Shown in pieces: positions 1-64,000 of a stretch of DNA of 64,000 nucleotides. Below the pieces are notes generated by a model. The model did not search any database, was not told the DNA's origin, and saw only the letters and a program-made list of their open reading frames with translations. This DNA is from Isoetes taiwanensis. Taxonomy: Eukaryota > Streptophyta > Lycopodiopsida > Isoetales > Isoetaceae. Positions within the stretch are counted from its first letter, which is position 1. Each line of letters starts with the position of its first letter. A program made the translations under genes and the position numbers. Location: the NCBI GenBank assembly GCA_021234155.1, contig JAJEKV010000003.1, positions 22,845,569-22,909,568 on the forward strand. The letters run 5' to 3'.

Positions 1-2122
1 AGTGGCTCAGATCCCGCCTTTTCAGACTCCGGGTAGCCATTTGCAACCGACTTTGGTATTGTCATTAAATGTCTTTGGATATCCCTTTGTGCATTCCTTT
101 ATTGGGTCTGCCTTCCTTGGCTTGCATGCAAGGTGCGCTTAGTTGAGGGTCCCCTGCATGGGCCGTGGGACCATATGCTTGATGACGATCTCTCGCAGTT
201 GGGGTTTTCTTCGGCCCGGCACCTCAAAGACTCGCGGATGTCCGGGCTAATGGCGCCGCTTATCCCGGATCTTGTCTTGTTGCTCGAGAATCATGAGAAG
301 GTGGCAGGCGGCAAGCCTCGCTTTTTGAACTCTATAGTGTAAGTGTGCCTTCACCTTGCCCAAGATATCATTCTCAAGAGGTCATGAAAGAACTCTTTGA
401 GCTTTGTGTGGAATACGCAGACAACCAAACCTGGCCTATCATGCTACCGTTGTCCAGAAGCAAGTTGTGTCTAATCTCTATCCAATTTGGGTTGGATGTA
501 AATGTTACAAAGAGGTCGGCTTTGCCAAATCTTCTCGGATCAAGGCCATTGAATCCTGATAGTTTTGTTCCATTGCCCCTGCCGCCAAAGGTGTGAGGAG
601 GGCGGATGACCGCCTTGCCGGATCTTAAGCCTCTTTGCTCGGCCGTGGTCTATGTAGTCAATAAGGCCTTTGGTACAACTCCTGGTCACAAAGGGAAAGA
701 ACTTCCTTTGGTTTTGCTTGATCCAGATTTTAGTTCATTTGCCTCCACTCGAAAAGTAGACATCAACAATGAATTGTTGTGTTAGCTTGCCCGCACAAAG
801 CAGTGGATTGCAAGCTAATCTCCCCGATTGCCAACCGGAATTGTAGAATTGAAGCATGCTTACATTTTCATGTTTTCTTGAAGACGTTGATGTGGAAGAT
901 GTTTCTCGCTTTCTTGATTCCTATCCTCCAGCCTTGGTCACCAAAGGGGAAGAGAATGGGATAAACCAAGGGATCAAGGTTTGGGTTTGTGATTGGTATT
1001 TTCTTGAGGCCGCCATCCTTTTGGTGTATGCAGATGTCCCTTTATCGAATGGTGGCTCTCCGCCCCGCATTGACAAATATAACATGACTTCGCTTTGAGC
1101 ATGCCGGGTTATACCTCCTAAGGTCCGTGTTTCGAAAGTGTTAAAGTACATCTTGACGCCCCGCCACCCTTCTTCACGGACTGTTGTGCATGTTTTCACA
1201 TCATGCATCATCATGAGGGCTGCCGATAGGGGCTGATATTATGTGAGCAAGGCATCCAGCTTCTTTCGTGGTTGGTTGTCACAATTTTCATTCGTGGATT
1301 TTGAGCTCGTGTTTCATGTGCAAAATCGGCATCTAGAATATAGAGTCGCGGAATATGTTGGTGCTTGTAACCATCTAAGATAAGCCGGACCTACTCTATG
1401 GTAGGTTTGTCCTTGGATCTTGAAACAAGATGGTCCGTGGGCCTTGAACCGCCGATGTTGGCGCCAAAGGATGCAAAGGCAAGAGCACTATTGTAGGCCC
1501 CGATGTGTTGATGGAAGTTACGCTTTTTGGATGTTGATGGCTCAATAGGCTCAATGAGATGGGGGATTGGTTGTAGGGGTTCTAACTTGATTTGTCCATC
1601 ATGGCGTTAGCTTGTACCATCATCCTTGAATGCAAGTGCCCCACAAAGGTATGCATTCCCTATTCAATGAACCGCAATGGTGTCGTTTCTACTTGTCCGA
1701 CTTCAAGTGTCCTTGCTATTCAGATGTGGGTGGTTGAGCTCGCCATCGACGTTGATATTGTGCAAGTTCATCCAACCGTTGTTGATGCTCTTCTTCTCGC
1801 TTCTATGGCAGCTTGTTGGGCTCTCCTTTGAATTGATATTGGGCGAAGTTCGCCAATCTTTGTTGATGTTCTTCTTTCCGCTTTCGTAGCAACCCGTTGG
1901 GCTCTCCCGCATAGCCGATATTGACGCCTTTGTCTAATCTTTGTCGACGCTGGGCTTCGCTTTTCAGAAAGCAAAGATGTTGTAGCTTCCTTTTTTTGTA
2001 ATACTCTCTTTGTTTTAATAATCGAAGCTTTGACGATCCTCGCAGGCTGCTCTCTCGCAAAGACGCTTTCTCCCTAGACTTAATTTTGCAACCGCAAGCC
2101 CGCTTTCTCGATCCTCCGTCAT
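1..2122 (-). pseudogene. Helitron RepHel gene, N-terminal part, unit A (cut by window edge)
   Basis: This matches the N-terminal portion of the RepHel gene at 51146-55688 and aligns with it from window base 1 (about 53601 in the other copy). The likely start codon is the CAT complement at 2120-2122, by comparison with the intact start of the other copy. The copy there has an arginine/glutamate-rich N-terminal region with repeats around EEHQQRL, then a cysteine/histidine zinc-finger segment. In this copy the same segments are spread over several frames, because small changes cluster at CTG/CAG sites. The Rep and helicase parts lie left of the window. RepHel proteins drive Helitron rolling-circle transposition; whether this copy is broken in the genome or only in the assembly is unclear. 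Confidence 0.7.
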
Positions 2123-2700
2123 CCCAATTAGTAGTCAAAGAGAATGTTAAAGTTCTATGATTTGTTGTTCTTCCATATTCCAATAGTGGTTTTAAGCGTA
2201 GGCAAAGGTGGAAAGGCAACGTAAATGAGATAAAAGGTAGGTAAAAGATTCTTCAACACCACGTCAAAAAAAAAAGGGTGACAAAAGTTCCCAAAAGGCC
2301 TCGCAAAAAGGAAAAAGGTCTTTAGGAAAAAGGTCTTTTTTTGCCTTTTTGACGTACAACCTTGGTATTATTTTGTGGCCCTTTTGTTTGACTTTTTACC
2401 TTGGTGTAATTTTGTTGGCTCTCTACATTTTTTTTTTAGGTTGCATTTTTGTTCCTTTTGGTTTTAAAAACGGGATTTTTGGTCATTGCATTTTGGGAGT
2501 TACCTCGCAGATTCGCAGCCTTTGCCACAAAAAGGATCCTCTAGGTCGATTTGCAGCCAACTCCATCGCCAAAGTTGTCCTTTTTTTCTTTACTAAAAAC
2601 TCATCCGCTAGATAGTTAAGGTCATAATATCCATACTTCCATTGGGCTCAGAATCTTTATTTATAAAGAAGGTTCTAATTTTAAAAAGCAACTGCAATGA
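2123..2700. other. AT-rich spacer upstream of RepHel with an inverted repeat
   Basis: No coding function is seen. The stretch has A-rich then T-rich runs, and a short inverted repeat (ACGTCAAAA near 2261 and its complement near 2346) that could form a stem around the intervening bases. The same layout is in unit B near 55828-55925. The sequence up to about 2630 holds an open frame with no recognisable domain. Confidence 0.4.
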
Positions 2701-2705
2701 ACTGA

Positions 2706-2918
2706 TCAATGTTTTTCCTTGATGGATACCTCTTTAGCATTTTTTACTGCTTCCACATTTTCTGCCACTTCATCAAAAAAATCCATGCTCAAACTGAACT
2801 CCTGTGTTAGATCTGGTAACGCTGCAACTACTACGCCCGTTTTAGTGGGCAGATCGTGCATGTAAAACTGCAGATTTGTTTGATTCCAGTTTGATTGCCC
2901 CTTTGACAGTGAATGCAA
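2706..2918 (-). CDS. Unrecognised conserved reading frame, unit A
   Basis: A 70-codon open frame is kept nearly unchanged between the two units (one residue differs, K against E). It has a short motif NLQFYMHDLP and an acidic C-terminal half. I do not recognise the family: FYMHD is superficially like dirigent proteins, but nothing else fits. It lies downstream of the RPA12-like gene on the same strand and might be an exon of another captured gene or chance. Conservation between recent copies is weak evidence for coding. Confidence 0.3.
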   Translation of the reverse strand: MHSLSKGQSNWNQTNLQFYMHDLPTKTGVVVAALPDLTQEFSLSMDFFDEVAENVEAVKNAKEVSIKEKH

Positions 2919-3297
2919 TGGCTCACTAACATTGTTTTCTTACATTTCCTCTAAACCGAAAAAAAAAAGAAAAGAAAAGGCAAAGCTTGTGTCAGATTGA
3001 GTGCTTGGTGACATACCGAGAACTTGAACTACCAAAGACTAAGTCGCATATTTTGCAAGACATTTAATACATTCCCCGTGGTTCTCCGCCCGAAGTTTTA
3101 TAAATTAAGAGCTCACAAGATTTATCCATGTGCACAAAAAGCAAACAAATCGCCATGGCATCAACCTCAAACTCATAAACACATGGCAAAACCCGTGAGA
3201 ATATGGAAAGAAATAAGACCCACTTCAACAGCAATAGGATGATGCTAAAAAATGCAAAAATATGATTTAAGTTACCATGTGCGAATCTTAAGTATTT

Positions 3298-4170
3298 AGC
3301 TTAAAATTTGTGATGACACTTGGATTGGGGCACTCATAAAATACTGTTTGGCCTTCATCACTGATCTCAACCGCACCAAGGGCATAGCAAAGTAAAGAGA
3401 GCTGAAAACAAAGAATAAAATGCATTAATTTATGTAACTGCCTTGCATAATATTCAAGTTTTGAGGGTGGCATTTGGGACACTCTTCATTCACCGCATAA
3501 TACATTTCCGAATTCCCATTATCTCTTTTTAAAAATAAAATAATATAGAACAACCGTAATGCAAACATGCTAACCTCAAATTTTTGTGTCCACTTCTTCT
3601 CCAAAGATTTTTGTTTGTCCATCAAGGGAAACCAGAGGTTCAATGCCCCAGTGTAATTTAACCAAATCCTAAAAAATGTATATAGCAAAGATATATTGTA
3701 AGGACAGAGATTGATGATGCAAAACGGTTTATAATCGGCAATGAGTAGCAGCAGTAACATGATAAAAAAGAGGGAGCACGAAACACCATCTAAACTTAGG
3801 CAAAGAGACAACCGAGGTTCTTTTATACAAGATTCAATTGCAAGCAGCATATCAATTCCGCAGTATTGAGTATTCAATTCCGCACCCCATCGTGACTATG
3901 GGGTTATAATCCAAAGATGTTAATTATTTACATGAGGCCATCACATAATGTAATTCCAAGACAAAAAGAATAAGCTTACTTATCAAAGAGGCCATTGATT
4001 AACCATAACGCCTACCAACAAATCAAATAAACCCGCAAGACCAACTAACCGTGGAATCCCCGCCACCAAATTACGGTGTAAACATGTACCCCATCAAGAA
4101 CAACGACAACAAAGGACATCTTCAAAGACCCCATCAATTGGCAACAGATCTCGATGGAAGGACAGAAATC
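3298..4170 (-). pseudogene. RNA polymerase I subunit RPA12-like gene, unit A
   Basis: RPA12 is the small Pol I subunit with two zinc ribbons; the C-terminal one resembles TFIIS and supports RNA cleavage. The exons correspond to those of unit B: about 4170 leftward (first zinc ribbon, LLPIDGVFEDV), 3575-3669 (middle), 3439-3493 (start of the C-terminal ribbon, ECPKCH) and 3298-3370 (remainder, ending at the stop). In this copy the acceptor of the last exon reads GCGG where unit B has GCAG, so the splice site looks destroyed, and the RSADEGQ core is disturbed. The change is again CTG to CCG on the plus strand, so it may be a consensus error. No first coding exon with an ATG was identified. Confidence 0.55.
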
Positions 4171-4790
4171 TCGCAATACAAACAATATAGAAATTGATTT
4201 CATTCTAAATCACACGCTTCTCAATGCAAAAAATGTAGACTAATACCCACAATTATCTCAAATTTTATCAAGGCGATCACCACTCGCTTGTCCAAGCAAA
4301 CTATGTAACTAAAAAGCAAAAGTGGAAAGAGGCATTTACCCTGTGTTGGAAGGATTAAATCCAGTGTGCCTACCTATCTACAGCCCCAAAGATGATTCTG
4401 CGGACGGGTTCTTGTTATGTGGTTCCCCCGCTGAAAGAGCCTCAGAAGACATTGGCAAAGCAAAAGTAGCTCAAAATAAGCAAGTTTTCAAGTTATTGTC
4501 TTTGACAAATCTTTACAGCCGCTATATGAGAGCTTTGAAATTCAACCCATACCGATTCTAAGCCTTTTGTTTCCGTCCTCCAATTACACAGAGCAATGCC
4601 GCCAAGCCAAAAAGGTAAAAGGGATCGATGAGTCATGGATCCGCCGAAGAAACCGCCTAAGAATTAGCACACCATTTGCAGAAAATACTTGCATATTTTT
4701 TGTGCAATAGAGATTAAATCAAGCTTAAGATGTGACATTTTGCATAACAATAACGCCTGCCCAAAAAGCAACTAAAAAGCAAGGCAAAGA
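4171..4790. other. Intergenic or intronic sequence, unit A
   Basis: This sequence lies between the RPA12-like exons and the CBL-like exon and recurs at 57736-58357. A plus-strand frame at 4322-4561 has no recognisable domain. I see no RNA gene or repeat here. Confidence 0.35.
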
Positions 4791-4795
4791 AATAC

Positions 4796-4926
4796 TTTAA
4801 ATAGGGAAGGATCATGTTCTTCATGAGAGATGGATTTCTTGCAACAAAATTTTGCCATTCTTCTTTGTCGATTCTTCCGCTATTTTTGTATTCTTCCGCT
4901 ATTTTTTGTATCCGCTTCGCAAATGT
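4796..4926 (-). pseudogene. Calcineurin B-like (CBL) protein exon, unit A
   Basis: The minus strand encodes the fourth EF-hand region of a plant CBL calcium sensor: an EADTKN-type loop, then [18 protein letters not shown] and LPYLK, ending at a GT donor. CBLs bind Ca2+ and activate CIPK kinases. The exon carries an internal tandem duplication of about 20 bp inside the EF-hand loop, as in unit B, which shifts the frame. No neighbouring CBL exons were found on either side, so this looks like a single-exon fragment. Confidence 0.6.
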
Positions 4927-5129
4927 CTGCAAGAGAATTATTAAAGCCAAAACACATTAGAAATTTCATTAAAAAATACGGAACTTCTACCTCTAAGGGA
5001 GGGTCTTGCTGTTGTGCAGAGCCGGATGTCGCCGCTACATTCCAAAGACTCCAACTATCATCCACCAACTTATATAATCTTCTTCACTCATGTAATTATC
5101 CCAATGAAGACACCCATCGATATTGCATA

Positions 5130-5520
5130 CCTCCCCGAGATGCCTCTCTGTCCCCGGATGCATCTATTTGGAATGCAATCGCGACCTAGTTTTGGAGAAG
5201 AATGAATGGGTCTAGGCTGGTTGAGCAAAGAAAGAAGGGAGAAGAATATCGAGGGCAAATTCTAACACCCATAGCTGCGTTAACGGAGCTAGATACATAG
5301 CTGCCCTAATGGAGCTAGTTCCGCTTTTTGCTTCCTCCTCAAGGAGCCCCTCGCCCCCAAAGGCAAGCTGATCCGATTTAATCCATGAGAAAACCTCCCG
5401 ATTCACATTTAACCTCCCGCTTCACCCAAGAATGATGGAAGGCGGAGGGAGATGGCCGCCTGTTTACATCGCCACCTTGACAAAGAAAAACGGGCGCGAT
5501 ACATAAAAAAAACCCTAAAT
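5130..5520. other. Unassigned sequence, unit A
   Basis: The region includes a short direct repeat around TAGCTGC and GGAGCTAG (about 5271-5312). No gene or mobile element was recognised. It recurs in unit B at about 58690-59080. Confidence 0.3.
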
Positions 5521-5633
5521 GTCGAAAAATAGGGTTAGGGTTTCACGATTTACATACTTACCCAATAACATTATAATATAAGATACAATACAATGCTCCA
5601 TCAATTAAGTATTTTCACAACCATTACATTACA

Positions 5634-5716
5634 CAAACCATTACATTACACACCTTAAAATTAAAACAAACAACATTATATCACACTTGGAAACATTAGA
5701 TGTAATGGTTTGTGTT
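5634..5716. repeat. Inverted repeat around ACCATTACAT, unit A
   Basis: CACAAACCATTACAT near 5634 has its exact complement ATGTAATGGTTTGTG near 5700. The shorter repeat ACAAACCATTACATTACAC flanks the left arm. The structure is unchanged in unit B (about 59186-59265). It could be the end of a small non-autonomous DNA element, but no target duplication was identified. Confidence 0.45.
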
Positions 5717-5821
5717 AGATTAAAAAAAATTTGGTCCCTTCAAGGCCTTGCCTAAAACAATATAGTCGTGAAGAGCACTTAAACCATGTGCTTTGCCATG
5801 GCACATATGTTGTGATATTTA

Positions 5822-6440
5822 ATTTTTTTTTTTTTTATGAACGTGGATCTTTATTACTCAAAAGAATACAAAGAGTACATGGGGGACTCAAAACCCAGTG
5901 GAGAAGATATCCACTAGAGCAACACTACCCACCACATACATAACATAGAAAAGCAGAGAATACCATGAGCACAACTGTTTGCTATGAGTAGGTGTGAATC
6001 TGAAGATATTGCTCCCAAATGACACTTTTGATGTCATCCTTCAAGGAAGAACATTTGTACGCCTTCACAATGCGACTACGGGCATCGCTAAGCACTTGCG
6101 TATCTGAAAAGAGTTGTCCCTTGAAGATGAAAAGATTTCGTCTCTTCCAGATGGACCAGATGATCCAAGCAGATGCTAAGTGGAAAGCCTCTTTGCCAAC
6201 TTGTCCCAAGAACTAGGATAGACTGACAATAGGACCTCACTGACTATTCAAGTCACAATGGAAAAGACTCAAGCCACCGCCAAGTGTGCTCTAACATGGT
6301 GACATCTTGGATACATATGTTGTGGGGAATAATCAAACATCTCCACAAGTAAATCGAAGTTAAGATTTGGTAAACGGAGATCATCATATTTCTACAATTC
6401 TCAACCAATATTTGCCTTGCATATGATGTTATAGAATTGC
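5822..6440 (-). mobile_element. 5'-truncated LINE fragment (zf-RVT region) with poly(A) tail, unit A
   Basis: The minus strand encodes the C-terminal zinc-binding region typical of plant non-LTR retrotransposon reverse transcriptases, with the motif IIWSIWKRRNLFIFKGQ and a basic tail ending HTYS at 5982. Downstream on the same strand the sequence ends in about 14 A residues (plus-strand T run, 5822-5836), consistent with a LINE 3' end. The 5' end is lost close to the COI1-like stop codon. An upstream segment in a shifted frame (HVRPAWQWL-type) extends the domain to about 6300-6440. Confidence 0.65.
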
Positions 6441-6448
6441 AAGGCAAC

Positions 6449-8214
6449 TTAAATGGATGGGCATAAACTCTGAAATGAACATAAATACTTGAGCATTTCA
6501 ACTTTAGAATAAGCACAACTTTTACAAGAACTCGGGGAGTATTCTATGTTCCAACAAGGCCCCATTGCAAGAAAATCACTTGTATTTCTTGCTTCATAGC
6601 CTTGGGCCCATATGTACCTCAACGAATGTAACGATCTAATGTGGCTGCAATTTCAGCCTCAGTAATAGGACAATCCCTGAGTTCAAGCTTCCTAAGCTTC
6701 ACACAACCAGACAAAGCTCTGAACCCCTCATTATTCTCTCCAACACAGCCCAAAAGAAGCCACCTAATCTTTCCACCATAGCTGCAAATGTGGGCTAAAC
6801 CTTCATTTGTAAGTCCACCATGTCATATATAAATAGCCAAACGAACCATATTTGAACATCCCTCTAGCAAATTCTTCACGCCATCATCAAATGAAGGTGT
6901 GGTTCTCATGTCACTTTAGCAAAGCAGCCGAAAGCACTTTATGCAATGCAACAATAAATTGTATGATTGGGGACATCGTGCACATCCGCTCAGTGGTATT
7001 GGAAGAGCCCGCTCTTTGTAACGGGTTGAAGTCTGGGGCCCAGTGGTGTCCCTTGCTACTTGGAGCGACTTAGAACAGGTGCAGAAGGCCTTCTTAGCAC
7101 GGGCACTCGGAGTGAAATCCACGGTCCCATATCAAATTTTGTTGCAGGAGACAGGTTTCCTGCCATTTCAGCGCGCGGCCCTTGATAGACACATCGCCTA
7201 TTTCCGTAAGGTCGAATATGGATGATGATCGCTCACCGCGACTTGGCTTATGCAAAGGGCAATGGGACCACAACGACTCAAGAATTGTTGGAAGGATAAA
7301 AGAGTGCAAAGGCTAACTAGATGGAATGTCCCAGAGCACATGTGCATCCGTAGAAATAGAGGCAGATCGCGACAAACCGAGATGTTATCATGATGCTTGT
7401 TTCTCCAAGAAGCTTTGGGATTCCGTGGCCCCGAGCAAGTCAAACAAAGACATTATAAGTAGCACATAAATCCCACATTAGAACGAGGCCCACAACTACC
7501 TACGCTTACATATGCCCATGAAAAGCGCAGCATATCGCTTCCATTCGCAGGTGTGCCCATCATCTCCTGGATTGAGACATGTCGATGGATTGGGGAGCCA
7601 CATCGTGATAGGGTTTATCGCTGCCGCCGCCGACGGAGCCGTTGAGGATGAGTGTCACACTTTCCGAGCTGCCGCATATGATCGATTCGATACGCTTATG
7701 CTCGGGCTTGATTAGACCCGATGAGCCGCCGACATGATATCGGCACGACTTCTGCGGCGCTACCACTGGATCATACATTCAGTGAAGTATCGGACTTGAG
7801 GGCTCGATATGCCCCCACCAACTATTTAATCGTTGTCGCACGGTTTTTCCTCAAAACCCTTCGGGCGGGGGTTTTAATCCGGCAAGAATGTGATCGCCGC
7901 TTTTTGTATTGGGTCCCATAGGCCGATTGGTCTCCGCGGGATGATAAAACAATTTTATTCTATTCTATTCTAATAAAGCTATTCTGAAATCCACCAAGTT
8001 TGACCCCTCTCCTAATGTAGATAATGCCGAACCGGGTGATATCCGATGCATAAATTGCAATGGATCGTAAACATCCGCAGCTTTGAGCCGATAAAGTAGC
8101 CCCCGATGTGATACAAAACCATGCCTGGTCCTCTAAATTTTCAACCAAGACTCCTAGCTTTTACAATGGTTGCCAAGCACTTCAAGTCCCGTGATCTCCA
8201 ATCATGTTTCGCAC
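6449..8214 (-). pseudogene. COI1-like: COI1-like F-box/LRR receptor, last exon, split by a LINE, unit A
   Basis: COI1 is the F-box/leucine-rich-repeat subunit of the SCF complex that perceives jasmonoyl-isoleucine. The minus strand from 8214 has an intact AG acceptor and then GDAGLEVLGNHCKKL-type LRR sequence (clearer in unit B) down to about 7972. After a plus-strand LINE it resumes at about 6908 with SFDDGVKNLLEGC, GLAHICSYGGKIRWLLLG, VKLRKLELRDCP and RYIWAQGYEARN, to a TAA at 6449-6451. A TGA replaces an arginine codon before HGGLTNEG, and a one-base shift lies before LRYIWAQGY. The N-terminal F-box exons are not in the window. With the LINE inside the exon it should not give a normal protein. 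Confidence 0.72.
6908..7972 (+). mobile_element. 5'-truncated LINE inserted in the COI1-like exon, unit A
   Basis: The plus strand encodes the C-terminal end of a non-LTR retrotransposon reverse transcriptase: WSDLEQVQKAFLARALGVKS, then QETGF and a zinc-binding segment (EDECHTF) near 7650. It ends in a 3' tail built on TTCTA repeats (7956-7972) next to AATAAAG. The COI1-like exon is interrupted exactly here. Removing the insert joins FRIAL-type sequence to LRTTPSFDDG in frame, as can be checked in unit B. The frame is broken in several places in this copy. Confidence 0.68.
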
Positions 8215-8389
8215 CTATATAGAAACATGAAATGAGAAACAGAATTAACTGAGGTATCTCATGCATTGAAATAATCGTTATATGAAGCATATCATTAGAC
8301 CCTGTAATTAGATGAAATTCAGTCTTCTTGAAGCAAATGTTGATTTTTTACGAGATTCTACCACATAATATGAGAAATAAAGAGTACAG

Positions 8390-8620
8390 ATGCAGATGAT
8401 GCCCAAGACTGTGGTTGGTTCACCTAGGAAAGGAATTGGATTGGCTACTTCACCCAGCTTGCAATACATTTTGTGTGGTTCAGTAACTGATGATTTAACA
8501 CAAGGGCAGATAATCAGAGCTATGAAAGCATACCATCTTCATTTCTTTGAAATTGATGAAACGTTGAAACCAGATCAAATCAGAGCATTATGTAAAATGG
8601 GCATGCAAATGGAGCTATAA
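8390..8620 (+). CDS. Unrecognised conserved frame, unit A
   Basis: A plus-strand open frame contains the well-kept segment SLQYILCGSVTDDLTQGQ and RAMKAYHLHFFEIDE, nearly identical in unit B (61986-62261). The family is not recognised. It lies antisense to the COI1-like gene, just upstream of its last exon, so it may be an intronic element or another captured fragment. The C-terminal ends of the two copies diverge at CTG/CAG-type differences. Confidence 0.3.
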   Translation: MQMMPKTVVGSPRKGIGLATSPSLQYILCGSVTDDLTQGQIIRAMKAYHLHFFEIDETLKPDQIRALCKMGMQMEL

Positions 8621-8832
8621 ACAGGGCCGGCATACCTGATGGACCAAACCAATTAATCTGTCTGTGGGCCTCGAAACCCTAAGCTAAATGGCCTCCAAAC
8701 CGTAAGCTGAAGGGCCTCTACATGTTCACAGAAATGAAAAAAGGAAAATAGCTCCATCGTTTAAAACACAAACGCAAGAGGAAGGACACACACGACCTAA
8801 GAATGGTGGGCCGCGGCTTTTACGCCTTTCTA

Positions 8833-8973
8833 AATAAATTTTCCAACTGATATCGGTGTTTGCCAAAGAACCGGCCGTGAATAATAAGCCCCTCGTGACC
8901 GCTTCAGATCCGAGCTGATGCATTCTGGTAGTTCCCTTTCGGATTCCTTTGAAAATCACCAAGGCTTTCCCTG
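8833..8973 (-). CDS. Candidate exon of unknown gene, unit A
   Basis: On the minus strand a CAG acceptor is followed by a frame that in unit B reads DFQRNPKGNYQNASAQIRSS and then GQFFGKHFDIQIGKF before a stop. The composition looks like real protein rather than chance, but I do not recognise the family. In this copy the frame is disturbed near the middle. Confidence 0.25.
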
Positions 8974-9092
8974 CAACAATAAGCTCATGCATGCTAGCCC
9001 TAGATATTAAACCCTAAAAACAAAGAAACAGCACAAAAAAGCCCCCACCACAGGATTTGCCCCCTTTTCTAAAATCAATGGCTAACAAAAGG

Positions 9093-9215
9093 TTGCACTC
9101 TAGAAATACTCTTTAGTACACCTGGATGAATACGGCCACCAAATCATATGAAAACCTTAGAGAAAACAGTTACAAAAACATAAAAAAAACCCTGTTATAA
9201 TGCTAGATATTCAAT
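9093..9215. repeat. Short dispersed repeat (copies at 49240 and 62672)
   Basis: The sequence from GCACTCTAGAAATACT to the CCCTGTTATAATGCTA region recurs in unit B (62672-62790) and, more diverged, at 49240-49350. Part of it (CCCCTGTTATTATGCTA) is also at about 48455. The element class is unknown. Confidence 0.55.
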
Positions 9216-9870
9216 AGAAGAACACAGATAATATCTGTGCATAAATGAGAAAGCAGACGAATGATTTAAGCAGAGGAATGATCTAAGATTGAAGCTTTAA
9301 GGATAAGAAAGTGGATCCGCAAATATGTGTTCAAGTTCATAATTTGATCCGAAAGCAAGTTTAAGAAGTTCTTAGGTTGAAACATTTGACCTAAGTAAAT
9401 GTTATGTTTATATGGTTAATGGTTAACCATTGATTTAGGAGTGCGAACCATTGAAATAAAACAGAGGAATATTCGAAGATACAATGAGATGCTTGGAGCC
9501 AAACTCGGTTTGAATTGGCTCTATCCAATGCAAACCAGACATGAAGATCCGGTTGTTTCCATAAACTTGCTAGTGGTCTTGCATCACTGCCGGACTGCTG
9601 AGATTATAATGAAGTTGTAAAATAGGTCAGGGCTCAGTTCGAGTAATAGGGAGCACATCGACTTAGTCTGGGTGAAGAACAAATATCGAAGGTTTTGTGA
9701 ATTGTATTCATACTGCTACAGTAACCATTGAAGTGATATATGAATAGTGATCTATTATTATTTGTTCCCATGGTTTTATATGAAATGAAAAGCTAAGTCT
9801 ACTAATGTGACTATGCAAATACTTTGAGATTGATCTAGAAATAGATGTGATATGTGAAGTTCTATGGATA

Positions 9871-10209
9871 TTAAGGACCAAAGGTTATAGTGAGATTATG
9901 ATTTACAATGAAACAATATTTGCATTGCTCTATGTGAATAATTGTTCTTATACTTATCTCTAAATTTCTTACAGATCTTAACATCATGAAAGATTGTCTT
10001 GTAGCTATATGTATGTATCCAGCAGATTGAACAGGTTGAGCCAGTAGAACATAAAATAAAAACATAAAAAATGGAATGCATGTACCTAGAATTTCTTTTG
10101 CAGAAAGTACCTCTTGCAAAAGCTCTAACTTAAAAGACCCAACAGTAATCCTTCTTGGCATAAAGGCCAGCAACCGTAATGGAAAGTTGGCTGTGAAGAT
10201 AGACCTCAT
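9871..10209 (-). CDS. Candidate exon of unknown gene, unit A
   Basis: The first 41 or so codons (MRSIFTANFPLRLLAFMPRR, then FKLELLQEVLSAKEIL) run up to a good GT donor (CTAG|GTACAT) at about 10085. The frame beyond the donor is probably intron. The unit B copy differs by only a few substitutions. A second minus-strand frame (about 10240-10330) may be the preceding exon. The 22-bp sequence around AAGATAGACCTCATG occurs twice in tandem at 10195-10233. The family is not recognised. Confidence 0.3.
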   Translation of the reverse strand: MRSIFTANFPLRLLAFMPRRITVGSFKLELLQEVLSAKEILGTCIPFFMFLFYVLLAQPVQSAGYIHIATRQSFMMLRSVRNLEISIRTIIHIEQCKYCFIVNHNLTITFGP

Positions 10210-10239
10210 GACTTACTGAAGATAGACCTCATGCTTTTG

Positions 10240-11380
10240 TACCTTCAATTATAGAGCAATCCCATGAGTTTTGCCAGATCAATCCATCTGCTATTGGAGT
10301 GGGTTCCATCTGGAGAAAGAAATGGCATTCAATTCGATGGTATCCAGTTGCAATGATCAGCATACTTATCATTTCCTTCAATAGCTTCCGTGTTTAGAGT
10401 CTCAAGCTATGTGCTATGTTTTGTGTGTTTCATCTTATGTTAGTCTTCACATTCATTGCAAAGGGATGCAAGGACAACATTAAGTATTTAAGAACATTCT
10501 CTTGGCAGCATCCTCGCAAATGCATTACTTACATAAAATCTACTACTGAGGTATATTTAGTCACATTAGAATTTCAAAATGCAAATTAGAATCAGAATAA
10601 AGTTTGCAAACCTGTTGGACGAGCGAGTAATTAACGTATAGATCTAAGACTACAAATGTGGCATTTTAGTTGGGTAAAGTATAATCAAAATGCAATGCTT
10701 TCACATAGCTGAATTTCTCAAAATCTATTCCTTTCTTATCATAAACACTTGAGAGTTTGGTGATTATATGTCGAAGCACTGGGATTTAATTCAGATACTA
10801 CATTCACATCCTATAGATTCATAAATATATGATTGTGACATTAGGTAGTGCACTCAATAGATGTAGTAGCATTGTATTTTATGTGCAATACCTAACTAAT
10901 CCCTTTTAGGACTCCCTTTATATAGTATCGGCAAACTATATATTTCAATAAAGATGCTAAGAATAATTGAATGATTTGTAAATGCAATCATGCAATTTAT
11001 AAGTCTTTAATTCCCAATGCCATGTCCAAGAAGGCAAGTGTGATTCCTTTGCAGATGGAGCTAGGAGGAAAGCACACGAGTTAGATCATCTTCAAGATTT
11101 TAGACACCATCTTAGCTGGACTCCCATGTGTAACATCTCTACATGGGAAGTATACCCCATGTCATTTCTCCAGAAAATGGTTAAGAATATTGCTTGGGAC
11201 TTATACAATTAACACGTTGACGGCTGAGCTTAGGGGCAGAATCGCAAAGTGCTTATTATGCATAACTAACTTGCCAGCACGTATTTGCCATTAAGCGTAC
11301 CTAGTTTGCCAAAAATAATCTGATAAATGTGTACTCATAAGAGCAAGGAACAAGTTATACGTTTTTGGAAATAAAAGCAT
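10240..11380. other. AT-rich sequence with no recognised gene
   Basis: The left 200 bp still belongs to unit A. The remainder is AT-rich, with only short frames and no domain, RNA gene or repeat that I could recognise. Confidence 0.4.
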
Positions 11381-11830
11381 CGGTTACTGAGACAACTAGA
11401 TGGAGATTCCTTTGTGTCAAAGTGTAAGGCAGTTTGTGTTCTTACATTCAATAAGCCATATATGATCGGTGCAACTCCCATTATTAAGTTTCTAAGCTAC
11501 TTGTTATAACATGCACTCCGCCTTTGACATAACATGCTTACTTGTAGAGGCATTGGTAAGTGTGGCATGAAGTGTGGTTAGAAACCCATTGAGATTTCTT
11601 TGTGCCTTAGCTAGTAACTTGATCTTCTCTGCCGAAAGCGCTTTGTGCTCTTACATTTAATCAGCCTAATCTCACAATATTTCGGCATTAGAAGTCATGA
11701 TCAATGCAGTTCATAAAGCTGTTAAGTTTTTAACCTATTTGTTGTAACATGCGTAAATCGACCGTGATTTGACATAACATGCTTGGTTTATAGCATAAGC
11801 ATTGGTAAGTGTGGCAGGAAGGCTACATTT
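11380..11830. repeat. Two tandem imperfect repeats of about 235 bp
   Basis: The block starting near 11390 (GAGATTCCTTTGTG, later TTGTTATAACATGC and TTTGACATAACATGCTTA, then GCATTGGTAAGTGTGGCA) repeats from about 11600 with the same order of landmarks and about 80% similarity. The second copy is continuous with the repeat that recurs inverted at 35270-35575. Confidence 0.55.
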
Positions 11831-12060
11831 TGATGGTCCATAAGAATGCATTGTGCGCAGGCATAGTGCTAGATACAAGTTTTCACACGTAATGATTAGA
11901 CTAGATTTTCTCACTATCTTCAATACCAAGTTTCTGTATACTAGGAAAGGTATACTATATTTGATAGCTTAGACACTAAAAAGATAAAAGACCAAGTAGT
12001 CAAAATAAAAGGAAGTAAATCTGTTTGAGCAAGTGAGCAGGTGAATCTGTGCCTTGTTGG
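11735..12060 (-). repeat. Dispersed repeat, inverted copy of 35270-35575
   Basis: Read on the minus strand, this sequence matches 35270-35575 over landmarks such as CTAGTCTAATCATTACGTGTG, GCACAATGCATTCTTATGGA and CCTTCCTGCCACACTTAC, with scattered mismatches. It also shares the ACCAAGTAGTCAAAATAAAAGG segment. The element type is unknown. Confidence 0.7.
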
Positions 12061-12239
12061 GTGTTTTATGCAGATTTTCGTTGGTAGGCAATGTTCGTCC
12101 TATTGCCCATTTTTACGCACTCTTGGCCATAGGTATCTCGTGGAAGCAACTTAGAAAAGTTGAACCAAGTTTTATTCTTATATTCAAAAGGAAGCCGATC
12201 AAACTTAGATGTGGTGGCATATTCGACTAAAAACTCTCA

Positions 12240-14330
12240 GAATCATAATTGCATATCGATATGCATGTTATTTTAGGCCTTTGCATGGTCTTTGATTTAT
12301 TTTTAGGTCATGCTTCTTCAAGAAACTATTGCGTTGTTTGGGGTCTGGGTTCGAACTCGAAGATGCCTCCGTGGAGGACCCGTGGATCTAACAGAGAGTC
12401 CGGGGACTATGTCACGCGGATTTGCAAGAAGAGAAGAAAAGAAGGAAACAGAACAAATGAGAGAAAGATGATAAGCTTCCCTTGATATCAATGATGAAAA
12501 TACATGAGCTCTCGCAATAGAGAGAAAACTGAAAGGAGACAAGACTCAAAACTCATCTTCTAAACTTATGTGCTAACTCTACTCATATATATAGTACAAT
12601 GGCCTTGGGGCCCAATATAGACACTCGATCGATCTCGGTGCCAACTCGAAGGAGGCCCGATTTGGTGAATGTTGGCGGTGCTCTTGAAGTGCCTAGAATC
12701 ACGCCGACGCCGACGCTGGGCGCGGACGGGTCGCCACTTGTCCGAAGCGGCCCTCTTGTTGACAGCCACAGCTTTGATCAAGGTGGGTTCGCCGCTGGTT
12801 CATGAGCCTTGGATGTCAACTGGGTCGACCGAGGATCCTTGAGCTTGACCTGGTCCGTCAGAGAGATGAATAGTCCCGTACTGTGAGGCACAGATTCAAC
12901 ACTCCCCACCAAACGACACTCGTGAGGAAGAAAAGGAGGAAGCGCCGGGAGGGCGGAAGCCATCCTGTTCGAAAAGTGATCCTCACGCGAGGGAGGACGG
13001 GCACCATTATGGTACCGGGTTTATGAGATCTTGGCGGATTGAAGAGCTTGAGGAGTGTTTTGGCCAAGGGCGTGGATCGCATCAATAAGAAAGTTTAGAG
13101 CGCACTACGTCTTCAAGGGCGCTGCGGGCCCTCAAGAAATGTAACGACATTCCATGAGGAGACGTGTCTGAAGGCCAAAGGCAATCATTAATCGGCATTC
13201 GGATTGCAAAGTTGAAAAATGGGACGCCGATTTAAGGAGCTTAGCAAAATGCATTTGAGAGCAGCAAAAATCCCCGCTTTGAAGATGGACGTAAGGATCG
13301 TGTGAGGTGGAGGCATTCTCGCAAGAAGGTGTCGAGATCATGAAGCGCATCCAAGGGCCGCTGCCAACCACGCCATGAGCAATGTAGATCCAATTGGTGG
13401 TGTTGTCCGTGAGTGGCACCTTCTTCCCAATGTGAGCGGCTTAACAAAACGCGGATCCCACCGAGATCCGCCGAGATCCGAGGTGGTGTCCAGCCCGCAT
13501 GACCATCCATGACCTTGGTCCAAAAAGGAAGGCCAATCGTAAGTCGAACCGGGCATGGAGGTACGCCCAGGGGAAGCATAGGGAGAAGGAACCATGCCCG
13601 GGCGGTTGCCGAGCGGCCCCCGAATCGATCGACAAGATCCGATCAAGAGCCCCGACACCAACGATCCAAAGAGAAGCGAGAGTCGAGAGTTGACAGAGGG
13701 CTATCCCATCCGTGGGGACCGCCTTTGCTATCCAACAGCTTGTAACCGATTGTAACCGGGCGAGGTGTCGATATAAATTTGTGCATAGGGAAGATCCTGA
13801 TGTCCTAGATACTTTCCCTCGATTTGTTGTAAATGGCCTCCGCTTTTGCCGTGAGAGATAAATGATTGGCAAGCTCGTGCATGTACCCCCGATGAAGAGT
13901 TTGGGTCGGAAAGCAGATCCGCAAGATATGGATTGTTATCCTGAAGCACCCATTGCAGCTGGGGTCACCCCCGAAAAGTCGGGCGTGGCCCATTTCCAAA
14001 GTGTTCCCGTATCACCCGTGATAGAAATCATGAAATATGTAAGCCATGGGCTGAACCACTCAAGGTGATAAAGGCCGGATCGGCACAGTTGTATGAGATC
14101 AAAGACGACAAGGGCACAAAGACAACCCTTTGTCTTCAATGGAGAGTTCTCGCCAAACCGAGAAAACTGTGACCGCCGGGAATATCCATTGTATTATCTA
14201 CCGCATGCCACTTGAAAAGGGAAGAGGTGGCGCTGAGCAACCACATAATCGTGATAGCAGGAGGGAACTGGGAAGTCAACAGGCATTCTGTGAAGAATGG
14301 CAGTATGGGCGTCAAGTTTTGCTTGAGCCT
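12240..14330 (-). mobile_element. Decayed retrotransposon-like DNA
   Basis: No complete gene is seen. The minus strand has overlapping frames in different phases (13132-13419, 13241-13579, 13441-13872) that read like one protein broken by many small indels, but I could not match a domain. CCG and GATCCG triplets are abundant, as in the other CHG-disturbed regions. The 12480-12600 portion looks like LTR/UTR sequence but has no second copy in the window. Confidence 0.35.
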
Positions 14331-14332
14331 CA

Positions 14333-15092
14333 TCAGCAGATCGAATAGCTTGCTGCACCGTTGTTCGAGATCACGGATCCGTTGTCCTTTCGAAAAGAAG
14401 CGCGGATCGGGTCACGACCCGCTTTCTCGAGAAGGGTTGACCGGGAGGAAGATTTTTGTATTGAGACGGCACGGCAATCTCCGCCATCTAGTATCTTCGC
14501 TTCGCACCTCTGCACTCCGGGATCTTGAAGAGAGGTGAGCCGAGAGGTCTGTAGAAAAGCCGAGTCCGCCAAGGAGGCTAATTTGAGCCGCCCCGGCTGA
14601 AAGATTTTGAACTTGAGTGCTGAAATTTTCACTTGGCCGGAGTACAAGGCATTGAGTTTAGCAATATCTCGCCCCCTGGTACTCTGGAGAGCGCTTTTGG
14701 ACTTGTTGTGCTCCAATAAAGTCTCAGATTTGAATCGAGCCGAGCCCGCTGATCCAGCGAAGTTGGCTGACTTGAGCTTGTGTACTTTTGAGATCCGCAT
14801 GAGCCCGTAAGAGAGCTTCATGCTTGTCTTGAAGTTTGGCTTCAAAGCTGCAACTTGGGGGCTTTGTGCCTTGAAGGTCCCGTAACCGCATCGAGGCCTC
14901 TAGTGCCCGCTGGAACCGGCCATAAGAGCCGCCTTGGGATTCTTGTAACTTGAGAGCAGCAGCTTGAGCATCCTCGGCCGATACATCGATACAACAACCG
15001 ACAGGGTGTTGTGGTGGTGGAGCTTGCCGTTGCTGGTTTGGGATGTTTGGGGAAAATGGGTGAAGTGGATGGTCTAGCTGAGGAGGAGACAA
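14333..15092 (-). pseudogene. Coiled-coil gag-like or structural protein fragment
   Basis: The minus strand from 15092 encodes a proline/glutamine-rich start, then helical sequence rich in L, E, A and Q (DAQAAALKLQESQGG, KLQDKHEALLRAHADL) over about 120 residues. After a frame change it continues in an equally helical segment to 14333. The coiled-coil character and the repetitive neighbourhood fit a retrotransposon gag, but no zinc knuckle or capsid motif is visible. Confidence 0.3.
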
Positions 15093-15339
15093 AGGACATG
15101 GGTGTGATCAGGACATGACCAAGGAAGACGGGCGGAAGTGCCAACTTGGTGGAGTGATTGGAAGGGAGTTACTGAAAGTGGAATTATGAGAATTTGGTGG
15201 TGTGGGAGGGAAGTAATGACTTGACTAGTAATGGTACTCAGCTGCCGGGCATAAGTTGGAAACCCCGGTAGATCTAAAAATATATTCATCTCAGCACTTT
15301 TCATAAATCTAATAGAATAGAAACCAAGTCCAAGATTGT

Positions 15340-16910
15340 CGGGCTATAATAGGTTTTTTTTGTATATTCAACACCCTTCCCTTTCCGTTGTCTTTTGCTC
15401 TATCCCACGCTTTCCACTTCATCATTTCTCTTACACTCTTTCTTTTCCCTTTTCCCTTATTCCTATTTTTCCTACACGCCTTTCTTTTCCCTTCTCCCCT
15501 TTTTTTTTAACTCCTTCTCCCTCCCCTTCCATTCCTTCTTTCCGCTTTTTCTTTTTCCTTCCCCTTTTTAATGGAGTTTTTCCCCTTTCCTTTTTAGTCT
15601 TTCCCCTTTCTTCCTAATTTTCCCCGTGGCTCTTTTTTCCTTTTCCCTTTCCTCTTCCTTTCCTTTTCTTCCCTTTTCCCATGCCCTTTTTTTGTTTCTT
15701 TTTTTCCATCTTTTTTCTATGTGCCCCTTTTTCTTCCTTTCCCACCCTCTTGCTCTTTATCCCATGTTCTTCGTTTTCCCATTTCTCTCCCCTTTTTTTT
15801 ACCCTTTTACTTTTCCCTCCTCCCCCCTCCCTCCCCCCTCCATCTCCATTTTCCTTCCTTTTTTATCCCTTTCTACCCTTTCCCTTTTTCCCCGCGGCTT
15901 TTTCCCATTTCCTTTCCCCCTTCCTTCTCCTTTTCTTTTTTTCCCTTTCATTTTCCCCTTGCCTTTTTCCATTCCTTTTTTTCCCAATTTTTTTTACGTG
16001 TCCCTTTTTCCTCCTTTCCTTACTCTCTTCCCCTTTTCCTTTTTTTCTTTCCTTATTCCTCTTTTTTTTTTTTCATTTTCCATGCTCATTTTCCCTTGCT
16101 TTCTTTCCCTTCTCACCCTTTGCCTCTTCCATTTTTCAAGTGCCCTTTCCTCTTTCCTCTCCCTTTTCCTTACGCTCTTTTTCCCTTCCTTTTCCCCTCC
16201 CCTTTTTGCCTCCCTTTTTTCCTTTTTCCTTTGCCTTCCTTTTTTCATCCCTTCCCTTTCCATGTGCCATTTTCCCTTCCCTTTCCCCCCCTCCTTTTCC
16301 ATTTCTTTTTTCCATTTTATTTTTTATACCTTTTCCGCCTTTTTCCTCACCTTTTCTATGTGCCCTTTTCCTCCTTCCCCCTCCTCTTCTTCCCTTTTTT
16401 CCCATTTTCCATTTTCCATTTCCCCTATCCCCCTTCTCCTTCCTTTCCCCTTCCCATGCCCTTTTTTTTCCTTTCTTTTTTTCTTTTCCCTCACCCTTTT
16501 CCTTTTTAAAATTTTTCCCATGCCCTTCGCCTCTTCCCTTTTTCCATTTTTCCCTCTCGCTTTCTCGGCTCTTTTTTCCTTCCTTTTTTTCTTTTTTATT
16601 TTTCCTTCCCCTTTTTATTTTCCCATGTCTTTTTCATCTCTCCACCATTTGTTTCTTTCCTTTTTTCTCTTCCCTTTTCCTCCTTTCCTCACCCTTCTTT
16701 TCTTTTTCTTTTCCCTTCCTTTTCCTCCCCCCCTTCTTTTACCTTATTTTATCCTTTTTCCCATACTATTTTTCCCTTCTCACCATTTTCCTCTTCCCTT
16801 TTTTTCTCATGTCATTTTCCTTCTTTTTTTTTCCCCTTTCCCTTTTCCCTTGCCTTTATCCTTCATTTTTCCCCTTTTGTCCTCCCTTTTCCTTTCCTCT
16901 CTTCCCTTAA
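15340..16910 (+). repeat. 1.6-kb polypyrimidine (C/T) tract
   Basis: Over almost 1.6 kb the plus strand is nearly all C and T. The rare purines cluster in recurring islands, mostly ATG or GTG inside CATGCCC/ATGTGCC (for example near 15680, 15720, 16000, 16260, 16356, 16455, 16518) and CTCACCC (near 16112, 16490, 16686). The islands recur at tens of bases, so it is a degenerate minisatellite, not random sequence. Its long open frames (up to 432 codons of F, P, S and L) follow from the absence of purines and are not proteins. Confidence 0.93.
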
Positions 16911-16924
16911 GAGATCAAAGCTGA

Positions 16925-18900
16925 CTAATCACGCTGGTGGGAAGTCGTACATAAACAAACTCTAGACTGAATGCAATCTGATGATCTCAACCATCCAAAT
17001 TAGGGTTTCATTCATGACATACATACGCTATAACATTATAATATAAGATGAGGGCTTGAAAGTGGCCTCCCACGTAAACTTCCGAATGGAAGTGGTAACC
17101 CTCAAGGGCGGTCCATTTCTTTTGAGAAGACGATAGAACATCATTTGGGGGGCCAATCTATGTGGTGTTTGAGGTAAAGAAGGAGGACCAGTTATAGAAA
17201 GGCTTTTATTGATGTTCTTTGATAGAATACCCAAGGAATGAAATTTAACAAAGGTTCGCGGGAGTTTGCGCATTGGTCGCACGATGGGACATTGGCATGA
17301 TAAGCGTGCACCAAACTCCTCGCGGGACATCGGTGATCCCGTGATAGCGTACTCATGATACCAAGGTGTAAGGAATATGAAATACCTCGTGAAATCAAAG
17401 AGTCAACGAAATAGTGGTGCTTAATCGGTCACAAGTAACCTTGCGCTATTAACGATATTACATGAACCGCCTAACCGGTCGATTTTGGTTTCCGGTTCCA
17501 TTCGAGAGAATTCAGCTGGTGTCGCTCAACACTTTATTTCAACAATAATTTCAATGAAGTGGGCCAAGACATACGATGCAAAAGGGCCTGAGCCTTGATA
17601 TTTGAAGCGGAAAATCTTGGGGCAGCCAAGGAACGAACGGCAGGGATGCCAAAGGTGGAAGACGAAAGGCGAAAGCACGGAGGACAAAGGCGCAGAGGGA
17701 AGTAAAAGGTTTGTTTTAGGGCGCACAAACCGAGGCTAAGAGGTATGAAGAGTGCAAACTGAACCGCTGATGGTGGTGTGTGTCAAAGATGCCAAGAAGG
17801 GTATTGAGAGGCAAAAAATTTGGCTAAGTCCCAAAAACGTGAAGGGAGAAGCAAATGAACGGTGAGGATGAGGACGGAAAAGAAAGATCTGATGTGACAG
17901 ATGCAAAGGACACCCATTAATGTTCGACTCAGCGGCGAAGAAGGAATGGCATTCAATGCTGGGTAACCTCGGCGGATATCATTGCGTTGAGGAATGTTTA
18001 AGGTACCATGGCTAGATATGCGCGGAGAAAAGATTCTCATTTTAGAAACAAATTTTGCATTGCAAAACACGGGCGCATTTGTAGTGATTGGTCCACGCCG
18101 ATACAAGGAGTGCCTCAAAGGGCTATATAAGACGGGAACCGAGAGGAACGGCGTAACCGATGGCGCCAAGATGGCCGCCTGCCTGGCTTGAACGAAGACC
18201 CGTGACGATGCCCACTAACCGCCGAGTGGATCACTTGCAAGATGAATTGTCCGATCTTCGCCGCCACAACCGCGGGTATTCGAATGGACGGCGTGGGTGT
18301 GCCGGGATGGCTAAACATCCCGCACCCAAGACCAACGGATGGAGGTGGTTCTCGCACCTTCTCGCTGATCCGGAGTTAACCTTTACCATCTCCTCACAAG
18401 ATACTCCTCTCGCCTCCTAACCCTGAGTAGGGGTTTTGCCGCTTATAGGGACTTAGTAGATAGGGCTCGAGCCCGCTTTTTGTATATAGGCGCTGCCCAT
18501 AGCGAAATAGAGCCGGGCTGCTCCACATTTTGTAAAAAAATCTCCACTATAATATAATAATATACCGCTTTCTAGTCACTGTGGGGTTTGCTTCTGCGGA
18601 ACTGCCTCTCGTGGTGTTGATGTTCACTTTCCTGCGGTGATGAAATGCTTTGAGATCTAAAACCCATTAACCAATGTAGGTAATGGAGTGCCATCTAACT
18701 CAAATTTAGTTGGAAAACGCTTTGGTCTAAATCATAATTTGAACAATTTGATAAGGGCCAAGCCAACTAAAACTTGAGTTTACCCTAAAATTTTGTACTG
18801 AATCATAAAGAAGAACCAAATCTCCTTCTTTGAATGTTTTGTCTTCAAACGCTTGTCATGTAAAGATTTTGCAACCTGCTGGCCATGAATACCTAATATA
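16925..18900. mobile_element. Repeat-derived DNA, class uncertain
   Basis: No recognisable domain is present. The ACATTATAATATAAGA segment near 17031 is also at 5567 and 59115. The stretch around 18420-18560 ends in an AT run and may be an LTR or LINE end. Several short frames on both strands show no family resemblance. Confidence 0.3.
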
Positions 18901-18909
18901 AGATCCTCT

Positions 18910-19610
18910 CAAGTTCATCCAACCGTTTCTAATTCGATAGACCCGCTTTGAGTGCGCCAGGGACCAAGTGAGCGTGAGTCACTTTGAAAACTATGTTGGC
19001 GATGTATCTCTAAAACGGCATGGGAGCTCCCACCATAAACCAATTTAAAGGAGTGCGGACCAGTAGCAATCTTGAAACAAGTATTGTAGGCCCAAAGGAC
19101 AGAGGGAAAGTTTTGTCCGGCCAACTGCGGCGGAAGCCGCCACAAATTTTCTGAATGGTGACCGTGAGTTTTGTTGGTGCTTTCGCCAACCCATTGCCTT
19201 GAGGATAGTAAGGTGTGCTCTTTGTGATGATGTACCGAGATAACCGGGGCCAGCCCCTTGATAGTATGATTGATGAAATGAACACCACCTGCCATCGCAC
19301 CACCGTGGGGCGTTCAATTCACAAGATAATTTATGACATGAGGACTCTAGCTCGCTTTGCCGCAGTTGTTGTCCTGAAGGCACAAGCTTCCTATCAAAAG
19401 CGAATGGAGAAACTGACATCGCACGAAAGCAGAGGATCTATAGGTCCCGCAAAGTCCCCATTTGTCGGTAAAGGCGCGGCGACGGCTGGCCATGCGGAAG
19501 AGCTGCCATCGCCGTAGCCCCACCACCGCGTTGCCACACGTATAGCGGCTGGAGCGTTTGAAGAGCGCGGCCAATAATTCGCTAGAAGCGACGGCGCGTC
19601 GTGGTGTCAC
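18910..19610 (-). pseudogene. Ty3/gypsy integrase fragment
   Basis: On the minus strand, in three frames, are sequences typical of the integrase core and its C-terminal flank: GGVHFINHTIKGLAP, STPYYPQGNGLAK and AESTNKT-like segments, then FPSVLWAYNTCFKIATG and FKLVYG. The D...GG.HF and YYPQ.NG..E blocks match the second catalytic aspartate and the catalytic glutamate region. Frame changes occur within 300 bp, so no intact protein is encoded as assembled. The order on the minus strand (RT at higher coordinates, then integrase) fits Ty3/gypsy. Confidence 0.75.
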
Positions 19611-20439
19611 CGCGAAAATGACTCACCACCGGTGCCTGGCGAGCTTCAACAATGTCCTAACTTCGAGGTAGAACACGCCGGCGATGTTGCCTTACCCTTT
19701 TGTAGAGATGTCCGCAACTATGGTGTAGTCACCGACCTTCCTGAGAAATTGATGGCGACTGGATTGTCGCCATGTGAGAGCCGCCTCGCCTTCCGCGGAA
19801 GAGCACCTGCGGAGGATCATGGAAATCATGGAACCAATGTGGTGTTGCCGTATTCAAAAGAGCTGGAGTAACGAAAGGCGCCCTCGGAGACCCTAGTGCT
19901 ATGGATCATCCGTGCGGATGCGTGAAAGATAACCGGAATAAATATGAGATTTGCCACTTTTATGAACTGATTTCATAAAAGGAGTAAATTCTTGGAGAGA
20001 AGAAGGACCCAACGAGCAATGCGCGGGCGTGGACTTGTTGATCAAATAGAGGAGGCTGGTATTCACAGAACTTGATTTGATCAGCCTAAAAGGTAATGAA
20101 TTGCCGCTGACGCTTAAATGAGACCCAAAGCTCATGTCTGCGGCGTAATAGTTGCGCTACCGTAAGTGAGTTTTCTACCGGGCGAAGCATTTGGTTTGTC
20201 AGCGATCATACTTGAGAAAGAACAACTCCAATAGCAAACGCCGGTGACATCGGCGTTTAACGGCAAGTTTAATATCCTACTGAGGAGGAAATGCCAATCG
20301 GTGCCCGAGTAAGCAAAAGTTTCAACATACCGGGAATTTCAAGCCCGTGGATTCACAACCGGGTGAGTTTAAGAATGGATCGTACGCCGCCACCCAGGTA
20401 TGAAGGTGGAGTAATATTGACCTTTCCCGTGAAAGAAGC

Positions 20440-21200
20440 GCCCATTAGTCGCGTTTTGAGCCTTGAGCAATAATAACCGATTTTAAGGGTGACGCAGGTG
20501 ATTCCTCATGGTCGGCTACAACATGGCCTAACAAACACCACAGAAGTGACGAAAAGGCATTTCTCGTGATTGAGACTAATGCCGGACTCATTCGCCATTT
20601 CTGAAGACGAAGTTCCAATTCTATCCGGCAAATGGTCACCTATGGAACTGTGAGGCGCAGAAGCCATCTTGAAAAATTCTGGTGGTAAGAAGGATTTTCC
20701 TTCATGAAATCATGAAAAACTCAGAGCATGATGCGCTGAAATGTTGAAGGAGAGTTGATAATCCAAAGCGAACCACCTTGTAAGTAAAAAGTACCTACCC
20801 GGTGGTGAAAGTGGTCTTGAGTTGACTTTAGCCCGGATGGAGATCTCGACAGCTTAAAACCATCCATAGCGAGAGTACATCCTACGTCCGTACCAATTTT
20901 CCGTAATCGGCCCTGGTGGAAGGAAGTGGAAATGATCACGCCCGTATTCCTCGGATTGAAGTTTTCGTATAGTCCGCCGACGGATCTTTACCAATTTAAG
21001 GGCAATGACGATGGGGCTCACGATCTCGTAATGTTTGACCTCATAGATCAACCTGGCAAAGAAGGAGTTTGTCAATTTCGCCTTCGACGCCGATCGCTCT
21101 GCATTCAGGGTTGAGCTCAGCATCGCCGCGCTACAATCAGTTCGCATCGATTTGCAGATCGGCGGAGTTCCCTCGCTTTTGTTGATTCCTCTCAAGATCT
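20440..21200 (-). pseudogene. Ty3/gypsy reverse transcriptase fragment
   Basis: The minus strand holds the RT core in several frames: TLAMDGFKLSR-type sequence (from MDGFSGYNQI in the family), then a GTFYL segment and INSPSTFQRIM (family: GLINSPSTFQRIM) near 20721-20900. The YxDD region could not be read. The RNase H region would lie at 20440-20100 but was not recognised. It belongs to the same element as the integrase fragment at 18910-19610. Confidence 0.65.
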
Positions 21201-21880
21201 TTGTAAAATCGCGCTAAAATGCGCTTTGAATTTTGAATGCCTTTGACGCCCCTGCTACGATAAGGAGCCTAAGATTTGCGGCGAATTATATGCAGCTGAT
21301 TGTTGCCAACGCCCACAAATCTCACTTCTGAGTCCAACAAGTGGGGTATTACTGCGATTCCGACAATGCGTGCGTAAGGTTGGAGCAACCGATGCGGGTA
21401 ATTTTAAGCGTGGTGAAAAAGAGGTTGCCTAGCCACCAGCGAGAGGACACAACAGTATTTGGGTGAGGCCCGATTCTAAAAGTGATCAACGCTAAGCATC
21501 TGATGCGCGGAGCCGTGGAAGTCAGCAAGGCAAACATGTCGTCCTCGATCAAGAGTCATTTCTCCTAAGACGCGATATTCGGGTAGGATGACAGAGGCAT
21601 ACCCGCAGGAGCCCGGAATTTGATAAATATTCGAGTCGTGTAATCGCGACCGAGAGAGAGGGTTCCGCGAGCCGTCAGCGTAAATGATCCTCATTCGCTT
21701 TGCAAAGTCCAGGCAACAGGACACCACCGCTGATGACTAACCGGTCCGCGGCCCAAGAATGGATACTCTTGTTTGGCTGGAGAAAAGGTCCGCCTTACCA
21801 AAGATTTCATACACTGATCTTCGCCAAATTTTCCAAACTCCAAATTCCATGGGAGTTTTGCATCACCAATGTTGATGTGG
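21200..21880 (-). mobile_element. Probable upstream part of the Ty3/gypsy element
   Basis: By position this would hold the protease and gag ends of the element. Only short broken frames are seen and none is diagnostic. No LTR pair for this element was found in the window. Confidence 0.25.
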
Positions 21881-21899
21881 AATCAAAATGGGCGATCTT

Positions 21900-24800
21900 C
21901 AATTTTCAATGAAGAACAAAGCCCTTTTGTGCGAGGTAGAATGGATCAAGATAAGGATCAAGAATTTGGGGAGGGGGGATCCGACCTTGCATGCATCTAT
22001 ACAGAGTTGCAAGTAGTTTTTTCTTTATGGATGTTTTTGTTTGATGGATTGAGAAGAGGATCACGTGAATATGTAAATGTTTGCTCTAAGAAAACTTGTC
22101 AAGTCTACCTTGATAGACACATGTTGAGTATATAGCGCTAAAGGATCTCGGCCTTGGCTCTAAATCTATCTCTCGATTTCGCAATTCCAAAGGCAAATCT
22201 TTCATTTGTTCCCTTGCCAAATACCTCTTTTTAAGTTGCCCTTAGAGGGCAAACCCTCGCTAATCGTGGTTTTTTGACATATTCTAAATATATCTTGATT
22301 ATGACTAGAATATGCCAAAACCGCTTCAAACCCGCCCGTTTCAAGAACCGTTAGTCACCTTGTTGCGGTCGCTACTATTCGAATTGCTTAACCGAATGAA
22401 TTTTTGATGCTTGCAAGGTAATTGGACTCGAAAAGTTATTGAAAGTTTTGGAGTTCTTTACGCCTTTCCAAAACAGGAAGAGTGTTGGGCGATGGTAGAA
22501 GTTCTTGACGATTTCCATTAGGCGATTGATGCCTTCGCCAGCCTCTTCCTTGCGGTGAAATACTTTGGTGATTACACAAACATGGATTGGAAGCCGGGTT
22601 AACGTAGGTTCTATTTTTTCGCTGAGATTTTGTGGTCAGAGTTTTCAACCTATCTTTGCCATCACGTATTAATAACAAAAACTTGAAGATGGCACTAAAG
22701 TCAGGAATGAAGTTTGTGATTCCTAAAACAAACTGTCGGGATCTCCTGTCCCCATTGCATGAGATTCTAGAAAAGTCGATGCAACAAACGCTAGTGTTTA
22801 AGGAGATCCATTGCAGTCTCGCGAAAAGACAAGATGTGGTGTTGATTTGATTCGGGACCCCACAATAAGAGGGCCGAGCACTTGTGCTATAGGTTGTTGA
22901 TTTAAACTTAATGTCAAAAAAGGACTTATATTTGATTGTTGCATGTCTTGTGATGTTTTCTATTTCCTTTGGATTAGGTCTTGTCTTGATTTATCTCTAT
23001 GCTCCTCGACCATGCCAAATATTATTCCATGCAGAAGTAGTAGATTGAAATGTTGTTGATTAATTGATTTTGTAGGTTGGCCGATTACCATGAAAGTTGC
23101 CTGATGGCTTGTGAATGTCCTGGGTATTTTAATTGTTCATTTGATGGCCAAAAGATCTATCTTCGACTCATATCGTGCTAGGTTGAGGAGATTTAAGGAC
23201 TGTTGGGTATTTGGAAATGGATTCACCACCTACCTATTTCATTTTGTTTTGATGCGCAAAAAATTATATACATACAACCTCAATTTATTTGGTGGGGAGG
23301 TGAATATACAAATAATTGGAAGGTTGGGATTATAGAATGGCAATGAACTGAGGGGATGGCATCCAAGGAGTAGATATTGAACAAGATATGGGGAGCTTAT
23401 TGAATGATGCAAGCTTGTTAGTTTTCCTACTGAGCTTTAGCATCAAATCTCTCGACATTGTGAAAATGAGGCTAATTTTGTGTATCAACCAAATGAGGAT
23501 TTATCTCAAACTAGTTTTGTGGTTGGTTTTCATCGTTACTTCATTGAGAAAAAAGAGCTCAACTGCAGCTCGTTTTGAACGAAGTAAAATTATATTCTTG
23601 GAGCCAGGAGGAACTTCACTTTTGCATTTGAAAGCACGACTCCTGGTCCTAAAGATCGTCTTTTCGAGCAATCGCTTGTATCGATTTATCTTGAGAAAGT
23701 TGAGCAATAGAAGCAAATAAATTATTCGATTCTTCCCGAGAGACACATGGGTTATTCTCGAGGATCCCATAAATTCTTGTAATCGAACTTGATTGTTGAG
23801 TGTTGTTTTAAACTTTCTTGTGTTGTCATGTTTGGGCCTCCTATTCTAGGTGTCATATAGTGAGCGGACTTCGTGTTGAGCGGACTCTCTTGTTGTCTAG
23901 GTGCAATTTTGAGCGGACTCGTGTTGAGCAAATTGCACAACCGGAGATGGAAAATTTGGAGGCTAATCACGAATGAATCGCCATGCTCGCTAAAAAGCTT
24001 AGGCGCATCCCTTGTATTTGTATCTTCTTTCTCTCCTTAGAAAAGAAGGGGAGCGGTTGAAGTTAGAGAAACGAGAGGCAATAGGTGAGTTTTGACAGCC
24101 TATTATTGTGCACATATGTGATCCTTCTTGCGTATAAGCGTGTAATATTTTTGCACATGTGGGCATGTGTTTTCTCTGGGTGCCATCTTGTCCATGTACC
24201 TATATGCTAGTTTGATTTTGAAGTGAATGCATGTTGTTAAACCCGTCGCACAAGCCCCCCACCATTTGATTTGAAGTGAATGCATGTTATTAAACTTGTC
24301 GCATAAGCCCCCACCGGGCACGTGCCCATTTTGAAGGAAGATAAATTGTACATTCCATCCAGTAAATGTTGTAGGATTTGCCATCTTTTGCAAATGAGAA
24401 TGAGTGGAAATTGTATGTCAAATTATATTGGGTCATGCAAGTGAAGAAATATCAAGGATACAACTTTATAAGACAGATCCTTGGACCACGTGGAAACACA
24501 CAAATGGTAAGTTGCTTCCATATGATTATTGTTTATTCTGAAGTAGTGTGTATGTACTTCGCCATTGTGAATACTCATTATTATGTAGTCCACTAACTAT
24601 GATAAAAAGTACAGCCATGGGAGAGTTGATGCAATGTCATCTAACCTTTGTAAATTAAATTAATTCGCCTTTCCAAAAAGGTATTCCATGATGAAGCCTT
24701 GATAAATTCGTTGCCCATGTCACGCCTATTAAGAAAAAAACTCGTGGGCAATTTTCAACCAAAGGTGATAAATAATATAAGTCATTTTTAATTTTATTAA

Positions 24801-25000
24801 TGGACACAATTTCAAGCCGACATAGAAACACTCCCTGTTTAGTTCCCAAAAGGGTGTTCCACGGCTAAGGCTTCAACCAAAAAGGTCATAACAATTCAAC
24901 TATTAAATGGGCAGAATTTTGAGCCCAAACATAGAAACAAAGCATGGTTTAATTCATTGGTCCCTATACAGAACCTTATCGACAATCCGCCCAATATCAT
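21900..25000. repeat. 3.1-kb dispersed repeat, left copy (right copy 43700-46800)
   Basis: Collinear matches to 43700-46800 include CTTGCATGCAT (21987/43856), CCTCGGCCTTGGCTCTAAAT (22148/44017), TTGCCATCA then ATTAATAACAAAAACTTGAAGATGGC (22657/44537), GTGGTTGGTTTTCATC (23519/45404) and TGTGGGCATGTGTTTTCTCTGGG (24159/46042). The offset is about 21.9 kb. Similarity is clearly lower than between units A and B, so this duplication is older. No transposase, RT or other domain is recognisable. A 49-bp tandem duplication lies at about 24220-24318. Confidence 0.85.
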
Positions 25001-27430
25001 AAGAAAACATAGTATAGTTTGGTTGATTGATCACAATGCATGGATAGCATGAACCTTATACCATGTGATATAGAACTGCAATGCTACTTTAAAACCCCAT
25101 TGGTACCTTGCAAACAACCAAGATGCAAGGATCGGAGAATGGTCGCTAAAAAATCTAGAATGCAATTGTAAATGATTAATCGACATTCTTGTGGTGGTCA
25201 CAAGATATCATCATTGGAGGACGTTATAATTTCGTGAGCGGTAGGCAGTGTCGATTTCAAGGGTTCCATGACATACCTAGACCACAAATCAAATGTGAAT
25301 GATCTCCTCAAATTAAAATTGCTGTTATTTATTCACCCATTAATGTCCCTTCAAAATCCATCAAGACTCGCTTATTATTAGGAGGCCGAACATACATAAA
25401 CCGTAACCAAATATCGGACATAAAATGAAACGCATACCTCTCGAATGAGTTTGACTCTTCTACCAACAACGTTTTAAAAAGAACATAATTTTGTTACTGT
25501 TGTAATTGCATAACCCTGGATAATAGACACAATTCTGTCAGTAACGATAGTATACAACCTCAAGATAGAGAATAATACAGACATAACCTATGCAATAACA
25601 TTGCTAAGATATGGGTATAGTCAAATTTCTACCATCATAAACGCCATTACTACCACCTTATCTTAAGAGGGCTCTTCTCGAGCATTTTGAATTGAGAGAT
25701 GATATGTTGTAGGGGAATTTGCTAAGCCCCTCGCTCCATATAAGTACCATAGAGATATCATGGTCATGATCTATAAAGCCCAAAAATAGTTTGTCTTGAC
25801 ATCATATGAATATAAAACCTAATCAACAAAGAACTAATTCAAGATGTTTTAATGGTCTAAGAACATCTCAACTGGGCGGCAAAGAAACAATGGTTACTGC
25901 ACACTGCACGGCTTTGCATTTCAATTTTGACGGGCTGTCAATTCTTCCTCGAGGCAACCCTGCAAAAAAAATTATAGAGGTGTAGATGTGCTTATCTATG
26001 CACAACTCCGCAAGCCAAAGTGCAGAGAGCATCCAAAGTGGATCAAAACAACAAAAACATGTCTTAGCATTTCAATTTCAACGAAATGTCAATTCTTCTT
26101 CGAGGCAACCCCGCATCATGAACATGTCTTCTTGTGTTGCATCATCAACGATCTTAAAAGCAAAGTAAAAAAGAATAAACGAAAAATCTTACTAAACACC
26201 ATAGGGAAGGCATTTAGCTTAAAGACGGGGATGTGACAAACGCAATCTAAGGAAGAGTTTGAGCTACTTAACAGGATGCACCGCCTATAATATGAACCAT
26301 AGCCCAAGAAGGTTAGAAACATACCTAGAAAGCGTGCTAACAACATCTTCATTCTTTGGCATGATATTGTAGTTGAGTCACCGTGATAGCATCGAAAGCA
26401 ATGACATAGTACTAATGCGGATAATCATCATCTCTTTAGGTAGCCATCTTTATTGTTGGCATGCTATTATGGCTCAATCAATCGCATATTGTCGAGCAAT
26501 GACATAGTATTCAAGCAAATCGTCATCGGACCTTTAGGTAGCCAAATCACTTTAGCCTCCAAAAGATGAAAGTCTCCAAAAGATTCATGGTCTTTGGTAA
26601 ATTTGCTATCAACAATCCAATTATACAATACCCAAAAGTCGATTTGCACCAAGGTCCAAAGCAATTCTATACAAATCATAAAATTGTGTATAAGAACATC
26701 CAAACTGTGCATTGCATTGCATCATGATGAACTGCATCCACAACATTGGATTGGCAAGTACAAAAATATGAGGAACCAATTAGGCCCATCCCCAATGCCT
26801 TGGCAAGAATTTCAGTTATATCTCAGGCTTGTGTCAAGGGCATGCTTACATTATGTCGGGTCAAAATCATATGGTATGAAAGACATAAAATGCACGCATG
26901 TCCACAATGACCATTACGTTATTTTACTTGTGGAGCCAAGTAATATATTGCAGTTGCATTCACACTCAAATGTATTGACAAGATGTATCTGTTGGTGCCA
27001 GATCGATCACCCAGACCCTGCCATTTCAGTGAATTAGCAGCAAGAACACGCCCTTCCAACACTCTCACTTGGAGACTTGCTTCATCCTAGTGATGGTAGG
27101 CAAAGGTTATGTTTGCTTTCTCAATTGTGGCTATAATTTGAATTCCTTATGGCTATCATGAGTTCCAAATAATTTGGTGTCTAAGTTCTGCGAGACTTTT
27201 GCATCACATGGGGTGCATCTTTGACATGAGTATTAGGTCTACTTATTCACTAAGATTCAAAGGAGCTTTGTGGTGAGTCACAACTCTGCACATGCCCTTT
27301 TCCAAAAGGGTCAATGAAACAACCACCTTTTAAAATTGTTACTAGTGCCTACACCATAACTAATATGTTTTAATTTTCAACGTTCGTATGTGATAAAGTT
27401 ATATACTTTAATGTTATAACGTAAGTAGTG
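25000..27430. other. AT-rich sequence with no recognised gene
   Basis: I see no domain, RNA gene or clear element. The segment around ATTTCAATTT, ACG and CAATTCTTC, CGAGGCAACC occurs twice (25918-25962 and 26067-26111), as does the GTAGTTGAGTCACCGTGATAG / GGCTCAATCAATCG segment near 26360 and 26470, so it is internally repetitive. Confidence 0.35.
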
Positions 27431-27599
27431 GCAGGAGCCCTAAGATTGACGGACATCGAGCCCTAAATTGGGCGGTTGAGATTTAATCTAAACAAAAAGG
27501 CGATATTTCAAAGAAAGCTTATGCATCTATTTTAGCAAAAGGGGACGATTAGGGCGGCTTTTTAACAGGAAGAAAGGGTCGAGCTATTAGGAGGAGTTT

Positions 27600-28980
27600 A
27601 GCAAAAGGGGACGATTTGGGCGCACTAGAATAGCATCGTGAACAGGCCTTTTAACAGGAAGAAAGGGGTCGAGCTGTTAGGAGGAGATTCCGGCTGCAGA
27701 ATCCGACATTTACAGGCTTGATTTTCATCTCTGTTCCGTTTTCTGAGTGCTGCGATCAGAGTCGACCTCCTTTGCTCCCCTGCTTGGCCGTCAGTGCAGA
27801 TCCGGAAGGCAGAAGTCCCCTGCCAGCATATCCGGCATCAACAAACTGGGTTGAGCTGCTTAGGAGCTGATATGGCAGGAGCTCTTTCTGCCGAGAGATT
27901 CTCAGAGTTTTGCATTATGCAGCATATAAAAACATTTTGGCAGGGGGTTTATACTCTTTCACTTAGATCGCTGCCTGTCAAGTCAATCTGGCCATTTAGG
28001 TAAGCTGCACAGACGCATAATAATAACAAATCTTTCTTGATTCATTTTCAGTTTCCTGTAGAGCCCCAAGCTGAGGTCGGTTCAAACAGTAATTGCAACA
28101 TTTCTAGCAAGGATGATTTCCAAGATAAGGTATGTCATATTCGTATTTTATGTTCATTAGTTTAAATGTTGGCTATATATTCATCAACACGTTTTTAGAT
28201 GTGCTGTACATTATATTACTTCCAGTGCATTATGTAAAGATCTGATTGGGCAGGATAATTAATTCAGGTTGATGAACTTGGGAAATGCAAACTGTTTTCA
28301 ATATTCCGGGCTTCAAGGAAGGTTAGTAAATTGAGCTCATCCTTCCAAAATAGGTCATGTGAGCTGCCTGGTTCTGGTTTTGTTCTGGAATGCATCTTAT
28401 TCTGTTGTTTATTGGGCGGATGCTTAATACTGCAATGTGGTTTGGACACTAAAAAAACGTGCAGACTGTGCATCTTATACGCCATGGGCACACGTCCTTC
28501 TCTAATGATGTTTTTGATGTGCGGCTTTCCTCATTAGGCATTCAGCAGGTGTGGACTTTGTCTTTTTTCTAACAGAAACTTTTATCAGAGCATAGAATGC
28601 ATTTCCATATTCCTCTTAATGTTATCATATTCTTCTCTTAAATACACAGGCACGTGCACTGGGCCCAAAGCTCGCAAAATTGGAAGCTGAAGTTGTAAGC
28701 CTTAGTTTTCTGTTTTTTTGAAAAAGTGAGTTGAAAAGTGCAAAAGACAAGACATGTGTAGATACTCACCTCTCCTCTTACAAGAGCTCTACAACGTTAG
28801 AGTGGTCACTAAAAGCTTCAAAAGGTACAGCTTTTATGATTCACTGTTCATCTAATTACAAGTTTTTTTATTCCTTTTGCCACAACACAGGTGAAGAATG
28901 TAAAAGGCTAGAGGTTTCTGCCCTTCACTCTGAACATGTTGCATGCAAAGGGCATGTTGGTCGGTCACCCAAGGTTAGCT
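27600..28980 (+). CDS. Candidate multi-exon gene, unrecognised protein
   Basis: A series of good splice pairs supports a plus-strand gene: an exon ending CATTTAG|GTAAGC near 28000 (containing an ATG frame from 27870); TTTCAG then PVEPQAEVGSNSNC and SSKDDFQDK to AAG|GTATGT near 28130; TTCAG|GTTGATGAAC encoding VDELGKCKLFSIFRASRK to G|GTTAGT near 28320; ACACAG then ARALGPKLAKLEAEV to GTAAGC near 28695; and CACAG then EECKRLEVSALHSEHV to CCCAAG|GTTAGC near 28976. The phases of the first and last junctions do not fit perfectly, so one exon is mis-set or an indel is present. The family is unknown. CAG and CTG are normally frequent here, unlike in the transposon regions. Confidence 0.4.
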
Positions 28981-28989
28981 GCAGTTCTA

Positions 28990-30035
28990 ATGATTTAATG
29001 GGATAGTATTGGTAGGAATATTCAATATTGTTTCACATTGTTCCATGCCAGAAGTCGTAACTTACCTTTGCCCTTCTTTCCATGCGAGAGATATTAGGTT
29101 CTTGCATCAGAATTTCCATGCTTATCGTTTGCAAGTCTTGATGATATATGGTGGTTCTCACCTAAAAATACAGATGCACAGACAAATAATATCAGAGTAT
29201 GCAACACTTCAGAGCCTAGAGATGAGAAATGCAGGTGGACATGGCATATTCTCCATGGGAAAGGAACGACAAAAGCAGGGAATTAGAAAAAAATTGTATT
29301 ATGACAAATAAGAATGGCATTGGACTAAATAGAAAATTGTGGTCAGTCACAACAATAGCATTGGGGACTCGCAAGACCATGTGAGCGAATGAATGATAAT
29401 GTACTGAAATATCCATATACTTAGAGAATATACATATTATACAGAACTGTAGTATTAAAGGCAATCTTTTATTCATTTTGTGTATGTCTTCTATCAACAT
29501 AAAGCAAAAGCATGTATGTAGACGTGTAAACAAAAAGGCAAATCTCTACATTTATGGAGAATTATCCATGTTATATGGAGCTACGCAAAGTACTTTGCTA
29601 TGTTAATGAATGCTATCTTATGCTAGGATGGACAAGAAAATTAACATTTAAAACTTTTATCACCTTGAAAGAAGCAACCTTAAAACTACACTATAGGAGT
29701 TGTTACTCGAAGATTGGAAAGACATGGTTTGTTAGACCTCTAGCAACAAAGTTTGAAAATAACATTTATAAGAGCTCTGCAACAAAATTTGAAAATAACA
29801 TTTATAAAAGATCTACAATGCCAAGCTCTGGTTCAACTACTTGGTATTTTAACTATTCATACAATTGAGTAGGCAACATTTCTAAAAGTCCAAAGATATA
29901 CGTAACACAACTATTCATATACATCACCTGGAACTTCCACCGATGGTGGGCAATTACATATATAAAATAAATAAGAATTACATAGCGATGGGCACATTTT
30001 TCCAATTGCGGCCCAAAACATTTATAGACTCTCGA
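28990..30035. other. Intergenic or intronic AT-rich sequence
   Basis: No recognised gene. Near 29740-29815 the sequence around GCAACAAAGTTTGAAAATAAC and ATTTATAAGAGCTC is tandemly duplicated (about 37 bp). The right part may be the body of the non-autonomous Helitron that ends at 30067; its 5' end was not located. Confidence 0.35.
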
Positions 30036-30067
30036 CTTATGCCCAGCAACGCTGGGCACCAGTACTA
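30036..30067 (+). mobile_element. Helitron 3' terminus (plus strand)
   Basis: The sequence GCCCAGCAACGCTGGGC (30040-30056) forms a perfect 7-bp stem with a 3-base loop, followed seven bases later by CTAG (30064-30067) and then T. This is the classic plant Helitron 3' end (hairpin then CTRR, inserted before T). It is nearly identical to the terminus at 50678-50710 on the other strand, so the two belong to one family. No RepHel sequence lies upstream, so this would be a non-autonomous member. Confidence 0.75.
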
Positions 30068-30903
30068 GTTGAGTTCTAAAGTTTGGCCTCCCTTTTTTCA
30101 CAATCAAAACAGTATACGAGGTAGGACATTCCAAGTGTTAAATTGCATGAGGCATCTTCCTTATTGCCGGGCTGTATGTAATGAAGTGCTGAGTACTTGC
30201 ACACTTGGAACCTGCCGGCCTGGCTCCGTTTGTTTCATCGAGCCAATGAAAGGAACCATTTTCCTGGGATGCACTTTGAGATGTTCTTATAAATCACTGT
30301 CTTCTCAAGATAAGTTCACACTGTCTTCTCAACATAATTCCTTGAGGAACTTGTATGTTCACTGTCTTCTTCTCAGCATAATTTTCTTGAGGGACTTGCT
30401 CACTCTTCCTGTAGATTCTGGTTTGTTGTTGTATCCTAAAACAACATTGATATCTGCTTGAAAATAGACATTTGATGTCCAAATGGTCAAATTATTGCAA
30501 ACTACTCTACAGCATATAGCAGGGCACCCTCAATTGTTGCGAATGGTGATTGTAATTTGTTCCAATTTTCATATATATATTTTATAGACGTAAATAAGTC
30601 GTCACAATGACTAAAAACCAGTAACTTCAGAACCCAACTTTCAGAACAGCCTTGGCACTTTAGGCCCTCATTAGAGCAACCCTCATCCCTTCTGTGGATG
30701 CAAGATTTACACCTTGTTTTGGTATGTGTGTGTGGCTCCATGGGTCCATTTTTTCTGTAGAAATATGAAGCATAGATATAGAAGTGATGCCTTGGTATAC
30801 TTAAATGCTCTTATCAATGATCTTTGCAGCCATTTCATTCGAATCAGAATGTGGTACACTTTTCAAGCATCAAACAATTTCATAGTGTTTTGAGATCCTC
30901 TGT

Positions 30904-32903
30904 CTACATAAGTGCTATAGTTTCCACTGCCAAGTTCTTTTGTGGTTTCCTAGTGATGGCAATTGCCATATCATTAGGAAATAGTGTGCCCCAGAAGAAG
31001 TGCATCAAGGTTGATATGAAAAAAAAGAAAGACAGTGATAGCTGACAGTAGGCAAAGCAGAATTGCCATTGTGTCACAGGATGCAAAACCTTATGGGCAT
31101 ATCTAAGGGTGGCAAGGGAGAGCTCTGTCATTGGAAATGTGTATGCCCACCATGCAATGGAAAATCTGTTATACAATACATAGTATTTGAAGAAAATCAA
31201 CAAGTTTATATGAAATGCAGCTTAAACAAAGATCATTACTTGTATCCTCGAGGAAAAAGTTGACTCGGACTACCTGAAACATAGAAAGCAGACAAAAATG
31301 AGGATATATGTACACATGCTCAACTCTGTTCTGTTAGTTACAGGAAACTTACAAGTGAACAGTAGAGGAAAAGAGCAGTAAAATATGCCAATCTACATGG
31401 ATATCCATAGTCACGGTAATGTTTTCCCAAAGCGAGACTTGCTGCACTTGGAGCTGCAAGAAACAAGAAGAAAACAGGATGCAACTCTCTTGGAAGAACT
31501 TCATTGGTAGGTAGTCTTTGATAAAGAGTCACAAAGAGAACTATATAGTGAGCGAGTCCCACTGCCCAGAAGAATACTGCCACCTCTTTCCATCCAACTG
31601 TAGCAAACAAAAGCGCACCTACAAAATTGCCGACAACTGACAAATGTGAAGAAGGATTTGCCACTTTTGACAGCCTCCTATCCCCTCCAGAAAGCCATTC
31701 TCCATATATTTTCAATTCTAAAACAAAAATGGGAACCATCAAGATGCACCATGTTGCAGAATGAGCCGAATCTGTAACCATGGAAGGAACTCCCAAAGCT
31801 AAAAACATTCCACTTATCCAACGTGCAAAGAAGAAGTTTACACGCACTGGATGTTGATATTCTCGTCGCACAGCTTCTAAGTAGAAGATGCACTTTAGCA
31901 TGTATGTGAAAAGATGAGAAGAAATGCAACAAGTGCCAAAGACCATAATACCACATGGATAGAAGAAGGTACATGTAGAAACTTTGTGGCTGAATTCAAT
32001 GTCAATTGTTTCAAAGGATGGCTTGGCTGCCAAGACCAAGACAAATCCCATAAGAACTAATAGGTAATCGGAGAAGGAAAGGCCACTGCTGGTCTTTTGG
32101 TAGGAGAATATCCTCGGATCCCTGAATCAAGTCGCTGATATTAGAGAAATTTCTACTAGCCTTTAAAATAGTCTAACTTTGTACTTGGATTTTAAATGGG
32201 CAATGTCAAAGTCACCAATCAGTTTTACCATCTGTGAAGCATACGCTATGATGTAATATTCTTTTTCTAAATGCAGACGAACCTTTAATTCTTCAAGCTC
32301 CGCTCCTTGTAGTGCATCAAAATAACGACCTGTAGGCAGATTACTTGGAACATCAGGACACGCGTCTCAGGCACATATGGTATGGCATCCAACTTTTCAC
32401 CAGGATCTTTATCTTTCAATCTGGACAACTGCTTTTCTAATGCAGGTTTCAGGCTAGAAGACCTTGTTCTAAAGTACCCATAACTTTCGCTGTCTCCGCT
32501 GTGTGAGGAGTTGTGTGAGGAGTTGGTGAACTTCTTGCTGCCTCTAGGTGTTCCATGATCTGACTTCGAAGAAAAGCTTGGCCTCTCTGAAGGAACAGAT
32601 GTTCCTTCCAAACCAGTATCCCCTGCAATATAATTGCCATTTGTCTCCATGTGGATTCTGACCTCGTGTGAAGGGTCTATAGCAACTGTAAGTATCTGGA
32701 AGAAGTTTATCATCAAACGGATGAGCTTCATTTCTAGAATATTCTTCATTGTCGGACATAAATGAAATAGGAGGAGAGGAAGGAGATCTTGGATGTATTG
32801 TTGGGTTACAAGCTCCTGGTGAAGGAAAACAAAAATTTGATGGCAAATCTATGTCAATTCCATGCTTTTCTGGAGGCTCCTTAGTATTATGTTCATCAGC
32901 CAT
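30904..32903 (-). CDS. S-type anion channel of the SLAC1/SLAH family
   Basis: SLAC1/SLAH proteins are plasma-membrane anion channels with ten helices, used in guard cells and for nitrate and chloride transport. Exons read on the minus strand: 32903-32283 (start MADEHNTKEP, a serine-rich cytoplasmic N-terminus, then TGRYFDALQGAELEELK); 32121-31353 (DILLPKDQQWPFLLR, GICLGLGSQAIL, LKCIFYLEAVRREY, HPVRVNFFFARW, SKVANPSSHLSVVGNFVGAL, YQRLPTNEVLPRELHPVFF); 31273-31240 (VVRVNFF); 31165-30904 (FSIAWWAYTFPMTELSLATL, FPNDMAIAI, stop). Donors and acceptors are GT/AG, and joining 31240 to 31165 restores an in-frame K. Frame shifts lie near 32695, 32350, 32010, 31930 and 31255. One looks like a lost G in a tryptophan codon. 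They may be consensus errors or decay. This is the best-preserved host gene in the window. Confidence 0.82.
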
Positions 32904-33129
32904 GTCTAACTACGTTAACAACAAGAAATAAGCAATCAGATAGTCTGAATCATCAGGAATAAAGAAAGGTTTGAACAGCCTAAGGGGTGTTAAAACAATG
33001 CAACTAGAAAGACAGGAACAATCAACGGACAGATGGACACAAGAGAATAATCCCAGACACACAAGACACCACAAGGAAGTGTGTTTATTACTTCCAACAC
33101 TCTCACTTGGACATATAACTAACATAACT

Positions 33130-33880
33130 TCTCCACTGGTTCAGATCATTTTCTTCCACGGATCTGAATAGATTGAGCTCTCTGTTTCAAAGATTGACTG
33201 GGACAGTTTTATCACGTTTCCTTTGGAAAGGCGGCTTGCTCAATTTCTTCATTCCATCAGTCTTACTCTTCCCTTCTTCTTTTTCTCAATATCTTCCTTT
33301 GGACTAACAAGCAAACTGCACTGCTTACATCATCCTTTTTGTTTTGGAGTTCCATTATCCATAGGAGTCTTCAGGCTTCATAGAGGATTCTTCTAGCTCA
33401 CATGCAATGCTGCAGATTTCTGAGTGAGTCTGCAATCATGTCATGAGCTTTATTATTCTTCCAATCCTTCAACAGTACATGCCAAAAGCAAAAATTTATT
33501 CTTGCTTTCCATATAAAGTAGCCTCTTCAATGAACATATCAAAGGTTTCCATTCAATAGTCAAACTGAATACATCATAGGTGCACCACTCATGGCACACC
33601 AACCAATCTGCCCAACCAATTCAAGAAATGGTGGCTCCCACTATCTCTCTTTGGTCAATCACAGAAATTAAAAGAGTTGAATTAAAATAAACCCCAGCCA
33701 CTAGAAGGCACCCACAACTGGTCTAAAATCTCCATTGGGAGAAACCACTACTAATATTTTCCAGCCAATTATTTTTGCCTTTAAACATTGATGCCACCCA
33801 CATGCTGCAATACGATGTTAACCTTCTATGAAAGGCATGGAAAACTCAGAATCTCTACTAAATTGCAGAGTTGTATGAGA
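33130..33880. other. Upstream region of the SLAC1-like gene
   Basis: No gene is recognised between the SLAC1-like start and the candidate exon at 33886. The region is likely 5' UTR, promoter or intron. The stretch near 33085-33125 (ACTTCCAACACTCTCACTTGG) resembles one at 27055-27075. Confidence 0.35.
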
Positions 33881-33885
33881 GAAAC

Positions 33886-34041
33886 CTGCATAAGGGTTGC
33901 ATAGACTGGCCTATGCAGACTGATGCACCACAGTGGTCCATGTTTTGAAGATGCACCCTTCCAGTATAAAATAGTTCACGGGCTTTGCAGCCATTTCTCT
34001 GTAAGAATTCAACTGCCATAGGTGCATTCTTACCAACTTCG
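33886..34041 (-). CDS. Candidate exon of unknown gene
   Basis: A 156-bp minus-strand segment is bounded by an AG acceptor (ATATCAG) and a GT donor (TATGCAG|GTTTCT). It encodes EVGKNAPMAVEFLQRNGCKA followed by RELFYTGRVHLQNMDHC, with no stop in that phase. The family is not recognised. It could be a 5' exon linked to the SLAC1-like transcript or the 3' part of an independent gene. Confidence 0.3.
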
Positions 34042-34427
34042 CTGATATAACCATTAGAATATTGAAATTTTAAGGAAAGGAAGTGCATAAAAACCTAAAT
34101 TACCAAGGATTTCTGATGGATTGAAGAGCTACAACTACAACCTGCCATAGTCAAATCTCTGTGCATTATGCTCCTCGGCAAGAAATTCCACGCCATTTCT
34201 TTGAAAAATAGTACCACATCTCTTTTTCCTCCTTTTGAAACTGCCCAATCTGTGCTGGTATATCCATGCCCGTGGCTTTCCCCTGCGATATTTACGTGAG
34301 CACAAAAATATCACTGATATATTTAGAAGATATTTTAGGAAATGGGGATAACTTGGGAATCAAGGCAACCAAGACTCCCATTCATTCCACATTTCGCATT
34401 ACAGCATTTTCAAGGAGGACTTTCACG

Positions 34428-34882
34428 ATGGCGGAGCTTGACGACGAAGACTTTATTTTGACTGCGGAGGAATTCAACTATCTGAGGAGCTTGGACCAGG
34501 AGCAGCTCCTACTTTAGACGTTCTTGATGATGAACACCTCTCTGACGAAGACTTATCTGAGGAAGACATCATTAGGCTTATGGATGAATTAGGTGGCTTA
34601 TTGGTAGAGGACAAAGCGCCATCATTGGATGGCTTGTTTGCAGAAGACCTAGATGAGGACTTTGTCAACTTTTGTCAGTCAATAGAAGAAAATCTCTGCA
34701 AAGGAGATAGTGAAGTTGAAGCAGAAGCCAGTATAGCCATGCATGACTTGGTCAATGCATCAATTGGACTTGGAAGTGAACAGGCAACAGTAAGCACATG
34801 GAACACTTGTACATATCCGCGTGAATGGCAGCCATGGGAGCCAACTTCGATTCAACTTGGAGGCGGAAGAAGAGGAAGATAG
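34428..34882 (+). CDS. Acidic protein reading frame (D/E/L-rich), frame-shifted
   Basis: From the ATG at 34428 the frame reads MAELDDEDFILTAEEFNYL; after a shift near 34478 it continues as ELGPGAAPTLDVLDDEHLSD, EEDIIRLMDELGG, LFAEDLDEDFVNFCQ and a serine/glycine-rich end, stopping at 34882. It is strongly acidic with repeated DED/EED clusters. It may be an activation-type or transposon-encoded protein, but no family is recognised. The shift sits on a CTG triplet. Confidence 0.4.
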
Positions 34883-34915
34883 TTGCCAACTTCGATTCAA
34901 CTTGGAGGCGGACGG
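34848..34915 (+). repeat. Tandem duplication of 38 bp
   Basis: The sequence GCCAACTTCGATTCAACTTG followed by GAGGCGGA occurs at 34848 and again at 34886. The duplication lies at the 3' end of the acidic frame and may have altered its C-terminus. Confidence 0.75.
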
Positions 34916-34960
34916 GGCAGCGGCAAGCATGGCCCCATCTTGATTGCCCTCGGTGTTTAG

Positions 34961-35161
34961 GTGATAACACACGCCGACTACTTCAACAATAAGAAGCAAG
35001 GCCAACACGGTATACGTGCGAGAAGTTGCAAGAGTGGGGGCAAACTAAGGGTGTTAGGACCTCGAAAGCCTCCACAATCTAGGAAACCTAAAGGCAAGTT
35101 TGTTGCTTCCAATGAGAACTTAACATTTGAGAATGTTCAGCCACTTGTATATTCATATTGA
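34961..35161 (+). CDS. Basic reading frame downstream of the acidic frame
   Basis: A 66-codon frame, rich in K, R, G and P (RVLGPRKPPQSRKPKGKFV), ends with FENVQPLVYSY and a TGA. It may be the C-terminus of the same gene or element as the acidic frame, with frame changes between. The family is unknown. Confidence 0.25.
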   Translation: MITHADYFNNKKQGQHGIRARSCKSGGKLRVLGPRKPPQSRKPKGKFVASNENLTFENVQPLVYSY

Positions 35162-35269
35162 AATTGTACTGCCATTTCTATATGGTTATTGAGATTGTAC
35201 AGCTCCCATTTGGGTTGTAAATACGTGGAGAATTTATAAAGATTTTTTGCACTTGATGTCCTTTGTTTG

Positions 35270-35575
35270 TTTTTTGCACTTGATGTCCTTTTATTTTGAC
35301 TACTTGGTCTTTTATCTTTTCATGTCTATGTCTATGCTATCAGATGTAGTATACTGTTTCTAGTATATAGAATAGGAAGATCTAGTCTAATCATTACGTG
35401 TGCAAACTTGATATATTTCTAGTACTATGCCTCCGCACAATGCATTCTAATGGACTATCAAAATGTAGACTCTAAATCACAGCCTTCCTGCCACACTTAC
35501 AAATGCTCCTGCTATAAACCAAGCATATTATGTCAAAGGCGGAGTCAGTTCTGCATGTTATAACAAGTAGGTTAG
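35270..35575 (+). repeat. Dispersed repeat, inverted copy of 11735-12060
   Basis: This matches the complement of 11735-12060 over about 300 bp with scattered mismatches. It also holds an internal direct repeat, TTTTTTGCACTTGATGTCCT (35242 and 35273). It follows the acidic and basic frames and may be the end of the element that encodes them. Confidence 0.7.
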
Positions 35576-35579
35576 AAAC

Positions 35580-37250
35580 ACTAATAGAATATAATATAAT
35601 TTGTCATGTTTTCTTTAACGAAAAATATATTAACAAGCATTTTTTTAATTTCCATTACATAATATGACTAGTTATGGTTGCCGGGCTCTAGTAAGAAGTT
35701 CGAGAGCCTACTTGCATGCATGTAGTGTCAAAAGATATAATGTCACAATATCTCATCAATTTTTTACTATGAAATAGTTTGTGCATGCTGTAAGACAAAG
35801 ATATTGTAATGTCTGGTAAAAGTCGTTCATAGATTATGGCCGATCTTCGATGTTTACGCAATTTCAAACCTGAACTATGTGCCACTTCATTACATCATGC
35901 CTCGGGTTAGGCATGTATGCTCAAATCCTTGCCATGAAAGAAGATTTGGCATTAGTCTTGTATATATAATTCTTCATCATTTTTTAATGATCACAGAGAT
36001 TATAATGTGATGTTTTTGTATCAAGAGGTCTGGAGATAAACCTCTTCGTATCTAGAGAAAAATCTAGATCATGGGCTGTAGATCAACCGGGGAGTGTCCT
36101 TGCACTATTTGACATGATTGAAAAAATCTTTCCTTTGGTTAATTCTGACCAAACAATTGGGCCGGTGAGACCTCATAAATTTGGTATAGACCATAGACTC
36201 GGTCAGTATCATTTTGCCCAAAAAATTTTCTTGCACGTTTCATGTCAATGTTCTAGCAATCCAAACATCAACAAGAGATCGATCCACAAGAAAAAGAGAA
36301 TCTATTTAGAGTAGCTTCTTTGAACAAATCGATTCTCCTTTCTAAAAGATAAAGGATAAAGATAAAGATAAATATATTCACAATATCATAAAGACCTAGC
36401 AATCGGGGCAAGAAGAATTACAAACTCACATAGACACACCAAGTAACAAACCTCCCTTATTTGCCCACTTATTTGCTAATTTTGTTGAAGGTATCCGAAA
36501 AAATAGACATCTCATGCTGCCATCACGATTTCATAAAATTTGGACACAAGATCAAAAGTGTTGTTCATCCTCTATTTTCTCACGAACCACATATCTTGCA
36601 TCTTCTTTTGGGCTACGGATTCTATGCCATTTACCACATTCAATTTGCGGTGATAGAACTATCTGTAATGCAACCGATAAAACTATCAAAGATCTTTGCT
36701 GCGGTGCATACATGACCATACTTGGTTAGCCAATGCATTACGGGGAATATACCCCATCACGGATGTAACTTAGTTGAAAGGAGAACATATTGCTTGATGC
36801 GACTGCTTGAAGCGAACAATTCATGCATAAAAGAATTTGGGATAAAACTTTATTTACTATGAGAATCTGCAATTTTCCATCAAAATATAGCCATGTTGAT
36901 ACTAAAGGGGAATTTGTACTATTTCGTAAATTATCGGAATGTTGATGCCATTATCAAATCGTAACATAGTTGATCATGAGCTTCCTTTTCCGTGTGTTTT
37001 GAGAGCCCCAAGTCATCCATTTTAACATATTGTTCTCACTAAGGGTATACAAGAGGAATAATTATTAAGTCTTGAAACTAACCGTGCCTAGTGTGACTTC
37101 GATGACAAGGTCGGAATTATCTTTGTTTGCAAATGAGCCACTTTGCATGCTTAAAAAAGTTGGTCTTGTGGTTAAGACATTTACAAAGCGAGATCGGATC
37201 TTTGTCATGTGGTATTGAAATACATACAAGTAGGTAACAAACAATTTTTT
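35580..37250. other. AT-rich sequence with no recognised gene
   Basis: There are only short frames with no domain. A few A/T microsatellite-like runs (GATAAAGATAAAGATAAA near 36350) are present. No RNA gene or element was recognised. Confidence 0.4.
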
Positions 37251-37254
37251 TTGC

Positions 37255-37870
37255 CTTTGTTATTTCGAGGTGTTTAGGGCATTATAAAGGAGGCGGCCAA
37301 GAGGAAAAGATTGGAATTCAAGAGTGATGTGTATTTGACATCCGATTGTTTTAAGATTCCCAACCACAAGAAAAAGCGGGATGAGCTCACCAAGCAATAC
37401 AAAGGAAACACATCTATGTTCTAATGGTTAATTGGATGGGCAATCTCAGTTAGACCCATTACAACAAGGAGGTTGGATCTCCACACCAAATGGGACATAG
37501 AGAACTTCTTAATGTTTGACACTCGGACCAAGGTTCATCTTGGACCAAAGGTGGCCAAGTCAAGGCAATTGGCATTGGGTGTATGCCGGCCCGTATTCAA
37601 AAAATTTGAGGAAATGGATGTCGGGTTTGCATCATGTGGTGGAGGAGAGATTATTGTTGAGGTAAGAGGCCTGCCTTTCTCTATTCACCATATGATCTGT
37701 GAGGGTCAAGTTGATGGAAAAAAATACATGCAAGATCATTATTTGACTTCTTTGCTAACTCTGTACATGTGACATGCAAATTGATTATAATAATAAAGAA
37801 TTCGAGGAAGAATAGAATTGGATATGTTGTAGAACACTATTGTCAACATTAGTTAGTTTGTTATGATTAA
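37255..37870 (+). repeat. Unrecognised repeat family, copy 1
   Basis: The sequence from the GGTGTTTAGGGCATTATAAA region to TTGTCAACATTAGTTAGTTTG recurs at 42300-43010 and 46945-47560. It contains frame fragments (FKSDVYLTSDCFKIPNHKK; VRGLPFSIHHMICEGQVDGK) conserved between copies, so it may derive from a coding element. The family is not recognised. Confidence 0.75.
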
Positions 37871-37884
37871 TTGTTTCTATAGTA

Positions 37885-38035
37885 TATGCCTTGATTGCCT
37901 CTCTTTATATTGGTCCTATGCACGGCAATAGAGCTTTTTTAGGTTTAGGATTTGCGAGGCAATGGTTATCAAAGTACGGTTGCTAAGAAGGAAGTTTGCT
38001 TAATTTTGAAACTCTGAATTAGTTCGACAATCATT
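37885..38035 (+). repeat. Repeat shared with 49890-50040
   Basis: The segment TTGATTGCCTCTCTTTATAT, then GGTCCTATG, GGCAATAGAGCTTTTTT and GAAACTCT matches 49890-50040 with small differences, mostly at CAG/CTG. It forms the left flank of the copia insertion. Confidence 0.75.
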
Positions 38036-38070
38036 TTTCTGAAATTAGGCCTCAACTTTTTGCTTTGATA

Positions 38071-38222
38071 TATTTGTGTGTAAAGCTAGTGAGAAATAAG
38101 ACGCTCTAGGTAGATGAAGTGTTGTGTGTGAGCACAATAATGACCTATATAGGTCTAGGGTGACATTAGGGTTAGGGTACCATGTCACGTGTAGGGTTAG
38201 GGTTAGGTTTCCTCATGTAATA
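38071..38222 (-). repeat. 3' LTR of the copia element (152 bp)
   Basis: Differs from the other LTR by one base (T against G in GAGAAATAAG). It holds telomere-like AGGGTTAGGG blocks on the plus strand and a CACGTG G-box at 38186-38191. Confidence 0.93.
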
Positions 38223-38312
38223 CTCCTCAAAGGCCCGAACCCTAACAACAAAAAAAAGAAATAGCGAGAAAAGAAAACATTGAGTGGTTCTGCTGCAGCC
38301 TTAAAGACTGCT

Positions 38313-39640
38313 TCATCTGCTGAAGTTTAGTGCCCCGAGTGGTTTTGTCAGCCCATCGACTAGTTGCTTGCGTGTAGCACAATCTACTTGAGTTATGATG
38401 GTATTATCGAGCTGCTCCCTCATAAAGCATAAGCGAGTGTCTAAATGCTTTGTTAAGGGATGGTATTTCTGATCTTTGGTCAAGGCGATAGCCCCAGAAT
38501 TATCCACTAGCATAGTGGCTTCCTTGACTTGTACTCCCATATCATGAAAAAGAGTGAGCATCCAGGTCATTTCTTGAAATCACGTGCCGCGGTGCTTTCA
38601 ATTCTGCCCGATAGTCTTTGAGGCTCCTTTGTAGATGCTTTTTAGAGGCCTGAGGTGGACTTTTCCCAAAGAAAGAGACAAATCCCGTGGTAGACTTCCT
38701 TGTTTCATAGTCATGGGATGCAAAATCTGCATCGGTGTAGAAGGACAACACATGCGCTTGATTTTGAAAGTAAGTAATTCCTTCAAACATGGTGCCTTGC
38801 AAATATGATAGAATTCGCTTTCTTTGCTCTCCGGTGACTCATCTTTGGGTGTTGCATAAACCGGTGACTTGCCCAATTTGCAAACCACGATATCGGCCTA
38901 GTAATGGTGATATAGATGAGAGATCCAACTAATTGTCGAAACAATTTTGTATCACATGATTCACCATTAGTGTCCAAGGTAAGTTTATTACCTTGTTAGG
39001 TATGGAGCGAGGCGGCTTGGATGCATCCATATGAAATCGTCCTAACACTTCCTTTATGTATTTGGTGCAGTGAGCATAATGGAGGTGTCTTTTTTGCCAT
39101 ACTTCAATTCTAGGCAATAATGTAAAAGTCCTAGGTCTATGACCTCAAAGGAGCGTGCAAGATAAGCTTTTAAAATGCAATGGTAGATGTTGCATCCCCT
39201 GTGATGATTGAATCATCCACATAAAGAACCAAAATACATATTTTAGCATCAGCTTTTTATAATAGAGACTAGGATGCGCGGCGGACCGTTTGAAGCCAAT
39301 GTTCAATAAAAAGCATTGATCTTGTTGTGCCAACATCTCGGGGCCTGCCGTAGGCCATACAAAGCACGGAGGTGGCGGACAAGTGATTCTTCTCCCTTTT
39401 CACAAATCCACGAGGTTGCTCCATATAAATGGTTTCCACGCAGGTCTCCATTTAAAAGGCACTTTTAAAGTCTAGCTGATAGATGGGCCAGACTGTCTTG
39501 GCGACCAATGCAATAGCTGCTTTCGAATGGTAGGCATTTGGTAATGAGGGGCAAAAACATCTGTATAGTCAATGCCAAATTCTTGGGCATATCCTTGGCC
39601 ACAAGTCGGCCTTGTGCTTTGCTATCTTTGCCATCGGAGT
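38313..39640 (-). pseudogene. pol: Copia pol: reverse transcriptase and RNase H, frame-shifted
   Basis: The RT region is spread over several frames (GRLVAKDMPKNLALTIQMF; DLVDGLTKP at the end) and covers the start of RT near 39640, a KSAFLNG-type region near 39480, RNase H-type DNSGAIALTKDQKYHPLTKH at 38480 and LVDGLTKPLGALNF at 38330. The first two pol/gag frames upstream are intact over more than 1 kb, so the sudden density of shifts here, with few CTG/CAG triplets, suggests consensus errors as much as decay. Confidence 0.8.
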
Positions 39641-40690
39641 TGTATTTGGTCCGATATACCCATTTTTCCCAATGACATGTTGGCTTTCTTTGGTTTGGGA
39701 GTAAAATTTTGCCAAGTGCCTTGCTGCATAAGCATGTCATATTCGGCTTGCATAGCTGCATTCCAGATGGGAATGGCAGCTGCTTGCTTGTAGGTGGCAG
39801 GATCTGATGTAGAAAGAAGTTGAGTCATGAGGGCATAATTGCAAAAGCCTTTGTTGCAAGCAAGTTGCTGCTTTGCCTTGAGCCTCTCGGATCTTCGCAC
39901 AACAGTAGGAGGCATGGCAGATGATGGTGGAACTGGAATATGAGGATGGAGTGGGTTCCAATCCAGGTTATATGCCTCATCTATTGAAGCATTTTCAATA
40001 GTAGAGTGATCCGGAGGATCTGGTGTGTTTGTAACACATGGTTGATCCTCAACTTCATCATGAAGACTCATAGATGAGTCCGAATCTTGAGGTGCAGCAT
40101 GCTCAAGAGGAATAGTTGCTGGTGGATCTGTAGCTTTTGTAGCAGAGATGATGCTGTGCTCAAATAAATGCTGAATCATTTGGAGCTGAAATTCTTCTTT
40201 TAAAGATGGCTCTTCATCATAATATGATGCACTTTCCACAAAATCTACACTTCGCGAGACGAATACAGTCTTGGTTTTTGGATCATATAGTTTCCATCCT
40301 TTTTGGCTGATAGGATACCCTATAAAGATGCACTTAATTGCCCTAGGATGTAATTTTCCATACTTCTTGAGCTTCTCTTGAGGTATGGCTGAATATGCCA
40401 AACAGCCAAAGATTCGTAGATTATCCACATTTGGTTTGCGTCCATAGGCTAACTCATATGGAGTGCCGGTTGGATTTGCTAGAGTTGGAGCTCTATTAGC
40501 CAAATAGGCTGCTGTAACAACTGCTTCCCCCCAAAAATGTGATGGAAGATTTTTGTGAATGAGCATTGTCCTTACAAAATTCTGTAGCGCTCGATTCTTT
40601 CTTTCTGCAACGCCATTTTGGGCATGGGCATATGGTACTGTGAGCTCTCTTCTTATTTTATGCGTAAGCAAGTAAGCATCAAGTAAGCGT
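39622..40690 (-). pseudogene. pol: Copia pol: integrase C-terminal half and linker
   Basis: The open frame reaches 40872, but its homologous part starts at about 40690. It reads KIRRELTVPYAHAQNGVAER (the segment with the catalytic glutamate), FWGEAVVTAAYLANRAPT, GCLAYSAIPQEKLKKYGK and CIFIGYPISQKGWKLYD, then an acidic linker rich in P, S and D. The two catalytic aspartates and the HHCC zinc domain are missing. It therefore cannot be an active integrase. Confidence 0.85.
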
Positions 40691-40700
40691 AAGCAAGTCT
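40655..40700 (-). other. Internal deletion junction in the copia element
   Basis: The sequence here is a small cluster of repeats of GCTTAC / GTAAGC (GCGTAAGCAAG occurs twice within 30 bases). It joins the end of gag directly to the middle of integrase. Short repeats of this kind could have mediated the deletion by template switching. Confidence 0.65.
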
Positions 40701-41458
40701 GCAGAGGTAGCTGAGTCGCTTGCCAATTTCTTATAGGCCTTACATTGGAACCTGTAGTGCCCTGTGACTCCACAGTGCCAGCAAGTAGCTTGAGCGCGCT
40801 TTTCAGCATATGATAAGGTAGATCCAGTGTTGTCTGCAGCACTCTTTCCTTTATCTTTGTGTGCATGAGCATAATTCAATTGCTGAATCTTGATACGTTT
40901 GGAATTTTGTAACTCTGCATCTAGAAGGACAGTTTGAAGATCATGAAAGGACCATGTGACACCCTTTTGAGTTTGAATACTCACTACCTGTTGAGAATAG
41001 GAAACTTCCATGGCAGATAGCATAATGAGAGTAAGATCTTCATCCTCCAATTTCCCTCCTGCACATATGACTTCTTCCTTGAGAGCACGAATTTTCTGAA
41101 TGTAATCAGCAGCATCTTTACATTCCTCAATGGTAAGTGTTTCCATTTGCTGTTTGAAATGCTTTACTCTGCCTAATCCTTTCAAGGCATATGTCTTCTC
41201 AAGATAATCCCATGCTTCTTGAAAGGTTGTGAAGCCAGCAAGCTGCCGTCTGATGTCTGGAATACAGAGCATGAGAAGATGATCAAGGGCAGCGTCATCT
41301 GTCAAGGCAGATGTAGCATCAGCAGAAGCAGACCACCCTGGTTTAAATACAGCCTTTAGTTTAAGCAAACCAAGGTAAACTTTGAAGAAAGCTTTCCATC
41401 CTTGAAAATTGGTGCCATCAAGTTGAGGATTGGGATCCAATTTCCATGGGTCCAACAT
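40679..41458 (-). CDS. gag: Copia gag protein
   Basis: A 259-codon intact frame starts MLDPWKLDPNPQLDGTNFQG, the usual start of plant copia gag (DUF4219/UBN2 type). It continues with a capsid-like helical region (WDYLEKTYALKGLGRVKHFK) and ends in a CCHC zinc knuckle, CWHCGVTGHYRFQC, near residue 230. It stops after ADLLTLT, at the point where the internal deletion begins, so gag is no longer fused to protease. CAG and CTG codons are abundant and intact here. Confidence 0.88.
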   Translation of the reverse strand: MLDPWKLDPNPQLDGTNFQGWKAFFKVYLGLLKLKAVFKPGWSASADATSALTDDAALDHLLMLCIPDIRRQLAGFTTFQEAWDYLEKTYALKGLGRVKHFKQQMETLTIEECKDAADYIQKIRALKEEVICAGGKLEDEDLTLIMLSAMEVSYSQQVVSIQTQKGVTWSFHDLQTVLLDAELQNSKRIKIQQLNYAHAHKDKGKSAADNTGSTLSYAEKRAQATCWHCGVTGHYRFQCKAYKKLASDSATSADLLTLT

Positions 41459-41823
41459 ATTGCTGCAAATGTGATTGAGAGATGGCTAGATCTACTCAAT
41501 TTTCAACAAATTCTAGCAAAGCTAGATGGATTTTTTGAATTATGATCCTGCTTGGATCTATCAGATCTAGGTGCTGTGATGGTGATTCCTCATGAATCCA
41601 CTTCTGAGTGAAAAGATTTACAAATCAATCAATCAGAAAAGTTACCTTGGCAAGATAACCTGACTTCATCCAATTTCTTCAAAAAAGAACTCACATAATA
41701 AACATCTGCTGGAGCTCAAGCTTGCTGAGAAGCCAATACTAGGCAATCCGACCTAGATCCCTGCTTTTGAAGAAAAAAAAGGCCTTTCTCCCTCCTCTCT
41801 CCTCTCTCCTCTCTCACAGATAA

Positions 41824-41836
41824 GGCTCTGATACCA
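41824..41836 (-). other. Primer binding site (initiator tRNA-Met type)
   Basis: The minus strand reads TGGTATCAGAGCC directly after the 5' LTR. This is the standard copia primer site complementary to the 3' end of initiator tRNA-Met. Confidence 0.92.
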
Positions 41837-41988
41837 TATTTGTGTGTAAAGCTAGTGAGAAAGAAGACGCTCTAGGTAGATGAAGTGTTGTGTGTGAGCA
41901 CAATAATGACCTATATAGGTCTAGGGTGACATTAGGGTTAGGGTACCATGTCACGTGTAGGGTTAGGGTTAGGTTTCCTCATGTAATA
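41837..41988 (-). repeat. 5' LTR of the copia element (152 bp)
   Basis: This is the promoter-bearing LTR in element orientation. It carries CACGTG at 41952-41957 flanked by telo-box-like CCCTAACCCTAA stretches, a combination known from some plant promoters. No clear TATA box is evident besides the AT segment around CTATATAGG. Confidence 0.93.
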
Positions 41989-41999
41989 TGATATAGCTA

Positions 42000-42300
42000 C
42001 ATGGGCCGTCAACACGATCATCACATATTGAATTGGCATTGCTTTGTAAAGTGCATGCATATGCTTATTGTTCATCTTGATTGTTATACTTCTGTCTAAA
42101 TGCTGACATCATGGTTGCCAACTTGATAAAGTACTGCAAAGTGAGTTATTTATGTTCTTTCCATCCATTTGTGATTGTATATTTATTTTAATACGTTGAA
42201 GACGTTATGTTGAACAAATATGGCATTGTATGCTTAGATGAAGCTCATTGTTGCAATATGATATTGCAAAAATGATCATGAGCCACGTTGCATGCAAGTA
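42000..42300 (+). repeat. Repeat shared with 50230-50420
   Basis: From ATGGTTGCCAACTTGATAAA (42114) to ATGATCATGAGC (42283) the sequence matches 50230-50410 closely. It is the right flank of the copia insertion; the 42000-42110 part has no second copy in the window. Confidence 0.7.
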
Positions 42301-43440
42301 CATACAAGTAGGTAACAAACAATTTTTTTTTGGATTTGTTATTTCGAGGTGTTTAGGGCATTATAAAGGAGTCGGCCAAGAGGAAAAGATTGGAATTCAA
42401 GAGTGATGTGCATTTGACATCCAATTGTTTTAAGATTCCCAACCACAAGAAAAACGGGATGAGCACACCAAGCAATACAAAGGAAACACATCTATGTTCT
42501 AATGGTTAATTGGATGGGCAATCTCCAGTTAGACCAGTACCAATCATTTAAAGATGTGGATTTGCACAACAAGGAGGCTGGATCTCCACACCAAATGGGA
42601 CTTAGAGAACTTCTTAATGTTTGACACTCAGACTAAGGTTCATACTGGACCAAAGGTGGCCAAGTCAAGGCAATTGGCATTGGGTGTATCTTGAAAACCG
42701 TATTCAAAGGTGAGGAAATGGATGTCAAGTTTGCATCTGTGTGGAGGAGAGATATTGTTGAGGTAAGAGGCCTGCCTTTCTCTATTCACCATATGATCTG
42801 TGAGGGTCAAGTTGATGGAAAAAAATATATGCAAGATCATTATTTGACTTCTTTGCTAACGTTGTAAATGTGACATGCAAATTGATTATAATAATAAGGA
42901 ATTCGAGGAAGAATAGAATTGGATATGTTGTAGAACACTATTGTCAACATTAGTTAGTTTGTTATGATCAATTGTTTCTATAGTATATGCAATTTGTTGC
43001 CGATGAGAGATGGCTAAAGGATGTTGATTGTTTGATCCTTTGTACTCGACTTACCGACGATTGCAGCGCATCACCTAGGAGATAGACTATTGAGCCTAGC
43101 AGCTAAGTTCCCCTAGTAGTCTCTCACACCATGGGTCCGGTTGTCACCGAGACAAGTCCTCACTTGTACATCCCAGGCAAATCCGCTACCCACAACCAGC
43201 CGGGGTCAAATCCCGCTATCCACAATCGTCCAGGGGTCCTATGCGAATTGCATATAATTGGGAATTTTTGAGACCAAGCTAGAAGCACCATCTACAATCG
43301 CTTTTAGAGCTCTACCTTTCCTCATACACAAGAGGTGCAAAAAAATGACCAACCATCATCATAGAAGATCCATAACTTGATAAATAACACTAGAAGCGTG
43401 TGCCTGAAGCCGGTCTTAGAGCATTTGTGGACATGTGGAA
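42300..43440 (+). repeat. Unrecognised repeat family, copy 2
   Basis: The left part matches 37255-37870. The part from 43000 to 43430 (GCCGATGAGAGATGG, CCTAGGAGATAGACTATTGAGC, ACCATGGGTCCGGTTGTCAC, AGAAGATCCATAACTTGAT) matches 47560-47985 but is absent after copy 1. Copies 2 and 3 together define a unit of about 1.1 kb. The function is unknown. Confidence 0.8.
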
Positions 43441-43617
43441 TGGTTATTGTAATGGACTTAAGTAGGTTGTACATGTAGTTTGTCCTATAAATGGAGTGTA
43501 ATGTGAAGAGTTTACAATTTAGGAAGATGAGGCAAGTCAAATATAACCCTCGAGAGAGAACTAAAACTTGTCAAATATAACCTCGGGAAGCATATTACGT
43601 CGATTCGCATGTTATAA

Positions 43618-43720
43618 CAAGTTAGTTTTGTGGTTGGTTTTCATGAAATTCATTGAGAAAAAAGAGCTCAAATCTGACTCGTTCTAAGCGAAGTAAAATT
43701 ATTTCTTGGGGCGAGGATAG
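43618..43720 (+). repeat. Partial copy of the 23510/45395 repeat segment
   Basis: The segment GTTTTGTGGTTGGTTTTCAT to TTCTTGGGGC recurs at 23512 and 45397. Copies at both 43618 and 45397 flank the left half of the right-hand 3.1-kb repeat, which could mark an element boundary. Confidence 0.6.
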
Positions 43721-46700
43721 AACAAAGCATTTTTTGTGTAGATAGAATGGATTAAGATAGGGCTCAAAATGGTTGTGGGTGCAGATCTCTTTCCTTTTTT
43801 TTTTTTTGGAGGGGGTGGGGGGGGGGGGGGGAGGAGGGACAAGCAAAGAACCGATCTTGCATGCATTTATCTGAGTTGTAAGTAGTTTTTTTTCTTTATG
43901 GATGTTTATGTATTTGGATTAAGAAGGCGATCATGTAAATATCAGATGTTTGCTCTAAGAAAACTTGTCAAGACTACCTTGATAGACACATGTTGAGTAT
44001 ATAGCTGCTAAAGGACCTCGGCCTTGGCTCTAAATTTATCTATGATTTTGGCAATTCGGTGCAAATCTTTCATTTGTTCCCTTGCCAAATACCTCTTTTT
44101 GGATTGCCCTTAGAGGACAAACCCTCGCTCATATGGCTTTTTGGCATATTCTAAATATATATTGAAATATGACTAGAATATATAAAAAAGCGACTTCAAA
44201 TTATTTGTTTTCGATAAGCTATGTCGGCCACCTTATTGCGGTTGCTACTGTTGATTTGCTAACCGATATGAATTTTTCGATGTTATGCAAGGTGCGTCTT
44301 GGACTCAAAATTTATCGTAAGTTTTTGGAGATCTTTCGCCTTTAGAAAGCAAGGGAAGAGTGTTGGCGATAGTAGGAGTTCTTGGCGCATTTCCATTAGG
44401 GAAGATTGATGCCCTTTAGCGGCTCTTCCTTGCTGGGAAATTCTTTGGTGATTACACAAACACATGGATTGAAGCCGGTGCAGAGGTTCTATTTTTAGTT
44501 TCATCTTGAGACTCGTGATCAGAGTTTTGAACCTATCTTTGCCATCATATATTAATAACAAAAACTTGAAGATGGCTCCAAAGTCAGGAATGAAGTTTGT
44601 GATTCCTAAAAACAAGCTATCACTTGTCCCCATTGCACGAGGTTCTACAAAAGTCGATGCAACAAACGTTAGTGTTTAAGGAGATCCATTGCAGTCTTGG
44701 CGAAAGACAAAATGGGGTGTTGATTTGACTTAGGACCCTGCTGTCAAGAGGGGCAAAGCACTTGCGCTATAGGTTGTTGATTTAAACTTAATGTCAAAAA
44801 AAGGACTTATATTTGATAGTTGCATGTCTTGTGATGTCTTTTATTTCCTTTGGATTGGGCCTTGCCTTGATTTATCTCTATGCTCCTCGACCGTGCCAGA
44901 TATTATTCCAAGACATGCAGAAGCAGTAGATTGAAATGTTGTTGATTAATTGATTTTATAGATTGGCCAATTGCCATGAAAGTTGCCTGATGGCTTGTGA
45001 ATGTCCTGCGTTAATTGTTCATTTGATGGCTAGAAGATCAGGAAATCCTAGAGCACTAGAATCCTATGCTGACTCATATCGTCCTAGGTTGAGGAGATTT
45101 AAGGACTGCCATTAGAAGTCTTTAAGGCCTGTACTTGGATATTTGGAACAACCTCAGTCTATCTGGTGAGGAGGTGAATATAAAATATAACTGTAAGGTT
45201 GGGATTATAGAGTGGCAATGATACTGGGGTGATGGCATCCAAGGGAGTAGATATTGAACAAGATATGGGGAGCTTATTGAATGATCAAAGCTTGTTAGTT
45301 CTGCTATATTTCCATGCTACAGAGCATCAAATCTCTCTGACATTGTGAAAATGAGGCTAATTTTGTGTATCAACCAGATGAGGATTTATCTCAAACTAGT
45401 TTTGTGGTTGGTTTTCATCATTACTTCATTGAGAAAAAAGAGCTCAACTGCAGCTCGTTCTGAATGAAGTAAAATTATATTCTTGGGGCCAGGAGGAACT
45501 TCACTTTTGCAGATTTGAAGCACGACTCCTCTATCCTGAACACTGTCTTTTCGATCAATCTCTTGTATCGATTTGTGCAGAAAGTTGAGCAATAAGCGAA
45601 TAAATTATTCGATTCTTCCGCTAGAGAAAATCCCTATAACACATGGGTTATTGTTATGAGGATCCCATAAATTCTTGCACTGAACTTTATGGTTGAGTGC
45701 TGACTTTGAACTTTCTTATATTCTCATGTTTCTTACGTCATATGGTGATGTTATTGCATGTCTAGTACAAACTTTGAGCAGACTCGTGTTGAGCAAATTG
45801 CACAACTAGAGATGGGAAATTTGGAGGCTAATGCGAATGAACTACCATGCTCGCCATCACCACCATCGACCTATGACTCAAATGGGCAATAAACTCATAC
45901 ACGGGAGGTAAGCTTAGGCAGATCCCTTGTATTTGGGTGGTAACTGATGTTGGTGGTAGGCACTTATTGTTATCTTTCTCTCCTTAGGAAAGACGACAGG
46001 AACGGTTGGAGTTAGAGAAAAGCATGTAATATTTTTGCACATGTGGGCATGTGTTTTCTCTGGGTGCCATCTTGTCCATGTATCTATATGCTAGTTTGAT
46101 TTGAAGTGAATGCATGTCGTTAAACCTGTCATACAAGCCCCCACCCGGGTACATGCCCATTTTGAAGGAAGAAAGCGTACATTCGGTAAGTATGTAAGAT
46201 TTGCCATCTTTTGCAAATGAGAATGAGTGGAAATTGTATGCCAAATTATATTGGGTCATGCGGTGGAGGAATATCAAGGATACAACAAAAGGCTGGGGAG
46301 TTCATTCGGCCTCGAGAATGGAAAGTGGCGGGCTTGATTCATTTCGGTGAGGTGAAAAACGGTAAAGAAAGCAAAATTGGTTTCTCCCGGTTTCCTTGTT
46401 GTGGCAGCCTAGGCGGGTCATGATTCCACGACTGCTCCCGGCTCCATGGTCACGGGAGCCCCTGGAATCAGCTCCCCAGATTCCATGCCACCATACAACC
46501 AGATCCTTGGACCATGTGGTAACACAAGAAATATATAGAAATGGCAAGTTGCTTCATATAATTATTGTCTATTCAAAAGCAGTGTGTATGTACTCGCCAT
46601 TGTGAATACTCATTATCATGTAGTCCACTAACTATGATAAAAAATACAGCCATGGGAAAGTTGATGCAATGTCATCTAAACTTTGTAAATTAATTCGCCT

Positions 46701-46800
46701 TTCCAAAAAGGAGTTTCATGATGAAGCCTTGGTAAATTCGTTGCCCATGTCACACCTTTTAAGAAAAAAATTGTGTTGCAATTTTCATCAAGTCATTTAT
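43700..46800. repeat. 3.1-kb dispersed repeat, right copy (left copy 21900-25000)
   Basis: See the left copy for landmarks. This copy has a T run and then a G-rich run at 43795-43838, and an insertion at about 46285-46500 (around TTCATTCGGCCTCG and CCCCAGATTCCATGCC) absent from the left copy. No coding domain was recognised. Confidence 0.85.
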
Positions 46801-46939
46801 TAATTTATGGGAAATTTACTAAAATAACCTTAATTGTTGACTTAATTCCCAAAAAGCCCTTTGTATTTTTGAAATTCCCAAAATGCCAAGACATAGAAAC
46901 AACCTATACTACTTTAGAAACAACCTATACTACTTTCCC

Positions 46940-47990
46940 GATCGTGGGATTGGAATTCAAAAGTGATGTGTATTTGACATCCGATTGTTTTAAGATTCCC
47001 AACCACAAGAAAAACGGGATGAGCTCACCAAGCAATACAAAGGAAACACATCTATGTTCTAATGGTTAATTGGATGGGCAATCTCCAGTTAGACCAGTAC
47101 CAATCATTTAAAGATGTGGATTTGCACAACAAGGAGGCTGGATCTCCACACCAAATGGGACTTAGAGAACTTCTTAATGTTTGACACTCAGACCAAGGTT
47201 CATACTGGACCAAAGGTGGCCAAGTCAAGGCAATTGGCATTGGGTGTATCTTGGGCCGTATTCATTCAAATTTGAGGAAATGGATGTCAAGTTTGCATCT
47301 GTGTGGAGGAGAGATATTGTTGAAGTAAGAGGCCTGCCTTTCTCTATTCACCATATGATCTGTGAGGGTCAGGTTGATGGAAAAAAAATATATGCAAGAT
47401 CATTATTTGACTTGTTTGCTACTTATTTGTATATGTGACATGCAAATTGATTATGATAATAAAGAATTCGAGGAAGAATAGAATTGGATATGTTTAGAAC
47501 ACTATTGTCAACATTAGTTAGTTTGTTATGATCAATTGTTTCTATAGTATATGCAATTTGTTGCCAATGAGAGATGGCTAAAGGATGTTGATTGTTTGAT
47601 CCTTTGTACTTTCGACTTACAAGCGATTGCAACACATCACCTAGGAGATAGACTATTGAGCCTAGCACGCTAAGTTCCCCTAGTAGTCTCTCCACACCAT
47701 GGGTCCGGTTGTCACCGAGACAAGTCCTCACTTGTACATCCCCGACAAATCCCGCTACCCACAACCGGCCGAGGGGTCAAATCCGCTATCCACAATCGTC
47801 TGAGGGGTCCTATGCAGGGTGCATATAATTGGGAATTTTTGGGACCAAGCTAGAAGCACCATCTACAATCGCTTTTAGAGCCTACCTTTCCTCATACACA
47901 AGAGGTGCAAAAAATGACCAACCATCATCATAGAAGATCCATAACTTGATAAATAACACTAGAAACGTGTGCCCGACAGTGCCGAGCATT
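46940..47990 (+). repeat. Unrecognised repeat family, copy 3
   Basis: It starts GATTGGAATTCAAAAGTGAT and follows copy 2 almost base for base through to the segment near 47985. It contains the conserved frame fragments SDVYLTSDCFKIPNHKK and FSIHHMICEGQVDGK. The family is unknown. Confidence 0.8.
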
Positions 47991-48049
47991 TGTGGACATG
48001 TGCAAAATACAATTATGAAGGCTCTCGCTGCCCTACGTCACCCCCCGTG

Positions 48050-48310
48050 TGAATATGCACCCAAACCAAAGGGGGTTTAAGGGGGATTTTAATTTAAATG
48101 TGTTGGACCCAATGGTTGTGTTAATTAATGTCAATGGTAGTTATGTGTTGATTGTTAATGTCAAATGGTTGTTATGTGTTGGTTGTTATGTGTTGGGGGA
48201 TTTAATTTTTATATGTTGGATGTTAATGGTTTGTGTTGCAAAAAAAATTTTTTGGCCCCTTCGGGACCTTAGGGACGTCCCCCCCCGGTGTGACAAAAAC
48301 TTTAGAATTC
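48050..48310 (+). repeat. Low-complexity TGTTGGT/TTAATGT repeats and CCCCTTCGGGACC segment
   Basis: From 48095 to 48240 the words TGTGTTG, TTAATGTCAA and GTTATGTGTTGG recur irregularly. The following AAAAATTTTTT and GGCCCCTTCGGGACCTT resemble the TTGGTCCCTTCAAGGCCTTG segment after the inverted repeat at 5634. It may be the end of a small DNA transposon. Confidence 0.4.
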
Positions 48311-48985
48311 AAACCAGAAAAAAACTAGAATTCATTTGAGGCTTTCATCACCTGTAGCTTTTGAATTTGATCACAATAAAACAAATAGAACATAAAGTAC
48401 AATTTACCATAAAGATAGAGCAGATTGATCCCTTATTCTAAAAGTCATAAAAAACCCCCTGTTATTATGCTACATATTGTTACTTCCGCTACAACTATTT
48501 CTCTTTCACAATGACACCATTGTTTATCAATCCATATGATTTTGGATGCTCCATCTCTAGCTTAAAGGTAATGCATGATTCACCTTACGGTTTGATTAAA
48601 GTTACAAACCTACAATCTAAATGCATCCTTGTGGCCCTTGTTTGGTGATCTCATTGACATGGAAAAAGTGGAATAATCCTTTGTTGTGTGCATAAGAATC
48701 CATTTGTTGATTGAAGCTAAAGGCTGGCTACTATGAACAATCCGTGCCGGGGAATATCCAAGAGTTGGAAGCAAGCAGAGGGCCTAAACTTGAATCTGCG
48801 ACAAATCTTAGGAAGGAAACAAAAGGGGTTTTGCAGCACTACATTGTAGAATCGGGGAAACCAATACCTTAAAAAAAAAAAACATTATGCTAGCGAAGAA
48901 ACATTAAAAACAAATACCTTTGTAAGTGTGAGCAAAAAATCCATCTCGTGGTAGTAAAATCCACTCCGGCAATAAGAATCCAAGA
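48310..48985. other. Sequence with no recognised gene
   Basis: AT-rich sequence with a short dispersed repeat near 48440-48480. No domain or RNA gene was seen. Confidence 0.35.
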
Positions 48986-48991
48986 GGGCAA

Positions 48992-49175
48992 GTACACATG
49001 CATATGCACACATGCACATACATGCACACATGCGCATGCACTTGCACTTGCACTTGCACTTGCACTTGCACTTGCACTTGCACATGCACAATACACATGC
49101 ACATGCACACACATGCGCATGCATGTGCACATGCACATGCATACACATGCACAGTGTTCATGCACAAACACATGC
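48992..49175 (+). repeat. Hexanucleotide microsatellite (CACTTG)n and ACATGCAC repeats
   Basis: CACTTG repeats in tandem at about 49040-49083, flanked by CATGCACA/ATACACATGCAC repeats. Frames of up to 118 codons here on both strands are artefacts of a repeat whose length is a multiple of three. Confidence 0.92.
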
Positions 49176-49239
49176 AGAGAAAGACAACAACCCTCGGATT
49201 GTTCCCACCAACGAAAATCAACGGCCCATAAATGGTGCA

Positions 49240-49355
49240 CTCTAGAAATACTATTTAGTACACCTCAACGAATACAACAACGAAATCATAGAAAAACCAT
49301 GTGAAAAAACGTATAAAAATCTAAAAGTAACCCCCTGTTATTGTGCTACATATTA
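49240..49355. repeat. Short dispersed repeat (diverged copy of 9093 and 62672)
   Basis: GCACTCTAGAAATACT and CTGTTATTGTGCTACATAT align with the copies in units A and B with many differences. Confidence 0.55.
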
Positions 49356-49889
49356 CCCTCTTGGTACCGACCATTCTGATGGGATTCCAAGAATGCAATA
49401 AAAGGGAATCTGTCAGTAGACATAACTTGTACCTAGGCTATGCACAAAAGAAACTGGCAAAGGGCATCCCCTTTTAATTGGTAACATTCCTGCCGACTAA
49501 GTACGAGAATGCAGCTTAATATTTGGTGTGATCTTTTGATATTCAACCCATTGTTTGCATTCGCAAACGAATTACGTTCTAAAGCTGCTCACATACAAAT
49601 ACTTTGAATGTGGATGGAGGAAAACTTTTTTTCTCTTGAGCAACCAGAAAAAATATATATTTTGCTTTTGTCTTTATAGAAGTCTCACTCTCTCATATGG
49701 TCTATTTGCAGATCCTTGTATTAAAGCCATTTGCAGTTCGTTGATCTTGGAGTTCAATAGGCAGATTTGAAGTTCTGAAAATCTATTCCCAATAGTACAT
49801 GGTAATCTCAAATTATCCAGTTGTCACAAAATGTTAATTGAAATTCTTAGACCACTACCGGCGCTTTCATTTAATGCCTCCATGCAATT

Positions 49890-50420
49890 ATGTAATCCTT
49901 GATTGTCTCTCTTTATATTGGTCCTATGCCTGGCAATAGAGCTTTTTTGGGTTTAGGATTTGCAGGCAATGGTTATCAAAGTACAGTTGCTAAGAAGGAA
50001 GGTTTGCTTAATTTTGAAACTCTCTGAATCAGTTCGAAACAGGAAGAGTTTTGGCGATAGTAGGAGTTCTTGACGCAGTTCTTGACAAATCCTAAATATC
50101 TAAATCCTTATCCCCCAAACCATAAAGTCCTTAAATTTGTGGTGTGATGATAAGGTTGATAGCATTGCATGCTCTTTTTATGAGCCACATATTGCATCCT
50201 TTTTTTTAGAATCCATAATATGATAAAGTGTAACATGGTTGCCAACTTGATAAAGTACTGCAAAGTGAGTTATTTATGTTCTTTCCATCCATTTGTGATT
50301 GTATATTTATTTTAATACGTTGAAGACGTTATGTTGAACAAATATGGCATTGTATGCTTAGATGAAATGCTCATTGTTGCAATATGATATTGCAAAAATG
50401 ATCATGAGCAATGTATTTTT
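49890..50420 (+). repeat. Paralogue of the copia flanks
   Basis: The left part (49890-50040) matches 37885-38035 and the right part (50230-50420) matches 42114-42300. The 190 bp between differ from the sequence around the copia insertion, so it is a paralogue and not a clean empty site. Within it are two AGTTCTTGACG(C)A segments like those in the 3.1-kb repeat. Confidence 0.65.
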
Positions 50421-50677
50421 CTTTCTATATATTGGCATTACCCATTTTTAACTACACATCTATGGTGGCACTATCCATGTATAATGCGCATTTATGGTAA
50501 CCAAATTAAATACACGTACATATGCTCCTCTCAACGTGATGTTGTGCCTAGCTCAACGTGTCTTTTAACAAATTAAAATTTTAACTAATACTAATTCCAT
50601 ATGGTAAATACTTAATCAAACTTATGAATCATCAATATAGGTGCAACATAACCAACTAAATCAACTTTAATATTGTA

Positions 50678-50712
50678 CTAGTAATGGTGCCCAGCGTTGC
50701 TGGGCATAAGTC
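50678..50712 (-). mobile_element. Helitron 3' terminus (minus strand), outermost
   Basis: On the minus strand the hairpin GCCCAGCAACGCTGGGC (50689-50705) is followed seven bases later by CTAG (ending 50678) and T. This is the 3' terminus expected for the RepHel element whose gene ends at 51146. Confidence 0.82.
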
Positions 50713-50904
50713 CAGAGCTTGCGAATGTTTTGGCCACAATGAAAAGCGTGCATCCTATTAAAATAACTGATTTGGTCTTTTGATGCGATCTTTTGTTGGT
50801 TCTCACCATATAACTGATGTGGTCTTTTGTTAATTCTCACTGCATTTGAGAATAAATCGGTATGTGTATGACATGTTTCAACATGAGGATGCCAATATGT
50901 TGCA

Positions 50905-50935
50905 ATAGTAATGGTGCCCAGCGTTGCTGGGCATA
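50905..50935 (-). mobile_element. Second Helitron 3'-end hairpin (CTAT end)
   Basis: The same hairpin (50916-50932) and ACCATTA spacer end here in CTAT instead of CTAG. A more decayed third copy without the second stem arm lies at about 51101-51120. The three are in one orientation, between the RepHel stop and the outer terminus. Confidence 0.6.
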
Positions 50936-51145
50936 AGTTGAAACCTATGTGAAGGATAACCTATTCAGCTTTAACTCTTTGTCATAAATGTAACATAATG
51001 AAGCAAATCCATAGGAAAATTATCATTTGTTCTCAAATTTTTTGTCATAAATCTAACATAATGTGACCTTTCTATTATTGTGGTAAAATTCTTCTTTACA
51101 TAGTAATGGTGTCCAGTGTAATAGAAACTAAGATATCTCTAGAAT

Positions 51146-54100
51146 TTAAGTGCCTATTTCATCTCGTAGAATCTCTTTGTATACTACATTAGGTGTAAAC
51201 CTCCTATTGTTTTTTAGCAGCGTTCCTTGTCTCGAGGTGTCTTGAATATATACCTTCACTCCGTGTTGTGTGGTGCACCTTGAGAATGCGACATAGAGCT
51301 GGCCATGTATGGCGGCGTTGGTAGGTAGATGCCAGCGGAGGTCATGGGTGGCCTTGCGACTTGTTGATTGTCATCGAGAATCACGAGTCATACGACGGGA
51401 AGCTGTCTTCGTTTGAAGGGGAGGAGGTCTTTGTCGATGGCTCTAGAGTTATCCTTGGTATGAGGACCCGTGTTCCTTTGTAGGTGCTGTGATTATACGC
51501 ATCTATGATTCTTGGGTGCGCTTTGATGGCCGAAGGCGGGTGCCATTCGAGAGACCAGGCCTTTGGGTTCATGTTTACAGTAGGATGATGATGGCTCCGT
51601 CCTTGATGTGCGGCTTATGCGGTGGCATGCGGAAGGGGTTAGGTGGTTGATGAACTTCGATTGGGAAGTCCCTTGTAGCATCTTAGCCTTACGCAATGAT
51701 GTTGTCTACGCTTCGTATATATATGGAGTTGTCCATTCAACCTTAAGAGGACCTTATCGTTGATCTTTGATGTCTTCATTCTTTGGTGCGGGATGGCTTT
51801 GTCATACAACATGTGCACATTTGCCTCCGTTATTTCCTTGCGAAGATCTTTGTCAATCAAAGTCGTCTTCCACAACACATTCTTGAATTATCTCAACCAA
51901 GTCGCGAGCGGAGAGCCGACTCATTATGCATCCGTTCCCCATTACCAGGGGCGTAGCGACCAATTTGAGAAGATTTGTTCGTCTTTTCCCCCGCATATTT
52001 TGTGTCAGCTTGTGGGTCTGAAGTTAGTCCGCGGTGGGTTCGCTTGACACGCCGAGATGACTTCGCCCTTGTTGCGCGTTTGACCACGGGCAAGCTGGCT
52101 GCCGAAAGTCGCCGCCGGTGAGCATTATCATTCCCCAAGCGGCCTATCATCTGGCCCGGATCTGGCGTAAAAGCACGTCGGCGGCGGTGAGTGCATGCGT
52201 GTCGCGTCATTCCCATTTCGTCCCATACCATGATGCTTGCCTTTCTAAGTACCTCGCTTGTTGGCTTGTTGCCGCCTTGATGCGGATGTTTACCTCTTGT
52301 GTCGGGTTGAGTGGTAACTTGAGCGTCGAATGGACTGTTTGTGCTCCCTTCAAAGAGGCTGGCAATGCTGTCAAACCAGCGATACAACACCAACACCACA
52401 TCCTCTTAGTATCTTGATCGGGCTGTTGAAGAGGAAAGTCTTGCGTGCCTCGGACGTCCACGATGATACATGGGGCTTGATGTTGGTTGATTGCATCAAG
52501 GATAATGTCGGCTATGTGCCTTTGCTCCTGTTGAGCTTGCCGTAGTTTTCTGTCCCTCTTTCAACTCCTTTTTACGCATCGAAGGTCACGTTCATTTGGG
52601 AAATTGCCTAGAATGTCTAGTTTGTGGTTACGGTAGTCAAGCTGGCGACATGTGACCGCTCATCTGGAAAATTTCGTCAATGTCTTTTAATGCATTGTTG
52701 TAAGCTTGCTCTTGTGGCATTTTGTCGTCGGTAATCTTACGTCGGTTTGTCCTTGAAGAGCTCCCATAGCCGCATTGGATCTTGTGGGTCATTATGCGGG
52801 CAAATGAATGCGAATGTTTGGCGTAGCTGCTTTGGCATCACGAAAGTTGCTTTCGCATCTTGAGTGTTTTCTCCCACTTCGGCATCGTCTTCGATGGCCG
52901 AGCTCTTTGGCGGCTTCCTTGAAAGTTGAACATAGTTTTCCATTGGCCGGTGCGCATATCTTGAAGCTGGTCGCACCCTTGATATGTAACCTTGAGGAAG
53001 GCGAAGGTAATAGCGGTCACCATCCTTAGGGCTCACATTGTACATTCGTGTGATGAGCTTGAACTTTCCCTTCCTCTTTTTCGGGGCGTCCGGCGGCGTA
53101 AATGTGTGTAGTCTTTGGGGGGATTTACGGGTAAGTGTATTCGTGCGTTTGGGTCGTTCTTGTTGAGCTCAAACCATGCGGTCGGCATTGTTTGCTTTTG
53201 CATCTATTTGCTTTCGATGGCTTGTCTTTCTTGGCCTTCTTGATAATACGGCTTGGTTGTTTGGCGGATGAGCGGGTGAATGCGGTAATGCGTGTGGGAA
53301 TTGCCATGCATCACGAACCCATATAACCTCCACATGGCTTGTTGCGAGGCGTATCTCGTATCAAGGTATTGCTCCACCTCGTCCCAATTGAATGTGGATG
53401 TTGATTCCCCTGTAGGTTCTACGATTGACCTTGATGGATGCTTTCGATCATGCCCTTTGTGGATATACTTGTAGATATACTTTACGCTCCCAGCATTTGA
53501 AACTCTTGCTCTACATTGATATGTGCCATTATTTTTCAAGCGACCATCGATTATGGGGAACTATCCATCTACGTTGTCAATAGGCGTGTTGCCCCTCATG
53601 AAGTGGCACGTATCCCGTCTTACGTACTACGGGTAGCCATTTGCGACTTTGGTATTGTCATTAAATGTCTTTGGATATCCCTTTGTGCATTCCTTTATTG
53701 GGCTGCCTTCCTTGGCTTGCATGCAAAGGTGCGTTTGGGTTGAGGGGCCCCGCATGGGCCGTGGACCATATGCTTGATAGCGATCTCGCGAGGTTGGGGT
53801 TTTCGGGCGGCACCTCGGCACTCGTGATCTTTGTCAATGGCGTCGCTATCCGGGATCTTGTCTTGTTGCTCGAGAATCATGAGAAGGTGGCGGTCGCGGC
53901 AAGCCCTGGTTTTTGGAACTCTATAGTGTAAGTGTCGCCTTCACCTTGCCCAAGATATCATTCTCGAAGAGGTCATGAAAGAACTCTTTGAGCTTTTGTG
54001 TGGAATCTGGCGTACAACCAAATCTGGCCTATCATGCGTTTGTTGTCCGGGGAAGCAAGTTGTGTCTAATCTCTATCAATTTGGGTTGGATGTAAATGTT

Positions 54101-55688
54101 ACAAAGAATTCGGCTTTGCCAAATCTTGGATCAAGGCCATTGAATCGATAGTTTTGTTCCATTGCCCTCGGGCTGCCGTGTGTGAGGAGGGCGGGGATGA
54201 CCCGACTTGCCGGATCTTAAGCCTCTTTGCTACGCCTCGTGGTCTATGTAGTCAATAAGGCCTTGGTACAACTTCGACCCGCAACTTCCTTTGGTTTTGC
54301 TTGATCGGTTTAGTTCATTTGCCTCCTCTCGGTAGACATCAACAATGAATTGTTGTGTTAGCTTTACTGCACAAAGCGATGGATTGCAAGCTAATCTCAC
54401 GATTACCCGGCCGGTAATTGTAGAATTGAAGCATGCTTACATTTTTCATGTTTTCTTGAAGGCGTTGATGTGGAAGATGTTTACGCTTTCTTGATTCCTA
54501 TCCTCCGGCCTTGGTCACCAAAGGGAAGAGAATGGGATAAACCAAGGGATCAAGGTTTGGGTTTGTGATTGGTATTTTCTTGAGGCCGCCATCCTTTTGG
54601 TGTATGCGGATGTCCCTATCGAATGGTGGCTCTCGTGCGCATTGACAAATATAAGCTGCGACTTCGTTTGAGCATCTTTGGGTTATACCTCCTAAGGTCG
54701 GGTTCGGCGGTGTTAAAGTACATCTTGGCGTCCGTCACCCCTTCGCCCGGACTGTTGTGCATGCTTCTCTACATCATGCATCATCATGAGGGCTCTTTGC
54801 ATAGGGCTGATATTGCGTAGCAAGGCATCCGATTCTTTCGAAGTTGGGTTTGTCACAATTTTCATACGTGGATTTTGAGCTCGTGTTTCATGTGCAAAAT
54901 CGGCATCTAGAATATAGAGCTGTGAATATGTTGGTGCTTGCGAACCATCGGCATAAAATTTGGACCTACTCTATGGTAGGTTTGTCCTTGGATCTTGAAA
55001 GCGGTATGGTCCGTGGCCTTGGGGCCTTTCGATGTTGGGCCAAAGGATGCAAAGGCAAAGCACTATTGTAGGCCACGATGTGTTGATGGAAGTTCTTGCT
55101 TTTGGATGTTGATGGCTCAATAGGCTCACGAATGAGATGGGGGATTGGTTGTAGGGGTTCTAACTTGATTTGTCCATCATGGCAGCAGTTTGTACCATCA
55201 TCCTTGAATGCAAGTGCCCCACAGTGTATGCATTCCCTATTCAATGAACCGCAATGGTGTCGTTCTACTTGTCTGACTTCAAGTGTCCTTGCTATTCTGT
55301 ATGTGGGTGGTTGAGCTCGCCATCGACGTTGATATTGTGCAAGTTCATCCAACCGTTGTTGATGCTCTTCTTCTGTTTCTATGGCAGCTTGTTGGGCTCT
55401 CCTTTGGAATTGATATTGGGCGAGTTCGGCCAATCTTTGTTGATGTTCTTCTTCTGTTTCTGTAGCAACCTGTTGGGCTCTCCTGTTGCGCCGATATTGG
55501 ACGTCTTTGTCTAATCTTTGTCGACGTTGGGCTTCTGTTTCTGTAGCAGCATGTTGTAGCTTCCTTTTTTTGTAATACTCTCTTTGTTTTAATAATCGAG
55601 CTTCACGATCCTGTGCTGTCTCTGCAGCACGCTTCTCCCTAGACTTAATTCTTGCAACTGCAAGCCTGCTTTCTCGATCCTCCGTCAT
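51146..55688 (-). pseudogene. Helitron RepHel (replication initiator/PIF1-like helicase) gene
   Basis: The gene is about 4.5 kb, the usual length for about 1,500 residues. In order: intact N-terminal frame from the ATG at 55688 (MTEDRESRLA, EEHQQRL repeats); zinc finger with RECIHCGALAF near 55200; Helitron-like N domain around 53700-53880 (IPDSDAIDK, HMVHGPCG); Rep tyrosine region KYIYKYIHKG near 53480 and DEVEQYLDTRY; MYNVSPKDGDRYYLRLPQGY near 53045; a degraded Walker A segment ending KTFLFN near 52430; HSTLKLPLN; WDEMGMTRH (Walker B) near 52225; GTRVLIPRITLEPS near 51460; HGQLYVAFSRC near 51290; stop at 51146. The frame is broken at least eight times after the N-terminal 240 codons. Several breaks sit at CTG/CAG. 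Confidence 0.88.
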
Positions 55689-55699
55689 CCCAATTAGTA

Positions 55700-56250
55700 G
55701 TCAAAGAGAATGTTAAAGTTCTATGATTTGTTGTTCTTCCATATTCCAATAGTGGTTTTAAGCGTAGGCAAAGGTGGAAAGGCAACGTAAATGAGATAAA
55801 AGGTAGGTAAAAAGATTCTTCAACACCACGTCAAAAAAAAAAAAAGGGTGACAAAAAGTTCCCAAAAGGCCTCGCAAAAAAGGAAAAAGGTCTTTTAGGA
55901 AAAAGGTCTTTTTTGCCTTTTGACGTACAACCTTGGTATTATTTTGTGGCCCTTTTTGTTTGACTTTTTACCTTGGTGTAATTTTGTTGGCTCTCTACAT
56001 TTTCTTTTTAGGTTGCATTTTTTGTTCCTTTTGGTTTTAAAAACGGGATTTCTTGGTCATTGCATTTTGGGAGTTACCTGCATTCGCAGTCTTTGCCACA
56101 AAAAGGATCCTCTAGGTCGCATTTGCAGCCAACTCCATCGTCAAAGTTGTCCCTTTTCTTCTTTACTAAAAACTCATCTGCTAGATAGTTAAGGTCATAA
56201 TATCCATACTTCCATTGGGCTCAGAATCTTTATTTATAAAGAAGGTTCTA
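55700..56250. other. AT-rich spacer upstream of RepHel, unit B
   Basis: Counterpart of 2123-2700, with A-rich and T-rich runs and the ACGTCAAAA inverted repeat. It is the natural place for the RepHel promoter, but no specific element can be named. Confidence 0.35.
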
Positions 56251-56278
56251 ATTTTAAAAAGCAACTGCAATGAACTGA

Positions 56279-56491
56279 TCAATGTTTTTCCTTGATGGAT
56301 ACCTCTTTAGCATTTTCTACTGCTTCCACATTTTCTGCCACTTCATCAAAAAAATCCATGCTCAAACTGAACTCCTGTGTTAGATCTGGTAACGCTGCAA
56401 CTACTACGCCCGTTTTAGTGGGCAGATCGTGCATGTAAAACTGCAGATTTGTTTGATTCCAGTTTGATTGCCCCTTTGACAGTGAATGCAA
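56279..56491 (-). CDS. Unrecognised conserved reading frame, unit B
   Basis: Counterpart of 2706-2918, with one residue changed (E for K). Same comments: no family recognised. Confidence 0.3.
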   Translation of the reverse strand: MHSLSKGQSNWNQTNLQFYMHDLPTKTGVVVAALPDLTQEFSLSMDFFDEVAENVEAVENAKEVSIKEKH

Positions 56492-56861
56492 TGGCTCACT
56501 AACATTGTTTTCTTACATTTCCTCTAAACCGAAAAAAAAAAGAAAAGAAAAGGCAAAGCTTGTGTCAGATTGAGTGCTTGGTGACATACCGGAGAACTTG
56601 AACTACCAGCACTAAGTCAGGCATATTTTGCAGTACATTTAATACATTCCTGTGGTTCTGCCTGAGTTTTATAAATTAAGAGCTCTGCCGCATTTACTCC
56701 ATGTGCACAAAAAGCAAACAAATCGTCATGGCATCAACCTCAAACTCATAAACACATGGCAAAACCCGTAGAATATGGAAAGAAATAAGACCCAGCTTCA
56801 ACAGGCAATAGGATGATGCGAAAAAATGCAAAAATATGATTTAAGTTACCATGTGCGAATC

Positions 56862-57735
56862 TTAAGTATTTAGCGAAAATTTGTGATGACACTTGGATTG
56901 GGGCACTCATAAAATACTGTTTGGCCTTCATCAGCTGATCTCAACTGCACCAAGGGCATAGCAAAGTAAAGAGAGCTGAAAACAGCAATAAAATGCATTA
57001 ATTTATGTACCTGTCTTGCATAATATTCAAGTTTTGGAGGGTGGCATTTGGGACACTCTTCATTCACCTGCATAATACATTTCCAGAATTCCCATTATCT
57101 CTTTTAAAAATAAAATAATATAGAACAACTGTAATGCAAACATGCTAACCTCAGCCTTGTGTCCGACTTCTTCTCCAGCATTTTTTGTTTGTCCATCAAG
57201 GGAAACCAGAGGTTCAATGCCCAGTGTACGAACCAAATCCTAAAACAGACATAGCAGCATATATTGTAAGGACAGAGATTGATGATGCAAAAACGGTTTA
57301 TACTGGCAATGAGTAGCAGCAGAACATGATAAACAGTAGGAGCACGAAACACCATCTAAACTTAGGCAAAGAGACAACTGAGGTTCTTTATACAGTATTC
57401 AATTGCAGAGCATATCAATTCCAGAGTATTGAGTATTCAATTCCAGACCCCATCGTGACTATGGGGTTATAATCCAGCATGTTAATTATTTACATGAGGC
57501 CATCACATAATGTAATTCCAAGACAAAAAGAATAAGCTTACTTATCAAAGAGGCCATTGGATTAACCATAACGTCTACCAACAAATCAAATAAACCTGCA
57601 GCACCAACGAACCTGTGGAATCCCGCTCAGCCGAAATTACGTGTAAACATGTACCCCATCAGCAACAACGACAACAGTGACATCTTCAAAGACCCCATCA
57701 ATTGGCAACAGATCTCAGATGGAAGGACAGAAATC
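56862..57735 (-). pseudogene. RPA12-like: RNA polymerase I subunit RPA12-like gene, unit B
   Basis: Four exons fit the RPA12 family: 57735 to about 57645 (after TTGCAG; DFCPS, LLPIDGVFEDVT: first zinc ribbon, with two later cysteines lost to a shift); 57240-57150 (DLVRTLGIEPLVSLDGQ to GHKAE); 57067-57011 (VNEECPKCHPPKLEYYARQ); 56944-56862 (LRSADEGQTVFYECPN, then KCHHKF in a shifted frame and SLNT, stop). All visible splice sites here are GT/AG, including GTGCAG before LRSADEGQ. One base is missing in the last zinc ribbon between CPN and KCHH, in both units. The catalytic RSADEG loop is intact. No first exon was found, so it is a fragment or has a distant first exon. Confidence 0.72.
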
Positions 57736-58355
57736 CTGCAATACAAACAATATAGAAATTGATTTCATTCTAAATCACACGTTTCTCAATGCAAAAAATG
57801 TAGACTAATACCCACAATTATCTCAAATTTTATCAAGGCGATCACCTCTGTTTGTCCAAGCAAACTATGCAGAACTAAAAAGCAAAAGTGGAAAGAGGCA
57901 TTTACCCAGGTTGGAAGGATTAAATCCAGTGTGCCTACCTATCTACAGCCCCAAAGATGATTCTGTGACGTGGTTCTTGTTATGTGGTTCCTGTCAGTGA
58001 AAGAGCCTGTAAGACATTGGCAGCAAAAGTAGCTCAAAATAAGCAAGTTTTCAAGTTATTGTCTTTGACAAATCTTTACAGCCGCTATATGAGAGCTTTG
58101 AAATTCAACCCATACCGATTCTAAGCCTTTGTTTCCGTCCTCCAATTACACAGGAGCAATGCCGCCAAGCCAAAAAGCAGAAAAGGGATCGATGAGTCAT
58201 GGATCTGTCAGAAGAAACTGCCTAAGAATTAGCACAATTTGCAGAAAATACTTGCATATTTTTTGTGCAATAGAGATTAAATCAAGCCGGCATGTGACAT
58301 TTTGCATAACAATAACGCCTGCCCAAAAAGCAACTAAAAAGCAAGGCAAAGAAAT
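57736..58355. other. Spacer between RPA12-like and CBL-like exons, unit B
   Basis: No recognised gene. Counterpart of 4171-4790. Confidence 0.35.
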
Positions 58356-58357
58356 AC

Positions 58358-58490
58358 TTTAAATAGGGAAGGATCATGTTCTTCATGAGAGATGGATTTC
58401 TTGCAACAAAATTTTGCCATTCTTCTTTGTCGATTCTTCCGTCATTTTTTGTATTCTTCCGTCATTTTTTGTATCTGCTTCTGCAAATGT
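58358..58490 (-). pseudogene. CBL-like: Calcineurin B-like (CBL) protein exon, unit B
   Basis: The exon runs from a CTTGCAG acceptor (exon base 58490) to a GT donor after CCCTATTTAAA (58358). It encodes [13 protein letters not shown], then, in a shifted frame, [19 protein letters not shown] and LPYLK, the fourth EF-hand of CBL calcium sensors. A perfect 20-bp tandem duplication (58435-58454 and 58455-58474) lies in the EF-hand loop; without it the exon is 113 bp and the loop [12 protein letters not shown] is canonical. No other CBL exon is next to it. Confidence 0.72.
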
Positions 58491-58499
58491 CTGCAAGAG

Positions 58500-59100
58500 A
58501 ATTATTAAAGCCAAAACACATTAGAAATTTCATTAAAAAATACGGAACTTCTACCTCTAAGGGAGGGTCTTGCTGTTGTGCAGGAGCTGGATGCTGCTGC
58601 TACATTCCAGCACTCCAACTATCATCCACCAACTTATATAATCTTCTTCACTCATGTAATTATCCCAATGAAGACACCCATCGATATTGCATACCTCCTG
58701 GGAGATGCCTCTGTCCTGGATGCATCTATTTGGAATGCAACTGCGACCTAGTTTTGGAGAAGAATGAATGGGTCTAGGCTGGTTGAGCAGCAAAGAAGGG
58801 AGAAGAATATCGAGGGCAAATTCTAACACCCATAGCTGCGTTAACGGAGCTAGATACATAGCTGCCCTAATGGAGCTAGTTCCGCTCTTGCTTCCTCTGA
58901 AGGAGCCTCGCCCAGTGCAAGCTGATCCGATTTAATCCATGAGAAAACCTCCCGCATTCACATTTAACCTCCCGCTTCACCCAAGAATGATGGAAGGCGG
59001 AGGAGATGGCCGCTTCCGTTTACTGGCCACCTTGACAAAGAAAACGGGCGCGATACATAAAAACCCTAAATGTCGAAAATAGGGTTAGGGTTTCGCTGAC
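58500..59100. other. Unassigned sequence, unit B
   Basis: The plus-strand frame across 58490-58777 is rich in C and L and reads through what is on the other strand the CBL intron. No gene was recognised. It contains AGGGTTAGGGTTT near 59081. Confidence 0.3.
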
Positions 59101-59376
59101 GACATACTTACCCAATAACATTATAATATAAGATACAATACAATGCTCCATCAATTAAGTATTTTCACAACCATTACATTACACAAACCATTACATTACA
59201 CACCTTAAAATTAAAACAAACAACATTATATCACACTTGGAAACATTAGATGTAATGGTTTGTGTTAGATTAAAAAAAATTTGGTCCCTTCAAGGCCTTG
59301 CCTAAAACAATATAGTCGTGAAGAGCACTTAAACCATGTGCTTTGCCATGGCACATATGTTGTCGTATATTTAATT

Positions 59377-60000
59377 TTTTTTTTTTTATGAACGTGGATC
59401 TTTATTACTCAAAAGAATACAAAGAGTACATGGGGGACTCAAAACCCAGTGGAGAAGATATCCACTAGAGCAACACTACCCACCACATACATAACATAGA
59501 AAAGCAGAGAATACAGATCACCATGAGCACAACTGTTTGCTATGAGTAGGTGTGAATCTGAAGATATTGCTCCCAAATGACACTTTTGATGTCATCCTTC
59601 AAGGAAGAACATTTGTACGCCTTCACAATGCGACTACGGGCATCGCTAAGCACTTGCGTATCTGAAAAGAGTTGTCCCTTGAAGATGAGGAGATTTCGTC
59701 TCTTCCAGATGGACCAGATGATCCAAGCAGATGCTAAGTGGAAAGCCTCTTTGCCAACTTGTCCCAAGAACTAGGATAGACTGACAATAGGACCTGCTGA
59801 CTATTCAAGTCACAATGGAAAAGACTCAGAAGCCACTGCCAAGCAGGTCGAACATGGTGACATCTTGGATACATATGTTGTGGGGAATAATCAAACATCT
59901 CCACAAGTAAATCGAGTTAAGATTTGGTAAACGTGAGATCATCATATTTCTACAATTCTCAACCAATATTTGCCTTGCATATGATGTTATAGAATTGCAA
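59377..60000 (-). mobile_element. 5'-truncated LINE fragment with poly(A) tail, unit B
   Basis: Counterpart of 5822-6440: T run at 59377-59388 (the tail on the minus strand), frame at 59540-59767 with SAWIIWSIWKRRNLLIFKGQ, and upstream zf-RVT sequence (RPAWQWLLSLF) in a shifted frame near 59850. Confidence 0.65.
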
Positions 60001-60006
60001 GGCAAC

Positions 60007-61786
60007 TTAAATGGATGGGCATAAACTCTGAAATGAACATAAATACTTGAGCATTTCAACTTTAGAATAAGCACAACTTTTACAAGAACTCGGGGAGTAT
60101 TCTATGTTCCAACAAGGCCCCATTGCAAGAAAATCACTTGTATTTCTTGCTTCATAGCCTTGGGCCCATATGTACCTCAACGAATGTAACGATCTAATGT
60201 GGCTGCAATTTCAGCCTCAGTAATAGGACAATCCCTGAGTTCAAGCTTCCTAAGCTTCACACAACCAGACAAAGCTCTGAACCCCTCATTATTCTCTCCA
60301 ACACAGCCCAAAAGAAGCCACCTAATCTTTCCACCATAGCTGCAAATGTGGGCTAAACCTTCATTTGTAAGTCCACCATGTCATATATAAATAGCCAAAC
60401 GAACCATATTTGAACATCCCTCTAGCAAATTCTTCACGCCATCATCAAATGAAGGTGTGGTTCTCATGTCACTCTCTAGCAGCAGGCTGGAAAGCACTTT
60501 ATGCAATGCAGAACAATAAATTGTATGATTGGGGACATCAGGCACATCTGTTCAGGGTATTGGAAGAGCCCGTTCTTTTGTACGGGGTTGAAGTCTGGGG
60601 CCCAGTGGTGTCCCTTGCTACTTGGAGCGACTTAGAACAGGTGCAGAAGGCCTTCTTAGCACGGGCACTCGGAGTGAAATCCACGGTCCCATATCAAATT
60701 TTGTTGCGGGGAGGCGGGTTTCCGCGCCATTTTTTGGCGGCCCTTGATAGACACATCGTCTATTTCCGGAAAGGTCGTAAATATGGATGATGATCGTCTA
60801 CCGCGCTTGGCTTATCACGTTGGCAATGGGACCACAACGACTCAAGAATTGTTGGAAGGATAAAAGAGTGCGTTGGCTAACTAGATGGAATGTCCGAGCA
60901 CATGTGCATCAGGTAGAAATAGAGGCGGTCAGCGGCGGCTGAGATGTTATCATGATGCTTGTTTCTCCGGTAAGCTTTGGGATTCGGGGCCACGGAGCAA
61001 GTCAAAGCGACACATTATAAGTAGCACATAAATCCCACATTAGAGCGAGGCCCAGGCGCTACCTCGTTTACATATGCCCATGAAAAAGCGCGGGCATATC
61101 GCCTCCATTCATACAGTGCCCATCATCTCCGGATTGAGACATGTCGATGGATTGGGGAGCCACATCGGGATAGGGTTTTATCGGTCTTTGCCCGGGCGGG
61201 GGACATTGAGGATGAGTGTCACACTTTCCAGAGCTGCCGGGCATATGATCCGGTTCGGATCGCTATGCTCGATTGATTAGGCGATGAGCGGCGCACATGA
61301 TGCGAGGCACGACCGGTAGCGCTCACTCGGATCATACATTCAGGAAATCTTGGACTTGAGGGCTCGGATATGCCCCGATCCAACTATTTAATCGTTTGTC
61401 GTACGGTTTTCCCTCGAAAACCCTTGGCGGGGGTTTTAATCCGAGGCGATAATGTGGATTCTTTAAGCTTTTTGTATTGGGTCCCATAGGCCGATTGGTC
61501 TCCGTGGATGATAAAAACAATTTTATTCTATTCTATTCTAATAAAGCTATTCTGAAATCCACCAAGTTTGGACCTGACTCTCCGAATGTAGATAATGCTG
61601 AACTGGTGATATCTGATGCATAAATTGCAATGGACTGTAAACATCTGCAGTTTTGAGCCAGATAAAGTAGCCCCTGATGTGATACAAAACCATGCTGGTC
61701 CTCTAAATTTTCAATCCGAAGACTCCTAGCTTTTTACAATGGTTGCCAAGCACTTCAAGTCCTGCATCTCCAATCATGTTTCGCAC
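60007..61786 (-). pseudogene. COI1-like: COI1-like F-box/LRR receptor, last exon, split by a LINE, unit B
   Basis: The acceptor CTATATAG is followed at 61786 by VRNMIGDAGLEVLGNHCKKL, then IENLEDQHGFVSHQGLLYLA, CRCLQSIAIYASDIT and GPNLVDFRIAL down to about 61545. The exon resumes at about 60468 with LRTTPSFDDGVKNLLEGC and runs through the last LRRs to FLAMGPCWNIEYSPSS and a stop at 60007. This order and the W.QGY and WNIE motifs identify COI1 over the F-box relatives TIR1/AFB. A TGA replaces an arginine codon before HGGLTNEG in both units. F-box exons would lie to the right, but none was recognised up to 64000. Confidence 0.8.
60468..61543 (+). mobile_element. 5'-truncated LINE inserted in the COI1-like exon, unit B
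   Basis: An open frame (within 60410-60790) reads LAAGWKALYAMQNNKLYDWG, HLFRVLEEPVLLYGVEVWGP and WSDLEQVQKAFLARALGVKS, typical of the C-terminal RT region of non-LTR elements. Further on, GTIEDECHTFQSCRAYD in shifted frames is the zinc-binding domain. The 3' end is a TTCTA repeat (61526-61541) before AATAAAG. After removal of the insert the COI1 sequence rejoins as FRIALLRTTPSF in frame. Confidence 0.8.
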
Positions 61787-61985
61787 CTATATAGAAACAT
61801 GAAATGAGAAACAGAATTAACTGAGGTATCTCATGCATTGAAATAATCGTTATATGAAGCATATCATTAGACCCTGTAATTAGATGAAATTCAGTCTTCT
61901 TGAAGCAAATGTTGATTTTTTACGAGATTCTACCACATAATATGAGAAATAAAAGTACGAATCACGAGATGATGCCCAAAAGGCT

Positions 61986-62261
61986 GTGGTTGGTTCACCT
62001 AGGAAAGGAATTGGATTGGCTACTTCACCCAGCTTGCAATACATTTTGTGTGGTTCAGTAACTGATGATTTAACACAAGGGCAGATAATCAGAGCTATGA
62101 AAGCATACCATCTTCATTTCTTTGAAATTGATGAAAGCGTTGAAACGGATCAAATCGAGCATTATGTAAAATGGGCATGCAAATGGAGCTATGGGGGGGC
62201 GGCATACGATGGACCAAACCAATTAATCTACATGCGTGGGCCTCTCGAAACCCTAAGCTAA
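61986..62261 (+). CDS. Unrecognised conserved frame, unit B
   Basis: Longer than the copy in unit A: VVGSPRKGIGLATSPSLQY, ILCGSVTDDLTQGQIIRAMK, then HYVKWACKWSYGGAAYDGPN and a stop. No family recognised. It is antisense to, and just upstream of, the COI1-like last exon. Confidence 0.3.
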   Translation: MVGSPRKGIGLATSPSLQYILCGSVTDDLTQGQIIRAMKAYHLHFFEIDESVETDQIEHYVKWACKWSYGGAAYDGPNQLIYMRGPLETLS

Positions 62262-62406
62262 ATGGCCTCCAAACGCCAAAAAGGTGAAGGGCCTCTACAT
62301 GTTCACAGAAATGAAAAAAGGAAAATAGCTCCATCGTTTAAAACACAAACGCAAGAGGAAGGACACACACGACCTAAGAATGGCTGCTGTCGTGCTTTAC
62401 AGCTTT

Positions 62407-62548
62407 CTAAATAAATTTTCCAATCTGGATATCGAAGTGCTTGCCAAAGAACTGGCCGTAACAATAAGCCCCTGCACTGCTTCGTATCTGAGCTGATGCA
62501 TTCTGGTAGTTCCCTTTCGGATTCCTTTGAAAATCACCAAGGCTTTCC
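62407..62548 (-). CDS. Candidate exon of unknown gene, unit B
   Basis: After a TTGCAG acceptor the frame reads ESLGDFQRNPKGNYQNASAQ, then SAGAYCYGQFFGKHFDIQIG and a stop near 62407. Its composition is protein-like but the family is unknown. It might be an upstream part of the COI1-like neighbourhood or a separate captured fragment. Confidence 0.3.
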
Positions 62549-62599
62549 CTGCAACAATAAGCTCATGCATGCTAGCCCTAGATATTAAACCCTAAAAAC

Positions 62600-63425
62600 A
62601 AAGAAACAGCACAAAAAAGCCCCCACCACAGGATTTGCCCCCTTTTCTAAAATCAATGGCTAACAAAAGGTTGCACTCTAGAAATACTCTTTAGTACACC
62701 TGGATGAATACGGCCACCAAATCATATGAAAACCTTAGAGAAAACAGTACAAAAACATAAAAAAAAACCCTGTTATAATGCTAGATATTCAATAGAAGAA
62801 CACAGATAATATCTGTGCATAAATGAGAAAGCAGACGAATGATTTAAGCAGAGGAATGATCTAAGATTGAAGCCAGAAGGATAAGAACAGGGATCTGCAA
62901 ATATGTGTTCAAGTTCATAATTTGATCTGAGCAAGCGAAGAAGTTCTTAGGTTGAAACATTTGACCTAAGTAAATGTTATGTTTATATGGTTAATGGTTA
63001 ACCATTGATTTAGGAGTGCGAACCATTGAAATAAAACAGAGGAATATTCGAAGATACAATGAGATGCTTGGAGCCAAACTCGGTTTGAATTGGCTCGATC
63101 CAATGCAAACCAGACATGAAGATCCGGTTGTTTCCGGAAACTTGCTAGTGGTCTGGCGTCACTGCCGGACTGCTGAGATTATAATGAAGTTGTAAAATAG
63201 GTCAGGGCTCAGTTCAAGTAATAGGGAGCACATCGACTTAGTCTGGGTGAAGAACAAATATCGAAGGTTTTGTGAATTGTATTCATACTGCTACAGTAAC
63301 CATTGAAGTGATCTATTATTATTTGTTCCCATGGTTTTATATGAAATGAAAAGCTAAGTCTACTAATGTGACTATGCAAATACTTTGAGATTGATCTAGA
63401 AATAGATGTGATATGTGAAGTTCTA
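62600..63425. other. Sequence with no recognised gene, unit B
   Basis: Includes the short dispersed repeat at 62672-62790. Otherwise AT-rich, with no domain. Counterpart of 9030-9865. Confidence 0.35.
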
Positions 63426-63431
63426 TGGACA

Positions 63432-63770
63432 TTAAGGACCAAAGGTTATAGTGAGATTATGAGTTACAATGAAACAATATTTGCATTGCTCTATGTGAAT
63501 AATTGTTCTTATACTTATCTCTAAATTTCTTACAGATCTCAACATCATGAAAGATTGTCTTGTAGCTATATGTATGTATCCAGCAGATTGAACAAGTTGA
63601 GCCAGTAGAACATAAAATAAAAACATAAAAAATGGAATGCATGTACCTAGAATTTCTTTTGCAGAAAGTACTTCTTGCAAAAGCTCTAACTTAAAAGACG
63701 CAACAGTAATCCTTCTTGGCATAAAGGCCAGCAACCGTAATGGAAAGTTGGCTGTGAAGATAGACCTCAT
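63432..63770 (-). CDS. Candidate exon of unknown gene, unit B
   Basis: Counterpart of 9871-10209. The probable exon is the part from 63770 to the donor CTAG|GTACAT at about 63646 (MRSIFTANFPLRLLAFMPRR, FKLELLQEVLSAKEIL). Same comments as for unit A. Confidence 0.3.
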   Translation of the reverse strand: MRSIFTANFPLRLLAFMPRRITVASFKLELLQEVLSAKEILGTCIPFFMFLFYVLLAQLVQSAGYIHIATRQSFMMLRSVRNLEISIRTIIHIEQCKYCFIVTHNLTITFGP

Positions 63771-64000
63771 GACTTACTGAAGATAGACCTCATGCTTTTG
63801 TACCTTCAATTATAGAGCAATCCCATGAGTTTTGCCAGATCAATCCATCTGCTATTGGAGTGGGTTCCATCTGGAGAAAGAAATGGCATTCAATTCGATG
63901 GTATCCAGTTGCAATGATCAGCATACTTATCATTTCCTTCAATAGCTTCCAGGTTTAGAGTCTGCGTTATGTGCTATGTTTTGTGTGTTTCATCTTATGT

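Follow-up and report, generated by a model that had tools for sequence, protein, structure and literature searches.

Within a 64,000-nt stretch of the Isoetes taiwanensis genome (GCA_021234155.1, JAJEKV010000003.1:22,845,569-22,909,568, forward strand; hereafter the window, whose numbering is extended into the flanking contig for coordinates beyond 1-64000), a decayed Helitron holding host gene fragments was delimited at both ends, and is very probably a composite, formed by nested insertion into a resident Helitron and read-through to the resident 3' end, and later duplicated in tandem as units A and B. A canonical Helitron begins with 5'-TC, ends in a hairpin and CTRR-3', inserts between A and T with no duplication of the target, and encodes a Rep endonuclease and Pif1-type helicase (RepHel); an RPA-like single-strand-binding gene is common in plant Helitrons. 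Feature coordinates are collected in Table 1.

Table 1. Features of the two duplicated units, in window coordinates.
Feature	Coordinates	Strand	Remarks
Left duplication copy	1..21879		starts upstream of the window; extended-contig alignment
Unit A Helitron, in-window part	1..5583	-	whole element -2937 to 5583; ends and flanks same as in B
Right duplication copy	33627..64000		alignment begins here, extends to 75682
Whole Helitron, unit B	50678..59133	-	8,456 bp; both ends set by unoccupied site L027
Outer, true 3' terminus	50678..50705	-	hairpin and CTAG-3'; exact family 3' end, next base T
228 bp matching the 3' end of a different, resident Helitron	50678..50905	-	probe and loci L037-L040
Inner 3' terminus	50906..50932	-	hairpin kept; CTAG changed to CTA then T, last G missing or replaced
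RepHel remnant, broken	50906..55700	-	homologous to C985, C1069, C917, C1076
Captured pieces	56049..56738	- (Helitron strand)	matches on C1070, C113, C1031, C974; order differs elsewhere
RPA12 fragment, exons 2-4 and introns	56788..57253	-	aligned to C1039 and C916 copies; zinc ribbon
Repeated captured piece	57255..57467	- (Helitron strand)	15 other match rows over about query 1-213, 87-97%
Captured piece	57692..58296	- (Helitron strand)	C974:16623009 91%, C985:4139262 88%
CBL fragment, last EF-hand exon and adjacent DNA	58322..58685	-	pieces reordered; PDB 1v1f, E 1.3e-11
Helitron 5' end region	58684..59133	-	5'-TC at 59133; same end in C468, C434, C1050, C974
COI1 part 1, outside Helitron	59858..60478	-	in L026, L027; PDB 3ogk, E 7.5e-14
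Insertion splitting COI1, 1,058 bp	60479..61536	+	missing from five dispersed COI1 copies
COI1 part 2, outside Helitron	61537..61979	-	continuous with part 1 in C10, C1084, C924, C1108, C1027

Both termini were fixed by an unoccupied paralogous site (L027, contig C1034), which reads TTGTA/TACAAT (slash, insertion point), the occupied site in the window reading TTGTA/CTAG at the left and AAGA/TACAAT at the right. Insertion between A and T, as the earlier note had anticipated, is thus borne out, with no target duplication. The earlier note had drawn the block from 53601 to 64000 and suggested a possible 5' terminus past 64000, which would have made the element longer than 13 kb. The termini it named were both found at other positions on the minus strand, the left-hand CTAG at 50678 and the right-hand 5'-TC at 59133, giving a Helitron of 8.46 kb. 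At the outer 3' end, a hairpin with a DNA folding energy of -9.5 kcal/mol (z -5.9 vs shuffles) precedes the CTRR-type terminus. Genome-wide searches allowing up to 2 mismatches gave 5,609 matches to the family 3' end followed by T (mismatches at any position), and 1,099 to the first 23 bases of the 5' end preceded by A, with 0 for each backwards control. Across 41 sequences, the 28-base 3' end (up to 5 substitutions) was found at 19 sites, 17 of them with intact CTAG, followed by T in 17/17, and the 33-base 5' end (up to 7 substitutions) at 13 sites, 12 of which start with TC. A precedes 10 of these 12, and T precedes two, both on C434 (where no 3' end was seen), which is a point against. The 13th site is on C985, where the 5' end is fused with the 5' end of another Helitron, and C985 therefore gives no confirmation of the 5' terminus. 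Because C985 has a palindrome at the equivalent of 59085-59134, a Mutator-like terminal inverted repeat was considered there and rejected, the palindrome being read as a pair of Helitron 5' ends in head-to-head orientation. The substitution-only scan also located a further family 5' end within the window, at 17016-17048.

All three fragments described by the earlier note, RPA12, CBL and COI1, lie on the minus strand, which is the RepHel strand, upstream of RepHel in both units, as would be expected if a single autonomous Helitron exceeding 13 kb held all of them. This reading is given almost no credence, since the 5'-TC terminus falls between CBL and COI1, and two loci on C1034 (L026 and L027) have both the flanking sequence and COI1 part 1 but lack the Helitron, which places COI1 outside it and led to the rejection of a 13-kb element; L027 is a clean unoccupied site, and L026 has approximately 340 bp of other DNA at the same point. 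Among 875 rough candidates for COI1, 40 were scored and seven places examined besides units A and B (L021-L027), none of which (0/7) has a family Helitron end. On C985, the match to the window stops at 59131, and the next 6.9 kb have no match to the COI1 region. COI1 part 2 was assigned to COI1 because it is continuous with part 1 in five copies, and the insertion between the two parts, which we take to be LINE-like, gave no Pfam match.

The earlier note's suggestion of an autonomous element did not hold, as the RepHel region of the window contains no frame of at least 250 aa, the longest minus-strand stop-to-stop piece among those listed being 244 aa, and in Pfam searches it matched only PIF1 (E 0.0056, too weak to pass the Pfam cut-off). 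The homologous RepHel on the unlinked contig C985 matched Helitron_like_N (E 3.5e-62) and Pif1_2B (E 5.6e-15), identifying both the Rep and the helicase parts in the sister copy. The C985 copy matches window 50893-59131 across RepHel, RPA12 and CBL, except for a 10.2-kb insertion bounded by 1.87-kb direct repeats, and this combination ends at the inner 3' end. Recurrence of the combination elsewhere, which the earlier note had proposed looking for, was therefore found, with COI1 absent from it.

RPA12 and CBL pieces lie between the Helitron termini, with source genes elsewhere, so that capture, which the earlier note had extended to all three genes, stands for these two, also on C985, and fails for COI1. 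The RPA12 piece matched Zn_ribbon_TFIIS (Pfam, E 1.4e-10), and the best PDB match of the C1039 copy was RPA12 (7aoc, E 3.9e-8), ahead of RPC10. Copies on C1039 and C916 have an exon-1-like piece, recognised by eye, with no Pfam match above the cut-off. Introns of the fragment are still GT-AG, and its downstream junction is common to a locus on C434; the RPA12 probe hit 22 places (27 rows), and 12 loci, representing 13 places, were examined besides A, B and C985. The CBL probe matched at full length only in A, B and C985 (36 rows). A related gene on C1058 has additional CBL exons, and its order of pieces differs from that in the Helitron, which was counted against the composite reading. For 58684-58941, intron loss through capture of a spliced transcript was weighed, because C468 has extra DNA between 58741 and 58742, and was rejected, since the RPA12 introns are kept and GT-AG borders were not seen at that point. 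Of the loci matching the 56049-56738 pieces, the one on C974 (L029) carries both Helitron termini. Pfam, searched up to E 0.1, gave no family for 8/10 segments, including COI1 pieces, RPA12 exon 2, 56077-56512, 58560-58931, and the two insertions flanking COI1 part 1; the two frames taken from the 56049-56738 pieces were among those giving no match.

An alternative raised in the earlier note, a segmental duplication around an ordinary Helitron with RPA12 and CBL as uncaptured chromosomal neighbours, agrees with a tandem duplication that reaches far past the Helitron, and that part of it stands. As a whole it is very improbable, because RPA12 and CBL lie within the Helitron and are absent from the unoccupied site, they accompany RepHel on the unlinked C985, and different contigs hold the CBL gene of closest similarity (C1058) and the RPA12 copies that have an exon-1-like piece (C1039, C916).

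In the unit B Helitron, 228 bp separate an inner from an outer 3' end. The former reads CTAT (50905-50932), without an intact CTAG, the outer CTAG is intact, and the inner end of unit A is more decayed; at the inner-end position in the C985, C1069 and C917 copies, CTAG is intact. The change to CTAT may be later than the transposition. A probe from the intervening segment (50706-50904) matched, besides A and B, one place over 1-199, 10 places over 1-182 (80-91%) and three places over 1-169 (83%), in 33 rows. All four loci examined (L037-L040) begin with the 3' terminus of the family and continue as GTTGCAATATG, not into RepHel, and are copies of the resident Helitron 3' end without the insertion. 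The same arrangement could have arisen from two separate insertions, first of a 228-bp truncated Helitron end, and then of the RepHel Helitron exactly at its inner edge, where GTTGCAA/TACAAT would supply an AT target; insertion near or inside other Helitrons is reported in the parts of the maize HelA study consulted (PMC3288121). Two insertions are nevertheless unlikely, as the second must fall precisely at the edge of a fragment lacking a normal 5' end, whereas read-through would account for both the edge position and the missing 5' end together, and 4/4 resident copies continue beyond the inner edge. Among the loci examined, no further copy had a double 3' end, and the read-through step thus rests on one event, doubled only by duplication.

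Units A and B were compared by alignment, window 1-10440 matching 53602-64000 at 92.2% identity, in accord with the earlier note's statement that the block exists twice. The borders it gave were wrong: in the extended contig the repeat spans at least -19999 to 21879 and at least 33627 to 75682, as tandem copies of at least 42 kb each, offset by approximately 53.6 kb. Ends of the A/B alignment do not coincide with the Helitron termini, which counts against the duplicated block itself being the transposed element; the termini of the Helitron proper are fixed by the unoccupied site. As the repeat extends far past the Helitron, units A and B are a tandem segmental duplication containing it, and the Helitron occurs twice because the surrounding chromosome segment was later duplicated. 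A and B diverge more inside the Helitron than beside it, a point against a composite that was then duplicated: the captured part is 92.4% identical between A and B vs 96.0% between B and C985, 43 RepHel sites group A with C985 vs 24 grouping A with B, and only 1/626 positions next to the termini distinguishes A from B. Divergence is not limited to the Helitron, since COI1 part 2 differs at 24/424 positions. Gene conversion of unit A RepHel from an existing copy was considered, and rejected: of 244 candidates, 40 were scored, partial stretches reaching 92-93%, and none matches all of window 1-900 at more than 90%, so that a conversion donor is not visible among them.

In the composite history favoured here, a RepHel-coding Helitron, presumably active at the time, would have picked up pieces of at least two host genes (RPA12 and CBL) and other DNA between its 5' end and RepHel, and a copy would then have inserted near the 3' end, of the same type as its own, of a resident Helitron. 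When this copy later transposed by rolling-circle replication, synthesis beginning at its 5'-TC would have run through its 3' end without terminating, as far as the resident 3' end, this read-through adding the resident's 228 bp. The composite would have inserted between A and T at TTGTA/TACAAT on C1034, beside a pre-existing COI1 fragment, and tandem duplication of the whole segment, probably the last step, would have produced units A and B.

Capture, nesting and duplication are all of known kind; the history is unusually readable here. Uptake of foreign DNA by Helitrons is still debated mostly from end products. Non-autonomous maize Helitrons with gene fragments reportedly combine several unrelated pieces in a single element. 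These elements contain fragments of many host genes, and differ from the present one, where captured pieces share the element with a RepHel gene (PMC2575219). For maize HelA (Dong et al. 2011), the sections consulted report multiple terminal structures in 28.7% of helAs, no intact CTAG in 99/100 sampled internal 3' ends, with a consensus ending in CTAT, nested Helitrons as the proposed origin of multiple 3' termini, stepwise capture of gene fragments, and gene fragments likewise in the putative autonomous ZmhelA1 (PMC3288121). The window Helitron resembles these in its captured gene fragments, multiple 3' termini and inner CTAT; its end sequences and captured genes differ, and the unoccupied resident end and the final site are demonstrable here, whereas the nested path and its intermediate are hypothetical in those sections (PMC3288121). 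By analogy, the inner CTAT shared with maize suggests a common cause. For bat Helraiser (Grabundzija et al. 2016), the portions consulted describe 3'-end bypass that transduces flanking DNA to a new downstream terminator; common to both are CTAG-3' with a hairpin terminator, A/T insertion, and bypass, which is proposed here. Helraiser was reconstructed as an active animal element and assayed in cells, unlike this decayed plant element, in which the new terminator would be another Helitron's own 3' end (PMC4778049).

With the resident end, simple sister, composite and unoccupied target in one genome, the nested read-through proposed for maize can be traced stepwise, and the case illustrates that a transposon and an unrelated neighbour, here COI1, may resemble one captured block once duplicated in tandem. 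As a tentative joint reading, the RepHel-coding Helitron itself, and not just short derivatives, may exchange pieces with other members of a family that has several thousand ends, gaining new 3' ends by nesting and read-through, with host pieces (RPA12, 56242-56738) recombined among several Helitrons, and an insertion one base short (CTA plus host T, giving CTAT) may disable termination and lead to the next read-through, so that capture would result from a fault at integration.

Units A and B, the left and right copies of the duplicated block, share 92.2% identity in a self-alignment of the window, which is C1034:22845569–22909568, and the match stops only at the window end. The whole block had been described as existing twice; the pair itself held, but after extension of the contig on both sides, as had also been proposed (20 kb added per side), the match ran far past the limits given for the block, at a shift of ~53.6 kb, with a right border near 21879/75682 and a left-side extent that is a lower bound. 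Units A and B are a tandem segmental duplication. Many copies, at 84–94%, of two short stretches at the right end of the window cluster within ~1.8 Mb of the same contig.

Coordinates of the features (window numbering unless a contig or locus is named; values outside 1–64000 continue into the contig)
Feature	Position	Strand	Remarks
Unit A	1–10440
Unit B	53602–64000
Extended alignment, left copy	at least -19999 to 21879
Extended alignment, right copy	at least 33627 to 75682
Inner 3' end, unit B	50906–50932	minus	the RepHel Helitron's own
Short Helitron	15225–17048; L002:4808–6661		in both tandem copies; family-like ends, pyrimidine-rich interior
Low-complexity frames	15626–16924		within the short Helitron
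Additional Helitron 3' end	30041–30068	plus	one mismatch
Clustered stretches	63533–63782; 63792–64000
Cluster of their copies	C1034:22540755–24350000
Dispersed COI1 fragment	60140–60478
Sister Helitron (L003–L005)	C985:19942001–19969000		between two plus-strand Helitron ends
Permuted RPA12 pieces	C1044:2775663; C1044:2833261; C771:16660; C1076:3633722; C1078:13390340

Copies of the RepHel (Rep-helicase) region on three other contigs (C985, C1069 and C917) start at window 50893–50906 with A followed by CTAGTAATGGTGCCCAGCGTTGCTGGGCA, which on the minus strand is a hairpin then CTAG-3'. A perfect second copy of this 3' end is found in unit B at 50678, 228 bp further left, and a 5' end, 5'-TCTTATATTATAATG, starts at 59133 and recurs with 0–4 substitutions on C468, C434, C1050 and C974. 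Decisive evidence comes from an unoccupied paralogous site (L027, C1034:24.35 Mb): there TTGTA is joined directly to TACAATACAATG, whereas in the window TTGTA is followed by CTAG...AAGA and then TACAATACAATG; the element therefore spans 50678–59133 (8,456 bp) and was inserted between A and T. The TC and CTAG termini and the A–T target anticipated in the earlier note were thus recovered, but at 59133 and 50678 and not beyond 64000.

That note had also proposed COI1, a hormone receptor gene fragment (PDB match 3ogk), as possible cargo. COI1 part 1 is present next to the site in L027, where the Helitron is missing, and a further locus (L026) that lacks the Helitron likewise has the flank and COI1 part 1, with ~340 bp of different DNA at the site; COI1 was thus present there independently of the Helitron, and its placement inside the element was dropped. 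The two COI1 parts are separated by a 1,058-bp insertion that is missing in 5 dispersed COI1 copies, and none of the 7 COI1 loci fetched showed an end of this Helitron family. COI1 fragments are strongly dispersed genome-wide: a first look gave ~875 rough candidates, and of the 40 that were scored several reached 96–98%.

All three host fragments lie on the minus strand, in agreement with the single orientation reported earlier. The RPA12 (Pol I subunit) fragment consists of exons 2–4 with GT-AG introns, terminates at the intron 1 acceptor, and contains the zinc ribbon (Pfam, E 1.4e-10); its copy on C1039 has RPA12 7aoc as top PDB match (E 3.9e-8), with RPC10 next (1.6e-5). An exon-1-like piece was recognised by eye on C1039 and C916, that of C1039 giving no Pfam match above cut-off. 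The CBL (calcium sensor) fragment matches PDB 1v1f, and the closest CBL gene found, on C1058 (97% over 38 aa), has a further exon beside the match that resembles PDB CBL2 (E 1.3e-14).

A search for other copies of the combination, as suggested in the earlier note, located RepHel, RPA12 and CBL together on C985 as well (COI1 not being part of it), aligning with window 50893–59131 at 91–96%, and the CBL probe matched over its full length in A, B and C985 only (among 36 matches listed). An insertion of 10.2 kb breaks the C985 copy; its 1.87-kb direct repeats are 97% alike, and it is probably an LTR retrotransposon. The Helitron copy on C985 has a simple inner end with intact CTAG and without the additional 228 bp, and its 5' end is merged with that of another Helitron, the two lying head to head and about 15 bp having been replaced. 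It retains a 621-aa frame (Helitron_like_N, E 3.5e-62). The RepHel region of the window has no frame of at least 250 aa and only a PIF1 match below the Pfam cut-off; it is a remnant.

The interval from the RepHel gene to the 5' end holds several pieces whose best matches lie on different contigs; some of these pieces are found, differently ordered, in a 2.7-kb C974 Helitron with both termini. The downstream junction of the RPA12 piece is common to the window and the C434 locus, and the pieces of C1050 and C914 start at almost the same base. Among 12 other fetched RPA12 loci, this 5' end occurs in the window's orientation in 2 (C434, C1050) and in the opposite one in 1 (C468), and is absent from the fetched stretch of the other 9; in C434 the TC is preceded by T instead of A, and the fetched sequence showed no 3' end. 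Around the RPA12 fragment, ~4–4.9 kb is common to six loci (L010, L012, L015, L016, L017 and L018) at 86–98% and represents another repeated family containing RPA12; the C468 Helitron begins where the match to it ends. Permuted RPA12 pieces at five places run from query ~308–314 to 67, as from a head-to-tail repeat of ~248 bp.

Across the genome searched (1.66 Gb), the 3' end plus T gave 5,609 matches (2,766 + 2,843; up to 2 mismatches anywhere; backwards control 0), and the 5' end (its first 23 bases, preceded by A) gave 1,099 (565 + 534; up to 2 mismatches; control 0). Among 3'-end matches in 41 sequence sources (up to 5 substitutions), CTAG was intact in 17 of 19, with T as the next base in 17 of 17; the two remaining matches were B's inner end and one at L008, which reads CTTT and is followed by A.

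The stretch that separates the two 3' ends points to a different, resident Helitron. Among 33 matches listed, those besides A and B comprised 10 over bases 1–182 (80–91%), 3 over 1–169 (83%) and 1 over all 199 (87%), and in all four loci fetched (L037–L040) these bases come straight after a family 3' end that is perfect or has one mismatch, and run on into GTTGCAATATGTAT. The window junction, GTTGCAATAGTAATGG, follows the resident Helitron as far as GTTGCAA and there passes into the end of the RepHel Helitron, which is one base short. Read on the strand of the element, this inner end of B is CTAT, compared with CTAG in an intact end; unit A has the more decayed GTTGCAAATAATGG. This fits maize Helitrons, for which the consulted part of one study gives internal 3' ends lacking intact CTAG in 99 of 100 sampled, with a consensus ending CTAT, and proposes nested Helitrons as their origin (PMC3288121), and also the 3'-end bypass demonstrated for the bat element Helraiser in the consulted part of another (PMC4778049).

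A and B have their flanks, their point of insertion and the double 3' end in common, so the simplest reading is still a single insertion preceding the duplication. On that reading about equal likeness would be expected everywhere between A and B, which the data fit only unevenly. The observed differences were 1/626 beside the termini, 4/620 in COI1 part 1 and 24/424 in COI1 part 2, with identities inside the Helitron of 88.0% (RepHel) and 92.4% (captured part). In the captured part B is nearer to C985 (96.0%) than to A (92.4%), with private changes of 144 (A), 34 (B) and 53 (C985), and at informative RepHel sites A groups with C985 at 43 and with B at 24. Divergence across the duplication tracks GC content (Spearman 0.74, 121 bins), and A/B differences peak in CG and CHG contexts; transversions are almost as common as transitions. 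Between 43500–74000 and -9999 to 20300, many AT-rich bins diverge by 0–3% and most CG-rich bins by ~10–20% (maximum 38%). Methylation-linked mutation, gene conversion or assembly error may be the cause; the pattern probably reflects rapid decay of mobile DNA rich in cytosine, to which gene conversion or assembly error may have added.

In a title-level literature search, no Helitron with RPA12 or CBL fragments was named in the titles found. The feature is a decayed, composite, gene-carrying Helitron within a tandem duplication, of a kind already known; it is of value because unoccupied sites allow the steps of its formation to be retraced.
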